A DNA stretch of 64,000 nucleotides. Origin: Sphingomonas cremea. Its GTDB lineage: Bacteria; Pseudomonadota; Alphaproteobacteria; Sphingomonadales; Sphingomonadaceae. The notes under the pieces are model-generated. The model did no database searches, had not been told where the DNA came from, and saw nothing but the letters and a program-made list of their open reading frames with translations. Location of the stretch: positions 1 to 64,000 of the forward strand of contig NZ_JAKFGM010000001.1 of assembly GCF_021502585.1 (NCBI RefSeq), read 5' to 3'. Position numbers and translations under genes: made by a program. This document shows positions 1 through 64,000 of this stretch, piece after piece; position 1 is the stretch's first letter; each line of letters opens with the position of its first letter.

Positions 1-752
1 GCCCCGCGCCCGGTCAACGTCGCCAGCCGGAACAGCGCGGAGTCGCGCTCGGCAGCGAGGGCCGGAATTTCCGCCTGACGCTGGTTGCGCAGCGAGGCGA
101 TGCGGGCGGTGTCGAGGCGGGTCGTCAGCCCAACCTCAACCCGGCGGGTGGTGAGTCTCAAGGAGTCGTCGAGTAGGGCAACGATCCGCGTCGCAACGGC
201 AAGTTGCTCGGAGGCGCTTGCGGCATCGGCATAGGCGCGGGCGGTCTCGGCAACGATCGCCACGCGAACTGCTTCGGCATCGGCTTCTGAAGCTGCGACA
301 TCGCCTCGTGCTGCCTCGACATTGCGGCTGACTCGGCCAAACAGGTCGACTTCATAGGCAACGTCGAGGCCGACATCGAAGCTGGTGCTGGCATCCGATT
401 GGCCTGCGTCGCGGCCCCGAGTGGCCGAAGCGCTAGTGCCCACATTGGGTAGCCGGTCCACCTTCACTTCGCGAAGCGCGGCCCGAGCCCTTGCCAGCCT
501 GGCCACCGCAACCCGCACGTCGGTATTATGGGCGAGCGCGTCGGCGACCAGCCCGTCAAGGACGGGGTCGTCATAGAGCCGCCACCAATTGCCCTCCACC
601 GGGGCCATTGGCTGGATTGCCGGCCCCGTGGCAGCGACGAAGGGACCGGCCGCTGCCGACGGCGTGGCGGGAGGGGCATAGTTCGGTCCAACCGCGCATG
701 CCGCAAGCGCGAGCACCGACGCGATGGTGGCGAGGTTCCTAAGGTAGGTCAT
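1..752 (-). CDS. RND efflux outer-membrane factor lipoprotein (NodT/OprM type), C-terminus cut by the window edge
   Basis: The N-terminal ~250 residues of an outer-membrane channel protein of the TolC/OprM superfamily, which would complete the tripartite pump encoded just upstream. The start is MTYLRN, followed by a hydrophobic stretch ending LALAAC, a good lipobox with Cys at about residue 19. The text VGPNYAPP directly after the lipid-anchor Cys is typical of NodT-family factors, as is the later helical segment rich in Ala, Arg and Leu. A GAGGA ribosome site precedes the ATG and the gap to the pump gene stop is only 9 bases, so it is the last gene of the efflux operon. The gene continues past base 1, so its length and end cannot be judged. 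Family call is secure; substrate is unknown. Confidence 0.9.
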   Translation of the reverse strand, partial: MTYLRNLATIASVLALAACAVGPNYAPPATPSAAAGPFVAATGPAIQPMAPVEGNWWRLYDDPVLDGLVADALAHNTDVRVAVARLARARAALREVKVDRLPNVGTSASATRGRDAGQSDASTSFDVGLDVAYEVDLFGRVSRNVEAARGDVAASEADAEAVRVAIVAETARAYADAASASEQLAVATRIVALLDDSLRLTTRRVEVGLTTRLDTARIASLRNQRQAEIPALAAERDSALFRLATLTGRG

Positions 753-761
753 GCAAATTCC

Positions 762-3700
762 TCATTCTGCCGGCAGCAGCGCGAGCTCAGGCTGGGTTGG
801 GCCTTGCCGGGGCCGCCGCAGCCGATCTCCAAGAGAGCGGGTGGCGACGTAGAAGACTGGAGTGAAGACCAGGCCGAACGCGGTCACCCCGATCATTCCA
901 AAGAAGACCGCGGTGCCAAGCGCCTGGCGAAGCTCCCAGCCCGGGCCGCTTGCCATCACCAGCGGCAACACGCCGAGAATGAAGGAGAAGCTGGTCATCA
1001 AGATCGGCCGAAGGCGCGTACGAGCCGCCTCGACCGCCGCATCGAGCGGGCTTAGCCCCCTCTCTTCGGCTTGCTTGGCGAATTCGACGATCAGGATCGC
1101 ATTCTTTGCCGCAAGCGCGATCAACACGATCAGGCCGATCTGGGTCAGGATGTTGTTGTCCATGCCGCGCAGGTTCACGCCCGCCATCGCGGCCAGCAGC
1201 GTCATCGGCACGATCAGGATGATCGCCAGCGGCAACAGCAGGCTTTCGAACTGGGCGGCCAGCACCAGGAAGACGAACACCACCGACAAGGCGAAGATCA
1301 GGATGGCGATATTGCCCGCCGCTTCCTGCTGGAAGGCAATTCCCGTCCATTCGGTCGAGAAGCCGGCGGGAAGCTGGGCGGCGAGCTTCTCCATCGTGTT
1401 CATCGCCTGACCGGTCGACGTGCCGGGTGCGGTTTCGCCATCGACCTCAACCGCGGGGAAGAGGTTGTAGCGGGTCACACGGTACGGTCCCGTCTTGTCG
1501 CTGAACGTTGCGACCGAGCCGATCGGAACCATCGCGCCGGAATTGGAACGGGTCTTCAACTGGGCAATGTCGCTAGGGTCGTCGCGAGCACTGGCCTCGG
1601 CCTGCGCGGTCACTCGATAGGTACGCCCAAGCAGGTTGAAGTCGTTGACGTAGGCCGATCCCAAATAGATCTGCAGCGCCTCGAACACGCGCGAAGGCGG
1701 CACGCCGAGCATGTCTGCCTTGGCACGGTCGATGTCCGCCCATATCCGCGGGGTCGCGGTATTATAGAGAGTGAAGACATTGGCCAGGGTCGGGTCCTGG
1801 TGCGCCGCGCCGATCAACTGGCCGGCGGCCTGCTCGAGCGCCTGGTAACCCATGTCGCTACGATCCTGGACGATCATGCGATAGCCGCCGCCGTTGCCGA
1901 TGCCCTGGATGACGGGCGGCGGAATGACGAACACGAACGCTTCGTCCATGTCGGCCAGCGCGGCCCTCATGTCGTTTTCGATATTCTGCTCGGTCCTGTC
2001 CGTGCCCGCCCGCTCCTCGAACGGGTCGAATGTCACGTAGGCGGCGCCGGCATTGGAGGCCTGCGTGCCGGACGCACCGTCGAAGCCGGAGAACATCACC
2101 GCTTCGTCGACACCAGGCACTTTGAGCAGCTTGCCCACGGCCTTCTTGAGGACCGCGTCGGTCCGCTCGATCGAGCTTCCTGGCGGCAGCTGGATAGCGG
2201 CAAGCGCATAGCCCTGGTCCTGCGCCGGAACGAAACCCGCCGGCGTCGCCCAGAACAGCGCAATGGTCAGGACGATCAGGCCGCCGTAAGTCGTCAGCGC
2301 GCGGCGTGGCGCTGCGGCGACCCGCTGCGTGAAGCGGCCGTACCATTCACTTAGGCGGGAGAAGCTCTCGTTGAACTTGTCCCCCGCACGGTGAACCAAG
2401 CCTAACATGCCGGCTTCGGCCCGATGCTCGCTCTTGGGTTTCAGGAGCCGGGCGGCAAGTGCCGGCGACAGGGTCAAGGAAAGCAACAGAGAGATGATCG
2501 TCGAGCTGGCGATGGTAACCGCAAACTGGCGATAGAATTCACCCGTGATGCCGGTGAGGAACGTAGTCGGCACGAACACCGCGCACAGCACCAGGACGAT
2601 CGCTACCAGTGCGGCTGATACTTCGTCCATCGAGCGATGCGAGGCTTCTTGAGGGCTGAGTCCATGCTCGAGGTTTCGCTCGACATTTTCGACGACGACA
2701 ATGGCGTCGTCGACGACGATACCGATCGCCAGCACCAGGCCGAACATCGATAATGTGTTGAGCGAATATCCAAGCGCCGCGAGCACCGCGAAGGTGCCGA
2801 TCAATGACACTGGAATCGCGATGATCGGGATCACCGCTGCGCGCCAGCTTTGCAGGAAGACGATGATGACCAGGACGACGAGCAGCATCGCCTCGAGCAA
2901 TGTTTCCTGCACCGCGCTCATCGATTCACTGATGAATTCGGTCGGGTTCCAGATGATCCTATATTCGAGCCCCTTGGGAAAGCTCTTGGCGGCATCCTTG
3001 AGTTCTGCCTTGACGCCCTCGGCGGCCGCGAGCGCGTTGGTTCCGGGGCGCTGGGTAATGCCGAGGATGATCGAATCCGTGCCGGACAGGTAGGCGTTGA
3101 CGCCATAGTCTGAGGCACCGAGTTCGACCCGCGCTACGTCGCGTAGGCGGGTGACCGCGGCCGATGCAGGATCGGTACGGATAACGATGTTGCCGAATTC
3201 CTCGGCGGTCTTGAACCGCCCCTGGGTTTCGACATTGAGCTGCTGCGCCGCGCCGGTGTCGTAGGGTGGCTGGCCGACTACGCCGGCGGCGACCTGCACG
3301 TTCTGCGAACGCAGCGCATCGACTACTTCGCCGGCGGTGAAACCAAGCGTCGCCGCGCGACCGGGGTCGATCCACACCCGCATTGCATAGTCGCGCGCCC
3401 CGAAAATCTGAACGTCGCCGATGCCGTCGACGCGGGTCAGCCGGTCGCGGATCTGGGTCAGCGCATAGTTGGAGACATAGCCGCGATCCAGAGACCCGTC
3501 TGGTGACAGGACGTTGACCGCCATCAGCCACGAAGGCGATGTCTTCTGAACCACCACGCCCTGGCGGCGGACTTCCTCCGGCAGGCTCGGCTCGGCCAGC
3601 GCGACGCGGTTCTGGACCAGCACCTGCGCCGTATCGAGATCAGTACCAAGCTTGAACGTAACCGTGATGGTCACCCGACCGTCACCGGTCGACTGCGACG

Positions 3701-3941
3701 ACTGGTAGAGCATGTTGTCGACGCCGTTGATCTGCTGCTCGATCGGTGCGGCAACCGTGTCCGCGACCGTTTCGGCCGACGCACCGGGGTAATAGGTGCT
3801 GACCGTAACCGTCGGCGGGACGACATTGGGGAATTGCGACACCGGCAGGCCGACGTAAGCGAAGGCGCCGACGATGGTGATGATGATCGCGATCACCGCG
3901 GCAAAGATCGGCCGCCGGATAAAAAAGTGGCTAAAGCGCAT
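762..3941 (-). CDS. RND efflux pump inner-membrane transporter (HAE1/AcrB-MexB family)
   Basis: A 1059-residue proton-driven inner-membrane pump, full length for the family. It starts MRFSHFFIRRP, the usual HAE1 opening, and carries a first transmembrane helix (about residues 12-30), a large periplasmic porter loop, and the transmembrane 4 signature VVDDAIVVVENV near residue 405 with the paired Asp residues of the proton relay. A second periplasmic domain and a C-terminal helix bundle follow. It lies between the adaptor gene (14-base gap) and the outer-membrane factor (9-base gap), so the three form one transcription unit. The substrate cannot be told from sequence; solvents, antibiotics or aromatic compounds are usual for this family in sphingomonads. 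Confidence 0.96.
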   Translation of the reverse strand: MRFSHFFIRRPIFAAVIAIIITIVGAFAYVGLPVSQFPNVVPPTVTVSTYYPGASAETVADTVAAPIEQQINGVDNMLYQSSQSTGDGRVTITVTFKLGTDLDTAQVLVQNRVALAEPSLPEEVRRQGVVVQKTSPSWLMAVNVLSPDGSLDRGYVSNYALTQIRDRLTRVDGIGDVQIFGARDYAMRVWIDPGRAATLGFTAGEVVDALRSQNVQVAAGVVGQPPYDTGAAQQLNVETQGRFKTAEEFGNIVIRTDPASAAVTRLRDVARVELGASDYGVNAYLSGTDSIILGITQRPGTNALAAAEGVKAELKDAAKSFPKGLEYRIIWNPTEFISESMSAVQETLLEAMLLVVLVIIVFLQSWRAAVIPIIAIPVSLIGTFAVLAALGYSLNTLSMFGLVLAIGIVVDDAIVVVENVERNLEHGLSPQEASHRSMDEVSAALVAIVLVLCAVFVPTTFLTGITGEFYRQFAVTIASSTIISLLLSLTLSPALAARLLKPKSEHRAEAGMLGLVHRAGDKFNESFSRLSEWYGRFTQRVAAAPRRALTTYGGLIVLTIALFWATPAGFVPAQDQGYALAAIQLPPGSSIERTDAVLKKAVGKLLKVPGVDEAVMFSGFDGASGTQASNAGAAYVTFDPFEERAGTDRTEQNIENDMRAALADMDEAFVFVIPPPVIQGIGNGGGYRMIVQDRSDMGYQALEQAAGQLIGAAHQDPTLANVFTLYNTATPRIWADIDRAKADMLGVPPSRVFEALQIYLGSAYVNDFNLLGRTYRVTAQAEASARDDPSDIAQLKTRSNSGAMVPIGSVATFSDKTGPYRVTRYNLFPAVEVDGETAPGTSTGQAMNTMEKLAAQLPAGFSTEWTGIAFQQEAAGNIAILIFALSVVFVFLVLAAQFESLLLPLAIILIVPMTLLAAMAGVNLRGMDNNILTQIGLIVLIALAAKNAILIVEFAKQAEERGLSPLDAAVEAARTRLRPILMTSFSFILGVLPLVMASGPGWELRQALGTAVFFGMIGVTAFGLVFTPVFYVATRSLGDRLRRPRQGPTQPELALLPAE

Positions 3942-3955
3942 GACTTGGCTTTCGA

Positions 3956-5230
3956 CTAGTTCGCGAGCGTTGCTTGCGAAGCGCTGGGCGCGATTGCCTC
4001 AGCGGTCCTGGTTGGACCCGACATGTTCAGCACGATGCTGGTCACGCGCGGTTTCACCTTGGCTCCGGGCATGGCGAACTGCACGCCCTGGATGATGACG
4101 CGGTCAGTCCGGGCGAGGCCGGAGCGGATAGCGCGAAGATTACCGACCAGCGGGCCAATCTCGACCGGCTTCGCGGCGACCGTGTTATCCTTGCCGACGA
4201 CCAGCACGATCTTGCGCGCCTGGTCGGTTCTAACGGCCGCATCCGGGATCAGCAGGGCAGGGGTGGTCCCGCCATCTGCCAAGCGCATGTTGCCGAACAT
4301 TCCGGGAGCCAGGAAATAGTTGGGATTGGCAATCACCGCGCGTGCGCGGATGGTCCCCGAATTCTGGTTGAGCCCATTGTCCGTGAAGTCGAGCCGTCCG
4401 CGCCAGCTGTAATCCGCTTCGTCCTGAAGCCTGATCTCTGCGGTCTGGCCTGCGCCGCCCTTGGCCTGCCGCTCACGCGCGGTTTTCAAATAGAGCGATT
4501 CCGGCACGTCGAAGGTGAAGTAGATCGGGTCGAGCGCATTGATCGTGGTGAGCAACGTTCCGCCGCTATCCCCGGCCGAGACCAGGTTGCCGGCATCGAT
4601 CCGGCGATCCGAGATCCGGCCGCCAATGGGTGCGCGGACCTGGGTGAATTCGACGTCTAGGGCGCGGGCGTGGACCCGGGCCTGTGCAGCGGCCAGTGCT
4701 GCCCGGGAAGCGCGGACTCGAGCGGTGATCCGGTCGACGTCACTTTGCGACACTGCTTCGGCGGCCAGCAGACGGGTCGCACGGCCTAGATCGGTCTCTG
4801 CCAGCGCCAAGTCGCTCTGGGCAGTAGCGACGCCGGCGCGTGCTTCGGCAAGCGCGGCGGCGAAAGGCCTGGCATCGATGGTGAAGAGCAATTGGCCCTT
4901 TTGCACGACCTGGCCGTCGGTGAAGTGAACGCCGACTATCTGCCCGGACACGCGCGGGCGTACTTCGACGCTGCGGCTAGCCTCGAACCGGCCGACATAG
5001 TCGTCCCACTGGTTGATCTGGCGCTCAATGGGAGCCGCGACCGTCACCATGGGCATTGGTGGGGCAGCGGCTGGGGAGGGGTCGCTGTTCCAGATGGTGA
5101 CGGCCGCGGCAAGCACGGCAAGAGGTCCGCCAACGATGGCGGCGCGTTGCCACAGCGGGCGTTCGTTGAATTTGGCGCGCAGGGCCACGGCTTCGCCGTC
5201 GACCCGCGACATGGACGTGATCATGTTCAT
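3956..5230 (-). CDS. RND efflux periplasmic adaptor subunit (membrane fusion protein)
   Basis: A 424-residue adaptor linking pump and outer-membrane channel in the periplasm. It has a short cytoplasmic N-terminus, one membrane anchor at about residues 28-46, then the barrel-sandwich hybrid half-motifs around VEVRPRVSGQIVGVHFTDGQVV and FTQVRAPIGGRISDRRIDAGNLV, an Ala-rich alpha hairpin between them, and beta-barrel and membrane-proximal domains after. There is no lipobox, so it is anchored by the helix rather than by lipid. Its ATG overlaps the stop of the upstream small gene in a TAATG arrangement, which points to translational coupling. Two further in-frame ATGs lie within the first seven codons, so the exact start is slightly uncertain. 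Confidence 0.94.
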   Translation of the reverse strand: MNMITSMSRVDGEAVALRAKFNERPLWQRAAIVGGPLAVLAAAVTIWNSDPSPAAAPPMPMVTVAAPIERQINQWDDYVGRFEASRSVEVRPRVSGQIVGVHFTDGQVVQKGQLLFTIDARPFAAALAEARAGVATAQSDLALAETDLGRATRLLAAEAVSQSDVDRITARVRASRAALAAAQARVHARALDVEFTQVRAPIGGRISDRRIDAGNLVSAGDSGGTLLTTINALDPIYFTFDVPESLYLKTARERQAKGGAGQTAEIRLQDEADYSWRGRLDFTDNGLNQNSGTIRARAVIANPNYFLAPGMFGNMRLADGGTTPALLIPDAAVRTDQARKIVLVVGKDNTVAAKPVEIGPLVGNLRAIRSGLARTDRVIIQGVQFAMPGAKVKPRVTSIVLNMSGPTRTAEAIAPSASQATLAN

Positions 5231-5634
5231 TAGTGGATCCTTTGCGAGCCGGCGCTGATGGCGGCGCGGATGCTGTGCACCAGCAGCTCATATTGTTCGG
5301 GACTGAACCCCGCGGCGATAAAGTCGGCGACGTCGTCGCCCGGCACGGTGAAACCGAAGTGCCAGCTGAGCACCGAAATCCGCCGCAACGCTTCAAGCTG
5401 CGGGTTGGCGAGTTCAGGGCTGCCGTTGCGACCGGTCAGCCAATTGATGAATCGGGAAATGATCCCACTCTCACGTAGGGTCGACAGGCTGTCCACCCGG
5501 GCGAGCCGTATTACCGACCATTCCAGCGGAGAGAAGCTCGGCTTCTCGATCGCGGGGGTCACCGACCTTAATGCCTTCACCGGGAAGGGGACCGGCTGTG
5601 CAGCCTGGGTCTGTATCGGCGCGTGATAGGCCAT
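5230..5634 (-). CDS. Uncharacterised 134-residue protein leading the efflux operon
   Basis: No recognised family. The protein is soluble by eye: no signal peptide and no membrane helix. It has a disordered Pro/Gln-rich N-terminus (about residues 1-40) and a helical body containing WSVIRLARVDSLSTLRESG, a Trp-Leu-Thr-Gly segment, and VLSWHFGFTVPGDDVADFIAAGFS. I chose the ATG at 5634 because GGGAG sits seven bases upstream; an in-frame ATG at 5652 has no ribosome site. The stop overlaps the adaptor start (TAATG), so it is translationally coupled to the pump and belongs to the same transcript. Codon use matches its neighbours. It may be a cytoplasmic accessory or regulator of the pump, but that is inference from position alone. 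Confidence 0.75.
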   Translation of the reverse strand: MAYHAPIQTQAAQPVPFPVKALRSVTPAIEKPSFSPLEWSVIRLARVDSLSTLRESGIISRFINWLTGRNGSPELANPQLEALRRISVLSWHFGFTVPGDDVADFIAAGFSPEQYELLVHSIRAAISAGSQRIH

Positions 5635-5863
5635 GAAATTGCTCCCTTCCATTTAAGCGATCCCGGGCAAGCTCCATCATCGGCCGAGAGACGGTCTCAA
5701 GGCAGCATGGGCAGAACCGGACGCGCAGAAATCCAATCGGCGGAGCGGATGGCTCCAACGGCGGTCGGCTTTGGCTGTTGTTACAAATTACTGGCGGGTG
5801 TCAGGGCCCGCAGTGAACATGGCGGAAATTCAGACTCATCGGCCCCTTTATCTGTCGTTGAGT

Positions 5864-5889
5864 CAGAAAGGGCTGCCACAACCTTTCTG
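5864..5889. repeat. Perfect 8-bp inverted repeat in the efflux-operon leader
   Basis: CAGAAAGG at 5864-5871 pairs exactly with CCTTTCTG at 5882-5889 across a 10-base spacer. It begins just downstream of the predicted -10 box for the leftward operon, so it could be a second operator or a 5' hairpin of the mRNA. Which of the two is not decidable from sequence. Confidence 0.5.
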
Positions 5890-5901
5890 TACTGCTCAGT
5901 A
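5890..5901. promoter_or_regulatory. Candidate TetR operator overlapping the -10 box
   Basis: TACTG-CT-CAGTA is a perfect 5-bp inverted repeat with a 2-base centre. It overlaps the predicted -10 element (5898-5903), an arrangement expected for a repressor. The adjacent upstream TetR-family gene is the natural candidate to bind it, by inference. Confidence 0.45.
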
Positions 5902-5924
5902 TAAAGCCAGATAAGCGACGTCAA
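5898..5924 (-). promoter_or_regulatory. Sigma-70-type promoter of the efflux operon
   Basis: Read on the minus strand: TTGACG at 5924-5919, then a 15-base spacer, then TATACT at 5903-5898. Both hexamers are close to consensus, while the spacer is two bases shorter than ideal, which would suit a regulated promoter. It points at the efflux operon. Confidence 0.5.
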
Positions 5925-5971
5925 GCGAATTTCTATACCGGTCGATAAAAAATCTTTATGGGGCGATTAAA

Positions 5972-6583
5972 TCAGGCGCTCGGCCAGAGAGCGAGACCGG
6001 ATTCCACCAGGCGCTCGAGCGCGGCTTTATCGGCACCCTGATTGGCCTGGATGGAAATCCCCTGGAGCATGGCGATCAATACGCTGGTCAGCCCTTCCGC
6101 ATCGATAGCGGCAGGCAGGTCGCCTTCGGCTTTGGCTCGTTCGAACCGGTCAATCAGCGCGAGCCTTCCCGCCTGACCACGCTTTACCACTTCTTCGCGG
6201 ATCGACTGGGACTCGGCGCCGCATGCCACGGACGTGATCACCCCCAGGCATCCATGCGGTTCGTCGCAACTCATGACATTGTCGACGGCGCCGCGAAGCA
6301 TCGTCTCGGCGACGCCGCGCGCTGTCGGCTGGGCCAAGGCCTTGCCGATATAATCCAGCTTTTCGCGCTCGTAGAGATCGAGCGCCTTGCGGAATAGCGA
6401 CTCCTTGTTGCCGAATGCGGCGTAAAGGCTCGGCCGGGTGATCCCCATCGCGTCGGTAAGGTCGGTCAGGGAAGTGCCTTCATAGCCCTTTTCCCAAAAG
6501 ACCCGGAGCGCTTGGGCGAGCGCGTGATCGACGCAAAATTCGCGCGGTCGGCCGCGGGCGGCAATGGCTTCGGGTTTATTCAT
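5972..6583 (-). CDS. TetR/AcrR-family transcriptional regulator
   Basis: A 203-residue repressor-type regulator, normal for the family. The N-terminal DNA-binding domain shows RGRPREF, then AQALRVFWEKGYEGTSLTDL and the recognition part GITRPSLYAAFGNKESLFRKAL, followed by a C-terminal ligand-binding region with DEPHGCLGVITS typical of the TetR_C_6-like group. I prefer the ATG at 6583 (MNKPEAIAARGRP); longer in-frame starts would add about 32 residues not expected in the family. It reads in the same direction as the downstream efflux operon but is separated from it by 388 bases with its own promoter, so it most likely represses the pump and senses a pump substrate. Confidence 0.92.
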   Translation of the reverse strand: MNKPEAIAARGRPREFCVDHALAQALRVFWEKGYEGTSLTDLTDAMGITRPSLYAAFGNKESLFRKALDLYEREKLDYIGKALAQPTARGVAETMLRGAVDNVMSCDEPHGCLGVITSVACGAESQSIREEVVKRGQAGRLALIDRFERAKAEGDLPAAIDAEGLTSVLIAMLQGISIQANQGADKAALERLVESGLALWPSA

Positions 6584-6820
6584 ATCGCACGGTACATAAT
6601 ACCGATTGCGAAAATATCCATAGGTTTCTTTACGGAGCTGAATCGCTTGATCCCCGGCAACTTGAACATTGTGGGGCATGGCGGTCCGCCGCTCACGTGC
6701 CGACCAGCACCGCTAACACCGGACTAGCGGATCGAAATGGGCAAATGGGGCCACTCAATCGTCGAAGGAAGCACCACGTAAACACTCAGATTCCAGAGTG
6801 GAAATGATATGCGCTGGATC
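6584..6820. other. Intergenic region upstream of the TetR gene
   Basis: No gene is supported. The only structure I see is the inverted repeat CGGTA-CATAA-TACCG at 6590-6604, listed separately. Confidence 0.5.
6590..6604. promoter_or_regulatory. Inverted repeat just upstream of the TetR start
   Basis: CGGTA-CATAA-TACCG, a perfect 5-bp inverted repeat with a 5-base spacer, six bases before the chosen TetR start. Its position suits autoregulation. It does not match the candidate operator at 5890-5901, so the two may not bind the same protein. Confidence 0.35.
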
Positions 6821-7135
6821 TTAGCGGCCGAATTCCTGACCTCCGGTCGACGCGGAGTAAGCCCATTTCTGATACGGTAGGCGGAATATTATCCGATCAG
6901 TTGGCGCCTGGCCCATAGCCATCCCACGACATAGCAAGGACACGCCGCCCATTCGTTCAAGACAGAGTGCGTCTGGCGAATTGAAAAAGGGCTCCCCGTT
7001 GGCTCTCCAAACAATAGCAGTGACGCCCTCAGGAAGGGCGCCAATGGGCTGGACCGTATAGAGTCCACATAGCATGTAGAAGAGTACGCCAGCTGCTCCC
7101 GCACCACCTAGCCCCCAGGCAACTTTTTTTGTCAT
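6821..7135 (-). CDS. Hypothetical single-pass membrane or secreted protein
   Basis: 104 residues, family not recognised. It starts MTKKVAWG, with a run of G's as ribosome site four bases upstream. A hydrophobic segment at about residues 6-26 could be a signal anchor. The rest is predicted extracytoplasmic and has two Cys residues (in DALCLERM and SLLCRGM) that could form a disulfide. It lies 19 bases downstream of the zinc-ribbon microprotein gene and reads in the same direction, so the two probably share a transcript. The longer in-frame reading upstream overlaps the zinc-ribbon gene in another frame and is rejected. Confidence 0.6.
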   Translation of the reverse strand: MTKKVAWGLGGAGAAGVLFYMLCGLYTVQPIGALPEGVTAIVWRANGEPFFNSPDALCLERMGGVSLLCRGMAMGQAPTDRIIFRLPYQKWAYSASTGGQEFGR

Positions 7136-7154
7136 TGTCCCCCCAAATTTACAT

Positions 7155-7334
7155 TCACGCACTCGCTGACGATGGCTGATCCTTGCCACAGAATCGGCAT
7201 ACAACGGCTTCTCTTCGAATATGCTCTGCGCAGTAGGGGCACTTCTTGTTGCCCTCGCTTGCGGCTCGGCCATCAAGAGCATCGAGATCGGGTTTCATTA
7301 GCAGCGCATGAGGCAGAGCGACGATAAACAACAT
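7155..7334 (-). CDS. Zinc-ribbon microprotein (59 residues)
   Basis: A small gene read by eye on the minus strand. It encodes [12 protein letters not shown], an acidic linker, then CPYC (Cys 32 and 35) and CRFC (Cys 46 and 49), a two-knuckle zinc ribbon of the pattern [21 protein letters not shown] often found at the end of small membrane or stress proteins. The start at 7334 has GGGG four bases upstream; an internal ATG at 7298 would give 47 residues, still with all four Cys, but has no ribosome site. The N-terminus is hydrophobic but too short for a secure membrane helix. It probably forms an operon with the downstream 104-residue gene. Function unknown; metal binding is inferred from the Cys spacing. 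Confidence 0.7.
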
Positions 7335-7393
7335 TGCCCCATCTCATTCAAGAACAAAGAATGAACACGGCCGCAACAATGCCACTGGCTGAC

Positions 7394-7426
7394 AATTCCC
7401 TGTTATTCAGGGATTAACAGGGAATT
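7394..7426. repeat. 11-bp inverted repeat of a dispersed intergenic type
   Basis: AATTCCCTGTT at 7394-7404 pairs perfectly with AACAGGGAATT at 7416-7426. Similar 'CCCTGTT ... AACAGGG' sequences occur as dispersed intergenic elements in many alphaproteobacteria (recalled, not searched). It lies between the zinc-ribbon gene and tRNA-Glu and overlaps no gene. Confidence 0.6.
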
Positions 7427-7486
7427 TGGATGCTGCCTGAGCACCATTGTTCGGGCCCGGCTTCGGGTCGTTTCTGATGAATTTGC

Positions 7487-7562
7487 TGGTGACCCCTACG
7501 GGACTCGAACCCGTGTTTTCGCCGTGAGAGGGCGACGTCCTAGACCGCTAGACGAAGGGGCC
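7487..7562 (-). tRNA. tRNA-Glu (anticodon CTC)
   Basis: On the minus strand the sequence folds as a complete tRNA: acceptor GGCCCCU pairing with AGGGGUC (one G-U), anticodon stem UCGCC/GGCGA closing the loop CUCUCAC with anticodon CUC, and T arm ACGGG-UUCGAGU-CCCGU. CCA is encoded. It lies 52 bases downstream of the epimerase gene. No integrase or att duplication was seen beside it. Confidence 0.96.
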
Positions 7563-7614
7563 ACGGCCATGGCGGCAAGGGCGGGCATATGTCGGCTCTT
7601 GGGCCGCTAGTCAA

Positions 7615-8772
7615 TCAGGCGCGGCAGGTTTGTCGGTTGAACCCTTGGCTACCCAGAAAGGCGAGACAGTGTGCGGCGATTCTCGGGCCGGAATGCCCGT
7701 CACCGAACGGCAGCATGGCTTGCGACATGGCCCTCAACTGCGATCGGTGACGCCGCAGCCGGTCGACTGCGGCGACAATGCGCCCAGCATCGGTGCCAAC
7801 CAGCTCAATAGAGCCACAGGCCAGCGCCTCGGGCCGCTCCGTCTTTTCGCGCAACACGAGCAGAGGGACCCCCAGCGCCGGCGCCTCTTCCTGCATTCCG
7901 CCGGAATCGGAAAGGATCAGGTCCACTTCCCGCATCGCCTGCACCGTGGCCGAATGGGACAGAGGCGAGATCAGCCGGATTCCGTCCTGGCCCCCCAGCA
8001 GGTCCGTGAGCCGCTCGGTGATTTTGGGATTGGGCGGAAGCAGTACGTCGCTTCGGACCTGCTTCATGCCCAGGTCGACGAGCGCCTCGGACAGCCCATC
8101 GAGCCCGGCGCCCCAATTCTCCCGCCGGTGGCAGGTGACGAGCATCCGGAAGCGGCGTCGCGGCCACCATTGCCGCTTGGGCTTCGGGGGCAGGGGCCCA
8201 ACCAGCGCGGCGAGCGCATCCATGCCGCTATTGCCGGTCACATGGATTTTGCCATTTACGCGTTCACGGCGGAGGTTGTGGGCATTGGCGCTGGTCGGTG
8301 CGAACAGCAGGTCGGACAATCGGTCGATCGTCACCCGGTTTTGCTCCTCGGGCCAGGGCATTGTCGGGTCGTGGGTGCGCAAGCCCGCCTCGACATGGGC
8401 GAGCATGATGCCCAGTTCCCGTGCCGCAAGAGCGCCGCCGAGCGCGCTCGACGTATCGCCCTGGACGATGAGCAGGTCGGGCGGATCGAGGGGCAGCAAG
8501 CGCTTCAGCGCGGCCCGGACGATGTCGGAATGATGCACAGGGTCGGGCTGGCCAGGGCAGTTAAGCGAGATGCACTCAAAGCCTTGCAGCCGATGGTCGC
8601 CAAGTTCGAGACCGGGATGCTGGCCGGTCACAAATAGGCTGGGCGGCTCGCCAAGCCTGGCAAGCGCATGGGCGACGGGGCTGAGTTTGATGGCTTCGGG
8701 ACGCGTTCCAACAACCAACGCTATACGATACTCGCGCAGCTTTCCCCCTGGCTTCGGCGCTCGTCTTTTCAT
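7615..8772 (-). CDS. wecB: UDP-N-acetylglucosamine 2-epimerase (non-hydrolysing)
   Basis: Interconverts UDP-GlcNAc and UDP-ManNAc for cell-surface polysaccharide synthesis, in the cytoplasm. The 385-residue GT-B-fold protein has the N-terminal VVGTRPEAIKLSPV loop, QGDTSSALGGALAA, HVEAGLRT, the CHRRENW motif and the C-terminal SDSGGMQEEAPALGVPLLVLREKTERPE nucleotide-binding block, all hallmarks of the family. I chose the ATG at 8772 (MKRRAPKPGG); the longer reading has no better ribosome site and the extra residues are not family-like. It stands divergent to the metallophosphoesterase gene 85 bases away. No other polysaccharide genes adjoin it, so it may serve a pathway encoded elsewhere. WecB is the closest named member; a ManNAc pathway role is inferred. 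Confidence 0.92.
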   Translation of the reverse strand: MKRRAPKPGGKLREYRIALVVGTRPEAIKLSPVAHALARLGEPPSLFVTGQHPGLELGDHRLQGFECISLNCPGQPDPVHHSDIVRAALKRLLPLDPPDLLIVQGDTSSALGGALAARELGIMLAHVEAGLRTHDPTMPWPEEQNRVTIDRLSDLLFAPTSANAHNLRRERVNGKIHVTGNSGMDALAALVGPLPPKPKRQWWPRRRFRMLVTCHRRENWGAGLDGLSEALVDLGMKQVRSDVLLPPNPKITERLTDLLGGQDGIRLISPLSHSATVQAMREVDLILSDSGGMQEEAPALGVPLLVLREKTERPEALACGSIELVGTDAGRIVAAVDRLRRHRSQLRAMSQAMLPFGDGHSGPRIAAHCLAFLGSQGFNRQTCRA

Positions 8773-8857
8773 CCAAAATGGACAGCTAGGCAAGTCGCGC
8801 ACAAAAGGCTGGACAAGCGCGCGCGGCTGTTCAAGCCTGCGGCTCAAGGGGGATAGC

Positions 8858-9742
8858 TTGGCGAAAAGACCTTCGATTGACGGGACCCTGATCGCGCAGG
8901 TGACCGATCTTCACATCGGGTTCGACCGGGATAATCCACACGAGCTCAATGTCGGACGCCTCAACCTGGTGATCGACCGGTTGAACGCGATGCGGCCAAA
9001 GCCGTCGCTTTTGCTGGTCACCGGCGACCTCGTCGAGGCCGGGGATGACGTCGGCGCCTATCGACATCTGGTCGCGCTGATCGGTCGATGGGAAGGGCCG
9101 ATTTTGTGGGCCATCGGCAATCACGACGACCGCAAGCAATTTCAGTCTGTCCTGCCCCATGTGCCGGTCGATGAGAACGGCTTCGTCCAGTATGAGCTGG
9201 ATCACGAGGGGCTGCGCTTGATCGTCCTCGACACGCTCGATTCCGGGCGGCACGGCGGCATGATCTGCGAAGAGCGGGCCGCATGGCTCAAGGCGCGACT
9301 AGGCGAGCGCAAGGATGTCCCGACGATCATTATCCTTCATCATCCACCGGTCGATACCGGCATCGATTGGATGAGCGCGCTCAGTTGCGAAGCCTGGGTG
9401 CAACGGCTGGAAGCCGTCGTACGCGGCGCCAAGCAGGTCGTTGGAATGATCGCCGGCCATGTGCACCGGCCGATCGCGACCAGCTTCGCCGGCAAGCCGC
9501 TGGCTATTTGTGCGTCAACTGCGCCTTGGATCGCACTGGACCTGGAGGATATTGATCCCGCGCATCCCGATGGCAGGGCGCTCATTCTCGCCGACCCTCC
9601 CGCCTTTGCGCTTCACTATTGGAATGGCGAGCGGCTGCTAACCCATTTTGACGCCGCCGGGCCGCGCAACGTTCTGGCAAACTACGACAGCAATGCTCAG
9701 CCGATGATCCGCGACTTCATCCAGGAACGCGGTACCGGATAG
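8858..9742 (+). CDS. Metallophosphoesterase (cAMP phosphodiesterase CpdA-like)
   Basis: A 294-residue calcineurin-like phosphoesterase. The metal ligands are all present: DLH at residues 17-19, GDLVEAGDD near 55, GNHDDR near 86, HHPP, and GHVHRP near 200. The set and size match class III cyclic-nucleotide phosphodiesterases such as CpdA. The start is a TTG at 8858 with AAGGGGGA seven bases upstream; a longer in-frame reading runs into the divergent epimerase gene and is rejected. It could act on cAMP or other phosphodiesters, and only the metallophosphoesterase fold is certain. Confidence 0.88.
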   Translation: MAKRPSIDGTLIAQVTDLHIGFDRDNPHELNVGRLNLVIDRLNAMRPKPSLLLVTGDLVEAGDDVGAYRHLVALIGRWEGPILWAIGNHDDRKQFQSVLPHVPVDENGFVQYELDHEGLRLIVLDTLDSGRHGGMICEERAAWLKARLGERKDVPTIIILHHPPVDTGIDWMSALSCEAWVQRLEAVVRGAKQVVGMIAGHVHRPIATSFAGKPLAICASTAPWIALDLEDIDPAHPDGRALILADPPAFALHYWNGERLLTHFDAAGPRNVLANYDSNAQPMIRDFIQERGTG

Positions 9743-9745
9743 CCG

Positions 9746-10027
9746 CTAGCGGAAGTTGTCGGCGTAGGCCTGAAGCTTCAGGCTAACCGGAGCTGCCGGG
9801 ACGAGGTGGACTGCAAAGCCCTTCCGCTCCGCATAGGCCAGCGCCTCTTCCCTGCTGTCGAACCGGAGGCGGATCTGGGTCTTGGTATCGCCCGATCCGT
9901 TCCAGCCGGTCAGCGGATCCGGACGCTGGGGCTGCTGCCGCTCGAACTCCAGCGTCCAGCGGCCGGCCTGTGCCTTGCCGGACTGGGTGGTCTTGCGCTG
10001 CTCTTCGATGATGCGGGCGACGGTCAT
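9746..10027 (-). CDS. NADH dehydrogenase (complex I) NDUFS4-like accessory subunit
   Basis: A 93-residue protein matching the ETC complex I conserved-region family (bacterial NDUFS4 homologues), an accessory subunit on the matrix/cytoplasmic arm of respiratory complex I in alphaproteobacteria. Family features: MTVARIIEEQRKTTQSGKA at the start, a Trp-x-Leu-Glu-Phe strand (RWTLEFERQ), PLTGWNGSGDTKTQIRLRFDSREEALAYAER, and the C-terminal LKLQAYADNFR. Several upstream in-frame codons exist, but the family starts at this Met. It is convergent with the metallophosphoesterase gene (3-base gap) and follows hrpB by 32 bases. As is usual in this group, it is not linked to the nuo operon. Confidence 0.9.
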   Translation of the reverse strand: MTVARIIEEQRKTTQSGKAQAGRWTLEFERQQPQRPDPLTGWNGSGDTKTQIRLRFDSREEALAYAERKGFAVHLVPAAPVSLKLQAYADNFR

Positions 10028-10059
10028 GGGCTTGCGATTGGCTGAACTAGTGGCAGGAA

Positions 10060-12510
10060 TCAAGGGGCCGCGCGCTTTGTGCGCAGCGTCGGAGAGGCCG
10101 CAGCGGGATCGTCGGGCCAGGGATGCTTGGGGTAGCGGCCACGCATCTCCTTGGCCACATCGCGCCAGCTCCCCGTCCAAAAAGCAGGCAGGTCCTTTGT
10201 CGTCTGGATCGGCCGATGGGCCGGCGAGGTAATGGCCAACGTAAGCGGGACTCGTCCGTTGGCCACCATCGGATGATCCTTGAGTCCGTATAGTGCCTGG
10301 GCGCGCACCTCGACTGTCGGGCCACCCGGAGCCGCATAATCTATCGGGTGCGACGAGCCCGCGGGCGAATCGAAATGCGGTGGAGCGAGCTTGTCGATCG
10401 CCCGGCTCGCCTCATAGCCAAGCAGCCCGTCGAGGGCGCTCTTGAGCGCTCCGGGCGCAATTGCGTCGAGCCGGCGCTTGCCGCGGAGAAGGGGTGCCAG
10501 CCATTCGTCGAGGCGAGCAATGAGCGCGGCATCCGACAAATCGGAAATGCCCTCGTCATGCATGGCGGCAAAGGCGGCACGCTGTCGCAATCCGATGGCG
10601 CTTTCGCTCCACGGCAGGATTGCGAGGCCGTGGCGGCGGACGGCATCAACCAGTCCGGCTTCGATCGCAGCCTGGTCGGGCCGGGGGTCGGGCGCGGACG
10701 ATAGGCGAATTGCTCCCAGCTTGCGGCCCTTGGTTGCGCTGATTGCGGCAGTTGATGGGTCGAAGCGCACATCGGCGTAGGTTTCGATCCGATCGGCGAA
10801 CAGCGATTCGACATCGCTCAACTCGATGGCAGCTGCAGAGAGTATTCGCGCGCCGGAGGCGGCGCCGGCGACTTCGGCTATAGCGAGCCATTCGCTGCGG
10901 GCGAGCGGCGATGTCGGATCCAGGCGAAATCCGCGTCCGCCGACCGATTGCCACTGTTCTCCACTGGCATCGCGGCGGCGCGACAGGCGGTCGGGAAAGG
11001 CAAGGGCGATGGCGCGGGCAAGATCGTGCCCATGAACCGGACCTTCGGATTTGACCCGGCGCGCCATATTTTCGGCCATGCGCCGTGCCGCCTGTGCCCT
11101 TGGGTTACGATCGCCCAGCCACCGCCGATAACGGATTTCCAGATCCGCGTCATTGCCGCCTAGCCCACGTTCCGTGAGCAAGACCGCGACATCGGCCGCG
11201 GCCTTGGCGAACCCCTGCGCCCCCGCTTCGATCAGCATATGGGCGAGGCGCGGCTCCAGGGGGATCGCTGCGATGGCGCGGCCATGTGGCGTGACATGAC
11301 CGTCATCGTCGATTGCGCCCAATCGCGCCAACCTGTCACGGGCCTCCGCCAGCGCCGGTGCTGGCGGCGGATCGAGGAAGGGGAGGCGTTCGGGGTGGCC
11401 CTCGCCCCAAAGCAGGCAAGTCAGCAGCAAGCTCGACAGGTCGGCTTCCAAAATCTCCGGTGGGTCATGGGCCAATAGCGACGCGTTCGCGGCCTCCTCC
11501 CAAAGCCGGATGGCGATGCCAGGCGCCTGGCGGGCTGCCCGGCCGGCGCGCTGGGTGACGGCGGCACGACTGGCACGCTCGGTGACGAGGCGGGTGAGCC
11601 CTGCGCCACGGTCGTAGCGCGGCCGACGGGCAAGACCACTATCCACCACGATACGGACGTCGTCGAGTGTCAGGCTGGTCTCAGCGATCGCCGAGGCGAG
11701 CACCAGCTTGCGCGTGCCCGACTTTGGCGGCGCAAGCGCGGCGCGCTGCTGTGCCGGATCGATCGCGCCGTGGAGTCGATGCAGGACGATATTCTGCGGC
11801 AACTTGCCCAGCGCCTCAGCGGTCCGCTCGATCTCTGCGACGCCGGGAAGGAAGGCGAGCAGCGAACCGTCATGCTCATGCAAAGCATCTCGGATTGCGG
11901 ACGCCATTTGCGGCTCGATCCGTTGGACAGGATCGCGCCCCTCATGGATGAGGGTAAGCGGATAGCTCTTGCCCTCGCTTTCGATTTTGGGCGGATTTCC
12001 GAGCAGGCGGGCGAAGCGATCGCTGTCCAGCGTTGCCGACATGGGAAGAATGCGCAGGTCGGGACGGAGCCCTTCGGCCGCGTCGAGCGTCAGTGCAAGC
12101 GCGAGATCGCTATCCAGGCTGCGCTCATGCACCTCGTCAAACAATACCGCGCTGACCCGATTGAGCTCGGGATCTTCCTGGAGCCGCGAAAGGTAGACGC
12201 CATGAGTCATCGCAATGACCCGCGTCGCCTTTCCCACCTTGCTGTCGAGGCGGGTCGCATAGCCGACCGTCGCCCCCGCTTCTTCGCCGCGTTCCTTGGC
12301 CATGAACTCGGCGGCGCTCCGGGCCGCAAGGCGGCGCGGGACCAGCAGCAACACCTGCCCGTCGCACCAAGGCTCATCCAGCAGCGCCGGAGCGACCCTC
12401 GTCGTCTTGCCCGCGCCGGGCGGCGCAACCAGCAGTGCGCGCGGCCGGTCGCGAAGCGCAGTGAGCAATTGCGGCAAGACGGCATCGATGGGCAGCGCGG
12501 GACGGGGCAT
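10060..12510 (-). CDS. hrpB: ATP-dependent RNA helicase HrpB
   Basis: An 816-residue DEAH-type helicase of the HrpB family, typical length. The Walker A loop (APPGAGKTT) is at residues 29-37, DEVHER (the DEAH-box variant) near 126, SAT near 158, and the motif VI-like QRAGRAAR further on. The HA2 domain, OB-like region and the HrpB C-terminal domain ending in PTLRTKRAAP follow. HrpB takes part in RNA processing (for example mRNA turnover in enterobacteria), but its role in alphaproteobacteria is not settled. The start ATG is at 12510. It reads in the same direction as the complex I subunit gene downstream. Confidence 0.95.
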   Translation of the reverse strand: MPRPALPIDAVLPQLLTALRDRPRALLVAPPGAGKTTRVAPALLDEPWCDGQVLLLVPRRLAARSAAEFMAKERGEEAGATVGYATRLDSKVGKATRVIAMTHGVYLSRLQEDPELNRVSAVLFDEVHERSLDSDLALALTLDAAEGLRPDLRILPMSATLDSDRFARLLGNPPKIESEGKSYPLTLIHEGRDPVQRIEPQMASAIRDALHEHDGSLLAFLPGVAEIERTAEALGKLPQNIVLHRLHGAIDPAQQRAALAPPKSGTRKLVLASAIAETSLTLDDVRIVVDSGLARRPRYDRGAGLTRLVTERASRAAVTQRAGRAARQAPGIAIRLWEEAANASLLAHDPPEILEADLSSLLLTCLLWGEGHPERLPFLDPPPAPALAEARDRLARLGAIDDDGHVTPHGRAIAAIPLEPRLAHMLIEAGAQGFAKAAADVAVLLTERGLGGNDADLEIRYRRWLGDRNPRAQAARRMAENMARRVKSEGPVHGHDLARAIALAFPDRLSRRRDASGEQWQSVGGRGFRLDPTSPLARSEWLAIAEVAGAASGARILSAAAIELSDVESLFADRIETYADVRFDPSTAAISATKGRKLGAIRLSSAPDPRPDQAAIEAGLVDAVRRHGLAILPWSESAIGLRQRAAFAAMHDEGISDLSDAALIARLDEWLAPLLRGKRRLDAIAPGALKSALDGLLGYEASRAIDKLAPPHFDSPAGSSHPIDYAAPGGPTVEVRAQALYGLKDHPMVANGRVPLTLAITSPAHRPIQTTKDLPAFWTGSWRDVAKEMRGRYPKHPWPDDPAAASPTLRTKRAAP

Positions 12511-12577
12511 CAGGCGCCCGCTATGTCAGATCGTCGCGAGCCAGGACAGGGTGGCTGCCGTCGTCGTCCGGCAAGCC

Positions 12578-13582
12578 CTACCGCGGACGTCCCTCATTCT
12601 CGATCACCGTCAGCGCGCTTCCCGAGCTTCCGGCCTGGAGGGTCTGAGGAGTGACGACGATGATGCTGCCGGGGCGGAGCACCGTCTGGACATTATGCCG
12701 GAAATCCCAAGGCGCATCGAACCGATCGCCTTCGTTCGGCGATACTTCCATGCCTCCGCCCGGGCCGGAAAATTGCAGCTTCAGCCAATGCTGCCCGGTA
12801 TCGTCCCAGGAACGAAGTGCATAAGCCCAACCGCCCTTGACCTCGCCGCTGACGCGGACCGGGGCGGATCCTATCTCGACTCCGTTGCGCAACACGACGG
12901 CTCGCTGGTCGGCGGCACTAACGATTACCGAAACTGGCCCCTTGGTCGATCGCTCGGGATGCCATTCGAACGGAGCGCGGGCGAGATTCATTGCGGCTGG
13001 CGGAATTGCCGCGGCCATGTCCGGCGGGGCCGATTGCTGCGGCGCGACCGGCAGGCTGGTAATGATCACCGTCATGCCGAGCCGGGTGGCGTCGAACAGC
13101 AGGGCCGAGAATTTTGGCGGCAGACGGATGCAGCCATGGGAGGCGGGATAGCCTGGGAGGTTGCCGGCATGGAGCGCGATCCCCTTCCATGTCAGGCGCT
13201 GCATATTGGGCATCGGCGCATTGTCGTAGGTACGCGAATGATGCACTTTCTGCTTTTCAAGGATGGTGAACACGCCGGTCGGCGTTTCATATCCGGGGCG
13301 TCCGGTGGAAACGCTGCTCGCCCCAATCGGAACGCCATTTCGGAACAGGATTGCGCGCTGGGTCGCAAGGTTGACGATTAGCAGGCCCGGGCCTTCGGCC
13401 GCGGCGTCAGGCGCCCAGACAAATTGACCGGCCTTGAGCGTCGGAACCACTTCCAGGATCGGTCGGCCGGCAGGTTCGACGGCTTGCGCGAGGGCAGCCG
13501 TCGGTGCGGCAACGGTTAGTGACAGGGCGGTCAGCAATTTCTTCATTCGGCAAATGAAGCCTGTTTTCAACGCCATTGCCAT
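12578..13582 (-). CDS. L,D-transpeptidase family protein (YkuD domain)
   Basis: A 334-residue periplasmic cell-wall enzyme that would cross-link or attach to peptidoglycan. A signal peptide is seen (MKKLLTALSLTVAAPTAALAQA). The catalytic YkuD motif SHGCIRLP is near residue 185 and includes the essential Cys. Residues about 245-334 form a second domain (VSVIVSAADQRAVVLRNG...) resembling the strand pattern of a YkuD N-lobe but without a Cys motif, perhaps a degenerate duplication. The start at 13582 has GGGGGA seven bases upstream; the ATG at 13546 gives a more classical signal peptide but no ribosome site. Divergent to the lipoprotein gene, 97 bases away. Confidence 0.87.
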   Translation of the reverse strand: MAMALKTGFICRMKKLLTALSLTVAAPTAALAQAVEPAGRPILEVVPTLKAGQFVWAPDAAAEGPGLLIVNLATQRAILFRNGVPIGASSVSTGRPGYETPTGVFTILEKQKVHHSRTYDNAPMPNMQRLTWKGIALHAGNLPGYPASHGCIRLPPKFSALLFDATRLGMTVIITSLPVAPQQSAPPDMAAAIPPAAMNLARAPFEWHPERSTKGPVSVIVSAADQRAVVLRNGVEIGSAPVRVSGEVKGGWAYALRSWDDTGQHWLKLQFSGPGGGMEVSPNEGDRFDAPWDFRHNVQTVLRPGSIIVVTPQTLQAGSSGSALTVIENEGRPR

Positions 13583-13647
13583 CAGGGAATCCCCCAAGCC
13601 GCCTCCATTGCGAAAGCCTGCTGCACAATCTGCTTTTGTGCTACATC

Positions 13648-13662
13648 GGCTGGGTCCCAGCC
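13648..13662. promoter_or_regulatory. Perfect palindrome in the lipoprotein leader
   Basis: GGCTGGG-T-CCCAGCC, a 7-bp perfect inverted repeat with one central base, 17 bases upstream of the lipoprotein ATG. It could be an operator shared by the divergent genes or an mRNA hairpin near the ribosome site. Confidence 0.35.
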
Positions 13663-13679
13663 TTTGTTGGAGGGAGTCC

Positions 13680-14261
13680 ATGAAAATCTGCAAAACCGCC
13701 GCAGTGATCGGTGCCGTTGCGGCACTGTCGCTAGCTGCCTGCGAAAAAGCCAAAGTGGCCGAACCCAAATCTGAAAAAGAAGTCGCGGCCCACCCCACCG
13801 ACCCGGTCGAAAGCGCAATGGCGGCGGCGCCCGCCGCGATCGCCAAGGATGCCAAGATCATCTCGATGAAGCCCGATGGTACGATGAGCGTGCTGCGCGA
13901 AGGCTCCAATGGTTGGACCTGCATGCCCAACAACCCGGCTACCCCGGGGGCAGATCCGATGTGCATGGACGCCAACGCCATGAAATGGGCCGAAGCGTGG
14001 ATCGGTCATAAACCGCCACCGTCCGACAATGTCGGACTGATGTACATGCTCGCCGGAGGAAGCGATGCCAGCAACACCGATCCATGGGGTGAGAAGCCCA
14101 AAGACGGCGGCAAATGGGTCGAAACCGGACCGCACGTGATGATTGTCGGATCGGAATCGCTCAACAAGCTCTATCCGAGCAGCGACAATCCCGACACGAC
14201 CAAGCCCTATGTCATGTTCGGCGGCACACCTTACGCCCATGTAATGATACCAATCAGCTAG
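13680..14261 (+). CDS. Hypothetical lipoprotein
   Basis: 193 residues, family not certain. The signal sequence MKICKTAAVIGAVAALSLAAC ends in a lipobox with Cys at residue 21. The mature part has a charged linker and then a domain with IISMKPDGTMSVLREGSNGWTCMPNN, GADPMCMDANAMKWAEAWIGHKPP and MYMLAGGSDASNTDPWG, with two Cys in the mature domain. Proteins like this are common in sphingomonads and are usually left unnamed. The ribosome site GGAGGGA lies five bases before the ATG. Convergent with the 6-phosphogluconate dehydrogenase gene. Confidence 0.8.
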   Translation: MKICKTAAVIGAVAALSLAACEKAKVAEPKSEKEVAAHPTDPVESAMAAAPAAIAKDAKIISMKPDGTMSVLREGSNGWTCMPNNPATPGADPMCMDANAMKWAEAWIGHKPPPSDNVGLMYMLAGGSDASNTDPWGEKPKDGGKWVETGPHVMIVGSESLNKLYPSSDNPDTTKPYVMFGGTPYAHVMIPIS

Positions 14262-14294
14262 GCGTCATTTAAGGCTGTGCGGGCGGCCTCGCGC

Positions 14295-15275
14295 TTATTG
14301 CGGTACCTCGACATGGCCGCCGAAGCCGAACCGCATCGCCGACAATAGTTGGTCGGCGAAGCTGAATTCGACCCGGCTGCGGAACCGCGCGAACAGAGCG
14401 GCTGCGAGTACGTCGACGGGGACGGCCTCCTCGATCGCAGCGTCGATCGTCCAGCGGCCTTCGCCCGAATCCGCGACTTTCCCGCTGAACTTCGACAGCG
14501 ATTGGTCCCCGGCCAGCGCAATGGCGATGAGGTCCAGAAGCCATGACGAGATGACGCTGCCGCGTCGCCAGACTTCGCTGATATCGGACAGGTTCAATTC
14601 GAATCGCATTTCTTCGGGCAGATCCTGCTTGGCCCGCTGCTTCAAAATGTCGAACCCTTCGGCGTACGCCTGCATCATCCCATATTCGATGCCGTTGTGG
14701 ACCATTTTCACGAAATGGCCTGCACCGGCGGGACCACAGTGGACATAGCCCATTTCGGCCTGCCACTCGCCTTGGGTCTTTGGGCGATGGGTACGGGGAA
14801 TGGTGCCGGGACCGGGTGCGAGCGCGCGCAGGATCGGGTCGATATGTTTCACCGCGGCATCGTCGCCGCCGATCATCATGCAGTATCCGCGCTCTAGTCC
14901 CCATACGCCGCCCGACACGCCAACGTCGATGAAGGTAAGGCCGCGCTCTTTCAGCCACTTGCTGCGCTCGAGGTCGTGCTTCCAGAAGCTGTTGCCGCCG
15001 TCGACGATAATGTCGCCTTCGCGTGCGAGACCGCCGACCTCGCGCATCACCTTCTCGGTGATTTCGCCGGCAGGGAGCATCAGCCAGTAGATGGCGGGTG
15101 AGGGCAGCATGTCAGGGATGACGGCGAGGTCGGAGGCGCCAGTCGCGCCCTTCGTCACCGCTTCGGCAACTGCAGCAGGATCACGATCGTAGGCGACCAC
15201 CTCAAAACCCTGCTGGACGAGCCGGTGCGCCATGTTGCCGCCCATTCGGCCAAGTCCGATCATTGCCAGCTTCAT
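14295..15275 (-). CDS. gnd: 6-phosphogluconate dehydrogenase, decarboxylating, short (GntZ/YqeC-like) form
   Basis: Oxidises 6-phosphogluconate to ribulose 5-phosphate in the cytosol. At 326 residues this is the short form, not the ~470-residue enterobacterial Gnd, and such short enzymes are often NAD-dependent. The dinucleotide loop GLGRMGG is near residue 8, the substrate block [13 protein letters not shown] near 119, and [15 protein letters not shown] near 182 with the catalytic Asn and Tyr region. The ATG at 15275 has AGGAGG five bases upstream; an ATG five codons earlier lacks one. It lies 41 bases downstream of the polyprenyl synthase start, reading the opposite way along the chromosome order but on the same strand, with no other pentose-phosphate gene nearby. 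Confidence 0.93.
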
Positions 15276-15316
15276 GCGCGCCTCCTTCATTTGACCGGCG
15301 ACGCGCCGGTGAGAAA

Positions 15317-16330
15317 TTAATAAGCCCTCGCCACCGCGAATTCGACTGCTTCGACCAGCGCGGCCTTGGCGCGGCCGGCCGGGAAGGGGGCGAGGGCATC
15401 GATGGCTCGCCGGCCATAATATCGGGCGCGCTCGAGCGTGTCGGACAGTGCGCCGGTCGAATTGATCAGCTGGGTGGCATAGGCAAGGTCGTCATCGCTG
15501 ATGCGCTCCCCTTGCATCGCCGCCTTCCAGAAGGCGCGGTCGTCGCTGGATCCGCGGGCGTGCGCGAGGATGACCGGCAGCGTCACCTTGCCATCGCGAA
15601 AGTCGTCGCCCTGTCCCTTTCCCATCGTCGCTTCGTCGGACGAATAGTCGATGGCATCGTCGACGAGCTGGAAGGCGATGCCGAGGCTGCGTCCATAAGC
15701 TTCGAGAGCCTCTTCGGCCTCTTCACCACCCTCGGCGACCACCGGCGAGATGCGGCAAGCAGCGGCAAAGAGTTCGGCGGTCTTGGCGTTGATGATGTGG
15801 AGGTAATGTTCCTCGCTGGTCTCGACCTGCCGCTGGGCGGAAAGCTGGTCGACTTCGCCCTCCGCAATCACCGCGGAAGCATGGCTGAGGATACGCAGCA
15901 CCTTCAGACTGCCGTCCTCGACCATCAGCTCGAACGCACGGGAAAAGAGGAAGTCGCCGACCAATACGCTCGCCGGATTGCCCCAGATGAGGTTGGCAGT
16001 GCGCTTGCCGCGGCGCAGGCCCGACCCGTCGACGACATCATCGTGGAGCAGTGTCGCGGTGTGAATGAACTCGACCGCGGCGGCGAGCTTGTGGTGACGC
16101 GTGCCGGGATAATCGAGCAGCGCCGCGCTGGCCAGAGTCAGCATCGGCCGCATGCGCTTGCCGCCGCCGGCGATGAGATGCCCCGCAAGCTCGGGGATCA
16201 GCGCGACCTTGGACTGCATCCGGTCAAGGATCACGGCATTGACCGCATTCATGTCAGCCGCGGTCAACGCGATCATCGGATCGAGCGAGGGGCTGCGCTT
16301 GTCGCCCAGTTGGTGAACGGTCGCGGTCAC
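15317..16330 (-). CDS. ispB: Polyprenyl diphosphate synthase (octaprenyl/decaprenyl type)
   Basis: Makes the long isoprenoid tail of ubiquinone from FPP and IPP. 337 residues, normal. The family signature is complete: GGGKRMRP near residue 53, the first Asp-rich motif [16 protein letters not shown] near 95, [12 protein letters not shown], and the second Asp-rich motif [11 protein letters not shown] near 219. The chain-length residue region before the first motif has small residues ([12 protein letters not shown]), which fits a long product, by inference. The ATG at 16330 is the first in frame. Sphingomonads use ubiquinone-10, so decaprenyl is the likely product. Confidence 0.92.
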
Positions 16331-16367
16331 GGCCGCCGCCCTAACCGGACGGCGGCGGTTTGACTAG

Positions 16368-18395
16368 CTACCAAACCTTCACGCGCTGCTCCGGCGGCAG
16401 GTACATTTTGTCGCCGGGCTGGACGTTGAACGCCTTGTACCAGGCATCGACGTTGCGGACGACGCCGTTGACCCGATACTTCGCCGGTGAATGTTCGTTG
16501 GTCAGTAGTTGGGCGCGAAGTGCGCCCTCCCGCTGCTTCGATTCCCAGCTGTAGCCATAAGCGATGAAGAAGCGCTGGTCGCCGGTCAGCCCGCCAATTA
16601 CCGGCGGCTCGCCATGGGCAGCCACATAGCGGCGATAGGCGGCATAGGCGACTTCCAGCCCGCCTAGGTCGCCAAGATTCTCTCCCAGCGTCAGTTGGCC
16701 CTTGATGTGAACGCCCGGGATTGGCTCGTAAGCGTCATATTGCTTCACTAGCGCGGCCGCGTGCGCTTCATATTTCTTGGCTGTCGCCGGGGACCACCAG
16801 TCGCGCAGCTTTCCAGTTCCGTCGAACTTGCGTCCCTGGTCATCGAACCCATGGCCGATCTCATGACCGATGGTCGCGCCGATGCTGCCGTAGTTCGATG
16901 CGGCGTCCGCGTCGGGATCGAAATAGGGCGGCTGCAGGATCGCGGCGGGGAACGTGATCTGGTTCTGGGTCGGATCATAATAGGCATTGTTGGTCTGTGG
17001 GGTCATGTCCCACAGCGTACGGTCGACCGGCTTCTTCATCCGGGTCAGCAATAAGTCCCAGTCGAACTGGTTCGATCGCATGACATTACCAAGCAGGTCG
17101 GAGCGATCGACCTTGAGGCTGGAGTAATCGATATATTTGGCCGGGTGGCCAGTTCGTGGATCGAATGCCGCAAGCTTGGCTAGCGCCTCCTTGCGTGTCG
17201 GCTCATCCATCCAGGAGTTGGTTTCGATCTTTTCCTGGAGCGCGGCGCGAACATTGGTGATGAGCTCGCCCATCTGCCGGTCGCTTTCGGGCGGATAATG
17301 GCGCTGCACGTAAATCTGTCCAACGGCCTCGCCGAGCGCGCCATTGACCAGGCTGACCCCGCGCTTCCAGCGATCGCGTTGGGTCGGCACGTCGCGCAAG
17401 GTTTTTGAGAAAAAGTCGAAGTTCGCTTCGTCGAACGCCGATGGCAGGTAGGGGGCATGATCGCTGACGAAATGATAGGCGAGATAGTCTTTCCAAGTTT
17501 GGAGCGGCACGCTGTCCAGCAGCTTGCCGATGGCCTGAACGGCCGTCGTTTCGGTAACGACGACCGTATTCACGTCACCCAGGCCTGATTTCGCAAGCGC
17601 CCGGTTCCATTCGAATTGCGGCGCGAAGCTACCCAGCTTGGCGCGATCCATGGGATTGTAGATCTTGTCGATGTCGCGGCTTTGCTCCGGCGTCCAATGA
17701 ACCTTTGCGATAGCCGTCTCGAGCGTGATGATCCGGTCGGCCTTGGCCGCGGCATCGGAGATTCCGGCAAGCTCCTGAATCCGCGTCACATAGGCGCGAT
17801 AGGCGGCCCGGTAGGCGTCATATTTGGCGCCCTGGAGCAGATAATAGTCGCGGTTGGGCATTCCGAGCCCGCTCTGGCCTGCATAGACGGCATATTTGGT
17901 CGGGGTAGCGAGATCGGGGTAGATGGCCAAACCCACCGGAGATTCGAAGCCGACGGTCGCAAACAAATCGACGAGATCACCCTTGCCCTGCACTGCAGCG
18001 ATGCGATCCAAATAAGGCTTGAGTGGCCCGGTACCTTTGGAGGCGATGGTCGCTTCGTCCATCCAGCTTGCGTAGAAATCGCCAACCTGCTGCCCGATTT
18101 GCCCCGAGCTGGCTGGGTCCTTGGCCACGTCCTCGACGATGGCTCTAACGTCCTTGTCGATCTGGTCGTTCAAAACGGAGTCAATGCCGACGAAGGTGCG
18201 ATCTGCCGCGATTTCGGTCCGCTTGGCCCAGGCGCCATTGACGTAGTCGAAAAAGTCATCGCCCGGCTTGACGGCGGAATCCATCGCGGTGAGGTCGACG
18301 CCCCAGGGCGCAAATGCCGGCTGGCCGTTCCGGGCCGCCGCGGGCGACATCGCCAGCACCGAAGCGGCGGCGAGCAGCAGCATTTTTTTGGTCAT
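16368..18395 (-). CDS. M13-family zinc metallopeptidase (neprilysin/PepO type)
   Basis: A 675-residue exported endopeptidase. The signal peptide is MTKKMLLLAAASVLAMSPAAA. The zinc site is intact: HEIGHGFDDQG (HExxH), then ENLGDLGG (ExxxD) about 60 residues later. The substrate-binding NAY motif is seen as TNNAYYDP, and the family-typical C-terminus ends in Trp (RVKVW). Length equals the family norm. It would degrade peptides in the periplasm or outside the cell. Convergent or co-directional neighbours do not suggest a shared pathway; the two-component genes upstream read the same way with an 80-base gap. Confidence 0.95.
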   Translation of the reverse strand: MTKKMLLLAAASVLAMSPAAARNGQPAFAPWGVDLTAMDSAVKPGDDFFDYVNGAWAKRTEIAADRTFVGIDSVLNDQIDKDVRAIVEDVAKDPASSGQIGQQVGDFYASWMDEATIASKGTGPLKPYLDRIAAVQGKGDLVDLFATVGFESPVGLAIYPDLATPTKYAVYAGQSGLGMPNRDYYLLQGAKYDAYRAAYRAYVTRIQELAGISDAAAKADRIITLETAIAKVHWTPEQSRDIDKIYNPMDRAKLGSFAPQFEWNRALAKSGLGDVNTVVVTETTAVQAIGKLLDSVPLQTWKDYLAYHFVSDHAPYLPSAFDEANFDFFSKTLRDVPTQRDRWKRGVSLVNGALGEAVGQIYVQRHYPPESDRQMGELITNVRAALQEKIETNSWMDEPTRKEALAKLAAFDPRTGHPAKYIDYSSLKVDRSDLLGNVMRSNQFDWDLLLTRMKKPVDRTLWDMTPQTNNAYYDPTQNQITFPAAILQPPYFDPDADAASNYGSIGATIGHEIGHGFDDQGRKFDGTGKLRDWWSPATAKKYEAHAAALVKQYDAYEPIPGVHIKGQLTLGENLGDLGGLEVAYAAYRRYVAAHGEPPVIGGLTGDQRFFIAYGYSWESKQREGALRAQLLTNEHSPAKYRVNGVVRNVDAWYKAFNVQPGDKMYLPPEQRVKVW

Positions 18396-18475
18396 GAAAT
18401 CCCCTCCCCAATAGTTGGCGGGACGCTAGACGCGGCAGCCGCGTTGCCAAGCAAGTTTTCGATAAACGGCCATTA

Positions 18476-19882
18476 TTAAATGACTTGCGGTGCTTCCGGC
18501 AGTGACAGGATTACGAGCAGGCCGCCCAAATCTTCGCTTTCTGACAGCGAAACGGTGCCGCCATAGATTTCTGCCACGTCCCGAACGATGGCGAGTCCCA
18601 GGCCGGTGCCAGGCTTGCCCGTGGTGTCGAGCCGCTTACCGCGGGTGAACAATTCTTCGCGTTGCGCCTTGGCAATGCCCGTGCCGTCGTCCTCGATCTG
18701 GATATTGACCTTGCCGCCGGCGGGTGGATCCACCGTCACGAACACTCGGCCGTTGCCGTATTTCGCAGCGTTCTCGACAAGGTTGCCGAGCATTTCATCA
18801 AGGTCCTGGCGCTCAACTCGCACTTGGGCTGTCTTGGCGCCCGCCGTGTCAATGGTGACGCCGGGATAGAGGGTCGAGACCGCTCTATCGACTGCCTGTA
18901 CACTGTCCCAGACGGTCGCGCGGGCTTGGGCGGAAGCGCGACGGCCAATGGCCCTGGCGCGGGCCAGATGATGGTCTACCTGGCGCCGCATTGCTGCTGC
19001 TTCGCGGATCACCGTATCGTTGAGGTCGGCCGAGTGGGCCGTGGCGGCGTTGGTAATCACCGTAAGTGGTGTCTTTAGCGCATGAGCGAGATTGCCGGCG
19101 TGGCGCCTCGCTTCCTCGGCCTGTTCCTCGCTATGGGCCAGAAGCTCGTTGATTTCGTCGACCAGCGGCTCGACTTCTCTCGGAAAACCTTCGGAAATTC
19201 TCACTTGCGTGCCACCGCGAATGGCCGCGACTTCGCGTCTCACGCGGCGCAAAGGCCACAGCCCATAGAAGGCCTGCAACGCGGCAAGGGCGAGCAGGCC
19301 TGCTCCCAAAGCAGCGAAACTGCGGACGAGAGTCGCTCGCAGCTCCCGGATCTGACCGTCGATTGCGTCGCGCGACTGGGCAACCTGAAAACGCCACCGG
19401 ACATTCGACCCAGGAAGCATCACGTCGCGCTCGAGAATCCGCAACGGTTCGTCCTGGAATTCGAAGCTGTCGCGCTTGTGCAATTCCACGTCGTTGTGCC
19501 CGTCGTCGACGATGAGCCGCCTGTCCCACAGCGACCGGGAAGGGAAGGTTTCCTGGCCCTGGCCCGAAATCTGGAAATATGCGCCGGAATAGGGCTCAAG
19601 GAAGCGCTGGTCGGCCGGGGGACGCGTGAACCGAACCTCGCCATCGGGGCCGATTTCCGATGCGGCGATCATCGCATTCAACACATATTCGAGCTGCTGG
19701 TCGAAATTCTGGACAATACTGCGCGACAATACCCTGTCCAGCGCGTAGCCGCCGATCAGCAAAAGCACGCCAATCCAGATCGCCGCGACGACGATCATGC
19801 GCCGGGTCAGCGACCCCCCGCGGCGTTCCCTTACCTTCACCGCTTCATCGGTCGCCTCCCTGTCGGGGGCGGCATCATTCAA
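18476..19882 (-). CDS. Sensor histidine kinase (PhoQ-like)
   Basis: 468 residues, inner membrane. Two membrane segments (about residues 28-48 and 190-208) bracket a periplasmic sensor of roughly 140 residues containing RSLWDRRLIVDDGHNDVELHKRD. A HAMP-like linker follows, then the H-box LAHALKTPLTVI, N-box LVENAAKYGNG, G1 EDDGTGIA and G2 GTGLGLAIV. The HxLKTPL form of the H-box is typical of PhoQ-type kinases. Its start overlaps the response-regulator stop by four bases, so the pair is translationally coupled. Signal is unknown; divalent cations or envelope stress would fit the family. Neighbouring PepSY-like and DedA genes suggest an envelope role, but this is weak. Confidence 0.94.
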   Translation of the reverse strand: MNDAAPDREATDEAVKVRERRGGSLTRRMIVVAAIWIGVLLLIGGYALDRVLSRSIVQNFDQQLEYVLNAMIAASEIGPDGEVRFTRPPADQRFLEPYSGAYFQISGQGQETFPSRSLWDRRLIVDDGHNDVELHKRDSFEFQDEPLRILERDVMLPGSNVRWRFQVAQSRDAIDGQIRELRATLVRSFAALGAGLLALAALQAFYGLWPLRRVRREVAAIRGGTQVRISEGFPREVEPLVDEINELLAHSEEQAEEARRHAGNLAHALKTPLTVITNAATAHSADLNDTVIREAAAMRRQVDHHLARARAIGRRASAQARATVWDSVQAVDRAVSTLYPGVTIDTAGAKTAQVRVERQDLDEMLGNLVENAAKYGNGRVFVTVDPPAGGKVNIQIEDDGTGIAKAQREELFTRGKRLDTTGKPGTGLGLAIVRDVAEIYGGTVSLSESEDLGGLLVILSLPEAPQVI

Positions 19883-20544
19883 GCGGGACTGTCCTCAAGG
19901 CTGTAGCCAAGACCGCGGATGGTGGTGATGACGTCGGCCCCCAGCTTCTTGCGAATTCGTGTCACGAACACCTCGATGGTGTTGCTGTCGCGATCGAAAT
20001 CCTGGTCGTAGATATGCTCGATCAGCTCCGTCCGGCTAACGACCTTGCCCGTGTGATGCATGAGGTAGCTCAGCAGCTTATATTCCTGCGCGGTCAGTTT
20101 GACCGGCTCGCCGGCCTTTGTGACCTTGCCCGAACGAGTATCGAGACGGATGTCGCCGGCATTGAGCTCGGAGCTGGCGACGCCCGCGGCGCGGCGAATT
20201 AGCGCGCGAAGGCGGGCGATCAACTCCTCGGTCTGGAACGGCTTGGCAAGATAGTCGTCGGCGCCGGCGTCGAGGCCCGCGACCTTGTCCGACCAGCTGT
20301 CGCGGGCCGTCAGCACCAGGACCGGCATCTTTCGGCCCTCCTTGCGCCAGCGATCGAGCACGGTCAGTCCATCGATCTCAGGGAGGCCGAGATCGAGAAC
20401 CACTGCGTCATAATCCTCGGTTGTGCCCAGATAATGGCCGTCCTCGCCATCGGTGGCGAGATCGATCGCATAGCCCGCGCCTTCGAGGGTCGAGCGCAGC
20501 TGGCGCCCCAGGTTCGGTTCGTCCTCGACGATCAACACGCGCAT
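19879..20544 (-). CDS. OmpR/PhoP-family response regulator
   Basis: 221 residues with a receiver domain (VLIVEDEPNLG, phosphoacceptor Asp in VVLDLGLPEIDG near residue 51, conserved Lys in LAKPF) and a C-terminal winged-helix DNA-binding domain (LTAQEYKLLSYLMHHTGKVVSRTELIEHIYDQDFDRDSNTIEVFVTRIRKKLG). The ATG at 20544 is preceded in frame by a TTG at 20547; AAGGA fits either. It is the first gene of the two-gene operon with the kinase. The upstream sequence repeats CTGAA 17 bases apart (about 20575-20600), possibly a direct-repeat binding site for itself. Confidence 0.95.
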   Translation of the reverse strand: MRVLIVEDEPNLGRQLRSTLEGAGYAIDLATDGEDGHYLGTTEDYDAVVLDLGLPEIDGLTVLDRWRKEGRKMPVLVLTARDSWSDKVAGLDAGADDYLAKPFQTEELIARLRALIRRAAGVASSELNAGDIRLDTRSGKVTKAGEPVKLTAQEYKLLSYLMHHTGKVVSRTELIEHIYDQDFDRDSNTIEVFVTRIRKKLGADVITTIRGLGYSLEDSPA

Positions 20545-20701
20545 CAAATTATTCCTTGAAAATAGGGTTCGTCTACTGAAACACGCGCGAAGCTGAACGG
20601 TTGCTTGTGCGCAACGAAGCTGGCGATCAAGTCGCGAATGTCAATCGGGCGGCGCTGAATGCAGAATTGACCCCGCGCCGACCCGGGGGCAGGCACAGCA
20701 T

Positions 20702-21301
20702 ATGTTCGACTGGATCGCCCATCTGATCGATCGGGCCGGCTATGTCGGCATCGCCTTGCTGATGTTCCTTGAGGGGCTCTTCCCCCCCATCCCTTCATGG
20801 CTGGTGATGCCGCTGGCGGGGTTTGAGGCATCGCAGGGACGATTTTCGCCGTTCGCCGTCGTCGTGGCCGGCACTGCCGGATCCACCTTGGGCGCGATTT
20901 GTTGGTATTTTGTCGGGCGGCTGGTCGGGGTCGAGCGGTTGAAAGCATTCGCGGCCCGTCATGGCCATTGGCTCACCCTGACGCCGGCACAGGTCGACCG
21001 GGCTGATCGTTGGTTCGACCGGCATGGCGCGCCGGCAGTCATGATGGCCCGGGTTGTGCCGGTCGTAAGATTATTGATTTCCGTCCCGGCGGGCGTCTTC
21101 GCCATGGATTTGCGCCGCTTCATCCTGTTTACCGCCATTGGCGATACGATGTGGAACGGCCTGATGACAGGCGCCGGCTACTTGCTCAAATCGCACTACA
21201 TCCAGGTCAAGGGATATCTTAATCCGATCAGTACCCTGGTCCTTGCGACCGTCGCCGTGACTTATTTCATTCGTATAGTGACCTGGAAGCGAAGGTCCTG
21301 A
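20702..21301 (+). CDS. DedA-family membrane protein
   Basis: 199 residues, multi-pass inner-membrane protein of the DedA/SNARE-associated family, implicated in phospholipid (undecaprenyl phosphate or phosphatidylethanolamine) flipping and envelope homeostasis. Family features: the N-terminal amphipathic start, FLEGLFPPIPSWLVMPLAGF (the reentrant E-x-x-x-P-P-I-P motif), the central soluble loop WFDRHG, and ARVVPVVRLLISVPAGVFAM (R-x3-R re-entrant) before the last helices. Its ATG lies 157 bases from the divergent regulator start. It is convergent with the PepSY-like gene, one base apart. Confidence 0.92.
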   Translation: MFDWIAHLIDRAGYVGIALLMFLEGLFPPIPSWLVMPLAGFEASQGRFSPFAVVVAGTAGSTLGAICWYFVGRLVGVERLKAFAARHGHWLTLTPAQVDRADRWFDRHGAPAVMMARVVPVVRLLISVPAGVFAMDLRRFILFTAIGDTMWNGLMTGAGYLLKSHYIQVKGYLNPISTLVLATVAVTYFIRIVTWKRRS

Positions 21302-21302
21302 C

Positions 21303-21635
21303 CTAATCGTCCGACTTGCCGATTATTTGGCCCGTCATCGGATCGACATCGACCCATATGACCTTGCCCTGGTCCATGAATTTCATGCGCAGATTCCGTC
21401 CGCGCATTTCCGGCCCCAGATAGTCGGCGCCGCCCATTCGCGGCAGGACGCGATTCTCGATTTGGGGAAGCGGCATCGATTGGCCGCGCTGCTTTTGAAT
21501 GTAGGCGCGGTCCTGGTCGCGCGGACGGTCGAGCGATGCGAACCGCACGACCTCGTCCTTGGGGCGAGCAAGCGCGGGGGTTGCGACAGCAGCAGCGGCG
21601 CAAAGCGACAGGAGAAGGGTACGGAACAGGCTCAT
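21303..21635 (-). CDS. Secreted PepSY-like protein
   Basis: 110 residues. A signal peptide (MSLFRTLLLSLCAAAAVATPALA) precedes a small domain whose end, MKFMDQGKVIWVDVDPMTGQIIGKS, matches the PepSY strand-turn pattern, known for inhibitory or regulatory domains on exported peptidases and near two-component systems. Upstream in-frame Mets (21650, 21680) would only lengthen the signal region, and none has a strong ribosome site. Its place beside a PhoP/PhoQ-like pair is common for PepSY genes and may reflect co-regulation; it is not in the same operon, as DedA lies between. Confidence 0.72.
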   Translation of the reverse strand: MSLFRTLLLSLCAAAAVATPALARPKDEVVRFASLDRPRDQDRAYIQKQRGQSMPLPQIENRVLPRMGGADYLGPEMRGRNLRMKFMDQGKVIWVDVDPMTGQIIGKSDD

Positions 21636-21765
21636 TGGCAAATCTTTCATCGGCCTGACTAAAGCCATTCCATTGAACAAGCTATGAATGCCCTTGTCGC
21701 GTCCCGTTCAGCTTGCCCCGTGCGCCTAGGTGACGAGGGGGGGAAGCTACGCTAGGGGCCACGCG

Positions 21766-23601
21766 ATGGCACCCCCTATTTTATCCTATGAAGACCTTGG
21801 TCTGATCCAGGGCGAGGGTTGGCTGTTTCGCCATCTGGACGTCCATATCGGGCCCCGCGATCGGCTTGCGCTGATCGGCCGCAACGGCGCAGGCAAGACG
21901 ACGCTTCTGAAATGCCTTGCCGGTTTTATCGAAACCGACGAAGGCGCCCGCAAGATCGTGCCCGGTACAAAGGTCGTACTGCTCGAGCAGGATCCCGACA
22001 TGGGCGCCCATTCGACGCTCGAGGATTGGGTGCTGGCCGGCGCGGGAGCTCCAGCGGCGCATGAGGCGGCGGCGATTGCCCACCAGATCGGCATCGATCT
22101 TTCCCGTGACGTCAAGACCGCAAGTGGCGGTGAGCGGCGCCGGGCGGCGATCGTTCGGGCGCTGGCTCAGGAACCCGACGTTCTCTTCCTCGATGAGCCG
22201 ACCAATCATCTCGATCTGGGAGCGATCGATTGGCTGGAGGAGTGGTTGAACCGCTTCAAGGGCGCGTTCATCGTCATTAGCCACGACCGCACCTTCCTGA
22301 CGCGATTGACCAAGAGTTGCCTATGGCTCGACCGTGGCACGCTTCGCCGTGCCGAAATTGGCTTCGGAGGTTTCGATGCATGGACCGAGTCGGTTTATGC
22401 TGAAGAAATTCGCGCGGCCGAAAAGCTCGACGCCAAGCTGAAGCTTGAGCTCCACTGGCTTCAGCGCGGGGTAACGGCGCGGCGGCGGCGCAACCAGGGT
22501 AGACTCGCCAAATTGAATGAGATGCGCGCCCAGCGGGCGGCAATGCTCGGCCCGGCGGGCGCGGCAAAGCTCGGCCTGGCCAAGGATGATGTGAAGACCA
22601 AGACGGTGATCGACGCCGAGCATGTCTTCAAGGCCTTCGGCGACCGCCAGATCATCAACGACTTCACCCTGCGCATCCAACGCGGCGACCGAATCGGCCT
22701 GGTTGGCGCCAATGGTACCGGCAAGACGACGCTGCTGAAGCTCCTCACCGGCGAATTGAAGCCTGACAGCGGCTCGGTGACCCAGGCGAAGACGCTAACC
22801 GGCATCGTCATCGACCAGCAACGCAAGCTGATGGAGCCGACGCGGCGAGTGCGCGACGTGCTGGCCGAAGGCGGCGACTGGATCGACGTCCGCGGCCACA
22901 AGAAGCACATCAAGGGCTACCTGAAGGAGTTCCTGTTCGACCCATCGCTGACCGAAGCACCCATCGGCTCGCTTTCGGGCGGGGAGCGATCGCGGCTGCT
23001 CCTGGCTCGCGAATTCGCCCGGGCGTCGAACCTGCTGGTGCTCGACGAACCCACCAATGACCTAGACCTGGAAACGCTCGACCTCCTCCAGGAAGTGATC
23101 GCCGACTATGACGGCACGGTGCTGATCGTCAGCCACGACCGCGATTTCCTCGACAAGACGGTAACCGTGACGCTCGGACTCGACGGCTCAGGCAAGGTCG
23201 ACATAGTCGCCGGCGGCTATGAGGATTGGGCGCGGAGACGAAGCGAGGCGAAGAAATCCTCCCCTCCGCGTGCTGGAGGGACCGGTCGAGCGGCTGTTGA
23301 AGACCGCGACAAGCCCTTCCCTCAATCCCTTGCCGCAGGCGGGAAGGGAGCAAAACTGTCCTACAAGGACCAACGCGATCTCGATCGCCTCCCACAGGAG
23401 ATCGAGCGGCTGGAGCGGGAAATTGCCGCCGACGAGGAAGCGTTGCACGACCCAGACCTCTACTCCCGCGATCCAATGCGTTTTGCTGCCCTGACAAGGG
23501 CAATCGCGGACAAACGCGCGGCAAAGGAAGCCGCCGAACACCGCTGGCTGGAGGTTGCCGAGATGGCCGAGCAGCTCGCCCGGGGGGCGAGCGCCGCGTA
23601 G
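21766..23601 (+). CDS. uup: ABC-F family ATPase Uup
   Basis: A 611-residue soluble protein with two ABC domains in tandem and no membrane part, acting on the ribosome or on branched DNA intermediates. Domain 1: Walker A GRNGAGKT, signature SGGERRRAAI, Walker B VLFLDEPTNHLD. Domain 2: GANGTGKT, LSGGERSRLLL, LLVLDEPTNDLD. The C-terminal coiled coil (EIERLEREIAADEEALHD...) marks it as Uup. Between domain 2 and the coiled coil, codons of about residues 498-528 derive from a G+C-rich palindromic repeat kept in frame. The start ATG at 21766 has AGGGG upstream; the reading extends 12 codons further without a ribosome site. Confidence 0.95.
   Translation: MAPPILSYEDLGLIQGEGWLFRHLDVHIGPRDRLALIGRNGAGKTTLLKCLAGFIETDEGARKIVPGTKVVLLEQDPDMGAHSTLEDWVLAGAGAPAAHEAAAIAHQIGIDLSRDVKTASGGERRRAAIVRALAQEPDVLFLDEPTNHLDLGAIDWLEEWLNRFKGAFIVISHDRTFLTRLTKSCLWLDRGTLRRAEIGFGGFDAWTESVYAEEIRAAEKLDAKLKLELHWLQRGVTARRRRNQGRLAKLNEMRAQRAAMLGPAGAAKLGLAKDDVKTKTVIDAEHVFKAFGDRQIINDFTLRIQRGDRIGLVGANGTGKTTLLKLLTGELKPDSGSVTQAKTLTGIVIDQQRKLMEPTRRVRDVLAEGGDWIDVRGHKKHIKGYLKEFLFDPSLTEAPIGSLSGGERSRLLLAREFARASNLLVLDEPTNDLDLETLDLLQEVIADYDGTVLIVSHDRDFLDKTVTVTLGLDGSGKVDIVAGGYEDWARRRSEAKKSSPPRAGGTGRAAVEDRDKPFPQSLAAGGKGAKLSYKDQRDLDRLPQEIERLEREIAADEEALHDPDLYSRDPMRFAALTRAIADKRAAKEAAEHRWLEVAEMAEQLARGASAA
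23257..23350. repeat. Palindromic repeat inserted in frame inside uup
   Basis: Two hairpins frame the element: CCCTCC/GGAGGG at 23262-23280 and CCCTTCCC/GGGAAGGG at 23314-23348, joined by a conserved-looking core (CCGGTCGAGCGGCTGTTGAAG). Flanking inverted arms of this type, with the core 'CTTCAACAGCCGCTCGACC' on the other strand, are a dispersed intergenic repeat type in sphingomonads as I recall it. Here it adds about 31 low-complexity residues to the linker without breaking the frame. Confidence 0.65.
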
Positions 23602-23622
23602 GCCGTGGGAAAAGCCGAGCGC

Positions 23623-25443
23623 CTAACTCCTCAGCTTCGCCGCAATCCTTTCATCCACCCGCCGCTCAAAGATGGTCAGCGGCATCGCGCCCTCGGTCAA
23701 TATGTCGTGGAAGTCCCGCAGATCGAAGCGGGCGCCAAGCGTCTTCTGGGCTTTGGCGCGAGCCCGGATCCAGGCGATATGGCCGATCTTATAGCTGCAG
23801 GCCTGACCTGGCGATGAGCAATAGCGTTCGATTTCGCGCTTGACCCGTGGTTGGGCGAAGCCGGTCGTCGCGACCATATGCTCGATAGCCTGCTCGCGGG
23901 TCCAGCGCTTGTGATGGAGGCCGGTGTCGACCACCAGGCGTTCGGCACGGAACAAATAGGATTGCAGATAGCCCGCGCGTTCGATGCTCTTGTAGGCGCC
24001 AAGCTCATCGGCAAGCTGTTCGGCATATAGAGCCCAGCCCTCTCCATAGGCGGAATAGAATGCGATCCGGCGCAACATCGGCATGGCGCCCGCCTTCTGC
24101 GCGGTAAGCAGCTGGAGGTGATGCCCTGGCAGGCCTTCGTGGAACGTCAGCGCTGGCAGGGAATATTTGGGCCAATCGGCGGTATTCTTGAGATTGATGA
24201 AGTAGATGGCGGGGCGGGATCCGTCGAGCGAAGCCTGGCGGTAATATCCGTTCGACGCCCCCTCCTGGATCTCCGGCGGAACTCGGCGGATATCGAGCGG
24301 ATCGGTTGGCGGATTATGGAAAGCGCGGGGCAAGCGCTTGGCCATGTCCGCGACGCCGGCGTTAAGGCCGGCGATCAGTTCCGCCCTACCCGCGTCGGTG
24401 TTTGGATAAAGTTGCTCAGGCAGCTTGTTGAGCGCCGAAAGCCTCTGGCCAACCGTGCCGGACGTCTGGCCAGCCTCGCGCAGGATCTTGTCCAGCTCGG
24501 CGCTGATCTCCGCTACCTGCTGCAGCCCGATCTGATGGATCTCGTCAGGCGTGAAGCTGGTCGTTGTCGCTTCTGCCAAGGCAGCTGCATAGATTTCGGA
24601 GCCTTGAGGCAACCGCCATAGGCCGTCTCCGGCAGCGGCGTTCGGGCGAAGCTCGCGCAGCATGGCGATCTGTCGGTCGAGCGCGGGATAGACTTCGCCG
24701 CCGACGATTGTTGCCGCGCGCGCCTTCCAGTTGCCAGCGACGCCCTTGGCGGTCGTTCGCGATGTTAGTGCATCCACCATCGAACTTTCGGCGGCGGTGG
24801 CCGACCGAAGTTCGCCCAATTGGGCCAAGGCCAGATCGATCGCCCAGCCCGGTGCCAGGAAGCCGCGAACTGCCTGTCGCCGCTGCTCCGCCGTTTCATT
24901 GTCGAGCACGGTTGCGAATTGGCTGAGGCGGGACAGATAGGCTTCGGCATCCGACGCATTTTCGATCGGATGCGCGGTGGCGAGGAAATCCGGGATCGAA
25001 AAGTAGGCCCCGTCCTGCTGGCTGATCACATAGGGGCTTTGCGGATTGGAGATGTCGAACCGCTCAGGTCCGACATTGTTGGTCTTGAGGTCCCAAAGCA
25101 CGACCTCGCGATTGAGTGCGGCGGAGGCCGAAAGCGAAGCTGGCGGTACCCCCTCGAGGCTCGCAATCCAGCGCTTGGATTGGGCCAGGTTTTCGGCGCG
25201 GGCCCGTTGATCGGGTCGAGTGTCGAGCTTTGAGCGAAGCCCGGCCAAATTGCCTTTGTCGAGGCCGAGCTGGGTGGCGAAAGTCGGATAGGTGGCAACC
25301 TGCTCCTGGAATATCGCCTCGAACAGCCGGTTGAGCGCTTCGTCCCCAGGGGCTGCGGGAGCCTGCGCAGACGCAAGTCCGGCCGGCATGATTGGAAGCA
25401 GCGCTGCAACGCTACCTAGCGACAGGAATTCACGGCGATCCAT
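23623..25443 (-). CDS. DUF885 family protein (putative metallo-hydrolase or peptidase)
   Basis: 606 residues, exported: MDRREFLSLGSVAALLPIMPAGLASA looks like a twin-arginine-type signal (RRE-F-L). The DUF885 landmark HEGLPGHHLQ near residue 435 is an HExxxxH-like zinc-binding motif, and GEGWALYAEQLADELG follows about 33 residues later, the second conserved block with the likely Glu ligand. Length is normal. Several DUF885 proteins behave as secreted carboxypeptidase-like enzymes, but no activity is established for this group. It is convergent with uup (21-base gap). Confidence 0.9.
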   Translation of the reverse strand: MDRREFLSLGSVAALLPIMPAGLASAQAPAAPGDEALNRLFEAIFQEQVATYPTFATQLGLDKGNLAGLRSKLDTRPDQRARAENLAQSKRWIASLEGVPPASLSASAALNREVVLWDLKTNNVGPERFDISNPQSPYVISQQDGAYFSIPDFLATAHPIENASDAEAYLSRLSQFATVLDNETAEQRRQAVRGFLAPGWAIDLALAQLGELRSATAAESSMVDALTSRTTAKGVAGNWKARAATIVGGEVYPALDRQIAMLRELRPNAAAGDGLWRLPQGSEIYAAALAEATTTSFTPDEIHQIGLQQVAEISAELDKILREAGQTSGTVGQRLSALNKLPEQLYPNTDAGRAELIAGLNAGVADMAKRLPRAFHNPPTDPLDIRRVPPEIQEGASNGYYRQASLDGSRPAIYFINLKNTADWPKYSLPALTFHEGLPGHHLQLLTAQKAGAMPMLRRIAFYSAYGEGWALYAEQLADELGAYKSIERAGYLQSYLFRAERLVVDTGLHHKRWTREQAIEHMVATTGFAQPRVKREIERYCSSPGQACSYKIGHIAWIRARAKAQKTLGARFDLRDFHDILTEGAMPLTIFERRVDERIAAKLRS

Positions 25444-25545
25444 CTTTCACCCCATCCAAAAATTTGGGGCGGACGATAGTCCCACAACAGGGCTGGGCAA
25501 GGACGTCTGTCGAAAAGCAGCGGCGGTTCGTCAATTGACGGCCGG

Positions 25546-26919
25546 TCAGGCTCCCAGTTGATACTGCTTCATCAAATCATAGAGGGTCGGCCGGCTGATG
25601 CCGAGCAGCTTCGCCGCACCGCTAATGTTGTTTTCGGTTCGGGTCAGCGCCTGGCGGATGGCTCGACGATCGGCGACTTCGCGCGCGGCCCGGAGGTTTA
25701 CGGGGAGCGGCTCGTCTCCGCCGCTGCGCGCGCCCGGCAGGTCGAGGTCCGCCGCCCCAACCGACTTGCCGTCGGCCATGATCACCGCCCGCTTGATGCG
25801 GTTCTCAAGCTCGCGAACATTTCCGGGCCATTGATAGGCGTCGATCGCGTCCGTTGCATCCGGGGCCAGTCCTTGCACCTTCGGATTCATTTCCCGCGCG
25901 AAGCGGGAAGCGAAATGACGTGCCAGGAGCACGGCATCGCCCGCCCGCTCAGCGAGGCTCGGAATCTTCACCACGATCTCGGCCAGTCGATAATAAAGGT
26001 CCTCCCGGAAACGCCCGTCACCGATCATCGCTTCCAGGTTCTGGTGCGTGGCGCAGACGATGCGGGTATCGACGGCGATGGGGGCCCGGCCACCAATTCG
26101 TTCGATCACTCGCTCCTGGAGAAAACGCAGCAGCTTGACCTGGAGCGGCAGCGGAATGTCGCCGACTTCGTCCAGGAAAAGCGTCCCGCCCTGCGCGAGC
26201 TCGATCTTGCCCGGCGTGGTCTTGACCGCGCCGGTGAAGGCGCCGCGCTCATAGCCGAACAGCTCGGCCTCAAGCAGGTTCTCCGGGATGGCGGCGCAAT
26301 TGATGGCAACGAATTCGCCCTTGGCACGCGCCGACTTTTCATGGACCGCACGGGCCAGCAGTTCCTTGCCGGTGCCGCTGGCGCCCAACAGCATCACCGA
26401 GACATCGGCGCCAGCAACTCGCTCGATGGTCCGAATGACCTTGACCATTTCCGGGCTTCCGGTGAGCAGGCTTCCAAGCGCTGCCGCGCCCCCTCCTGCA
26501 GCCTCGAGCCGCCGGTTCTCGACTTCGATTTCATAAACGTGGAAGGCGCGGCCGACGATCAGCCCAAGCTCGTCGATATCCACTGGCTTATGGTAGAAAT
26601 CATAGGCGCCAAGCGCGATTGCCTTGAGCGCGCTTTCCCTTGCGCCATGGCCCGACGCAACGATGATCTTCGTATTGGGCTTGAGGTTCAGAATCTCGGT
26701 CAGCGTCGCAAATCCTTCGGTCGTGCCGTCGGGATCGGGAGGCAGGCCGAGGTCGAGCGTGACCACCGCCGGTTCGTGCAGGCGCACCATTTCGATTGCA
26801 GTCGCGCGGTCCCCGGCGCTCACCACGCGATAGCCTTCATAAGCCCACTTCAACTGGCGCTGGAGGCCTTCGTCATCTTCGACGATCAGCAGGACTGGGA
26901 GTTCGGGTTGGTCGCTCAT
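25546..26919 (-). CDS. prsR: Sigma-54-dependent response regulator PrsR
   Basis: 457 residues: receiver domain (LLIVEDDEGLQRQL; phosphoacceptor Asp in VTLDLGLPPDPDG near residue 56), AAA+ domain with Walker A GASGTGKE near 177, the sigma-54 contact loop ERGAFTGA near 236, Walker B GGTLFLDEVG, and a Fis-type HTH at the end (ISGAAKLLGISRPTLYDLMKQYQL). The insert GLPPDPDGTTEGFATL and the close pairing with a PrsK-type kinase identify it as PrsR, the regulator linked to exopolysaccharide/PEP-CTERM loci. Its start overlaps the kinase stop by four bases. No PEP-CTERM or EPS gene is in this window. Confidence 0.92.
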   Translation of the reverse strand: MSDQPELPVLLIVEDDEGLQRQLKWAYEGYRVVSAGDRATAIEMVRLHEPAVVTLDLGLPPDPDGTTEGFATLTEILNLKPNTKIIVASGHGARESALKAIALGAYDFYHKPVDIDELGLIVGRAFHVYEIEVENRRLEAAGGGAAALGSLLTGSPEMVKVIRTIERVAGADVSVMLLGASGTGKELLARAVHEKSARAKGEFVAINCAAIPENLLEAELFGYERGAFTGAVKTTPGKIELAQGGTLFLDEVGDIPLPLQVKLLRFLQERVIERIGGRAPIAVDTRIVCATHQNLEAMIGDGRFREDLYYRLAEIVVKIPSLAERAGDAVLLARHFASRFAREMNPKVQGLAPDATDAIDAYQWPGNVRELENRIKRAVIMADGKSVGAADLDLPGARSGGDEPLPVNLRAAREVADRRAIRQALTRTENNISGAAKLLGISRPTLYDLMKQYQLGA

Positions 26920-29003
26920 GCGCTCTTCCGTTTTGGTTCGGCGGCGGGTTGGGCCGCGTTAAGGCTAATGGTGAAGCTGCTGCCCTCGCCTGCCTTACTC
27001 TCGACGGAGAGGCGGCCGCCCATGGCTGCGATCAGGCTCTTCGCCTCAAACGCGCCCACGCCAAAGCCGCCCTTCTTGGTCGAGGCAAAAGGCTGGAACA
27101 ATCGAGTGCGGATGAAATCGGCGTCCATGCCGGTCCCGGTGTCGGCAACCGTGATGAGGACGTCCCGGTCCTCGTCGCTCATTCGAACCGTGACCGGTTG
27201 GCTGGGACTGCTTGCGTCGACTGCGTTTTGGACAAGGTGCCCGATTGCCTGCTCGAGCATCAGTGGGTCGGCCATGACCCACAAATTTCCGTCGCCCAAG
27301 AGCATGATGTCATGATCGCCTCGATTGGCGGCGATTGCCGACGCGACCAGCGGCCGCAGTGGCGTCGGCTCGGGCCTCGCGGGTCGCTGGTCAGGGGCCG
27401 GGGCAAGCCGTGCAAGCAGGTCGTTCATCTTGCCGACCGAGCCCTTCAGGGTCGCGACCATGTCTGCGCGAAATTCGGCATTGTCAGCATGCCGCTCCGC
27501 ATTTCGAGCCAACAGCGACAATTGGCTGACCAGGTTCTTTACGTCGTGCAGGATGAAGGCAAAGCGGCGATTGAAATCCTCGAACCGCTGGGCATTCATC
27601 AGCGCCTGCTGGCCGTGAGCTTCGGCAAGCGACGACGCGGCCTGCCGCCCGGCGGTCCGGAGCAGGTCGAAATCCTCCCAGTCCAATGGGCGGCGATAGT
27701 CTGGCGCTGCCATCAGGACCAGGCCGACCAACCGATCCTCATGGATCAATGGCACGCCGGTCCAGGCCTGTTCTTCGCCGAGCAGCGGGGCAGGGATGTC
27801 CAATTCCCGGTCGCGGGCATCGGCCCAGCCGCCGCCGAGCGCATCGAAATCGATAATCCGGCCCTCGGCGCCAACCGACAGCCAGAAGTTCAGCGCTTCC
27901 GCACTTGGGATGGCGGAGCCGAGATTTGAGCTACCCGACCAGTTCCAGGAGGCCGCAGGCTCGATCGAGCCGCTTTCGTCGGCGACGAGTAGCAATCCGC
28001 CAGGCGCGTCAAGGATGTCAGCAAAGGCCTTGATTACTCGCTCACCGAGTGGCGCTGCCTTCGGCCCGGTCGCGCCGATGGTCTCGGTAAAACGCAGCCA
28101 TTCGGTGCGATAGTCATAGCGATGTTCGAAGAAGTGCTTGGCGATCTTGACCTTGGCCCAACCCCGCGCGCGGCTTGAGGGCAATAGTACGATTGCAGCC
28201 ACCGTGATCGCCGCCAGCAATGCAATCAGCAGTGCCCGGGTCCAGTCGACGCCGGAACCCCGAAGCCCGGTCACCAGCACCGACATCACCGCCAGATAGG
28301 CGGTGATGGCCAGCAGCGAGAGGCTCTGGAAGGTCGCGGCGCGCGACAGGCGGATTCGCCAGCGATCATCCTGCGTTCCGCCGACGGCGAAAAGTGGAGC
28401 AGCGAGAGCCAGCGCGAGCCCGCGCCAGTCGAACAATCCCTTGGCAGAGCCGGGATCGAAATAGGCGATGGTGTATAGATTAAGGTCGTAGCCCCACATG
28501 ATTGCGAGGGCGATCATCGCCAGGCGGATGCTCCCCCTGCTCGACGGCGCAGCTTGTCCGTAGAGGTTGTGAACCAGGACCAGCGCGCCGGCAGCAGCGG
28601 TCAGGCGGAGGATGATTGCGGTTACGACCAGCGCATGGTTGCTGCTGATTCCGTCGGTTTCGACCACCAGGGGCAGAGCGTCGACCACCAATTGCAGGCC
28701 AAGCACCGCCGCCACTGCCGCATAGACCGGCCGGACTCCGCGCTGCTCTTCACTGCCGTCGATTCCGGCTAGTCGATAGAGTACGCCGACCCAGACCAGG
28801 TTGCGGGCGGTCTCCGAATAGGCGGCAAGCATGGACGTTGGCGCCATTGCGGTGATCCACGCCCAGACGCCAGTCAGGGCGAAGGCGGCAAGCAGCATGC
28901 GCTGCTCGCTTTCGGCCACCCCCCGCCGGAGCTCCCACAAGGTGAGCGAGGCGAACAGCGCCGCGGCGAGGGCATGCGCCCAGAAGGCGATCAACGTCTC
29001 CAC
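26916..29003 (-). CDS. prsK: Membrane sensor histidine kinase PrsK
   Basis: 695 residues. The N-terminal ~290 residues hold about eight hydrophobic helices, then a GAF domain (about 320-480) containing FADILDAPGGLLLVADESG, an H-box region FAFILHDVKNLVSQLSLLARNAERH near 500 in the HDVKN form typical of PrsK, and a C-terminal ATPase domain (HLVQNAVDAS; ADTGTGMD; GGFGVGAFEAKSLI). This layout matches PEP-CTERM-system kinase PrsK. The first gene of the prsK-prsR operon, it faces the guanylyltransferase gene across a 107-base gap. Confidence 0.92.
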   Translation of the reverse strand: METLIAFWAHALAAALFASLTLWELRRGVAESEQRMLLAAFALTGVWAWITAMAPTSMLAAYSETARNLVWVGVLYRLAGIDGSEEQRGVRPVYAAVAAVLGLQLVVDALPLVVETDGISSNHALVVTAIILRLTAAAGALVLVHNLYGQAAPSSRGSIRLAMIALAIMWGYDLNLYTIAYFDPGSAKGLFDWRGLALALAAPLFAVGGTQDDRWRIRLSRAATFQSLSLLAITAYLAVMSVLVTGLRGSGVDWTRALLIALLAAITVAAIVLLPSSRARGWAKVKIAKHFFEHRYDYRTEWLRFTETIGATGPKAAPLGERVIKAFADILDAPGGLLLVADESGSIEPAASWNWSGSSNLGSAIPSAEALNFWLSVGAEGRIIDFDALGGGWADARDRELDIPAPLLGEEQAWTGVPLIHEDRLVGLVLMAAPDYRRPLDWEDFDLLRTAGRQAASSLAEAHGQQALMNAQRFEDFNRRFAFILHDVKNLVSQLSLLARNAERHADNAEFRADMVATLKGSVGKMNDLLARLAPAPDQRPARPEPTPLRPLVASAIAANRGDHDIMLLGDGNLWVMADPLMLEQAIGHLVQNAVDASSPSQPVTVRMSDEDRDVLITVADTGTGMDADFIRTRLFQPFASTKKGGFGVGAFEAKSLIAAMGGRLSVESKAGEGSSFTISLNAAQPAAEPKRKSA

Positions 29004-29110
29004 TGAGCCTCGACTGTCAAATTCACCGACATGCAGGAGGGTGTCGCAAAATTTTACAAAGGAAAGGTGAACGCTGGCATTCTGCGGCTGTTATCTCCAT
29101 GGAGCAGATT

Positions 29111-30181
29111 ATGAGCGTATCCCATGGAGAGCGGCCGATCCGTCCGGTAATTTTAGCAGGTGGTGCGGGGACTCGGCTGTGGCCGCTGTCGACTGCTGAG
29201 CGGCCAAAGCATCTTATTCCGCTGATTGGCGAGCAGAACCTATTCGAGCAGACGTTGGAGCGATTCGGTGATGCCTTCGCCCCGCCGATTGTCGTTGCCA
29301 ACCAGGCACAGGAGCTGGAGCTTCGGACCATGGTTGGAGCCGGGGCGAGTATCATCCTCGAACCGATGAAGCGCGACAGTGCGGCAGCGATCGCGCTGGC
29401 GGCAATGCTGGCCAACGAGGACGAAATATTGCTGGTCTGCCCCAGCGATCATCACATTGGCGACGTCGAGGCATTTCATAACGCCATCGCCTTGGCGCGG
29501 CCGGAAGCCGAAGCGGGAAAGATCGTCACCTTCGGCATTGAGCCCGACCATCCGGCGACGGGCTTCGGTTACATTGCCGGGGGCAAAGGCGAGGGGGTTC
29601 GTCCGGTGGCACGGTTCGTCGAGAAGCCGCAAATCGAACGGGCTGAGGCGATGCTGGCTGAGGGCGGCCACTATTGGAATGCGGGTATCTTCCTGGCTTC
29701 GGCCGCAACTTGGCGGGAGGAGCTGCTGCGCCATGCGCCGGGAATTCTTGAGGCTGCGACCGAAGCCCTTGAACAAGGCAAGCGCGACGGCCCGTTAATC
29801 CGTATCGCCGAAGCGCCCTTTGCCCGGTCGCCGGCCAAGTCGATCGACTATGCGGTGATGGAGCAGTCGGACCGTGTGGCGGTCGTACCGGTATCGATGG
29901 GCTGGTCGGACGTTGGCAGCTGGACGGCAGTGTTCGACGCTTCAGTCAAGGATGAGGGCGGCAACGTCGTCGTCGGAAACGCCCTGGTCCTCGACAGTCA
30001 TGCAAATCTGATCCGCAGTGACGGACCCAGGATAGCCGCTATTGGTGTCGACGACCTGGTTATCATCGCTTCCGGTGACTCCGTGCTGGTAACCCGATTG
30101 TCGCATAGCCAGCGCGTAAAAGAAGCGGCCGAATGGTTCGAAAGGGAGCGCGTCGATGGAAAGGCGTCCGATCGGAAATAG
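29111..30181 (+). CDS. Mannose-1-phosphate guanylyltransferase-type nucleotidyltransferase
   Basis: 356 residues. The pyrophosphorylase loop GGAGTRLWPLS is near residue 18, SDHH marks the active-site Asp near 114, FVEKP near 174, YWNAGIFL near 192, and GWSDVGSW near 260. These make GDP-mannose from mannose 1-phosphate and GTP, as in ManC/XanB. Here the C-terminal cupin (phosphomannose isomerase) domain of the bifunctional enzymes is absent, so it is the monofunctional form. The ATG at 29111 has GGAG seven bases upstream; the ATG at 29099 does not. It overlaps the aldo/keto reductase by 26 bases and so is translationally coupled to it. GDP-mannose feeds exopolysaccharide, which fits the PrsK/PrsR genes beside it. 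Confidence 0.88.
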   Translation: MSVSHGERPIRPVILAGGAGTRLWPLSTAERPKHLIPLIGEQNLFEQTLERFGDAFAPPIVVANQAQELELRTMVGAGASIILEPMKRDSAAAIALAAMLANEDEILLVCPSDHHIGDVEAFHNAIALARPEAEAGKIVTFGIEPDHPATGFGYIAGGKGEGVRPVARFVEKPQIERAEAMLAEGGHYWNAGIFLASAATWREELLRHAPGILEAATEALEQGKRDGPLIRIAEAPFARSPAKSIDYAVMEQSDRVAVVPVSMGWSDVGSWTAVFDASVKDEGGNVVVGNALVLDSHANLIRSDGPRIAAIGVDDLVIIASGDSVLVTRLSHSQRVKEAAEWFERERVDGKASDRK

Positions 30182-31094
30182 CGGGATCGAGGTCGCGCCC
30201 GTCGCGCTCGGTGGCAACGTATTCGACTGGACCGCTGATGAGGCGGCGAGCTTCGCGGTACTCGATGCATTCGTCGATGCCGGCGGCACGATGATCGACA
30301 CGGCCGACGTCTATTCGGCCTGGGCTCCGGGCCATAAGGGCGGGGAGAGCGAAGCGCTGATCGGCCGTTGGCTGAGGCGGGATCCCGCCAAGCGCGACAA
30401 GGTGATCATTGCGACCAAGGTCGGTTTCATGGCTGGCCTTGCACCGGACACGATCGGGCCATCATGCGATGCCTCGCTCCAGCGGCTGGGGATTGAGCAG
30501 ATCGACCTTTATTACCAGCACAAGGATGACGAGAGTGTCCCGCTGGCCGACAGCCTGAGGGAATTCGACAAGCTCCGCCGGGCCGGGAAAATCCGATCGA
30601 TCGGCCTTTCCAACTTCACCGCCGCACGGGTCGAGGAAGCGCTTGCCGTTAGCGCGAGCGAGGGCTTCGACAGGCCCGACGCGCTTCAGAATTGGTATAA
30701 TCTTGTTGAACGAGAGAAGTTCGAGGGGCCGCTGCGCGACGTAGCGCTGCGCGAGGGACTTTCATTTTTCCCTTATTACGGCCTCGCCAGCGGCTTCCTC
30801 ACCGGCAAATACCGGTCGAAGGACGATCTCGGCAAAAGTGTCCGCAGTTCCCGGAGCATCGAATATCTCGACAGTGAGCGTGGCCAAAAAGTGCTGGCGG
30901 CGCTGGAGGAGGTCGCGGCCGAAACCGGTCGGGCAATGGCCACGGTAGCGCTTGCCTGGCTCAAGGCTCAGCCCGCCGTCACGGCCCCCATCGCCAGCGC
31001 GACCAGTTTGGACCAGGCGGAGCAACTGATCGCGGCGTTATCGCTGAACCTGTCCTCGTCGCAGGTCGAGCGATTGAAATATGCGAGCGCTTAA
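30156..31094 (+). CDS. Aldo/keto reductase
   Basis: A 312-residue NADPH-dependent TIM-barrel oxidoreductase. The catalytic tetrad is visible: Asp in MIDTADVYS, Tyr in the same motif, Lys in IIATKVGF, and His in YYQHKDDES. The coenzyme loop and the C-terminal LAWLKAQPAVTAPIASA region (binding the 2'-phosphate of NADPH) follow. It starts at ATG 30156 inside the guanylyltransferase gene with GGGAG seven bases upstream, so the two are co-translated. The substrate cannot be told; the class most like it acts on small aldehydes or sugars. Confidence 0.9.
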   Translation: MERRPIGNSGIEVAPVALGGNVFDWTADEAASFAVLDAFVDAGGTMIDTADVYSAWAPGHKGGESEALIGRWLRRDPAKRDKVIIATKVGFMAGLAPDTIGPSCDASLQRLGIEQIDLYYQHKDDESVPLADSLREFDKLRRAGKIRSIGLSNFTAARVEEALAVSASEGFDRPDALQNWYNLVEREKFEGPLRDVALREGLSFFPYYGLASGFLTGKYRSKDDLGKSVRSSRSIEYLDSERGQKVLAALEEVAAETGRAMATVALAWLKAQPAVTAPIASATSLDQAEQLIAALSLNLSSSQVERLKYASA

Positions 31095-31166
31095 GTGGTC
31101 TTGCGCCGGGACGCTGGAACCGAACGTCCGAAACACAGTTGATCAATTCGGAGGTGCCGAGCCTCC

Positions 31167-31198
31167 AAGCCCGTCGCGCCAGTCGCGGCGGGCTTTTC
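31167..31198 (+). terminator. Rho-independent terminator, or 3' end of a small RNA
   Basis: AAGCCCGTCGCG-CCAGT-CGCGGCGGGCTT followed by TTCTA: a 12-bp stem with one G-U and a 5-base loop, then a short T run. It ends the guanylyltransferase-reductase transcript. A second hairpin, GGAGG-TGCCGAG-CCTCC at 31150-31166, lies directly before it. Confidence 0.7.
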
Positions 31199-31295
31199 TA
31201 TTGGCGATGCGCCGAGGCGGTGCGACGCCGAGACCGCCCGAGCTAGCCGCCGCGCATACCGTCGCTACTTTTGATCCTTTAATGGAGAATCGAAG

Positions 31296-31562
31296 ATGAG
31301 TTGGCTTATTGGGCGGGCTGCGGCCATGTCCGATCCGGAAAGCGCGCGACGCAAGGCACTGGAAAAGCTGCGCGGCATCGCCGAAATGGACGATCCGGAA
31401 AGCCTGGTGGTGCCGATCCTGATAGACGCCATATTGCTGGTCGAATCCTACCGCGGCGCACGACACCAGATCACCTTCCTCGACGACCTGACCGGCAGCG
31501 TCGACACATTGCTGCGCGAGCTGACTATCGTCGAGAAATCCAGGCTGTGGGCGGCCGAATAG
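31296..31562 (+). CDS. Hypothetical helical protein (88 residues)
   Basis: No family recognised. Helix-rich with mixed charge (ARRKALEKLRGIAEMDDPESLVVPILIDAILLVESYRGARHQ) and no signal peptide. GGAG lies eight bases before the ATG at 31296; a second in-frame ATG at 31326 (MSDPESARRK) is also possible. It follows the terminator at 31198 and has its own leader, so is a separate unit. Confidence 0.6.
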   Translation: MSWLIGRAAAMSDPESARRKALEKLRGIAEMDDPESLVVPILIDAILLVESYRGARHQITFLDDLTGSVDTLLRELTIVEKSRLWAAE

Positions 31563-31621
31563 TTCAGCTTTAGCTTCTGCAATTGCCCGCACTCGCCCCG
31601 TAATTCTTCATGGGCGTCCTA

Positions 31622-31634
31622 AGGGTATTACCCT
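31622..31634. promoter_or_regulatory. Perfect 6-bp inverted repeat upstream of the OmpA-type gene
   Basis: AGGGTA-T-TACCCT, 61 bases upstream of the ATG. The half-site TACCC resembles the TAC-type half-sites of LuxR/NarL/FixJ regulators, but this is only a likeness. It lies where a promoter is expected. Confidence 0.4.
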
Positions 31635-31695
31635 ATTTACCGACTGGGTCCCCCACCCATACCTCCGGGCATGAGCCTTCGAGAGGAAAATTGAA

Positions 31696-32457
31696 ATGAA
31701 AGTCACGAAAAATGGCTTGGCAGTCTGCGCCGCCACCCTACTGGTTTCGACCTACGCCTTTGCAGAGCCGGTGAAGACCGAAGCCGTCATTACGGCGGTC
31801 GACGGCAATACGATTACAGCCAAGACCATGAACGGGCCGCTGACCGTCATTTTGACACCTTCCACAAAGATCACTCAGACCAGCGGTATCGCAAAGAGGG
31901 AAGCGCGCCCCGTAAAGGCGCTGATCCCTGGCCTCATCTTTACAGTCAATGGCGACATGCAGGGCCAGACGGTGACGGCCGAGGACATCAAGTTCAAGGA
32001 TCGTGACTGGCGCGCTGCGGTGGCCGCCAAGGCTGGTACCGTCGCGGAATTCGCTGAGCTTCGGAGCGCCATCATCGGCGGCCAGGAATATGTGATCCGT
32101 GAGGAATCGATTGTCTATTTCCCAACCGGAAGCGCAGTAATTGGGGTAACCTATAAGCAGAATCTCACTGCGCTTGCACAGAAGGCCCCGACTTACGGCA
32201 ATTACCGCATTTCGATCCTCGGCTTCGCCGACCCAACCGGCAACGCTGCGGCGAACGAGCGTCTGAGCCAGAAGCGCGCCATGGCTGTCAGCAATTATCT
32301 GCGCCAAACTGGGGCGATTGAGCCAGGGCGGGTCCTTTCGCCATCGGCGATGGGTGAGGGCACCACGGCGCCCGGCGAAGCGGCACCGGTAAACAATACC
32401 GAAGCACGACGGGTGGTGGTTCGGATTGTCACGCCGAAAGTCCAACTGAATCAATAA
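31696..32457 (+). CDS. OmpA-family outer-membrane/peptidoglycan-binding protein
   Basis: 253 residues. Signal peptide MKVTKNGLAVCAATLLVSTYAFA, then about 100 residues of beta-rich DUF5666-like sequence (VITAVDGNTITAKTMNGPLTVILTPSTKI), then an OmpA C-terminal domain (RISILGFADPTGNAAANERLSQKRAMAVSNYLRQ near residues 160-200) that would bind diaminopimelate in peptidoglycan. The conserved Asp and Arg of the domain are both present. It stands alone on the plus strand, with ribosome site GAGAGGAAAATT. Confidence 0.87.
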   Translation: MKVTKNGLAVCAATLLVSTYAFAEPVKTEAVITAVDGNTITAKTMNGPLTVILTPSTKITQTSGIAKREARPVKALIPGLIFTVNGDMQGQTVTAEDIKFKDRDWRAAVAAKAGTVAEFAELRSAIIGGQEYVIREESIVYFPTGSAVIGVTYKQNLTALAQKAPTYGNYRISILGFADPTGNAAANERLSQKRAMAVSNYLRQTGAIEPGRVLSPSAMGEGTTAPGEAAPVNNTEARRVVVRIVTPKVQLNQ

Positions 32458-32484
32458 GGCGCCGTTTCCCGCCGCTTGCGGTAG

Positions 32485-33801
32485 CTAGCCCTTCTTAAGC
32501 ACGTCCAGCGCGGCAATCGTCATTGCCTCTGTCGCCGTTGAAATGACGGCTTCGGCGTCCGGCGCCCAATAAGGGCTGTGGAGCGAAGGGAGTTTCTGCT
32601 GGTTGCCGCCGGCCGCGTCCCACACGGACTTGGGGGTTCCGCCGACCCAGAAAATCAGGCTCTCAATCGACTTGTCGGCCAGCCAGTAACGGCTGAAGTC
32701 CTCACCGCCCATTACGGCCGGGGTTTTGATCGCGCGCTCCGGGCCAAAATGCTGCTGGAAAAGCGCCAAGGTGCTCGCGCTGATTTTCTCGGTGTTGAAG
32801 GTCGACGGGGTAAATTCCGCCTCGCGGATCGTGACGACCGGCATCTTGTCCTCGGGCATTCCAGCTGCGATCGCCTCGCCGCGAGCGATGCGCCGGATCC
32901 CGTCCAGCAAGAGCTTCCGTACCTCGGGCGTGTAGCTGCGCACCGTCAGTTGAAGCTTGGCCTCGTCGGAAATGATGTTGTGCTTGGCGCCGGCCTGGAA
33001 ACTTCCGACGGTTACCACCGCCGGTTGCGATGGGTCGTTTTCACGGCTGACCAAGGTCTGAAGCGTAGTGACAATCCGGCTGGCCAGCACGATCGGGTCC
33101 CTGGTCGCCTGCGGATATGCTCCATGACCGCCGATGCCCTTGACGCTGATGTCGACGCTGTCGACATTGGCCAGGGCGTAGCCAGGAGTGATGCCGATCA
33201 TTCCGGCAGGCAGTGCAGCGGCGTCGTGAAAGGCGAGCGCCACATTGGGCTTGGGGAAGCGGGTATAGAGCCCGTCCTCCAGCATCGTTCGAGCCCCTTC
33301 GCCGGTTTCCTCGCCAGGCTGGAGGATCATAACGAGCGTCCCAGACCACTGGTCCTTCATCGCTGCCAACCGCCGGGCGGCACCGATGAAGCTGGTCATG
33401 TGGGTGTCATGACCGCAGGCGTGCATCACCCCGGTTTCCACGCCGGAGCGGGCCACGGCCCGGACCTTGGAGGCGAACGGGAGGTTGGTTTGCTCGACCA
33501 CCGGCAACCCATCCATGTCGGCACGGATGAGGAGAGTCGGCCCGGCGCCGTTCTTCATGACCGAGACAACGCCGGTCTTGCCGACCTTCTCGGTCACGGT
33601 AAAGCCGAGTTTCCTCATTTCCACCGCCAGTTTGGCCGGGCTCCTGACTTCCTGCATCGACAATTCGGGATTGGCGTGGAGGTCGCGATAAAGCGTCATC
33701 AGCTCCGGCATGTCGGCTCGGATTGCTTCGTTGAGCGTCGCGGCGGGGGCAGGGGCGGCAAGGATTGATGCGGCCAGCAGGGCGAGGGCAGTGCGCGTCA
33801 T
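32485..33801 (-). CDS. M20-family amidohydrolase, exported
   Basis: 438 residues. A signal peptide (MTRTALALLAASILAAPAPAA) places it in the periplasm. The M20D metal motifs are present: HACGHDTHMTS near residue 124, GEETGEGA near 160, and the dimerisation domain between. The family includes hippurate, N-acyl amino acid and indole-acetyl amino acid hydrolases; the exact substrate is not clear. The start at 33801 has GGAG seven bases upstream and the gene begins two bases before the stop of the upstream DUF4893 gene, so the two overlap and are likely co-translated. Confidence 0.88.
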   Translation of the reverse strand: MTRTALALLAASILAAPAPAATLNEAIRADMPELMTLYRDLHANPELSMQEVRSPAKLAVEMRKLGFTVTEKVGKTGVVSVMKNGAGPTLLIRADMDGLPVVEQTNLPFASKVRAVARSGVETGVMHACGHDTHMTSFIGAARRLAAMKDQWSGTLVMILQPGEETGEGARTMLEDGLYTRFPKPNVALAFHDAAALPAGMIGITPGYALANVDSVDISVKGIGGHGAYPQATRDPIVLASRIVTTLQTLVSRENDPSQPAVVTVGSFQAGAKHNIISDEAKLQLTVRSYTPEVRKLLLDGIRRIARGEAIAAGMPEDKMPVVTIREAEFTPSTFNTEKISASTLALFQQHFGPERAIKTPAVMGGEDFSRYWLADKSIESLIFWVGGTPKSVWDAAGGNQQKLPSLHSPYWAPDAEAVISTATEAMTIAALDVLKKG

Positions 33802-33802
33802 G

Positions 33803-34405
33803 TCATGGCTCCGGAACAAGCTCGACCACATCCAGGGTCGATTCAAAATGGGGGTAGGGCAGGATCAGTCGCCAGCGATTGTCGCCGATGCGCTCCACCC
33901 AGCCGGCGAGGTCGCGATCCTGGTCCCGGCCATATTGCATGGCCCGACTTTCGTCGCCGAGGACCAGCGTGCCGAGGAATGCCTGCCTCAACGGATCGGA
34001 GGCAAAGATCAGGCCCGTGTGACGTTGCGACCCGGTCAGTTTGTAAAAGCTTTGCAGCTCTTTCTCCTGGCCAATTCGGCAGTCGAAGGCCGGATAGGCG
34101 ATGTAGTCGAGCATGCCTTCGCTCTTCGCGCCGAGCTTGATCACCCGGCACTTGTAGCGTCCATTGGGGATCGGCACCGGGCCGAGCGCGGCGTCGGGCT
34201 CAAGCAACACCCCTTCGCGAGCGATGTCGGCCGCATGACCCGCCGCCTGCGCCTGGTCGAGGGCCTTGGTGAAAGCCGTGCGCCAATCGCGCATTCGCTC
34301 GCGATCGTCGTCGGTCGCGACAACTCGCCAATCGGTGATGGTTGGGCGCGGCGTGGTGGCGCAGGCGGTTAGAGAAAGAAATGCAAGCGCGACAGGGATC
34401 CGCAT
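33803..34405 (-). CDS. DUF4893 lipoprotein
   Basis: A 200-residue protein with the signal and lipobox ALAFLSLTAC (Cys at 15). It matches the DUF4893 family, common in Sphingomonadales and without known function: NGRYKCRVIKLG, YPAFDCRIGQE, LTGSQRHTGLIFASDPLRQAFLGTLVLGDE and the end LPYPHFESTLDVVELVP are characteristic. Two Cys in the mature part may form a disulfide. It sits just upstream of, and overlaps, the amidohydrolase gene. Confidence 0.86.
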   Translation of the reverse strand: MRIPVALAFLSLTACATTPRPTITDWRVVATDDDRERMRDWRTAFTKALDQAQAAGHAADIAREGVLLEPDAALGPVPIPNGRYKCRVIKLGAKSEGMLDYIAYPAFDCRIGQEKELQSFYKLTGSQRHTGLIFASDPLRQAFLGTLVLGDESRAMQYGRDQDRDLAGWVERIGDNRWRLILPYPHFESTLDVVELVPEP

Positions 34406-34414
34406 GGCGCGAGC

Positions 34415-35200
34415 CTAGGCTGCCGTCCAACCTCCGTCCATCGACAAGTTGGCACCTGTAATAGAGGCGGCGCCATCGCTGGTCAGGTAAAGCGCAAGGC
34501 TGGCCACCTCGTCGACCGTCACGAACCGCTTGGTCGGCTGCGCAGCCAGGAGCACGTCGTTCATTACCTGCTCGCGCGTCAGGCCGCGGGCCTTCATCGT
34601 ATCGGGGATCTGGTTCTCTACGAGCGTGGTCCAGACATAGCCCGGAGAGATGCAGTTGACTGTAACGCCGTCACGCGCCGCTTCCAGGGCCACCGTCTTG
34701 GTGAATCCAGCAACGCCATGCTTGGCGGCGACATAGGCCGACTTGTTGGGCGATGCGACGAGGCTATGCGCCGAAGCGGTGTTGATGATCCGGCCCCAGC
34801 CGCGCTGACGCATGGCCGGCAGGCAGAGCCGGGTCGTGTGGAACACTGCGGTCAGGTTGATCCGAAGGATCGCTTCCCACTTCTCGACCGGAAAATCCTC
34901 GACCGGTGAAACGTACTGAATCCCCGCATTATTGACCAGGATATCGGGCGCCGTGAGCTCATGGCTACAGCGCTTGATCATCTCCTCGATCGCCGTGGCG
35001 TCGCCCAGGTCGGCGCCGTCATAGTGCGCCTGCGCGCCCGACGAAGCCTCAAGCTCGAGGCGGATGGACTCGATTTCCTGGGGGTCGCCAAAGCCATTGA
35101 TCATCACGCTGGCGCCTTCGAATGCCAGCGCCCGGGCGATTGCCAGGCCAATGCCCGAAGACGATCCGGTAACAAGCGCAGTCTTGCCCTGAAGCTTCAT
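34415..35200 (-). CDS. bdhA: 3-hydroxybutyrate dehydrogenase
   Basis: Oxidises D-3-hydroxybutyrate to acetoacetate with NAD in polyhydroxybutyrate degradation. 261 residues, an SDR enzyme with TGSSSGIG near the start, NNAG, catalytic Ser in NTASAHSLV, and YVAAKHG (Tyr and Lys). Distinctive HBDH text is ISPGYVWTTLVENQIPDTMKARG followed by EQVMNDVLLAAQPTKRFVTVDEVASL. The start at 35200 (MKLQGKTAL) has AAGGAG upstream; a longer reading is not family-like. It is divergent to the zinc metallopeptidase gene. Confidence 0.93.
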   Translation of the reverse strand: MKLQGKTALVTGSSSGIGLAIARALAFEGASVMINGFGDPQEIESIRLELEASSGAQAHYDGADLGDATAIEEMIKRCSHELTAPDILVNNAGIQYVSPVEDFPVEKWEAILRINLTAVFHTTRLCLPAMRQRGWGRIINTASAHSLVASPNKSAYVAAKHGVAGFTKTVALEAARDGVTVNCISPGYVWTTLVENQIPDTMKARGLTREQVMNDVLLAAQPTKRFVTVDEVASLALYLTSDGAASITGANLSMDGGWTAA

Positions 35201-35299
35201 GGGTTGCGATTCTCCTTTGCGGCTGATGTCGCGGCCCGCGCCTTCGATTGCAACCGTTACGCGGGTGGAGCATTGGGACCCCAAGGCAGGGAGAGTTTC

Positions 35300-36145
35300 A
35301 TGCGCTTTGGCGATTCACCGGAAAGCGACAATTTCGAGGACCGAACCGGCCAATCGGGCGGTGGCGGAATGAACCTGGGCGGCGGGCTCGGCATGATCTT
35401 GCCGTTGGTCGCCTCGCGTTTCGGGATCGTCGGAGTGCTGATCCTTGTTCTCGGCTATTGCGCGCTAACGCAGCTTGGCGGGGGCGGCGGGATGCTCGGC
35501 GGCGGTTCTACTCAGTCTGGGCCGTCAAAGCTCGATCCCGCGACCAGCAAGTTCATGCGCCAGGTGCTGGGGTCGACCGAGCAGGTGTGGAGCCAAGTCT
35601 TCCAGCAGGCCGGCGCGAAATATACGCCGACCAGGTTGATCGCCTACACTGATTACAACCAGTCGGGCTGCGGCGCGGCGCAGGCGGCGATGGGGCCTTT
35701 CTACTGCCCGACCGACAAGCAGATCTACATCGACCCCGCATTTTTCAACGAACTGTCTCGGCGGTTCGGCGCCCCGGGCGATTTCGCCCAGGCCTATGTC
35801 ATCGCCCATGAGGTCGGGCATCATATCCAGGACCTGGAGGGCACGCTCGACAAAGCGCAGGCAGCACAGGCCAGCTCAGGCACCGCCGGCGGCAACCAGA
35901 TCCAGGTCGGGGTCGAGCTTCAGGCCGACTGCTACGCGGGGGTTTGGGCGGCGCGGTCCGGCGCGCTGGAGCAGGGCGATATCGAAGAAGGCATGCGCGC
36001 CGCAGAGGCGATCGGCGACGACATGCTGACCAAGGGTCAGGTCTCGCCGGACAATTTCACCCACGGGACGTCTGCACAGCGGATGGAGGCCCTCCGCCGC
36101 GGCTTGTCGAGCGGCAATCCGTCAAGCTGCAATTACGCGCGTTAA
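35300..36145 (+). CDS. Neutral zinc metallopeptidase (YpfJ/KPN_02809 family)
   Basis: 281 residues. A disordered Gly-rich N-terminus is followed by one membrane helix (about residues 33-58), then a peptidase domain with CPTDKQIYIDPAFFNELSRRFG, the zinc motif VIAHEVGHHIQ near residue 171, and LQADCYAGVWA, which supplies the third ligand region. These match the neutral zinc metallopeptidase family. The ATG at 35300 has GGGAGAG just upstream. It would act at the inner membrane; substrates unknown. Confidence 0.9.
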   Translation: MRFGDSPESDNFEDRTGQSGGGGMNLGGGLGMILPLVASRFGIVGVLILVLGYCALTQLGGGGGMLGGGSTQSGPSKLDPATSKFMRQVLGSTEQVWSQVFQQAGAKYTPTRLIAYTDYNQSGCGAAQAAMGPFYCPTDKQIYIDPAFFNELSRRFGAPGDFAQAYVIAHEVGHHIQDLEGTLDKAQAAQASSGTAGGNQIQVGVELQADCYAGVWAARSGALEQGDIEEGMRAAEAIGDDMLTKGQVSPDNFTHGTSAQRMEALRRGLSSGNPSSCNYAR

Positions 36146-36180
36146 AGCCTTTATTCGCTAAGTGGCCGGCATAGCCGTGC

Positions 36181-37170
36181 TCAGAGCTTCACCAGCATTT
36201 TGCCCGTATTGGCCCCGCTGAACAGGCCGAGGAAGGCGTCGGGCGTCCTTTCGAGGCCCTCGAAGATGGTATCGCGCCCGCGCACTTGGCCGCTTGCGAT
36301 CCATCCGCCCATGTCACGATAAAAGTCGCCCATCTTCGCCAAATAATCAGTGTAGATGAAGCCCTGCAGGCGGATGCGCATAGCGATGATCCGCATGATA
36401 TATTTGAGGCAAGTCGGATGTGCCTCGTTATAGCCCTCGATCATCCCGCAAATGGCGAAGCGTGCGTCTTTTCGCGCCAGCGCCAGCGCGGAGTCGAGAT
36501 GGTCGCCGCCAACATTGTCGAAATAAACGTCGATGCCCTTGGGAGCTGCCTCCGCCAGCTGCTTCAGCACCGGGCCGGCTTTGTAATCGACCACCGCATC
36601 GGCACCGAGCGAGCGGACGAAGTCGCATTTGCCAGCTCCCCCGGCGGAGCCAATCACGGTCATTCCGAGCGCCTTTGCGATCTGCACCACTGCCGATCCC
36701 ACCGCGCCCGCCGCGGCGGACACAAAGACGATATCGCCTTCGTTCGCCGACGCCGCTTCGAGCAATCCGAAATAGGCGGTGCCGCCGGTCAGGCCGAGAT
36801 TGCCGAGAAACGCCTGCGGCTCGACTCCGGGAATTGCTGGCAACTTGTTCAGCGACGATGCGGGCACGACCGCTTCGTCGCGCCACCCGCCCATGTGCAG
36901 CACCAAGTCGCCCGGTGCGAATCCGGCGTCGCGGCTTTCGACGACTTCGCCGACCGCCCCACCTTCCATCGGGGCATCGAGCGCGAACGGCGGGACATAG
37001 CTTTTCACGTCGTTCATGCGGCCACGCATATAAGGATCGACCGACAGCCAGCGATTCCGGACGCGGACCATGCCCTCGCCAAGCGCGGGCAGGCTCTGCT
37101 CCTTCAACGCGAAATCCTCCATGACCGGCATACCCTGCGGGCGGCGCATCAAATGCCAGGCCTTGGCCAT
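36181..37170 (-). CDS. NADP-dependent medium-chain oxidoreductase (CurA-like)
   Basis: 329 residues. Zinc-free MDR fold with the CurA/leukotriene B4 dehydrogenase marks: VRNRWLSVDPYMRGRM near residue 40, FVSAAAGAVGSAVVQIAKALG (nucleotide-binding loop), YFDNVGGDHLDSALAL, and IIAMRIRLQGFIYTDYLAKM. These enzymes reduce alpha,beta-unsaturated ketones with NADPH. The ATG at 37170 has GAGGAG seven bases upstream. It is last in its direction, ending 36 bases from the zinc peptidase stop. Confidence 0.92.
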   Translation of the reverse strand: MAKAWHLMRRPQGMPVMEDFALKEQSLPALGEGMVRVRNRWLSVDPYMRGRMNDVKSYVPPFALDAPMEGGAVGEVVESRDAGFAPGDLVLHMGGWRDEAVVPASSLNKLPAIPGVEPQAFLGNLGLTGGTAYFGLLEAASANEGDIVFVSAAAGAVGSAVVQIAKALGMTVIGSAGGAGKCDFVRSLGADAVVDYKAGPVLKQLAEAAPKGIDVYFDNVGGDHLDSALALARKDARFAICGMIEGYNEAHPTCLKYIMRIIAMRIRLQGFIYTDYLAKMGDFYRDMGGWIASGQVRGRDTIFEGLERTPDAFLGLFSGANTGKMLVKL

Positions 37171-37227
37171 TGCTCGTCTCCTCACGTCGCGCTTCGAAAC
37201 GGATTAGGCCGGTAGCGCCACAAACGA

Positions 37228-37261
37228 AAGGCCCGGCCACCGCGAACGACAGCCGGGCCTT
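37228..37261 (-). terminator. Terminator downstream of the DUF2171 gene
   Basis: Minus strand AAGGCCCGGC, 14-base loop, GCCGGGCCTT then TCG. A 10-bp G+C-rich stem 22 bases after the DUF2171 stop; the T run is weak. Confidence 0.6.
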
Positions 37262-37283
37262 CGATCGGGTCAATATTTGCTGC

Positions 37284-38186
37284 TTAACGCTCGTAAGTGC
37301 CCGAGAAACTACGGTTCAGCATGTGCGGGCCTGTCTCGCGATCTTCATCGCGGTCGAACAATCCGCGATCGCGATTCTCGGCCGTGAACTGCTGCTTTGC
37401 CTCGGCGGCCGGCCGATCGAGGATGACCCGGTCGCCTTCGACCCGATCGACCATCCAGCATTGCAGCGAATGATGCTGCTCGTCGTCGCTGTCGCTCTTA
37501 CTGAGCACAATCCGGTCGCCGCGAATCTTGTCGATTGTGCCGATATGCTCCTCGTCCGATCCGACAACGGTCATATGTTCGCGCACATGGCCGAGCAGCT
37601 GGCGCTTGCCTTGCCGGGTGTTGCGCCATGACAAGAAATCATCCTCGAAGCGCGACTGATTTTCGCGGCGATAATCGTCATAGTCACGATCCAGCTCGTC
37701 CAGTTGTCGGCGACGCCATTCGCTATAATGTGGATCGTGGATACCCGAAGCGGTGCCCGTGAAATCGCGCTGCCGCTCCGGAGTCCAACGGTCACCTCGG
37801 TCAAGGCGGTCGTCCCCACCGATAAAGCCACGGCCTTGGAAGCGGCCGGTGTAGGGGCGGCGATAGCCTTCCTCGCGGAACCGGGGCACCCGGCCGTAGC
37901 GTGAATAATCATCGTCGCCCGTAAAGGTGCCGGGACGGCGGCTCCAGCGGTCTTCGTCGCGATCGAAGCGCCGCGCGTCCTCGCGGCGGCGGCGCTCGGC
38001 TTCCTCGTCGCCGAACCAACTGGCCACCTCGTCACCGGCGCGCTCGAAGAAGCCTCGATCGTCGCGATCATAGTCGCGATCGAACGGACGGCCATAGCTC
38101 CGCTCTTCGGGTCGATCATAGTCGCCGGCAAATCGAGAACGCGGTTCGCGCCAGCCGCGGCGGGTTTCATATCGGTCATAAGCCAT
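37284..38186 (-). CDS. DUF2171 protein with a long Arg/Asp/Tyr low-complexity region
   Basis: 300 residues. The first ~200 residues are dominated by Arg, Asp, Tyr, Glu and Gly (for example RRGWREPRSRFAGDYDRPEE and DRDYDDYRREN), and the last ~85 form a DUF2171-type PRC-barrel-like domain (MTVVGSDEEHIGTIDKIRGDRIVLSKSD, WMVDRVEGDRVILDRP). DUF2171 alone is about 80 residues, so the front is an unusual extension, probably disordered and highly charged. AAGGAGG lies six bases before the ATG at 38186. Function unknown; surface or stress roles are only guesses. Confidence 0.85.
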   Translation of the reverse strand: MAYDRYETRRGWREPRSRFAGDYDRPEERSYGRPFDRDYDRDDRGFFERAGDEVASWFGDEEAERRRREDARRFDRDEDRWSRRPGTFTGDDDYSRYGRVPRFREEGYRRPYTGRFQGRGFIGGDDRLDRGDRWTPERQRDFTGTASGIHDPHYSEWRRRQLDELDRDYDDYRRENQSRFEDDFLSWRNTRQGKRQLLGHVREHMTVVGSDEEHIGTIDKIRGDRIVLSKSDSDDEQHHSLQCWMVDRVEGDRVILDRPAAEAKQQFTAENRDRGLFDRDEDRETGPHMLNRSFSGTYER

Positions 38187-38384
38187 GGAAATTCCTCCTT
38201 TTTCGAACCAGCCCGTCCGCCCTAAATCCTCGATCCAATCAACGATTTCGGAAAGGCGCCGTTCCGCCGGAAGGGGCAGGACAACGCCCAAGCGAAGGCC
38301 ATGAGCGCCGGAGTGAGAAAGGGGAATTGAGACACGTTGCCACGGCAAGAAAGCGCGGCTATTGGGGCGCCCACCGTAGGGCGC

Positions 38385-38460
38385 GGGGCTGTAGCTCAGA
38401 TGGGAGAGCGCTGCAATCGCACTGCAGAGGTCAGGGGTTCGATTCCCCTCAGCTCCACCA
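38385..38460 (+). tRNA. tRNA-Ala (anticodon CGC)
   Basis: Complete cloverleaf: acceptor GGGGCUG pairs with CAGCUCC (one G-U), anticodon stem CUGCA/UGCAG with loop AUCGCAC (anticodon CGC), T arm AGGGG-UUCGAUU-CCCCU, and an encoded CCA end. No integrase or att repeat is next to it. Confidence 0.95.
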
Positions 38461-38517
38461 GCCCCCTTCGTTGATATTCAACCACAATCTCGTGCCGGTT
38501 GCCATCGTAAGGGGTGA

Positions 38518-38547
38518 GCCCGCCGGCCAGGGGAGAAACCGGCGGGC
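38518..38547. terminator. Hairpin between tRNA-Ala and the pirin gene
   Basis: GCCCGCCGG, 12-base loop, CCGGCGGGC: a 9-bp perfect stem 18 bases past the pirin stop (leftward). No T run follows on the minus strand, so it may be a processing hairpin rather than a strong terminator. Confidence 0.45.
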
Positions 38548-38564
38548 CCGGGCGACGCGCGGGG

Positions 38565-39263
38565 TCAGGCTGCGTCGACCAATATGATTTCGCTGTCGTT
38601 GATCGCGGTGACCGCGATTTCGTCGACGTCGCGGATGGCAACACCGTCGCGCGCTCCGGCGGCGACGCCATTGACCTCGACCCGCCCGGTGGCGGGAACG
38701 AGATAGGCATTGCGGCCCTCGCCGAGCGAATAACGCACCGTTTCGCCAGCCTTGACCGTCACGCCGGAAACCCGTGCGTTGGCTCGGATAGGCAGGGCGC
38801 CATCGTCACCGCCCATCCCGCTGGCCAGCGTTACGAAACCTTCGGCACGGTCGGCCTTGGGGAAGGGCTTGCTGCCCCAATTCGGTTGCTCGCCTTCGCG
38901 GTCTGGCATGATCCAGATCTGGAAGATGCGGGTGACACCGTCTTCCAGATTATATTCGCTGTGCCGAACGCCGGTGCCGGCCGACATCACCTGGACGTCG
39001 CCCGCCTCAGTGCGGCCGACATTGCCCATATTGTCGCGGTGCGTGATCGCGCCTTCGCGGACATAAGTGATGATCTCCATGTCGCGGTGCGGATGGGGTG
39101 GAAAGCCGGTCTGCGGTTGGATGGTGTCGTCGTTCCAGACCCTCAGCGAGCCCCAATTCACCCGATCGGGATCATAATAGTTTGCGAATGAAAAGTGATG
39201 CTTGGCATCAAGCCAACCATGGTTCTCGCCACCGAGGCTGGAAAAGGGTCGAAGTTCAATCAT
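38565..39263 (-). CDS. Pirin-family protein (quercetin 2,3-dioxygenase-like)
   Basis: 232 residues, bicupin. FPPHPHRDMEIITYVREGAITHRDNMGN near residue 60 carries the metal-binding His/Glu set, and VQVMSAGTGVRHSEYN the fourth. The C-terminal cupin is more diverged, as usual in pirins. Some bacterial pirins oxidise quercetin; others bind partners such as pyruvate dehydrogenase, so activity is open. A LysR gene lies beyond the small upstream gene on the other strand, a typical pirin arrangement. Confidence 0.92.
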   Translation of the reverse strand: MIELRPFSSLGGENHGWLDAKHHFSFANYYDPDRVNWGSLRVWNDDTIQPQTGFPPHPHRDMEIITYVREGAITHRDNMGNVGRTEAGDVQVMSAGTGVRHSEYNLEDGVTRIFQIWIMPDREGEQPNWGSKPFPKADRAEGFVTLASGMGGDDGALPIRANARVSGVTVKAGETVRYSLGEGRNAYLVPATGRVEVNGVAAGARDGVAIRDVDEIAVTAINDSEIILVDAA

Positions 39264-39286
39264 TGATACTCTCCCGACTTATAAGA

Positions 39287-39526
39287 TTAAAGGGACAGGA
39301 TGCCGAGCGCGGCGATCTGCCGCTCGTTGAAGCCCAGCTGGGACAGCGCTTCGCGGCATTGGTCGGCAGGCCTGCGATCGCGGCGCGTCAGGGAAACGAA
39401 CTGCCGGATCGGATCGGGCGCTTCGCCCGACCGAGGATGACGGACGTCGATCCCCAGCAGTGTCGACGCGACTTTCTTCCATTCGGACTGGGTCAGCTTC
39501 GGTGCGGTTGCGTTCAGTACGGTCAT
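39287..39526 (-). CDS. Small hypothetical protein between pirin and LysR
   Basis: 79 residues, no signal or membrane part and no family recognised by me; WKKVASTLLGIDVRHPRSGEAPDPIRQFVSLTRRDRRPADQCREALSQLGFNE is helical and basic. The start ATG at 39526 has GAGGG nine bases upstream. It precedes pirin by 23 bases and probably shares its transcript from the LysR-controlled region. DUF3xxx-like small proteins of this sort are common in alphaproteobacteria. Confidence 0.68.
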   Translation of the reverse strand: MTVLNATAPKLTQSEWKKVASTLLGIDVRHPRSGEAPDPIRQFVSLTRRDRRPADQCREALSQLGFNERQIAALGILSL

Positions 39527-39576
39527 CGTTGTCACCCTCTTGGATTGGTGACGATGTAGGGCCGGGCAGCTCCAAT

Positions 39577-39592
39577 GATTAGTGGCATAATC
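39577..39592. promoter_or_regulatory. Inverted repeat in the LysR/pirin divergent region
   Basis: GATTA-GTGGCA-TAATC, a perfect 5-bp inverted repeat with a 6-base spacer, within the divergent promoter region and 9 bases before the LysR box. It may be an activation half of the same regulator's binding region. Confidence 0.4.
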
Positions 39593-39600
39593 TTGTGGAA

Positions 39601-39623
39601 ATTATTCAGAAAAGTCGAATAAT
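39601..39623. promoter_or_regulatory. LysR-type binding box (T-N11-A)
   Basis: ATTATTC-AGAAAAGTC-GAATAAT: a perfect 7-bp inverted repeat containing T-N11-A, five bases upstream of the LysR ATG. Its position over the ribosome site and start suits autorepression and control of the divergent pirin unit. Confidence 0.7.
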
Positions 39624-39628
39624 AGGAT

Positions 39629-40537
39629 ATGGCGAGTCCCGGTACTCCAACGTTCGATCAGCTGCGCATATTCCTGGCAGTGGCGGAAACCGGCAGTTTC
39701 GCCGCGGCCGGTCGCCGCCTTAACCGCGCTACCTCTGTTATCAGTTACGGCATCGACAATCTTGAGGCCCAGCTTGGCCTGGCGCTGTTCGAACGCGACG
39801 CCACGCGCAGGCCGACGCTTACCGTTGCCGGCCAAGCGATACTGGCCGAAGCGCGGACCGTCGCCCATGGAGTCGACGGCCTTCGCGCGAAGGCCAAGGG
39901 ACTGCTGGAAGGCCTTGAGGCCGAACTCAGCCTTGCGGTCGACGTCATGGTTCCGGCCGCGCAGCTCGGCGATTTGTTAAAATCGTTTCAGCGCGAATTC
40001 CCGACGGTATCGCTTCGCCTGCACGTCGAGGCGCTCGGCGCTGTGGCCGACCTGGTTCTCACCGGTCGGGCCCGGATCGGTATCAGCGGGCCGCTGGCGA
40101 CAATCATTGAAGGTGCCGATCAGCTGGAGAGGATCCATGCCGGCTCGGTCAAGCTTGTGCCTGTAGCAGCACCCGATCATCCACTGGCAAAGCTGCACCC
40201 CGTGCCGCCCGGCGCGACCCGTGACCATATCCAGCTGGTCCTGACCGACCGCTCCCCGCTCACCAAAGGGCGCGATTTCTCGGTCCTTAGCCCGCGAACC
40301 TGGCGGCTGGCCGACCTTGGCGCCAAACATGCCCTGCTTAGGGAAGGGATCGGCTGGGGCAGCATGCCATTGCCGATCGTCGAACCCGACCTTGTCGATG
40401 GCACGCTGGTTCGCCTTGCACTACCCGATCAGCTGGGCATCGATTATATGTTCGACGCAATCTATCGGACCGATACGCCACCTGGTCCGGCAGGGAGCTG
40501 GTTACTGCAACACGTTGCCGCGCGGCATTGGGCGTAG
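39629..40537 (+). CDS. LysR-family transcriptional regulator
   Basis: 302 residues. N-terminal winged helix (FDQLRIFLAVAETGSFAAAGRRLNRATSVISYGIDNLEAQLGLALFERD) and a periplasmic-binding-protein-like effector domain. It most likely controls the divergent pirin gene and its small partner, and itself, through the LysR box just upstream. The effector is unknown. Confidence 0.94.
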   Translation: MASPGTPTFDQLRIFLAVAETGSFAAAGRRLNRATSVISYGIDNLEAQLGLALFERDATRRPTLTVAGQAILAEARTVAHGVDGLRAKAKGLLEGLEAELSLAVDVMVPAAQLGDLLKSFQREFPTVSLRLHVEALGAVADLVLTGRARIGISGPLATIIEGADQLERIHAGSVKLVPVAAPDHPLAKLHPVPPGATRDHIQLVLTDRSPLTKGRDFSVLSPRTWRLADLGAKHALLREGIGWGSMPLPIVEPDLVDGTLVRLALPDQLGIDYMFDAIYRTDTPPGPAGSWLLQHVAARHWA

Positions 40538-40579
40538 CGTCCTCGCCGATCTCCCGCTGCAATGGCCCGTATCGACCAT

Positions 40580-40687
40580 TTAGCTGTGATATGGCGCAGC
40601 GGCCGCCACCCCGCCTTCGGGCATGGCTAGCGGGGCGACCAATATCGCCAGCGCGAACAGCATCATGAAAAGACGGCGAAAACTCAT
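40580..40687 (-). CDS. Candidate 35-residue secreted or membrane microprotein
   Basis: Read by eye on the minus strand: MSFRRLFMMLFALAILVAPLAMPEGG then a short tail. It has a basic start, a strong hydrophobic core and a small-residue end, like a leader or single-helix peptide. AGGGA is about seven bases before the ATG at 40687. The opposite strand offers a 60-residue reading starting at 40686, so only one of the two is likely real. Evidence is composition and ribosome site only. Confidence 0.4.
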   Translation of the reverse strand: MSFRRLFMMLFALAILVAPLAMPEGGVAAAAPYHS

Positions 40688-40868
40688 GTACAGTCCCTAT
40701 GCCCCTGACGGCCGCATTTATAAACGCCGGGTCGATGATTTAGGTGCGGCGGACAACCACGAGTTTGCCGCCTTTTCCCGCCCGCAAAGCGATTTGCCCA
40801 ACCGCCCCAGTTCGCGCTACATTGCCTGTGACGCGACGGTCGATGTGGTGGCCGCCTGCGCCGCGTAA
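40686..40868 (+). CDS. Alternative small protein on the plus strand
   Basis: A 60-residue reading starting ATG 40686 (MYSPYAPDGRIYKRRVDDLG, ending VVAACAA). Third-position GC is roughly 70 percent, so it is plausible as coding, but no domain, signal or strong ribosome site is seen. It overlaps the 3-base edge of the minus-strand microprotein start. Confidence 0.25.
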   Translation: MYSPYAPDGRIYKRRVDDLGAADNHEFAAFSRPQSDLPNRPSSRYIACDATVDVVAACAA

Positions 40869-40918
40869 CCAGGGCTGTCAGGCAAGTTGCTGGGCCCAAT
40901 CGTGGAGGAAGCGTCAAG

Positions 40919-41155
40919 ATGAACAAAACCGTTGGACGGGTCGACCGCGTCGTGAGGATTGTGGTGGCGGCCTCGCTCACCTTCCTTGCCGCCACTCCCG
41001 CGATCAATGGCGGGGTGGCTTATGGCTTTCTTGCCGTCGCCGCCTATCTCGTAATCACTGCGATTACCGGCCACTGCCTTATCTACCGGATGATTGGCAT
41101 CGAAAGCGATGTCCATGGTGGAGAATATCATAGCGGCCCGACTGAGGCCGACTGA
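40919..41155 (+). CDS. DUF2892 (YgaP-like) inner-membrane protein, copy 1
   Basis: 78 residues: MNKTVGRVDRVVRIVVAASLTFLAA followed by two hydrophobic helices and the end CLIYRMIGIESDVHGG. The pattern N-x-G-R-x-D-R-x-x-R at the start and GHCLIYRxxG after the second helix are DUF2892 features. GAGGAAG lies ten bases upstream. Function is not known; some members are fused to rhodanese domains. It is followed by a related gene 69 bases on. Confidence 0.82.
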   Translation: MNKTVGRVDRVVRIVVAASLTFLAATPAINGGVAYGFLAVAAYLVITAITGHCLIYRMIGIESDVHGGEYHSGPTEAD

Positions 41156-41224
41156 TCCGCCGAGCCCAGCTAGTCCGGGGCCGACCGGAGACAGGCGCCT
41201 GGACCCAGGTGGAGGAGCGTTATC

Positions 41225-41500
41225 ATGCTCAAAAACGTCGGCAATATCGATCGCGTAGCAAGAATGCTCGCGGCCTGTTTTCTGTTCTTCCTAGCTATAG
41301 CTCCGGGAGTGGTGCTCTCGGCAACGCCATCCGTGGATTATTGGCTCACCATTCTTCTTTATGTCGCTGGGGGATACCTTCTGCTCAGCGCCGTACTCGG
41401 CACCTGCCTCGTCTATCGAATGCTCGATATCGATAGCCACGTCCACGGCGGAACCTATTACAGCGGCGAGGATCCCTATGATGGGAGAGGGGGCAATTAA
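41225..41500 (+). CDS. DUF2892 inner-membrane protein, copy 2
   Basis: 91 residues, related to the preceding gene: N-terminal NVGNIDRVARMLAA, two helices, then GTCLVYRMLDIDSHVHGGTYYSG. The two proteins share the starting D-R-V-A-R and the final H-V-H/V-H-G-G segments, so this is a tandem duplication of old date. GGAGGAG lies ten bases before the ATG at 41225. Confidence 0.82.
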   Translation: MLKNVGNIDRVARMLAACFLFFLAIAPGVVLSATPSVDYWLTILLYVAGGYLLLSAVLGTCLVYRMLDIDSHVHGGTYYSGEDPYDGRGGN

Positions 41501-41547
41501 GCCCTGAGCGTCCGAACATGGCGAAGCGATTGCGCGGTGCTCGTCGG

Positions 41548-42540
41548 CTATGTCGAATAAGGCTTGGTGGCATCCCAAAGCCGACGGGCTTCTTCCGCAA
41601 TGATGTCGGAATATTCTTCCGGCCAAAACAATTTGCCCGTCTCGAACCGCATCACGCCTCGTGAGTTGCCGAGAGTGCGGTCGAGATAGTCGGCATTTGC
41701 GGGCGAGAAGATGGTGTCGGCCATGCCCCAAATTACCCGGGTGGGTACCTGAACTTGCGCCAGCTTCGGGGCGATGCCGGCCAAGGGATTGCGCTCGAGC
41801 GCGACGGCGTAGGCGTTCGCGAATGCCTTCTTACGAGGCGATACCAGCAAGGGCGCGAAATAGGTCTCGATTGCCTCGTCGGTCGGGTTGGCGGGGTTCG
41901 AATAGCACATGCCGCCGATGCCCGCGGGCGAACGCGCCAGTGCAGGATCGGCGCGCCACGGTGCCAGCCATTCGTCGACATACCGGCCTTCCTTGGCCAG
42001 CGCGATCACCGGCAGCATCGCTGCGGGAGGGCTTTCGATCTCGGTATCGCAATTGGTGAGTAGCAGCGTGCGGACCCGCCCCGGATGCCGCACCAGGAAT
42101 AGCTGGGCGACGGCCCCGCCACTGTCATTGGCGATCAAGTCGACATCTCGGACCCCAAGCTTGTCGAGCAGTGCGACAAGCATATCGACCTGCGCGTCGG
42201 GTCCGACCGATTGGCCGTCGTTTACTTCGGTATAGCCCATGCCGAGGAAGTCGGGTGCGATGCAGCGACGGTGCATCGACAGCCGCTCAATCGCATGGCG
42301 CCACTGGAAACTGTTTAGCGGAAACCCATGCAGGAACAGGGCAGTCGGACCGGCTCCATCCTCGACATAGGCAATCTTGCCCGCAGGCAATTTGACGAAG
42401 CGCCTTTTGCGACGGAATTCTTGCGCATGGAGTGCATCGATCGCCACAGGATCGCTCGTGACTGCGGCCGCGGCCCGGCCGGCAGCCAGTGTCGCTGCGG
42501 CGGTGCTGGCTGTAACCTTTAGAAACGTACGGCGGTCCAT
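41548..42540 (-). CDS. Alpha/beta-hydrolase fold protein, exported by the Tat system, possibly inactive
   Basis: 330 residues. MDRRTFLKVTASTAAATLAAGRAAA is a twin-arginine signal. The fold is clear: HGFPLNSFQW (oxyanion loop) at residues 71-80, nucleophile elbow ANDSGGAVA at 137-145 (Asp139 aligned with the Asp of dehalogenase/epoxide-hydrolase types, or Ser140), and WGMADTIFSP for the acid region. Where the catalytic His is expected, before PEE near the C-terminus, the sequence reads GKLFWPEE, with Leu304 in the His position. It may be a pseudoenzyme or use another residue. It is divergent to the AraC gene and probably controlled by it. Confidence 0.85.
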   Translation of the reverse strand: MDRRTFLKVTASTAAATLAAGRAAAAVTSDPVAIDALHAQEFRRKRRFVKLPAGKIAYVEDGAGPTALFLHGFPLNSFQWRHAIERLSMHRRCIAPDFLGMGYTEVNDGQSVGPDAQVDMLVALLDKLGVRDVDLIANDSGGAVAQLFLVRHPGRVRTLLLTNCDTEIESPPAAMLPVIALAKEGRYVDEWLAPWRADPALARSPAGIGGMCYSNPANPTDEAIETYFAPLLVSPRKKAFANAYAVALERNPLAGIAPKLAQVQVPTRVIWGMADTIFSPANADYLDRTLGNSRGVMRFETGKLFWPEEYSDIIAEEARRLWDATKPYST

Positions 42541-42613
42541 GTCCTCTTCTCCGTGCCCGAAGGGCTGCTATCGATTGGCGATCTGAAGCAGGCAGAGCAC
42601 GGGGCGGCCTGGA

Positions 42614-42637
42614 ATCGCTGTCGAGATTTTTAGCGAT
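42614..42637. promoter_or_regulatory. Inverted repeat in the AraC/hydrolase divergent region
   Basis: ATCGCT at 42614-42619 pairs with AGCGAT at 42632-42637 over a 12-base spacer. It lies midway between the two divergent starts. AraC regulators more often use direct repeats, so confidence is low. Confidence 0.3.
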
Positions 42638-42687
42638 CGTGGATAAGGGCCCGTCATGGCAGAACCGATTCTGGAAGCGGGCCTACA

Positions 42688-43518
42688 ATGTCTGAATTAG
42701 CGGTCCGCTTGCTGCACGAGACGCCGGCAATTGCGATCCGCGACATCCTGTGCAGCGGAACCTGCCGTCACAAGAGCGCGGCGGAATGTGCGAGCGCTAC
42801 ACATCTCGTTTTTCCCTATCGCGGTGTCTTTGCCCGCCATGTCGGTCGAAGCGAGGCGATAGGCGAAGCTAACCAGCTGATATTCTTCAACAATGGTGAG
42901 GAGTATAGCATCAGCCATCCCGCAGACGGCGGAGATGCCTGCCTTTCCTTGCTGGTTGCCGAGGAAGTGCTTCGCGAGCTTGCGCCGGTCGACCAGGTCG
43001 TTGCGGGCGAGCAGCTGCGGTTTCGCCGCCAGCATCGTGGCATCGATCCCAACGCCCAGTTGCTTCTTGCGCATTTGCGGCACCGCCTGGCGAAGGGCAT
43101 TGCCGAACCGCTTGAGGTGGAGACGATCGCGTTTGCACTGGTGGCCCGCGCACTGGGCGAGCGCAGCCCGAACGCTCGCGAACCGCGATTTGGAACGAAG
43201 AGGATCGTCGATCGGGCCAAGCGAATGCTGGCGTCTGAGCCTGCGCGGCGTTGGACATCGACGGAAATCGGACGCGAGGTCGGCGTCTCGCCTGTCTATC
43301 TCACCCAATTGTTCCGGCAGGTCGAAGGCGTTCCGCTCTACCGCTATCACCTGCGGCTGCGGCTCGCCCGGGCGCTCGACCTGCTCGACCGCTACGACGA
43401 TCTGACCATGCTGGGTCTCGATCTCGGCTTTTCGAGCCACAGCCATTTCACCGCCGCCTTCCGCCAGGCCTATGGCCAAACCCCGCGCGCGTTTCAGCGT
43501 TCCGCGGGCATTCGGTAG
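42688..43518 (+). CDS. AraC-family transcriptional regulator
   Basis: 276 residues. The C-terminal double helix-turn-helix is clear: RRWTSTEIGREVGVSPVYLTQLFRQVEGVPLYRYHLRLRLARALDLLDRYDDLTMLGLDLGFSSHSHFTAAFRQAYGQTPRAF. The N-terminal ~170 residues include a cupin-like sensor region. It is divergent to the Tat-exported hydrolase, which is the best candidate target. Confidence 0.92.
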   Translation: MSELAVRLLHETPAIAIRDILCSGTCRHKSAAECASATHLVFPYRGVFARHVGRSEAIGEANQLIFFNNGEEYSISHPADGGDACLSLLVAEEVLRELAPVDQVVAGEQLRFRRQHRGIDPNAQLLLAHLRHRLAKGIAEPLEVETIAFALVARALGERSPNAREPRFGTKRIVDRAKRMLASEPARRWTSTEIGREVGVSPVYLTQLFRQVEGVPLYRYHLRLRLARALDLLDRYDDLTMLGLDLGFSSHSHFTAAFRQAYGQTPRAFQRSAGIR

Positions 43519-43597
43519 GCAAATTAGCCGGCGCATCGGGCACTCGCGGCCTCTTAGCTTCACTAATTTCATGGGGACGGCGACCATTTTTGTGAAG

Positions 43598-44212
43598 TTA
43601 GAGTATGCGAACACGAGGTTGGGGGCGGTCGCGGCCTAGCAGGCGGTCGAGCTCGATCCGGTCGAGGATCGCCTGGTGTTCGGCCCAGACCTGGTCCTTG
43701 CGACGCTGCTCCTCCTCCCGCTGCCGGTCCAACTCCGCCATGTCCTGGCGGTAGCGGCGGCGGGAGACGGCGGTGCGGCGATAATCGTCGATGACCTTGT
43801 CCTGACCGCCGAGCAGGGCGATGGCCAGCGCGTCGGACCGGCGATGTTCGACCCGGACCAGCTTCCCGCGCCGGAACACCGGCACGAACGCGCCGCCAAG
43901 CGCACGCTGCAGTGCATCGGCGCGAACCCGCGCCACCCCCTGGTCGATCGCCATGTCCCAGGCCCGGGCGAAGTCATCGGCCCCGGGCGCGTAGAGCAGC
44001 TGGTATGCGCTGCGTGGGCTCATCCCCACCGCGCGCGCGGCGCGAGCGACGCTGCCGCAGCGCGACAAGGCAAAGATGAACGCCCGCTGCCGCCCCTCCG
44101 ACCACCCGCGGCGACGGGCGCGGAGGCGGGGGACGGGGGTGAAGGGGATGTGTTTCGTGGGGTCGTCGAATTCGGGTTCGAATTCGGTCCAGTCGAAGGG
44201 GGGCGTGCTCAT
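43598..44212 (-). CDS. HTH protein resembling a phage terminase small subunit
   Basis: 204 residues. The N-terminal half has WSEGRQRAFIFALSRCGSVARAARAVGMSPRSAYQLLY, a helix-turn-helix of the kind seen in phage terminase small subunits and in many stand-alone sphingomonad proteins. The C-terminal half is a charged helical region with MAELDRQREEEQRRKDQVWAEHQ, likely coiled coil. No large terminase, portal or other phage gene is nearby, so it is either a phage relic or a domesticated regulator; the start ATG at 44212 lacks a strong ribosome site. Confidence 0.65.
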   Translation of the reverse strand: MSTPPFDWTEFEPEFDDPTKHIPFTPVPRLRARRRGWSEGRQRAFIFALSRCGSVARAARAVGMSPRSAYQLLYAPGADDFARAWDMAIDQGVARVRADALQRALGGAFVPVFRRGKLVRVEHRRSDALAIALLGGQDKVIDDYRRTAVSRRRYRQDMAELDRQREEEQRRKDQVWAEHQAILDRIELDRLLGRDRPQPRVRIL

Positions 44213-44502
44213 CGACCATTCTATGCGCTCATGCGGGGGCTGTAGGACAGCATTTTACGCCCAGTGCAGCGGAGCGATTGCGCAGGGTTCAAGAGGCAGC
44301 ACGAAGAATTAGGAAACGCCCGGCCAGCTTGCTGCGAATCGGACGGGACTGTTGTGACGAATTTACCTCCTCAGGCTCCCTTCTCCCCGATTGCTCATCC
44401 CAAGCGCTGGCAGACAGATTCTGCGCCGTAACGTTTAGAACAAACGATGAACCGTTAATTAGAACATTCCACGAACGACGTCGTATGTATAAGGTGGTCG
44501 TA
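44213..44502. other. Intergenic region upstream of the HUH-motif gene
   Basis: No gene supported. It is more A+T-rich toward its right end. It holds the direct repeat TTAGAACA at 44435 and 44459, and the inverted repeat CGTTT-AGAAC-AAACG at 44432-44446. Confidence 0.5.
44435..44466. repeat. Two TTAGAACA direct repeats 24 bases apart
   Basis: TTAGAACA at 44435-44442 and again at 44459-44466. They precede a Rep-like gene, so they resemble a minimal iteron or a repressor site. Two copies are too few to call an origin. Confidence 0.4.
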
Positions 44503-45105
44503 ATGGCTACGAAATGGGGGTCCCGCTACATAGGGCCGAAACAAGCCGCTAGAGCGTTTCACGCCGTTAGATTTGCCAATGACAACGGCCGTCCGCTCAA
44601 TTTGCTCATCACGATTGAACTGACCAGCCTCGGTATCTCGCCCGAAGCTGCTGGACCCTTCTTTCAGAAGCTTTGGCAACGGGTCGGGCGGTGGTGGGCG
44701 TATCAACGAAAAACCAAGTGCAGGCCGTTTGGCCCGTTTGACTGCTACGCGGTTCACGAACACCCCAATCAAGGCCCGCGTCACGTTCATTGGTTCGTTC
44801 GCGCTCCAGAAGGGGCCCGAACAGAACTGGAGCGGATCGTCCGGTCGAGATTGGAGAAGCTGACCGGCCTCGCATGTCTCGACCGTGCAGTTCACTTCCT
44901 AGACGCTACCAAGCCGGGTGGTGTGGCCAAATACACGTTGAAGGGCGTCAACCCAGCTTACGCCGACCACTTCCATATGGAGGCGAGCGACCAGGGCTTC
45001 ATTCACGGCCGACGGTTGGCAATCAGCCGGAGCATTGGAGCTTCCGCTCGGCTAAAGGCCGGTTGGACGCGTATGCAAAGCCTGAGAAAGAGGCCGGTTA
45101 ATTGA
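44503..45105 (+). CDS. Orphan HUH-endonuclease-like protein (Rep/relaxase type)
   Basis: 200 residues. Three Rep-type motifs in order: motif I-like LNLLITIELT at residues 32-41, the metal-binding HUH motif RHVHWF (His94, His96), and the YxxK motif AKYTLKG (Tyr144, Lys147), the pattern of single-tyrosine rolling-circle Rep proteins. GRRLAISRSIGASAR near the end is a basic segment. Such enzymes nick DNA and stay bonded to the 5' end through Tyr. The ATG at 44503 has AAGGTGG six bases upstream, better than the ATG at 44485. GC content is lower than the neighbours. There is no plasmid or phage backbone around it, so its job is unknown. Inference rests on motifs, not a search. Confidence 0.7.
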   Translation: MATKWGSRYIGPKQAARAFHAVRFANDNGRPLNLLITIELTSLGISPEAAGPFFQKLWQRVGRWWAYQRKTKCRPFGPFDCYAVHEHPNQGPRHVHWFVRAPEGARTELERIVRSRLEKLTGLACLDRAVHFLDATKPGGVAKYTLKGVNPAYADHFHMEASDQGFIHGRRLAISRSIGASARLKAGWTRMQSLRKRPVN

Positions 45106-45136
45106 CCAGCCAATGTGCCGGTAAGCCGTCAGGCCT

Positions 45137-46165
45137 TCAAGGCGCCCCTAGCTCAAGCTCTTCAGAGCAGCGTGGTAAGGCCTTGTTGATAAGAGGCGTA
45201 TTGAGAGACCCGGTTCCCACGTAGTCCGGCGGTGCTCTCAGGCAGTAGCCGGAAGGCGTCTTTGCAGGGATCTTCACTGCGCCGGATCGCAAGGCGATGG
45301 CGCCGTTGATTGTCTGCACGGAGCCGACAGCGCTTGGACTGCTTGATTGTGAAGACGTAGCGAAAGACGAGCCGCCGGATAGCGCCCTAGGCTTGGCTTT
45401 GGACGCAAGCATTTGAGCGTAGGCATCAGGAACTGCCTGACCCTTCTTCAGCAACAGGTATCCGAATGGATAGCGCTCTCCGTTCCAATCAACATCGAGC
45501 CGGAATTCAATCGGCGCCTTGCCGTAATCAAGCTTTTGAACAACGACGAGCCCCGCAAAGGCCATCCCCGGATCGACGGTTGTCGTTTGCAGGAGATGCT
45601 CGCGAGCCATCTCAATTGTCTGGTCTAGTCGATATTGGATCAAAGCCATGCTTGCTGATGTATTCGCCATGATGCGATCAGCCTGAAGCTGCCCCGCCAA
45701 GCTCGGATAGCTACCGCTGTAATGGTATGAACCATAGGGTCCACTAATTGAGCCACTGTAAGTATCGCGCTGATTTGCAGCGGCCGCAGCACCTATTCCC
45801 CCGAGCAGTGCGAGACCGATCTTCCCCCACATGGCGCGGTTTTTGGCTTGGCGCTTCAACTCATCAAATGTGTAGATTCTTACCGGCTCCCCACCTGCCG
45901 AAGCATGAAGATTCTCAAGCCCCACGTTCGCAGGTTCGAGGCCGGCATTATAAACGCCAACTGCAAACACGGCATTGCTGTGGTCCCATTCCAGGAAACG
46001 GATTTGAACGGCGCCTTGTTGTTGCTGAAGATCAAGCGTGGGTACGCCTTTGAGATAGCGCGCCCCCTCGTTGCCAAGAATAAGTCCTTGGACGTCAATT
46101 TTCGGCGCAGCACTTGTAGGTGTGGCAAGCAAAGAAATAGAGACCGCTGCAACATACATTCTCAT
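45137..46165 (-). CDS. Hypothetical secreted protein (342 residues)
   Basis: Signal peptide MRMYVAAVSISLLATPTSA. The mature protein has a beta-rich N-terminal part (VQIRFLEWDHSNAVFAVGVYNAG), a hydrophobic Gly/Ala stretch near residues 118-136 (IGLALLGGIGAAAAAN), a Gly/Ser/Tyr-rich loop (GSISGPYGSYHYSGSYPS), then a second beta domain and a Ser-rich tail. I do not recognise the family. GGGGGTATTG precedes the ATG at 46165. Codon use and GC are lower than in core genes. Confidence 0.6.
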   Translation of the reverse strand: MRMYVAAVSISLLATPTSAAPKIDVQGLILGNEGARYLKGVPTLDLQQQQGAVQIRFLEWDHSNAVFAVGVYNAGLEPANVGLENLHASAGGEPVRIYTFDELKRQAKNRAMWGKIGLALLGGIGAAAAANQRDTYSGSISGPYGSYHYSGSYPSLAGQLQADRIMANTSASMALIQYRLDQTIEMAREHLLQTTTVDPGMAFAGLVVVQKLDYGKAPIEFRLDVDWNGERYPFGYLLLKKGQAVPDAYAQMLASKAKPRALSGGSSFATSSQSSSPSAVGSVQTINGAIALRSGAVKIPAKTPSGYCLRAPPDYVGTGSLNTPLINKALPRCSEELELGAP

Positions 46166-46272
46166 CGGCAATACCCCCCGCCGATTTTTGTCCGAGCGAG
46201 GCTATCATCTGTTAAATTTCCGTTTAATTCAAGCTCTCGGCAAAGCGACTTGGCCTCAATGCTTGGTATGAA

Positions 46273-46298
46273 AAGACCCCGGATCGCTCCGGGGTCTT
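46273..46298 (-). terminator. Strong terminator for the 46319-46714 gene
   Basis: AAGACCCCGGA-TCGC-TCCGGGGTCTT: an 11-bp perfect stem with a 4-base loop, followed on the minus strand by TTTTC. It starts 21 bases after the stop and can also stop transcription from the other direction. Confidence 0.85.
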
Positions 46299-46318
46299 CT
46301 ATTGTCTGTTGAAGATTG

Positions 46319-46714
46319 TCACCCAATTGTACTGACGGAGACCCTAAGTAACTCAATTTCCTTTGTCAGAGTCCGAAACCAATCGCCAAGTTCGTCGCGC
46401 GACATGACGCGGGCATTTAGGTGCCGTTCCGGATGGGGCACCAGCCAAACGCTGATGGGCGCCCCTCCCTGACTGGCTACAACGATATAGGCATGCGCAA
46501 CCAGGTTGCGGGCTGCAATTAGGGACTTGGAATCGGCCCCAGCCAGCTGGTCGGGCGTTAGGCGCCCCAGCTTCTGGCTAAACATCTTAGGTGAGTCCGG
46601 GCCGAGCGCTGCGGTTAGCTCGATTTCGAGTGCACAAAAGGCCTGGAGTAATGCTTCGCGTTTGTCGCGGCATTCTTCCGCCAACGGTGGAACAACTTTT
46701 GCAGGGGCATTCAT
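46319..46714 (-). CDS. Hypothetical helical protein (131 residues)
   Basis: No family recognised. Mostly helical and soluble; AEECRDKREALLQAFCALEIELTAAL, then a Leu/Arg-rich C-terminus. The ATG at 46714 has no strong ribosome site. The gene ends in a strong hairpin terminator, which supports it as a real transcription unit. Part of the accessory stretch. Confidence 0.55.
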   Translation of the reverse strand: MNAPAKVVPPLAEECRDKREALLQAFCALEIELTAALGPDSPKMFSQKLGRLTPDQLAGADSKSLIAARNLVAHAYIVVASQGGAPISVWLVPHPERHLNARVMSRDELGDWFRTLTKEIELLRVSVSTIG

Positions 46715-46814
46715 CGCGCCCAATTAGCGAATCATGATTAATAAAAGGCACCTCATTGCTGTGGGGGCTTCTCGTATTTGGGGCGGGACTTGGGATCGGC
46801 GAGCCGGCCCCTCC

Positions 46815-46851
46815 ACCAGCTACGCTGGTTCCCCTCCCCGTTCCGGGGAGG
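46815..46851. repeat. Tandem hairpin repeat (REP-like)
   Basis: ACCAGC-TAC-GCTGGT at 46815-46829 and CCTCCCCG-TTC-CGGGGAGG at 46833-46851, two perfect hairpins side by side. G+C-rich paired hairpins of this kind are dispersed repeats in sphingomonads. Confidence 0.65.
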
Positions 46852-46857
46852 ATCTCG

Positions 46858-47040
46858 TCATCCCGCCATCCCCGGCCTCACCACCCGCTTCCCCTTCGTC
46901 CGGCTGGTGAGGTGGAACATGCGGCAGCGGTCGCAGCGGTAGGGTCTTAGGGGGACGGCGGAGCGATCGGCGATGAGCTGCGCATCCTCGGCCGAACGGA
47001 ACCGCGCCTTCTTCTGGCAGATGCTCAGGCGGGTGCGCAT
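46858..47040 (-). CDS. Small CxxC-containing conserved protein
   Basis: 60 residues. The body LRPYRCDRCRMFHLTSRTKGKR has a CxxC pair and a following His, a zinc-knuckle-like fragment. Proteins ending in RCDRCR-x-x-HLTSR are frequent in sphingomonads and unnamed. AGGAACAACCT before the ATG at 47040 is a fair ribosome site. The N-terminus lies four to six bases after the palindromic repeat described next. Confidence 0.6.
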   Translation of the reverse strand: MRTRLSICQKKARFRSAEDAQLIADRSAVPLRPYRCDRCRMFHLTSRTKGKRVVRPGMAG

Positions 47041-47059
47041 AGGTTGTTCCTACACCGCT

Positions 47060-47124
47060 CGTCATTGCGAGCGAAGCGAAGCAATCCATGGATCGCCGCG
47101 CCGCCAGGGCGGCTCGCGATGACG
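47060..47124. repeat. Dispersed palindromic repeat (CGTCATTGCGAGC type)
   Basis: CGTCATTGCGAGC at 47060-47072 pairs with GCTCGCGATGACG at 47112-47124 with one mismatch, with a G+C-rich middle (GCAATCCATGGATCGCC). This type is a very widespread proteobacterial palindromic repeat (recalled). It separates the HupE stop from the upstream accessory stretch. Confidence 0.8.
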
Positions 47125-47135
47125 ATCAGTCGTCG

Positions 47136-48140
47136 TTAGACCCAGAAGTTATACACGCGCTCGATGACCCAGAAGCTGGCGAGGCCGCCGATCATGACGG
47201 CGGGGACGGCCGCGGCGCGGCGCAGATCGATCCGTTCCGGCACTAGCGCGAACAGCAAACGCATGGCCGCATATACCGCCGCGATGAACATCAATTGGCC
47301 GACCTCGACCCCGATGTTGAAGAACAGCAGGGCCAGCGGAATGGCGTTGGGCGGCAGGCCGATCTCCGCCAATGCCCCGGCAAAGCCGAGGCCGTGCAGC
47401 AGACCGAAGGTGAATGCCACCAGCCACGGCTGTTTCGAGGCCAGCCCCTCCCGCCCGCGCTGCTGCTGGATAATCTCGCTGGCGACGAACACGATCGACA
47501 AGGCGATCGTCGCCTCGACCGGCGGGCCCGGGACGTGGATGACGCCCAAAGTGGCAAGCGCAAGCGTGATCGAATGGGCAAGGGTGAAGGCGGTCACGGT
47601 CCAGAACAGCCGCCGGTTGAAGCCGACGATCATGATGAGCGCGAGCACGAAGCACAGGTGATCGAAGCCGGAGAGGATATGCTCGACCCCGAGCAGGCCA
47701 TAGGAGCTGGCCACGGCCATTGCCCCCTGTTCCCGGGGGATATCGACCCAGGCGTTGGAGGGATGGACCAGGACGGTCGACTGGATGCCGTTCGCCTGCT
47801 GCACGCGGACCAATACGTCGGCGATGGTTCCCTGCAGGCCGACAAAGTAAATCCGCTTGCCGGCCAATCCGTCCGGAGACTCAATAAGGCGGCGTTCCAC
47901 CCGCGAGTCCGAAAGTTCGCGCACGGCGGTTGGAGTGAGATCGCGAACGCCGGCGGGTAGCTGCAGCCTTACGGGCAGGGGCATGCCGCCGTTCGTCGGC
48001 GTTCGCCAAAGCAGCGAATAGCGGCCGGGAACGACCTCATTAATCTCAAGATAGGCGGGGCGCGATTCATGCGCCTGGACGGCGGTCGCGGCCATCAGCA
48101 AGCCCAGCCACAGCGCCAGCCGCAGCCACAGCCGGTTCAT
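47136..48140 (-). CDS. HupE/UreJ_2-family membrane protein
   Basis: 334 residues. Signal-like start MNRLWLRLALWLGLLMAATAVQA; an extracytoplasmic beta-rich part (about residues 25-190) and then a C-terminal block of about six membrane helices carrying GVEHILSGFDHLCFVLAL and FTLAHSITLALATLG, the HupE metal-transporter signature with His residues. The family is linked to nickel or other cation uptake. It overlaps the PPIase stop by four bases (ATGA), so the HupE, PPIase and DUF3604 genes are one translationally coupled operon. The longer reading upstream was rejected. Confidence 0.9.
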   Translation of the reverse strand: MNRLWLRLALWLGLLMAATAVQAHESRPAYLEINEVVPGRYSLLWRTPTNGGMPLPVRLQLPAGVRDLTPTAVRELSDSRVERRLIESPDGLAGKRIYFVGLQGTIADVLVRVQQANGIQSTVLVHPSNAWVDIPREQGAMAVASSYGLLGVEHILSGFDHLCFVLALIMIVGFNRRLFWTVTAFTLAHSITLALATLGVIHVPGPPVEATIALSIVFVASEIIQQQRGREGLASKQPWLVAFTFGLLHGLGFAGALAEIGLPPNAIPLALLFFNIGVEVGQLMFIAAVYAAMRLLFALVPERIDLRRAAAVPAVMIGGLASFWVIERVYNFWV

Positions 48141-49051
48141 GAGGCCGGGCTTTTCGGCAGGACCACCTGGTAGTTTGCGCGCATTGCCGCGAACGCCTTG
48201 CGCTTCGCTTCGGCGCGCTGGTCGTCCTGCCAGGCGGATTCCATCTCCGCGCGGTCGACTTCGCTGAATGCGGGCACGCGGCCCGGCGTCATCGCCTCGA
48301 CCAATATGAGATGCCAGCCTAGCCCTGACTCGACCGGTCCCTGCCAACCGCCGGGCCGGAGGAGGAACAGGGCCTTCGCAAATTGCGTGCCGAAGACGTT
48401 GGCGACCTCGTCCGGGGAGCGATTAGCGTAATAGTCATAGTCGGGGAAGCGGTCGCCGATCGATCCGCTGGCGCCGCATGACGATTTGGAGCGGAGCTGG
48501 GCCAATGCCGCTTTGGCGCGGGCTTCGGCCGGCCCGCCCGGGCTGTCGGGCGAAAAATAGGCGTGGCAGAAGGTGACCTTGGCGGGAAGCGCGAATTGCG
48601 CGCCATGTTGCCCGTACCACGCCTTCAGTTCGGGAACGGTCGGGTCGCGCAGGGCCGAAACATCCTCCATCAGGAATTCCAGCTTCTGCCCCAGCCGCCG
48701 GCGGACGATGGTATCGTCCTGGTCGAGGCCGAGCTTCAGGGCTTCGCGATAAAGTACTTCCTCGCGCACCGCGTCTTCGACCAGGTCGTGCCATTCGGCC
48801 GGGGTGGGCGGCCGCTTCCACTTGGCAGTCCAGCCCAGCTCGATCTGGCGCATGTCGTCGCTGGTCAGCTCGATCCGCGAACCCGGGTCCGCCACGCGCC
48901 GGGGCGTGACGGCGAGGTAGAGCATGAAGATGGCCGCGCCGATCAGCAGGAAAAGCAGCAGCGGTTCGTGCAGCGCCTTGCGAATGCGCTGCCTTACCGT
49001 TTGCGGCAACTGCTCCGCCCCCGGGGCCTTGTCGCTATGATCCCGTGGCAA
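48137..49051 (-). CDS. Peptidyl-prolyl cis-trans isomerase, parvulin-like
   Basis: 304 residues. One N-terminal membrane helix (PLLLFLLIGAAIFMLYLAV) anchors a periplasmic SurA/PpiC-like domain with a helical SurA_N-type region (EEVLYREALKLGLDQDDTIVRRRLGQKLEFL) and a C-terminal parvulin fold (GGWQGPVESGLGWHLILVEA). It probably chaperones an exported partner from this operon. It overlaps the DUF3604 stop by 17 bases and HupE by four, so all three are co-translated. Confidence 0.85.
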   Translation of the reverse strand: MPRDHSDKAPGAEQLPQTVRQRIRKALHEPLLLFLLIGAAIFMLYLAVTPRRVADPGSRIELTSDDMRQIELGWTAKWKRPPTPAEWHDLVEDAVREEVLYREALKLGLDQDDTIVRRRLGQKLEFLMEDVSALRDPTVPELKAWYGQHGAQFALPAKVTFCHAYFSPDSPGGPAEARAKAALAQLRSKSSCGASGSIGDRFPDYDYYANRSPDEVANVFGTQFAKALFLLRPGGWQGPVESGLGWHLILVEAMTPGRVPAFSEVDRAEMESAWQDDQRAEAKRKAFAAMRANYQVVLPKSPAS

Positions 49052-51041
49052 GGGTCAGCAATCCCCTGTTGGCAGGCTTCGCCTTTGCCTTCGGCCGCGG
49101 ATCGACATTTGCCGCGATCCTCACCCCGTTTTTCTGCAGGCGAGCCTGTGCGGTCGTGGGCGTGTACCAGATCGGCGATCCCCATGCCCGCTCCTGGACC
49201 GTGGGCGAAACGCCCTTCGGCGGCGCAACGCCCAGCGCCTTGGCATCATAGGTCGACCAGCGCGGCGTCGGGATCTGCAGCACGCGGACGTAATAGAAGG
49301 CATGCAGCGACGGATCGAAATCCGGATCGCGCCACACCTTCTTCAGCTCCACCGCGCCCTCCGTGTTGGTGTAGCTGGCGTTCTTGATGTCGACGGTGCT
49401 GCGGATCGCGGGGACCTTGCCCGTGCGCGGATCGGGCCTGCGATCCCCGGCCCACGCGACGTCATAGACCTTCTCGTAAAGCTTGGTGTCCTTGGTCCAG
49501 CCCTTGACGATCTGGATGCGGTCGAGGTTGCCGTCGTCGGGGTCCTTCAGCGCCCAGACAAGGAAGCTTGGCGCGCCGCCCTTTCTCGGCCGGAGGTCCC
49601 CGCCCATGGGCACGCCGTTGCGGTAGCCGACCTTGACCCAGTCGCGCTGGCCGAACACCGTCGCCGGATAGTTCCAGCCGCCAAACATGCGCACCTTAAT
49701 GCGTACGCCGCTGGTGCCGTAGACCTCCTTGCGGCGCATGGCGTCAAAGATCGATTCCCGCGTATTCTGCTCGGCCCAGACGCCGGCCAGGCCCGACGTG
49801 CTCAGCTTCACAATGTCCATGCCGGCCTCGACCGTTCCGGCCAGGCGGGCCTTTGGCGAGCCGTCCAGGAAAGCATGCCCGCCGAAATAGTTCGACTGGG
49901 TATAGGCAGTGACCGTGTTGTGGGAATCGCCGGCACCGACCATGCCGAACTTATAGGGATTGTAGCCACGCGACGCCTGCATTGCCAGGCCGTGCTGATA
50001 TGCTTCGCGGACGAAGCTGCCGTGCGGGTTGGAGTAGCTGTTATCGAGGCCGATCATGAAGTTCATCAGCTCATAGTCGGCGAACTCATCATTGGGTGAC
50101 AGCTCGGGCGTGGTTTCCGACGTTCCCTTCAGCTGGTGAATCTCGGTCAGCGGCTCATTGTTGAGCCGCTCCTGGGCCCAGGCCGGCGTCAGGGGCTTGC
50201 CCTTGCCGTCGGTCGAGACCGGGAACATCAGCCCGTTGCTGAGGTTCCCGTTGTGGGAAATGGCGAGCAGGTCCGTGCCCGATTTCCGCTGCCCGTCCAT
50301 CCACGCCCAAAGATCCTCGGCCTTGTCGGAATCCATGGAAGTGAAGGGGACCTGCGGCAAATGCTTGCTGTCGCGGAAGAAGATGTTGCGATGCATGTTC
50401 TGATAGCCAGGCGCCGACGTCCATTCATAGGAAACGAACGCGGTGAATTTCCCGGGCTGATTATATTTTTCGGAGATGGCGACATATTCGTCCCACACCG
50501 ATTTTGTCAGCGCAGGATCCGCTAGGCCCGGGATCGGCTTGTTCGTGGCAATGAACGATACGAGATATTTGAAGACCTGCATGGCCTGCTCGGGAGAACT
50601 GGCCTTGAGCTTGTCGGCGATGGGAAGCTTGCTGACAGGCGACGTCGGATCGTTCGCCAGGCGGATCATGCCCAGATATTCCGAGTGATCGGTGACACCC
50701 TGGAAGTCGAGCGGCTTGTTTAGCTTCACTTCATAGCCGCCGGGATGCTTGATCGGCATGCCCATGGCGAACTGATATGCCTCGGCAGGTCCGGTCAGCG
50801 TGTTGCCGATCGTGAACGCATCCATCGACCAGCTGGTGTGGTTATGGGTCTGGCCGAAAAACACGTCCCGGTCGGGATTGCTGGGGATGGCCGCCGCCGG
50901 AGCGTCCTGCGCCAGGCTGACGGACAGCACGCCATCCGGAACAACCGCATCGGCATCGCGCGATTGCGCCAGATAAGCCCCGCCCGCCAGTAAAGCGACA
51001 ACCGCGACGGAACCTGCAAATTTGCCCCTGTTCGACATCAT
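49035..51041 (-). CDS. DUF3604 protein, exported (putative PHP-like hydrolase)
   Basis: 668 residues with a signal peptide (GSVAVVALLAGGAYLAQSRDADA region). DUF3604 landmarks: VFFGQTHNHTSWSMDAF near residue 62 (PHP-like metal His motif), NGNLSNGLMFP, and GDSHNTVTAYTQSNYFGGHAFLD near 370. Activity is not established for the family. GAGGAG lies five bases before the first ATG at 51041. Together with a parvulin-like PPIase and HupE it forms a recurrent three-gene cassette. Its product may need the isomerase to fold, by inference. Confidence 0.88.
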   Translation of the reverse strand: MMSNRGKFAGSVAVVALLAGGAYLAQSRDADAVVPDGVLSVSLAQDAPAAAIPSNPDRDVFFGQTHNHTSWSMDAFTIGNTLTGPAEAYQFAMGMPIKHPGGYEVKLNKPLDFQGVTDHSEYLGMIRLANDPTSPVSKLPIADKLKASSPEQAMQVFKYLVSFIATNKPIPGLADPALTKSVWDEYVAISEKYNQPGKFTAFVSYEWTSAPGYQNMHRNIFFRDSKHLPQVPFTSMDSDKAEDLWAWMDGQRKSGTDLLAISHNGNLSNGLMFPVSTDGKGKPLTPAWAQERLNNEPLTEIHQLKGTSETTPELSPNDEFADYELMNFMIGLDNSYSNPHGSFVREAYQHGLAMQASRGYNPYKFGMVGAGDSHNTVTAYTQSNYFGGHAFLDGSPKARLAGTVEAGMDIVKLSTSGLAGVWAEQNTRESIFDAMRRKEVYGTSGVRIKVRMFGGWNYPATVFGQRDWVKVGYRNGVPMGGDLRPRKGGAPSFLVWALKDPDDGNLDRIQIVKGWTKDTKLYEKVYDVAWAGDRRPDPRTGKVPAIRSTVDIKNASYTNTEGAVELKKVWRDPDFDPSLHAFYYVRVLQIPTPRWSTYDAKALGVAPPKGVSPTVQERAWGSPIWYTPTTAQARLQKNGVRIAANVDPRPKAKAKPANRGLLTLATGS

Positions 51042-51176
51042 GCCATCTCCTCAGCGAAACGCTGAATTCCCAAGGTCGACATTCCGGCGTTTAACGCCGC
51101 CTGCCCATCGGGACTTTTCCCTAGAAGGCATTAGCGTGAGAGACGGCTGAAACACCTCCAGCCAATCGCTGTAAAA

Positions 51177-51211
51177 AAGGGCAGCGCCGCGGATTGCGAC
51201 GCTGCCCTTTT
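51177..51211 (-). terminator. Terminator for the 51238-52074 gene
   Basis: AAGGGCAGCG ... CGCTGCCCTT with a 15-base loop, 27 bases past the stop; on the minus strand the stem is followed by TTTTTT. The loop is large but the T run is strong. Confidence 0.8.
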
Positions 51212-51237
51212 GCGCGCTTTGTCGCGCTTGCCCGTCG

Positions 51238-52074
51238 CTATTCCTTCTTGTTGGCGATCCAAGTGACCTTGGACTGGTCGCGCGGATCGACGCTGGTGAA
51301 GGCGAAGGACTTGCCGTCCGGGCTCGGGACGATCGTCGTCACGCCAATTTCCTTGCCGTCGCGCGTATAGGTCTCGCGAAGGCTGTTCGCGCCATCGCGC
51401 GCGATGGCGACCATGGTTCCGCCCGGATCGTTCTGGACCGCCACGGCCGGCCCGCCGAGCTCGGCGGTATAGCCCTGGCCCTGGCTGCTCTGGGTCACGG
51501 TGTTGCCGCTAATCTTGTAGACCATGTCCAGCGCTGCCTGGGAATAGTCGGCGAACTTGTCGGGCATCCACTGCCCCGAAATGGCATGGGCGCCGGCCGG
51601 GGCAGGCCCGGCCCGGGTCGAGGTGGCAGTTCCCTCGATGGGCGGCGAATTGGGGGTGGTCGCATCGACGAACTTGGTCGTCATCGTTTTTCCGTCCTCC
51701 GATACCTGAAGGACAGTCGATGAAACCTCCTTGTCGCCCTTCTTGCGGTGGAATTCGACCGTGCGGTCGTCCACAGCCTTGATCTGCAGGCTGTCATAAT
51801 AAGGACGATCCGTCACGGGGTGGAACTGGCCGTCGGCCGAGGCGGTCAACGGAGGGATGCAAGTGCTGCATGAATAAGTGCCGTCCTTGAGCAGGAATTC
51901 GTTCGGCTTCTGCTCAAACTTCAGGCTGGCCAGGTCGACCTTCCAGGTGCCGTTCAAGGCCTCCAACGACGCGGATTCCGCGACGGCGGCCTCGTTGCCG
52001 GCCGGCTGCTGCTTGCACGCCGGAAGCGACACAACCAGTGCCGCCGCAATCGCGGTCGAGATCAACATCCTCAT
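51238..52074 (-). CDS. Hypothetical lipoprotein (278 residues)
   Basis: Lipobox VVSLPAC with Cys at about residue 20 (MRMLISTAIAAALVVSLPAC). The mature part reads as two similar beta-rich halves (NGTWKVDLASLKF ... ; ISGQWMPDKFADYS ...), each starting with a Trp, like a repeated lipocalin/ lipid-binding barrel-like unit, plus a CSTC pair in the first half. No family is certain. AAGGGGGTATCACC precedes the ATG at 52074. A strong terminator follows. Confidence 0.75.
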   Translation of the reverse strand: MRMLISTAIAAALVVSLPACKQQPAGNEAAVAESASLEALNGTWKVDLASLKFEQKPNEFLLKDGTYSCSTCIPPLTASADGQFHPVTDRPYYDSLQIKAVDDRTVEFHRKKGDKEVSSTVLQVSEDGKTMTTKFVDATTPNSPPIEGTATSTRAGPAPAGAHAISGQWMPDKFADYSQAALDMVYKISGNTVTQSSQGQGYTAELGGPAVAVQNDPGGTMVAIARDGANSLRETYTRDGKEIGVTTIVPSPDGKSFAFTSVDPRDQSKVTWIANKKE

Positions 52075-52332
52075 GGTGATACCCCCTTCTTTTACGCGAA
52101 AGGGAAGGCCCACTGCGGACGATCCCCCGCTTGAGGCGGCCCCGTCACAGCAAGATAGTATTGCTGGCGGGCAGGGTCGTCCGAAACAGGGGCGTAATGA
52201 CTCGCCGCGGACTCCACAAGTGACGAATTAACCCGTGCTAGTAACCCATGAGTGGAAACATTTCCCTGCTACGTGGCGACGCAGGAATCGGCAGCGGCCT
52301 GGCCGGGAAGGGCCGGGACGAGGCACCGCAGC
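52075..52332. other. Intergenic region between the lipoprotein and pnp (part 1)
   Basis: No gene is supported. It is the promoter side of the lipoprotein gene and contains no structure I could support beyond the hairpins listed next. Confidence 0.4.
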
Positions 52333-52404
52333 AAAACGGCCCCGCATCCTGGGCCCCGTCAAAGTAGTACCTTGATGGGACCCGATCCGCGGGGCCATTG
52401 TTTT
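52333..52404. other. Large imperfect hairpin downstream of pnp, candidate structured RNA or terminator
   Basis: Arms pair in four parts: AAAAC/GTTTT (52333-52337 with 52400-52404), GGCCCCGC/GCGGGGCC (52338-52345 with 52389-52396), GGG/CCC (52351-52353 with 52381-52383) and CCCGTCAA/TTGATGGG with one G-U (52355-52362 with 52372-52379), leaving a 9-base loop. The last stem base before the outer arm ends in GTTTT on either strand. It lies 36 bases after the pnp stop and may be its terminator, a mobile palindrome, or a small RNA. Confidence 0.6.
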
Positions 52405-52415
52405 AGAGAACTGGA

Positions 52416-52433
52416 CCCCGGCCAAGGCCGGGG
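52416..52433. repeat. CCCCGGCC-AA-GGCCGGGG hairpin next to the pnp stop
   Basis: A perfect 8-bp G+C stem with a 2-base loop, flanked by CTGGA and AACAG, seven bases from the pnp stop. A dispersed sphingomonad repeat type, or the first stem of a compound terminator. Confidence 0.65.
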
Positions 52434-52439
52434 AACAGC

Positions 52440-54809
52440 TTAGTCGTTGTCATCCCGATTCAGGAACGCGGGAGCGAACTCGGGCGCGGGGCCTTCGTCG
52501 TTTCCGCCTTCACGCTCGCGCCGAGGCCCACGGTCGCCACGGCCTTCGCCGCGCGGTCCGCGATCCCGGTCGCCGCCTTCACGGCGCGGGCCACGGTCGC
52601 CGCCGTCGCGCCGAGGTCCACGGCCATCGCGGCGCGGGCCGCGATCGCCACGGTCACCGCGCGGACCACGATCGCCGCCTTCGCGGGGCTCGCGCGCGGG
52701 GCGGGTGTCCTCAAGCTCGGCTCCGGTTTCCTGGTCGACCAGGCGCATCGACAGGCGAACCTTGCCGCGCTGGTCGACCTCGAGCAGCTTGACCTTGACC
52801 TCCTGGCCTTCGGTGAGGACGTCGCGGACATTCTCGACCCGCTCGTTCTTGATTTCCGAAACGTGGACCAGGCCGTCCTTGCCGGGCATGAAGGTCACGA
52901 ACGCGCCGAAATCGACGATGTTGGCGACCTTGCCGGTGTAGATGGTGCCGACTTCCGGCTCCGCGACGATGCCGTGGATCCACTGGCGAGCGGCCTCGAT
53001 CTGCGACAGGTCGGACGAGCTGATCTTGATCAGGCCTTCGTCGTCGATGTCGACCTTGGCGCCGGTCGTCGCGACGATTTCGCGAATGACCTTGCCGCCG
53101 GTGCCGATGATCTCGCGGATCTTGTCCTTGGGAACCTGCATCGTCTCGATCCGCGGCGCGTGCGCCGACAGCTCGGTACGGGTGTGGTCGAGCGCCTTGG
53201 CCATTTCGCCGAGGATATGCGCGCGGCCTTCGTTCGCCTGGGCGAGCGCGACCTTCATGATCTCCTCGGTGATGCCGGCGACCTTGATGTCCATCTGCAG
53301 CGCGGTGACGCCGTTCGACGTGCCCGCAACCTTGAAGTCCATGTCGCCGAGGTGATCTTCGTCACCAAGGATGTCGCTGATGACCGCGAAATCCTTGCCT
53401 TCCAGGATCAGGCCCATGGCGATGCCCGCGACCGGGCGCGCCAGCGGAACGCCGGCGTCCATCATCGCAAGCGAGCCGCCGCAGACGGTGGCCATCGACG
53501 AGGAGCCGTTGCTCTCGGTGATGTCTGAGAGAACACGGATCGTATAGGGGAACTCCTCCGCGCTCGGCAGCATCGGGTTCAGCGCGCGCCAGGCGAGCTT
53601 GCCGTGACCGACTTCGCGACGGCCCGGCGCGCCGAAGCGGCCGACTTCGCCGACCGAATAGGGCGGGAAGTTATAGTGCAGCATGAAGCGCGAGTAGGAA
53701 AGACCCTCCAGCCCGTCGATCATCTGCTCGGCGTCCTTGGTGCCGAGCGTGGTGGTAACGATCGCCTGGGTTTCGCCGCGGGTGAACAGCGACGATCCAT
53801 GGGTGCGCGGCAGGAAGCCGACAATCGCCTCGATCGGGCGAACCGTCTTGGTATCGCGGCCGTCGATGCGGCGGCCTTCCTTGAGGATCGCGCCACGGAC
53901 GATGTCCGCTTCGAGGCTCTTGACGGCCTTCGATGCAGCCATCTGCTCCTGCGGGTCAGCGTCGGTGAAGGCTTCCTTGGCCTTTTCGCGCGCGGCATTG
54001 AGAGCGGCGGAACGCTCCGACTTGTTCGTCAGCTTGTAAGCGGCCTCGACGTCCGTGCCGATCAGCTTCTTGAGCTTGTCCTTGGCCGCGGTCTTTGCAT
54101 CGCTAGTGGCGAGCTCCCACGGGTCCTTGGCGGCCTTCTCGGCGAGGCTGATGATTGCTCCGCAAACCTTCTTGCTCGCTTCGTGGGCGAACATGACGGC
54201 GCCGAGCATGACGTCTTCCGAAAGCTCCTTGGCTTCAGATTCGACCATCATCACCGCATTGGGCGTGCCGGCGACAACCAGGTCGAGCTGGCCGGCCTTG
54301 ATCTGCTCCTGCGACGGATTGAGGATATACTCGCCGTCCTGGTAGCTGACCCGTGCCGCGCCGATCGGGCCCATGAAGGGCACGCCGGAAATGGTGAGAG
54401 CAGCCGAAGCCGCGATCATCGCGACAATGTCCGGCTCATTCTCGCCATCGTAGCTAAGCACCTGGGCGATAACGAGAACCTCGTTATAGAAGCCTTCAGG
54501 GAAGAGCGGGCGGATCGGACGATCGATCAGGCGGCTGGTCAGCGTTTCCTTTTCGGTCGCGCCGCGCTCTCGCTTGAAGAAGCCGCCCGGGATACGCCCG
54601 GCGGCCGAGAATTTTTCCTGGTAGTGGACAGTCAGCGGGAAGAAATCCTGTCCCGGCTTGACCGACTTGGCGGCGGTTACCGCGCAGAGGACGACGGTTT
54701 CGCCGAGGGTCGCCAGAACGGCGCCGTCAGCCTGGCGGGCAACGCGGCCCGTTTCGAGCTTCAGGGTTTTTCCACCGAGCTCGATTTCCACAGTTTTGAT
54801 ATCAAACAT
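52440..54809 (-). CDS. pnp: Polynucleotide phosphorylase
   Basis: A 789-residue 3'-5' phosphorolytic exoribonuclease. Two RNase PH domains with the linking helical domain, then KH ([17 protein letters not shown]) and S1 ([32 protein letters not shown]) domains. The start is [13 protein letters not shown] at 54809 with AAGGAAAT upstream. It ends in an 82-residue tail (about residues 708-789) of GDRGPRR-type repeats, rich in Arg, Gly and Asp, not part of the canonical protein. The last gene of the infB-to-pnp cluster, read leftward. Confidence 0.97.
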
Positions 54810-54944
54810 ATTATTTCCTTCACCCCGCGGGCCGGATGCCGGCGGGGACAGCATTTGGCAGACAATCCGGTCTGCGAGCGGCGCGGGGCCTAATTTGCCC
54901 CAAAAAAGGCTGGCCGCCGGAATGCGGCCTTGCCCCAAAATGCG

Positions 54945-54967
54945 AAGGGCGCCGCTCGGGCGCCCTT
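54945..54967 (-). terminator. Hairpin between rpsO and pnp
   Basis: AAGGGCGCC-GCTCG-GGCGCCCTT, a 9-bp stem just after the rpsO stop, with a weak T run on the minus strand (CATTTTG). In other bacteria the rpsO-pnp junction carries RNase III/E processing hairpins, so this may be a processing site instead. Confidence 0.55.
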
Positions 54968-54972
54968 GCCTG

Positions 54973-55242
54973 TTACTTACGGAGGCCCAGCTTGGTGATC
55001 AGGTCACTGTAGCGGGCGGTGTCTTCGCGCTTGAGATAGTCGAGCAGCGAGCGACGCTTGTTGACCATCATCAACAGACCGCGGCGCGAGTGGTTGTCCT
55101 TCGCGTGGGTCTTGAAATGCTCGGTCAGGGTTTGAATGCGACTAGTCAGGATCGCGACCTGCACTTCGGGCGAACCGGTATCGTCGGCGCCGCGGGCGTG
55201 GGTCTTGATCAGTTCCTGCTTCTTCTCAGCGGTAATCGACAT
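54973..55242 (-). CDS. rpsO: 30S ribosomal protein S15
   Basis: 89 residues, complete: [16 protein letters not shown] ... [70 protein letters not shown] region with all the S15 landmarks (DTGSPEVQ, HxKDxHSRRGLL, RRxLLxYL). It binds 16S rRNA helices 20-22 early in assembly and usually controls its own mRNA. ATAAGGAGTGCTAG before the ATG is a clear ribosome site. Between truB and pnp. Confidence 0.99.
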
Positions 55243-55260
55243 CTAGCACTCCTTATCTGT

Positions 55261-56220
55261 CTATAGGTTGAACCCGCGCACGACCTTGATCGCGCTCCCG
55301 TCGCTCTCGACCAGCGCGACCGGCGTTGTGCCGTCCATCGCCAGATGAAGCCCCGGGGTTACGGGGGTCCCGAAAAGTTGCTGTCCGTGACGGAGCAGCT
55401 GTGCCTGTTCGGGGGTGACGGGGAGGCCCGGGATGTCGTCCAGACCCGCTTCAAGCGGGAGAACCGTCCTCGTCAGTTGGCGCGCCTTAGCGGCATCGGC
55501 CAGAAAGTCCAGCGAAATCGCCTGTTCCAGGGTGAAGGGACCGGCCTTCGTGCGCCTCAACATGGGGATATGCCCGACGGTGCCGAGCGTGTGAGCAATG
55601 TCGCGCGCGAGGCTGCGGATGTAGGTGCCTTTACTGACGGTGGCGGAGAGGGTGACGGTGCCTTCGGGGTCGAAATCGACGATGCGGAGGCCGTGGACGG
55701 TGACGTTGCGCGGCTTCAGCGACACGGTTTCGCCCGCCCGGGCGAGGTCGTAAGCGCGCTTTCCGTCAACTTTCAACGCAGAGAAGGCCGGCGGGACCTG
55801 CTCGATTGCGCCGGTGAAACTCGGGAGGACGGCCTCGATGGCGGCGCGGGACGGGGTGATGTCGCTGCTTGCGATCACCTTGCCTTCGAGATCGAGCGTG
55901 TCGGTCTCCTCGCCGAAGCGAACGGTGAAGTCGTAGGCCTTGGTCGCATCGAGCATCCGGCCGGCAAGCTTGGTCGCCTCGCCGATGGCGATCGGCAGGA
56001 CGCCGCTTGCCAACGGGTCGAGTGTTCCGCCATGACCTACCCTGGTCTTGGGATGACCCGCTTCGCGCAGTGCCCGCTTTACCAGGGACACGGCCTGGGT
56101 CGAGCCCATGCCGACGGGCTTGTCGAGGATGATCCAGCCGTGAGCGCAGGTAATGGCAAAAGGTCCTATTCGTCGAGCAAGGCGGCCCGGACTAATCCGG
56201 CAGCGCGCGGTACCAAGCAT
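55261..56220 (-). CDS. truB: tRNA pseudouridine(55) synthase TruB, start uncertain
   Basis: Makes pseudouridine-55 in tRNA T loops. GWIILDKPVGMGSTQAV near the N-terminus and the catalytic Asp in HGGTLDPLASGVLPIAIGEATK are both clear, as is the C-terminal PUA-like region ending VRGFNL. The conserved part begins only at GWIILDKP, and the only ordinary start (ATG 56220) lies 28 codons earlier, adding MLGTARCRISPGRLARRI, which is Arg-rich and unusual. AUU at 56154, with AGGA nine bases before it, would give a normal N-terminus. Product length 319 or 297 residues. Confidence 0.94.
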   Translation of the reverse strand: MLGTARCRISPGRLARRIGPFAITCAHGWIILDKPVGMGSTQAVSLVKRALREAGHPKTRVGHGGTLDPLASGVLPIAIGEATKLAGRMLDATKAYDFTVRFGEETDTLDLEGKVIASSDITPSRAAIEAVLPSFTGAIEQVPPAFSALKVDGKRAYDLARAGETVSLKPRNVTVHGLRIVDFDPEGTVTLSATVSKGTYIRSLARDIAHTLGTVGHIPMLRRTKAGPFTLEQAISLDFLADAAKARQLTRTVLPLEAGLDDIPGLPVTPEQAQLLRHGQQLFGTPVTPGLHLAMDGTTPVALVESDGSAIKVVRGFNL

Positions 56221-57183
56221 GCCCGGCCGCTCCAGCGCAAGGCAGCGAACATATCGTCCAGCCCCGCGATCTCGGTCGTCATTCCGCTTTATAATCGCGC
56301 TGCGCTAATTGGCGCGGCGATCGACAGTGTCCTCGCCCAGGAGTTTCAGGACTTCGAACTCCTCATTGTTGACGACGGTTCGACCGACGAGGGTCCCGCG
56401 ATCGTGGAAGCCATGGAGGATCCGCGCGTACGCCTGATCCGGCAAGACAGAAATCGTGGTGCCAACGCCGCCCGGAACGAGGGCGTTCGCCAGGCGCGCG
56501 GGCACATCGTCAGCTTCCTCGACAGCGACGATTATTTCCTACCGAACAAGCTGCGGATCGTTGCCGACTGCTTCGCGGCGCGGCCTGGGCTGGGGCTGAT
56601 GATGGACAGTTTCCGCAAGACCCGACGACGCGGACGGCAAACCGACTGCCGCAACCCGACGCTTGAGAACCGCGAGGAGCTGATCCGGGCCCTGTTCGAT
56701 CGCCGAATCTGGAAATCGACCTCCGGGATCAGCGTGACGCGCGAAGCCGCGCTGGCCGTCGGCTTGTTCGATGAAGAGCTGAAACGGCGCCAGGACCTGG
56801 ATTTCCTCGTGCGCGTGATCCGTGCCGTGCCATCCCTGAGCTGTCCCGATGTGACCTGGGTGAAAACCTATACGGACGACAGCATTTCAGCGAACCTCGG
56901 CGGGTTTATGGATGCCTTTGTCGCCTTTTGGGATCGCCATCCGGATTATTACGACGATCCCGTGCTGAGGCGCGGCTTCTCCCTCGATCTTGCGCGGCAT
57001 GCGTTGCGGTTGGCGAAGCTCGGGCGCTGGTCACAGCTGCGGGAGAGTCTCGGCGTTGTGAGCAGGCGAGTGGGCCGCGTCAACACGGCCAGGGTGCTGT
57101 CAAGGGGCGCTGCCGAATTGGCGAGACTCAACCGCCACCGGCGCTCAGGCGGTGACCGGGGCCATCGGCTTGAAGGGCGGTAG
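56140..57183 (+). CDS. Family-2 glycosyltransferase
   Basis: About 347 residues if it starts at GTG 56140. The GT-A fold is clear: SVVIPLYNRAALIGAAIDSVLAQEFQDFELLIVDDGSTDEG near residue 55, then IVSFLDSDDYFLPNKL (DxD) and DEELKRRQDLDFLVRV. This would transfer a sugar from a nucleotide sugar onto a surface glycan. The region before SVVIPLYN is not family-like and overlaps the divergent truB; a start further in is possible. It is the first gene of the glycan insertion between truB and rbfA. Confidence 0.85.
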   Translation: MSAGNGKRSYSSSKAARTNPAARGTKHARPLQRKAANISSSPAISVVIPLYNRAALIGAAIDSVLAQEFQDFELLIVDDGSTDEGPAIVEAMEDPRVRLIRQDRNRGANAARNEGVRQARGHIVSFLDSDDYFLPNKLRIVADCFAARPGLGLMMDSFRKTRRRGRQTDCRNPTLENREELIRALFDRRIWKSTSGISVTREAALAVGLFDEELKRRQDLDFLVRVIRAVPSLSCPDVTWVKTYTDDSISANLGGFMDAFVAFWDRHPDYYDDPVLRRGFSLDLARHALRLAKLGRWSQLRESLGVVSRRVGRVNTARVLSRGAAELARLNRHRRSGGDRGHRLEGR

Positions 57184-58149
57184 CGGGTCCAGGCTGCGGG
57201 TCACCGAACTGGTTATCTGGCCGGCCAGGAGCACCGTGAAATAACCCAGGGCGATCAGCAGGGCGAAAGGCCGCTCGTACCAGGGCATTCCCACGACGTC
57301 CCCCCGCAGCAGGACACGTTTGCCCGCGCGTGCCAGTTTCTTCGCATAATGCACGAAGGCGTAGCCCAGCCGGCCAACCCGGCTTTTCGTCCGCGTGTGA
57401 TAGGTAACGAAGTCGCTGTCGAAACCCGCGGTCCAGGCGCGCCAAACGAGGAATCGGAGGCCCGGGTGCGGGGCGTGAATCGCCTTGGCGTCGGCAGTCC
57501 GGACGTACAGATGCCCTTCCTCTTTGATGCCGCGCAGCCAGAATACGCATTGTTTCTTGAAGGCTTGCAGATCGGGGAAGGGATGCTCGCGGAAGAAATC
57601 GGTGCGGACCGCGCAATTATTGACGTGGATCGAATTGCGCCTCTCGGTCTTCTCCCGGTCGCCCTCGAGGTCGAAGATCCAGGTCAGCGCCATCGCGCGC
57701 GAAAGAAAATCCTCGTGGCCGAGGCGGGTGAAGCCGCCCACGGCCATGACCTTCGGTTCCGCGAAAGGCGTCAATAAAGCGTCGAGCCAGCCCGGCTGTG
57801 GAATTGCGTCGCTGTCGATCATGACCGCAAGCGGCGTCCTGGTCCGGGCGATCCCATAGTTCTTGAGCTTGTAATAAGTCAGATTTTCCGTGGGGACGAC
57901 TTCGAGATCGGCCAGATCGCGAAGCTGTGGCGCTTCGCTGTCGATCACCTTCTCGACCGTGCCGGCGGGAACGGCATGACGGTTGTAGAGGTACATGATC
58001 CGCGGTTTTTGAGGCATGCGATCGGCGACGGCGGCGAGTTCGCGCGCAAGACCGTCCATCGCCTTGCGGGTCCAGTCGTCGGCGACATCGATCGCATTCT
58101 CCCACTCAATGAGCAAAGTGATCGGCGGGAGCGGGGAGGAGTTTTCCAT
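57145..58149 (-). CDS. Membrane-anchored family-2 glycosyltransferase
   Basis: 334 residues. GT-A landmarks: the nucleotide region, then MIDSDAIPQPGWLDALL near residue 120 (DxD) and MAVGGFTRLGHEDFLSRAMALTWIF, with the C-terminal helix LIALGYFTVLLAGQI. It has a lysine-rich motif near the C-terminus (HYAKKLARAGKRV). It converges on the preceding glycosyltransferase with a 39-base overlap at their 3' ends, so the two are not one operon. The start 58149 has a weak ribosome site; GTG 58176 is an alternative. Confidence 0.85.
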   Translation of the reverse strand: MENSSPLPPITLLIEWENAIDVADDWTRKAMDGLARELAAVADRMPQKPRIMYLYNRHAVPAGTVEKVIDSEAPQLRDLADLEVVPTENLTYYKLKNYGIARTRTPLAVMIDSDAIPQPGWLDALLTPFAEPKVMAVGGFTRLGHEDFLSRAMALTWIFDLEGDREKTERRNSIHVNNCAVRTDFFREHPFPDLQAFKKQCVFWLRGIKEEGHLYVRTADAKAIHAPHPGLRFLVWRAWTAGFDSDFVTYHTRTKSRVGRLGYAFVHYAKKLARAGKRVLLRGDVVGMPWYERPFALLIALGYFTVLLAGQITSSVTRSLDPLPPFKPMAPVTA

Positions 58150-58181
58150 GGCCAGCAGGTTAGCGCGTGCCCGCACCTACC

Positions 58182-59321
58182 TCAATGCCGGGCTTCACCC
58201 TGGGTCCGTGCGATAAAGTCGAGGATCGCCCGAGCCTGCCGCTCCGATGCGGGAACCGGTGAAGGGTCAAGCGACTTTGCCGTCAGGTCTCGCTGAAGCT
58301 GCTCGTAGCCGGGCTGCCGTTCCTCGGCAGCGGCAAGTGCAGGTCCAAGTTCCTCAACGTGCTCGATCACGGTGCCGAGCCGCCAATGGAGATAATTTTC
58401 GCTCGAGCGCCAATCGATATGGTCGAGGTTGAGGAAGATGCAGGGGCGAGGCCGGCGAAGGAATTCATACACCTGGCTGGAAATGTCGCCGACGTAGACA
58501 TTCGCGGACTCCGTATAGGTCATGTCGATGGACCGTATGCTGCCGCGGTCGATCAGGACGTTGGGCGATGACGAGCGGACAATGGGGCCGCCCTTAAGCT
58601 TGACGTGCGGCGCCACGATGAAATTCCAGTCGGGAATGGCTTCCATCTGGCGAACGAGGGCCTTTCCATGCCTGAACCAAGATGAAAGCTTGGCGTCGAA
58701 ATGAGGGTTGTAGAACGCGACCGGATTGTCGTTCGGGAAAATCCTTTCCGGCGCGCGCGCCAGCTCAAACTTGGCGTAGCCTACGACCTCGCAATTTTCC
58801 GCCGTCGCAAGGCCGCGGGCGATCAGCCGCTCCTTATCCTTGGGTCCGTTGACGAGGGTCAGGTCGGCGAAACGATGCTTCGGGTTATAGCCGCCCTCGC
58901 GATCCCCGGCCCCGTGTTTCAGGTGAATCAGGCGGGATCGGAAACCGGGAATAAGCTTGAGGTGCCCGCTCGTCGTTTCGGTCGTTACGATCGTCGGATA
59001 GCGACGAATAATGTGCTGGTTCAGCAGCAAGGTCAGTCGACGTCCGGGCGGCTTGAAAAGCCCGTCCGGCGACCGTGAAGGAGCCCTTAGCCGCTTGAGC
59101 TTAAGGCGACCCTCCGGATCGTAGGAGCGAATGAAATCGAGCCCCGCTTGGCTTGATGCAAGCACGGTTACCTCTACGCTAGGTTCCCGCGCCAGACGAA
59201 GGGCCGCCGGAAGCCAGTGGAGGAACTGATGCGCCTGGGCGATCGCCAGGAAAGCGATGCGGGTCGGAGCGACCGATTGGCCTGGGTCAGTCGACATACT
59301 GAACTTACCCGTCATTTCCAT
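58182..59321 (-). CDS. CDP-glycerol glycerophosphotransferase-like protein
   Basis: About 379 residues. The C-terminal half has the family's pattern: LIHLKHGAGDREGGYNPKHRFADLTLVNGPKDKERLI and VYVGDISSQVYEFLRRPRPCIFLNLDHIDW near residue 300, as in TagF/CDP-glycerol:polyglycerophosphate transferases. That family transfers polyol phosphates onto glycans. The start is uncertain among three close Mets (59351, 59321, 59297); 59321 is used. It is 32 bases from the next gene, in the same direction, so the two probably form an operon. Confidence 0.82.
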   Translation of the reverse strand: MEMTGKFSMSTDPGQSVAPTRIAFLAIAQAHQFLHWLPAALRLAREPSVEVTVLASSQAGLDFIRSYDPEGRLKLKRLRAPSRSPDGLFKPPGRRLTLLLNQHIIRRYPTIVTTETTSGHLKLIPGFRSRLIHLKHGAGDREGGYNPKHRFADLTLVNGPKDKERLIARGLATAENCEVVGYAKFELARAPERIFPNDNPVAFYNPHFDAKLSSWFRHGKALVRQMEAIPDWNFIVAPHVKLKGGPIVRSSSPNVLIDRGSIRSIDMTYTESANVYVGDISSQVYEFLRRPRPCIFLNLDHIDWRSSENYLHWRLGTVIEHVEELGPALAAAEERQPGYEQLQRDLTAKSLDPSPVPASERQARAILDFIARTQGEARH

Positions 59322-59463
59322 GCCTAATCGTCGACCCGCAGGCGGCGACAATCCGACCGTAGATTCACGATCGGCGCCTGATAGACAAGGCCGCCTGCTT
59401 TGACCATAAGTTCGCCGGCCTTCCGGAGGACCGCCAAATCTTGTTTTCTATCGCCTGGCCAGC

Positions 59464-60423
59464 GTGAGCAGGCGCCGCAAAATCGAACAGCTCGCCTGGC
59501 GTGAGTATCTGCCTTTAGCCGGGACCGTCGCCACATGGGCGGTGGTCGTGGCGGCAATCGGCCATGCCGACACGGCGCGCCTGCTCGCGGCCGTCGCCGC
59601 TATCCGGGCCGTGCAGCAACTGACCAAATTGGCAACGCAGGCCCCGCTCATGCGGCGGATGAAGGCGCCGCGGGAAATTCGCCGGCAAGCGCGCCGGCTG
59701 GCGATGACAATGCAATGCGCGGCTTTGGCCGCAGCGATGATTCTGGTGGCTTTGCTGTCGGAGGCGATGAAGAGCATCGGCCAGCAACAGGTTGCTGCTT
59801 TCCTGCCGTTCATCGCGCTGGGCATGCCCGTGCGTTATCTGCGCTTCGCCGACATCCGGGTGGCTTCCCCCTATTACCGGCTGGCGATGTCGGCCGGCGG
59901 GCTTGTGCTCGTCTTGATCGGGTGGGCCGCGGGTTGGCAGGCCGCGGCGCTGGGCGTGGCATTCGGGGCGCGCGAGTGGATCGCCTATATAACCCTGCGC
60001 TTATGGCCCCGCATTCCGCACGAGCCCCGCTACCCCAACAACGACCCCCTAAAATTTGCGGAAGTCGCACGCTATACGGCGATCCTGGGCCGCCGCCTGT
60101 TGACGTATCGCCTGGGAAAATCGCTGCTGACGGTATTCGGCCCGATCGGCAATTTCGCTGCGCGGACTGGCCGAGGATTGAAGCTGCACCAAAAGCTGGA
60201 GCCCTATGTGCCGCACCATTTAGGCGGCTTCATCCTGTTCACCGCAGCGTCCTTCGCAGGGGCCGTCTTCCTGGCCTTGCGCAGTGGTGAGCCCGCGGCG
60301 ATGATCGGGGCGGCCGGCCTGTGCCAGGTGGCGGCAGCCGCCGGCAATGTCGTCATGCTGTGGCGATACCTTCCGACGCGCGACGCGGACGCCATTGCCG
60401 AAGAAGACGATGACGATGACTGA
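59464..60423 (+). CDS. Multi-pass membrane protein of the glycan insertion
   Basis: 319 residues starting at GTG 59464, about six to eight hydrophobic helices (LPLAGTVATWAVVVAAIG; CAALAAAMILVALLSE; AAFLPFIALGMPVRYL; AMSAGGLVLVLIGWAAGW; ILFTAASFAGAVFLAL; AAMIGAAGLCQVAAAAGNVV) and an acidic tail ending in a run of Asp. It could be a flippase- or transporter-like protein, but I recognise no family motif. The ribosome site is weak. Divergent to the glycerophosphotransferase gene. Confidence 0.6.
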   Translation: MSRRRKIEQLAWREYLPLAGTVATWAVVVAAIGHADTARLLAAVAAIRAVQQLTKLATQAPLMRRMKAPREIRRQARRLAMTMQCAALAAAMILVALLSEAMKSIGQQQVAAFLPFIALGMPVRYLRFADIRVASPYYRLAMSAGGLVLVLIGWAAGWQAAALGVAFGAREWIAYITLRLWPRIPHEPRYPNNDPLKFAEVARYTAILGRRLLTYRLGKSLLTVFGPIGNFAARTGRGLKLHQKLEPYVPHHLGGFILFTAASFAGAVFLALRSGEPAAMIGAAGLCQVAAAAGNVVMLWRYLPTRDADAIAEEDDDDD

Positions 60424-60459
60424 GCGGCTAGGCTAGCGGGCAAAGGCGGAGCTTGACCA

Positions 60460-60861
60460 TCAGGGGCAGGCGCCATCTTTCGTCGCGACCTTGAAGTTGC
60501 TCAGCCTCACAGCTTCGGCCAGCTGGGGCCAATGTTCGAAGGCAAGCCCGCCATTCGCCGGCAGCGTACAGGACCGGATCGGCACCGCCTTGCCCTTGCC
60601 GATCAGTTCGGCCTGGTAGGTGTAGGCGACCGAGTTATTGCTGCTGATCGTCATGGTCGTGCCCATCATGGAGCGGACGGTCACGATTACCTGGCCTTTG
60701 TTAGCCTTCGTCGAAGGTGCAACCTTGCGCGCCTTGGCCGGCTGACCAGCCTGAATTGCAAAAACCCAGCTTTCGCCCGTTTTCACGCTGAGGCCAGGGG
60801 CCTTGGCGGCTGAAGTCGTGGTGGCCAGGGCCAGGAGGACGAGGGCGACAATTGGGCGCAT
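60460..60861 (-). CDS. Hypothetical secreted protein (133 residues)
   Basis: Signal peptide MRPIVALVLLALATTTSAAKA. The mature part has two Cys (RSCTLPAN and the final GACP) that could pair. No family recognised. It begins 31 bases after the GNAT stop, so the two may share the transcript of the infB cluster. The ribosome site is weak. Confidence 0.6.
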   Translation of the reverse strand: MRPIVALVLLALATTTSAAKAPGLSVKTGESWVFAIQAGQPAKARKVAPSTKANKGQVIVTVRSMMGTTMTISSNNSVAYTYQAELIGKGKAVPIRSCTLPANGGLAFEHWPQLAEAVRLSNFKVATKDGACP

Positions 60862-60892
60862 GAGACCGGGCAAGGCTAGCCGAGCCAGCCTA

Positions 60893-61423
60893 TCACTTCC
60901 ACTCTTCACGAAGGACCGAAAAAAGGACCGTGTCGCGAACGTGACCGTTCCAGGTGATGCGATCGGCGCGCATTACGCCTTCTCGTGTCGCCCCAAGCTT
61001 GGTCATCGCCGCCTGGCTGCGCTTGTTGCGCTCGTCGACGCGGAATTCGACCCGGCGAAAACCGCAATCGAAGGCGCGGCGCAGCATCATGTCCTTGATC
61101 CGCCGGTTGAAGCCGGTGCCGCGAAGATGCGGGCGATAATAGGTGCCGCCAATCTCCAGCACTCCGCGGCCCTCGTCGATACCAAGGAAACTAGACATTC
61201 CGGCCAACTCGTCGCCCTCGAACAGGACGAAGGTTCGATTTCGGTCGTTGCTTCGGTAAAAGTCGATGCTGTCATCAAAGCCGTCGGGGCCGAAATTATT
61301 GGCGTAAACCTGCCAGATGTCGCAATCCTCGGCGCAGGCAGATTTGAGCGGTTCCCGATATCGCTCGGAAAACAGCTCGGCACGGCAATATTCGCCCTGC
61401 ATGGGCGCATCAAGTTCGCTCAT
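60893..61423 (-). CDS. GNAT-family N-acetyltransferase
   Basis: 176 residues with the acetyl-CoA-binding region: [60 protein letters not shown], which matches RimJ/RimL-type or small-molecule GNATs. It overlaps rbfA by four bases, so it is in the same transcript. The partner is unknown. Confidence 0.88.
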
Positions 61424-61812
61424 CCCTCGCCGAGGTCCTGGGCCACGTGGCGCGATCGGAGGAGCGTGTCGATGTGGCTGCCCTCATCGAAGCTTTCGTC
61501 GGCGAGGAATTTGATCTTCGCCGCATATTTGGTTCTGACCCGGCTTGCCACTTCGCGCTGCAAGAATGCGGTGTGCGTCCGCAGTGCCTTGAGCACTTCA
61601 TCCTCGTCCTGGCCAAGCAGCGGCTTCACGAACACGGTGGCGTGGCGGAGGTCGGGCGACATGCGGACTTCGGTCACTGATACGAGGTGGCTCGCCAGCG
61701 TGTCGTCATGCACGTCGCCGCGCTGGAGTATTTCGCTTAGGACATGGCGCACCTGCTCGCCGACGCGAAGTAAGCGGACCGAGCGGCCTTCGGGGGTTTC
61801 AACTTTTCGCAT
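61420..61812 (-). CDS. rbfA: Ribosome-binding factor A
   Basis: 130 residues, normal. A KH-domain protein needed for 30S maturation: [56 protein letters not shown] and the conserved [36 protein letters not shown] region are visible. It overlaps the thioesterase gene by one base and GNAT by four, so all are coupled. Confidence 0.97.
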
Positions 61813-62249
61813 CAGCTTACGTGTCCTCGGCTTTCGCCCCGCACGAGTCGCGACGTGAAGGTGCCGCGGGCAACCAAGGTTCCGTCATGGTCGAACAATT
61901 CGCCCTCAGTAAAGGCAATCGTTTTGCCGCAACTGATCACTCGTCCACGGCCGATGAAGTTACCGAACCGCGCCGCGCGCAGGAAAGAGATGCTGCAGTC
62001 GACAGTGACGGGGAACATCTCACCATCGAGCTGGGCGAAGAGCGCCGGCCCATGTGTGTCATCGAGCATCGCAGCGATGAAGCCGCCCTGCACCATTCCC
62101 TGCGGATTGGCGAAGCGCTCATCGATCGTAAAGCCGATTTCGATCGTCCCGGCTTTCGCGTCGATCGCTCGCAGCGTCCAGCCCAATAGGGCCGACGCCG
62201 CGGGCAATTCGAAGCGGTCGAACACCGAGGGAGGCGGTGCGGCATCCAT
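61812..62249 (-). CDS. PaaI-family hotdog thioesterase
   Basis: 145 residues. Hotdog-fold marks: [31 protein letters not shown] near residue 45 (the conserved Gly-Gly and Asp of the helix) and [24 protein letters not shown] at the end. Members hydrolyse acyl-CoA thioesters. It is three bases from infB and overlaps rbfA, so it is a rider in the infB operon. Confidence 0.9.
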
Positions 62250-62252
62250 GGA

Positions 62253-64000
62253 TTACAGCGTCCGAGCGCGTTCCTCGGTCTCAAACACTTCGAGGTTGTC
62301 GCCCGGCTTGATGTCGTTGGTGTCGGCCAGGAGCACACCGCACTCCATGCCCGCGTTGACCTCTTTCACATCGTCCTTGAAGCGACGGAGCGAGGTGATC
62401 GTCGTCTTGCTGACGATGACATCGTCGCGCGTGAGGCGCGCGTGGAGGCCCTTGCGGATGACGCCTTCGAGAACGAGCAGGCCGGCGGCCTTGTCCTTCT
62501 TGCCCGCCGGGAAAACCTCCTTGACCTCGGCGCGGCCGACGACCGTCTCGATGATCTCCGGACCAAGCTCGCCCGCCATCGCCGACTTCACCCAATCGGT
62601 GAGGTGGTAGATGACGTCGTAGTAGCGCAGTTCCACCTTGTTGCGCTCGGCAGTCTCGCGCGCCTTGGCATTGGGGCGGACGTTGAAGCCGATGATCGGC
62701 GCGCCGGTCGACGCGGCAAGGGTCACGTCGCTCTCGGTGATCGCACCGACCCCCGAATGGAGCACGCGAACGCGGATCTCGTCGGTCGAGATCTTGTTGA
62801 CCGCATTGACGATCGCTTCGACCGAACCCTGCACGTCGGCCTTGACCACCATCGGAAATTCCTTGGTAGTCGAGGCGCGGTTGGCGAACATATTTTCGAG
62901 GCTGACCGGCGCCGACGTGGTCCGCTTCTTGTCGAGGACCGACTGCCTATAAGCGGCGACCTCGCGGGCGCGGGCCTCATTCTCAACCACGGTCAGCTGG
63001 TCGCCGGCCGACGGCACGGCGCCAAGGCCGAGCACTTCGACGGGGAATGACGGACCTGCCTGCTTAACCTGGCGGCCATGGTCGTCGATCATCGCGCGGA
63101 CCTTGCCCGATGCAGCCCCGACAACGATGATGTCGCCGACGTTCAACGTGCCGCGCTGGACCAATACGGTCGCCAGCGGGCCGCGGCCCTTGTCGAGCTT
63201 GGCTTCGACCACGGTCGCTTCCGCGGCGCGTTCGGGGTTGGCCTTGAGCTCGAGGATTTCGGCCTGGAGGTTGATCGCTTCCAGTAGGCCGTCGAGGTTG
63301 GTTTTCTTCAGTGCCGATACCTCGACGTCCTGGACGTCGCCGCCCATCGCCTCGACGATGATCTCGTGCTGCAGCAGCTCCTCGCGTACCTTCTGCGGAT
63401 TGGCGCCGGGCTTGTCGATCTTGTTGATCGCCACGATCATCGGAACGCCGGCCGCCTTGGTGTGGTTGATCGCCTCGATCGTCTGAGGCTTCAGTCCGTC
63501 GTCCGCCGCCACGACCAGCACGACGATGTCGGTGACATTGGCGCCGCGGGCCCGCATTTCGGTAAAGGCTTCGTGACCCGGCGTGTCGAGGAAGGTGACC
63601 TTCGACCCGTCCTTCAGGGTGACCTGATAGGCGCCGATATGCTGGGTAATGCCGCCGGCCTCTCCCGAGACGACATCCGCGCCGCGGATGGCGTCGAGCA
63701 GCGACGTCTTGCCATGGTCGACATGGCCCATGATCGTAACCACCGGCGGGCGCGGTTGCAGTGTCTCGTCGGCGTCGACGTCGATCGAAGTGTCGATGTC
63801 AATGTCGGCCTCTGACACCGGCACAAAGCGGTGGCCGAATTCCTCGATCAGCAACTCCGCCGTATCGCGGTCGATGGTTTCAGTAATAGTGACAGGCGTT
63901 CCAAGCTTGAACATCGACTTGACCAAATCGGCACCGCGCTCGCCCATGCGCTTGGCGAGCTCCTGGACGGTGATCGTCTCGGGCACCTGAACGTCGCGGA
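62253..64000 (-). CDS. infB: Translation initiation factor IF-2, N-terminus cut by the window edge
   Basis: The C-terminal ~580 residues are visible. IF2_N-like helices ([25 protein letters not shown]) are followed by the GTPase domain ([13 protein letters not shown]1, DTPGHEAF G3, NKIDKPG G4, SALKKTN G5) and the later domains II-IV, ending [11 protein letters not shown]. It delivers initiator tRNA to the ribosome. The gene runs past base 64000. It is the first gene of the visible infB - thioesterase - rbfA operon. Confidence 0.98.

Follow-up and report, generated by a model that had tools for sequence, protein, structure and literature searches.

Endonucleases of the HUH superfamily nick one DNA strand, hold the 5′ end and free the 3′ end, and nickases of this fold serve in both Rep and relaxase roles. 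Several described systems come close to the gene reported here. The rudivirus SIRV1 encodes a nickase, Rep (ORF119, PDB 2x3g), which is assigned the HUH fold in PMC6668415. The same source describes CRESS-like bacterial plasmids with HUH Reps encoded on the chromosome; these Reps have a helicase domain, and the elements that hold them are integrated site-specifically. RAYT (TnpA-REP) genes are, according to PMC6006769, solitary chromosomal genes for single-tyrosine HUH proteins. The microvirus and filamentous-phage Reps of PF23343 (REP_ORF2-G2P), the AAV/parvovirus Rep origin-binding domain and pMV158 RepB also belong to the closest known systems. Our literature search found no paper on the family described below, and one may exist.

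A predicted single-tyrosine HUH endonuclease

The gene occupies positions 44503-45105 on the forward strand of the window, by which we mean the whole 64,000-nt stretch of Sphingomonas cremea DNA that was analysed. It starts with ATG, its frame is intact and its 200-residue translation holds E86, H94-V-H96 and Y144-TL-K147. A sequence-only reading had placed an HUH/YxxK single-tyrosine nuclease here; the frame, with HVH at 94-96 and Y144-x-x-K147, is confirmed, and the nuclease identity is backed by the fold, by the conserved residues and by a tyrosine that lies within a helix.

The AF2 model (pLDDT 94) has an HUH-endonuclease-like palm, as that reading would have it, and Y144 sits in helix 138-145. 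Its top structural matches are SIRV1 Rep, AAV/parvovirus Rep and viral Reps, the microvirus Rep included; SIRV1 Rep gives the highest Z (8.4, rmsd 2.8, 110/116 residues). Foldseek against the PDB reached an E of only 2.3e-3, querying solved structures by sequence returned no plausible relative, and NCBIfam had no match for the window protein or four relatives. The weak PF23343 profile match (E ≤ 0.1) recurs in 6/26 family members (best 0.0015) and, within a second HUH clade, in two proteins (E 0.00019 and 0.00096); the window protein itself scores 13.6 bits against a Pfam gathering cut-off of 27.8, and membership of that family was rejected. A role as a defence gene is likewise not favoured, PADLOC having matched only 1/26 members (E 0.046).

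The protein has 85 homologues, which form an unnamed and patchily distributed family; most of the 85 are close homologues of metagenomic origin. When the query was aligned with 80 of them (A1; P0011, P0014 and P0084-P0086 excluded), E86, H96, Y144 and K147 were present in all 81 rows and H94 in 77, with N in the other four, so that the alignment bears out the proposed histidines and tyrosine; among 26 wider rows H94 is found in 20 and H96 in 23. The gene evolves under constraint, since pN/pS is 0.28, 0.33 and 0.47 against the relatives at L003, L004 and L005, respectively, with pS (0.72-0.82) close to saturation in these comparisons. Judged from motif and model, the protein looks like one of the small nicking enzymes that normally start replication in plasmids and small viruses: it is Rep-nickase-like in fold and motif, and nicking is its predicted activity.

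A conserved element in the leader

A conserved element, ATGTATAAGGTGG, lies just ahead of the gene (44485-44497, forward strand). Its consensus in relatives is TAGTATA..TGGC, a further form of it is TAGTATATATGGCC, and it holds the Shine-Dalgarno-like AGGTGG. We treat it as a candidate nick or binding site.

For 23 non-redundant members of the family, words were counted in the 150 bp ahead of the gene. AGTATA (8/23 against 3/774 control ORFs), TAGTATA (6/23 against 0/774) and TATAAG (6/23 against 7/774) rank near the top of these counts. In dinucleotide shuffles AGTATA had a mean of 0.6 and a maximum of 5 in 1000; in 4/300 shuffles some six-letter word was common to eight sequences. Taken by itself, a six-letter count of this size is therefore not extreme, and more weight should go to the longer word, to where it lies and to the later test described below. 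With likelier genes as the control, TAGTATA stands at 6/23 against 1/286. The word is found in 0/23 on the reverse strand and in 0/23 downstream. The looser form TAGTA[AT][AT] fits 7/23, and alignment by eye brings the number to 13/23, window included.

For the later test eight further plasmid loci were opened, seven of them testable (L144, whose match starts at residue 86, was left out). TAGTATA is present in 3/7 and a fourth locus has TAGTAAT; the remaining three (L141, L142 and L143) fall outside the expression and were judged by eye to be diverged forms. Counting the kindred L137 and L139 (76% DNA identity) once, TAGTATA is seen in 2/6 against 1/286 (p 0.001). The pattern TAGTATANNTGGC matches 7/144 loci, which correspond to five distinct places. 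Each of these lies immediately before an HUH gene, and some of them had helped to define the pattern.

A plainer account is that the element serves only as a −10 promoter box and a ribosome-binding site that were passed on together with the gene, the protein cutting elsewhere. TATAAG does resemble a −10 box, and in the four closest loci the element includes AGGTGG and keeps an almost constant distance of 15-17 nt from the ATG. Of the 15 bases that directly precede the ATG, 11-13 are identical between the window and L003, L004 and L005, with chance level further up, and a ribosome-binding role may partly explain the conservation in these loci. In more distant relatives, however, the distance from element to start varies, and in L077, L012, L137 and L139 the element directly adjoins the likely start codon. 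This leaves no room for either role, so that there it cannot be a ribosome-binding site. Furthermore, L141 and L143 share 27 identical bases at the element with chance-level identity on both sides, and no sigma-70-type promoter was found at 44200-45400. We regard this account as somewhat unlikely; it concerns one part of our preferred reading, and the odds given for the readings therefore do not sum to one.

Where the gene of an HUH enzyme is headed by a conserved element, that element suggests itself as a cognate site, and we infer that the leader element is the most likely target of the enzyme and a candidate nick site. Folding gave little: a hairpin around the element had p 0.09 in a swap test, and DNA folding z was negative in L003 (−2.4), in L004 (−2.6) and, more weakly, in L005 (−0.6), with 0.7 for the window. 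AGTATA is found in 0/18 of the second HUH clade (A4, 18 rows). Four scans of viral contigs with the element patterns (7, 0, 8 and 2, that is 17 loci) showed no HUH relative in the stretches examined.

LexA boxes upstream of the gene

Two exact GAACN7GAAC boxes lie on the forward strand upstream of the element: GAACAAACGATGAAC (44438-44452), beginning 65 bp before the ATG, and GAACATTCCACGAAC (44462-44476), beginning 41 bp before it. Neither these boxes nor the leader element figured in the sequence-only reading. GTTCN7GTTC is the published LexA motif in Alphaproteobacteria. The pattern itself is not enriched in the genome (73 sites against 80 for the reversed control). Within the 40 of the 73 sites whose surroundings were examined, exact boxes begin 90 bp before recA, precede uvrA, imuA and rmuC, and in one case overlap the opening codons of pdeM, read in its longest frame (names by NCBIfam, with imuA and rmuC below the curated cut-off); a further one begins 31 nt before the ATG of lexA. 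Apart from the two boxes of the window gene and these named genes, no SOS gene was recognised at the rest of the 40. The window gene thus has the same upstream motif as lexA, recA and uvrA, in two exact copies. Given how often the box occurs in this genome, the chance of finding two of them inside 150 bp is 9e-6, a figure for which the gene was fixed beforehand and the span and motif were chosen by us.

Among relatives, an exact box occurs within 150 bp in 3/44 family loci against 5/1029 control ORFs (p 0.003). Against non-overlapping control ORFs (3/286) the proportions are 3/23 and, in the seven-locus test set, 2/7, which becomes 1/6 (p 0.08) with L137 and L139 counted once. Over the span from −200 to +60, 5/44 loci and 0/44 downstream controls have exact boxes. 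P0027, P0053 and P0073, the only homologues reaching 22 residues upstream, have N-terminal extensions readable back to a LexA box; these are compatible with a box and no proof of one, because the codons behind the residues are not given. At L137 and L139, distant plasmid relatives, the HUH gene is divergent from a UmuD-type S24 peptidase gene with two boxes in each shared leader, and one of these loci also has a Y-family polymerase. SOS control of the window gene and a few relatives is, as far as motifs can tell, well supported; with exact boxes limited to few loci (3/44, 3/23 and 2/7), it is not a family-wide trait.

Two further observations may be recorded. On the Agrobacterium plasmid pAt2 (L137:1084-5263), where both the S24 peptidase and the Y-family polymerase are divergent from the HUH gene, a ligD-annotated ligase lies just past the latter. 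In the window, a third exact GAACN7GAAC box is found at 7352-7366, about 70 bp before the start of an ORF at 6821-7282 (reverse strand), near tRNA-Glu.

A variable chromosomal region beside tRNA-Ala

The setting had been described as low in GC and devoid of plasmid, phage or conjugation genes. GC is mildly lower (0.52-0.59 in 500-base windows over 44250-46749, against 0.56-0.71 across the rest of 38-52 kb), and no plasmid, phage or conjugation gene was recognised among the 13 ORFs scanned with Pfam between 38.5 and 51 kb, which agrees with that description. Nine of these ORFs match above the family cut-off (a pirin, LysR, two YgaP-like membrane proteins, an alpha/beta hydrolase, AraC, HupE, a rotamase and a DUF3604 protein); the other four are a weakly HTH-like protein and three others. 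The left neighbour (43598-44212, reverse strand), earlier called a terminase-like HTH protein, keeps only a sub-threshold HTH (E 0.0099), and terminase had no match. Likewise, "orphan" fits the neighbourhood but not a family with 85 homologues. No RNA element reached the Rfam gathering score at 43000-47200.

G050, a relative without the HUH gene, keeps tRNA-Ala (cgc; 38385-38460, forward strand), which marks the left edge of a variable chromosomal region, and the backbone from 52504 onward, near which we place the right edge. The interval in between (window 38460-52504) is 14 kb in the window and 8.7 kb in G050. Its genes differ in part, although G050 also keeps pieces close to the YgaP-like genes. 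Both flanks of the HUH gene, which we consider outside the system, have counterparts in G050: the HTH-like protein gene at 79% DNA identity and, on the right, the gene for a 134-aa protein (46319-46723, reverse strand) at 76%. The interval between them, 2.0 kb with the HUH gene in the window, is not alignable to the 1.9 kb of G050. By this comparison the region around the HUH gene is variable and borders on a tRNA gene. We also considered G009 as an empty site, since the counterparts of window 44259-44349 and 46805-46855 are there 26 bp apart; this proves nothing, because in other genomes of the genus the two are also found separately.

Short genus repeats at 44259-44362, just upstream of the gene, and at 46804-46855 and 47058-47130 are found in many genomes of the genus. 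Together with a solitary chromosomal single-tyrosine HUH gene, they recall RAYT and its REP palindromes and would fit a REPtron-like domesticated transposase handling a dispersed host palindromic repeat. The repeats flanking the gene occur, however, in relatives where it was not found (the single-protein search matched 1/71 genomes of the genus, its own), the motif is YxxK, and copies of the leader element are scarce in the genome (TATAAGGTGG has 3 copies against 2 for the reversed control). Y1_Tnp (PF01797) is not among the matches listed up to E 5, in a search whose HMMER filters drop most weak matches, and RAYT membership by profile was rejected. We hold a RAYT-like role to be very improbable.

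Spread of the family and its plasmid relatives

The profile search matched 25/298 genomes of the family, 31/396 of the order and 5/385 of the class, most matches being distant; these counts include the own genome and the draws overlap. A larger draw from the family gave 12/397 genomes at E ≤ 1e-20. Close relatives with DNA amount to four loci in named genomes; two of these are almost the same, at 99.1% across 11,525 bp. The gene had been thought possibly domesticated; its patchiness, 1/71 within the genus, points to acquisition more than to a long domestication. Relatives are present in 18/72,556 plasmid records, all below 60% identity, whereas 50,697 phage records gave no match and viral contigs showed no relative, and identity as a phage Rep is accordingly not favoured.

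Three observations concern the surroundings of relatives. In L082 (2319-6150) and L083 (2611-5678), of the same genus, tRNA-Ser is followed by a tyrosine integrase and, 1.0-1.7 kb downstream of the integrase, by a second-clade HUH gene. L073, L074 and L081, from three genera, have 3.9-7.2 kb in common at 92-94% DNA identity, and in all three the shared stretch ends 175-177 bp beyond a distant HUH gene; read from these alignments, it is a recently moved element with the HUH gene at its end. In Croceibacterium mercuriale (L004:5657-6953) the HUH gene is flanked by direct repeats, 84 and 134 bp long and with 86-88% likeness, as if it adjoined a partial duplication.

We opened 15 of the 18 plasmid records, whole or in part, the other three being further copies of an 8427-bp Rhodopseudomonas plasmid. 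Another annotated replication gene is present in 11/15 stretches, and a twelfth, pRm1132f, shows a weak Rep_1 match (E 0.0014, below cut-off); this plasmid is cited as a rolling-circle plasmid in the accessible part of PMC10194956. Given these other replication genes, the plasmid relatives look like accessory genes rather than initiators and are probably not their plasmids' only replication gene, though they may form a second replication module. A role as replicon initiator is thus not favoured, and neither is the earlier suggestion that the window gene, itself without a replicon, is the last piece of a lost one.

A related view would see in the gene what is left, in degenerate form, of a rolling-circle plasmid or phage that had integrated and then lost its other genes, with no function today. 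The lack of any other recognised mobile gene nearby, the variable region beside a tRNA gene and the two same-genus genomes with a distant HUH relative downstream of tRNA-Ser and an integrase would all suit a remnant. Against it stand the intact frame, the retained catalytic residues, pN/pS of 0.28-0.47, the LexA boxes, and distant relatives that are single genes on plasmids mostly showing another replication gene; we consider it distinctly unlikely.

Mobility typing classed 13 of the 18 plasmids with relatives as non-mobilizable, which would suit a minimal relaxase with the leader element as its oriT, helper conjugation mobilising plasmids or chromosome parts upon an SOS trigger. Such a role overlaps with our preferred reading. 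Upstream of the HUH gene, L011 has an annotated TraA relaxase and transfer genes, and L003 has at the same side of its HUH gene a stretch 77% alike to that traA. Conversely, five of the 18 plasmids are already typed as mobilizable or conjugative and no relaxase family matched the window protein. We know of no catalogued nic site resembling the leader element. A minimal-relaxase function appears quite improbable.

Proposed mode of action

We favour, with a probability of roughly 55%, an SOS-controlled accessory nickase of mobile elements that lies in a variable chromosomal region beside tRNA-Ala and has the leader element as its best candidate site. The computed basis is the fold, the conserved residues, LexA boxes matching those of host SOS genes, the shared leader element and the patchy spread. 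The enzyme would be a metal-dependent single-tyrosine HUH endonuclease, with E86, H94 and H96 as presumed metal ligands, Y144 as nucleophile and K147 as helper. LexA, predicted to bind the two upstream boxes, would keep the gene off until the SOS response allows the enzyme to be made. It would then nick one strand at its cognate site, for which the gene's own leader element (TAGTATA..TGGC in relatives) is the best candidate, hold the 5′ end and free the 3′ end for strand displacement. Nicking might result in rolling-circle strand release or in mobilisation of linked DNA after damage. As to origin, an accessory gene of alphaproteobacterial plasmids or integrated elements may have reached the variable region next to tRNA-Ala.

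Why such an enzyme would be made during the SOS response can be read in more than one way, autoregulation being the plainest and mobilisation or amplification of linked DNA the boldest. In its full form, the boldest reading is a damage-triggered one-gene mobilisation module: release of LexA, a nick by the HUH protein at its own TAGTATA-type leader and rolling-circle displacement of the DNA that follows. We offer this as a speculation that is rather unlikely to hold as a whole. If it is true, a single gene with some 13 bp would allow plasmids, and here a chromosomal hotspot, to be transferred or amplified when DNA is damaged, and some plasmids typed as non-mobilizable would carry such a module. 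Were the element an origin or oriT, small plasmids of Alphaproteobacteria would have a new mobilisation route missed by typing schemes. Solitary HUH genes are easily missed: the matches listed in the plasmid records (18 rows) are annotated as hypothetical protein. The SOS boxes would link strand nicking to DNA damage, and the shared leader element is a ready substrate for a nicking test.

Comparison with known systems

The window protein resembles SIRV1 Rep as a small single-domain HUH fold; it differs from this archaeal virus protein in sequence (14% identity, no sequence match), and the SOS boxes and leader element are features of the window gene. With the microvirus and filamentous-phage Reps of PF23343 it shares the order HxH then YxxK, but no phage gene was recognised nearby and it has no match in the phage records. 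It is solitary and chromosomal like RAYT genes, and its distribution is patchy rather than vertical, with no dispersed palindrome of its own shown. Finally, it has a chromosome-encoded HUH protein in common with the integrated CRESS-like plasmids, whereas the window gene encodes one 200-aa protein consisting of the nuclease fold alone, with no integrase seen.
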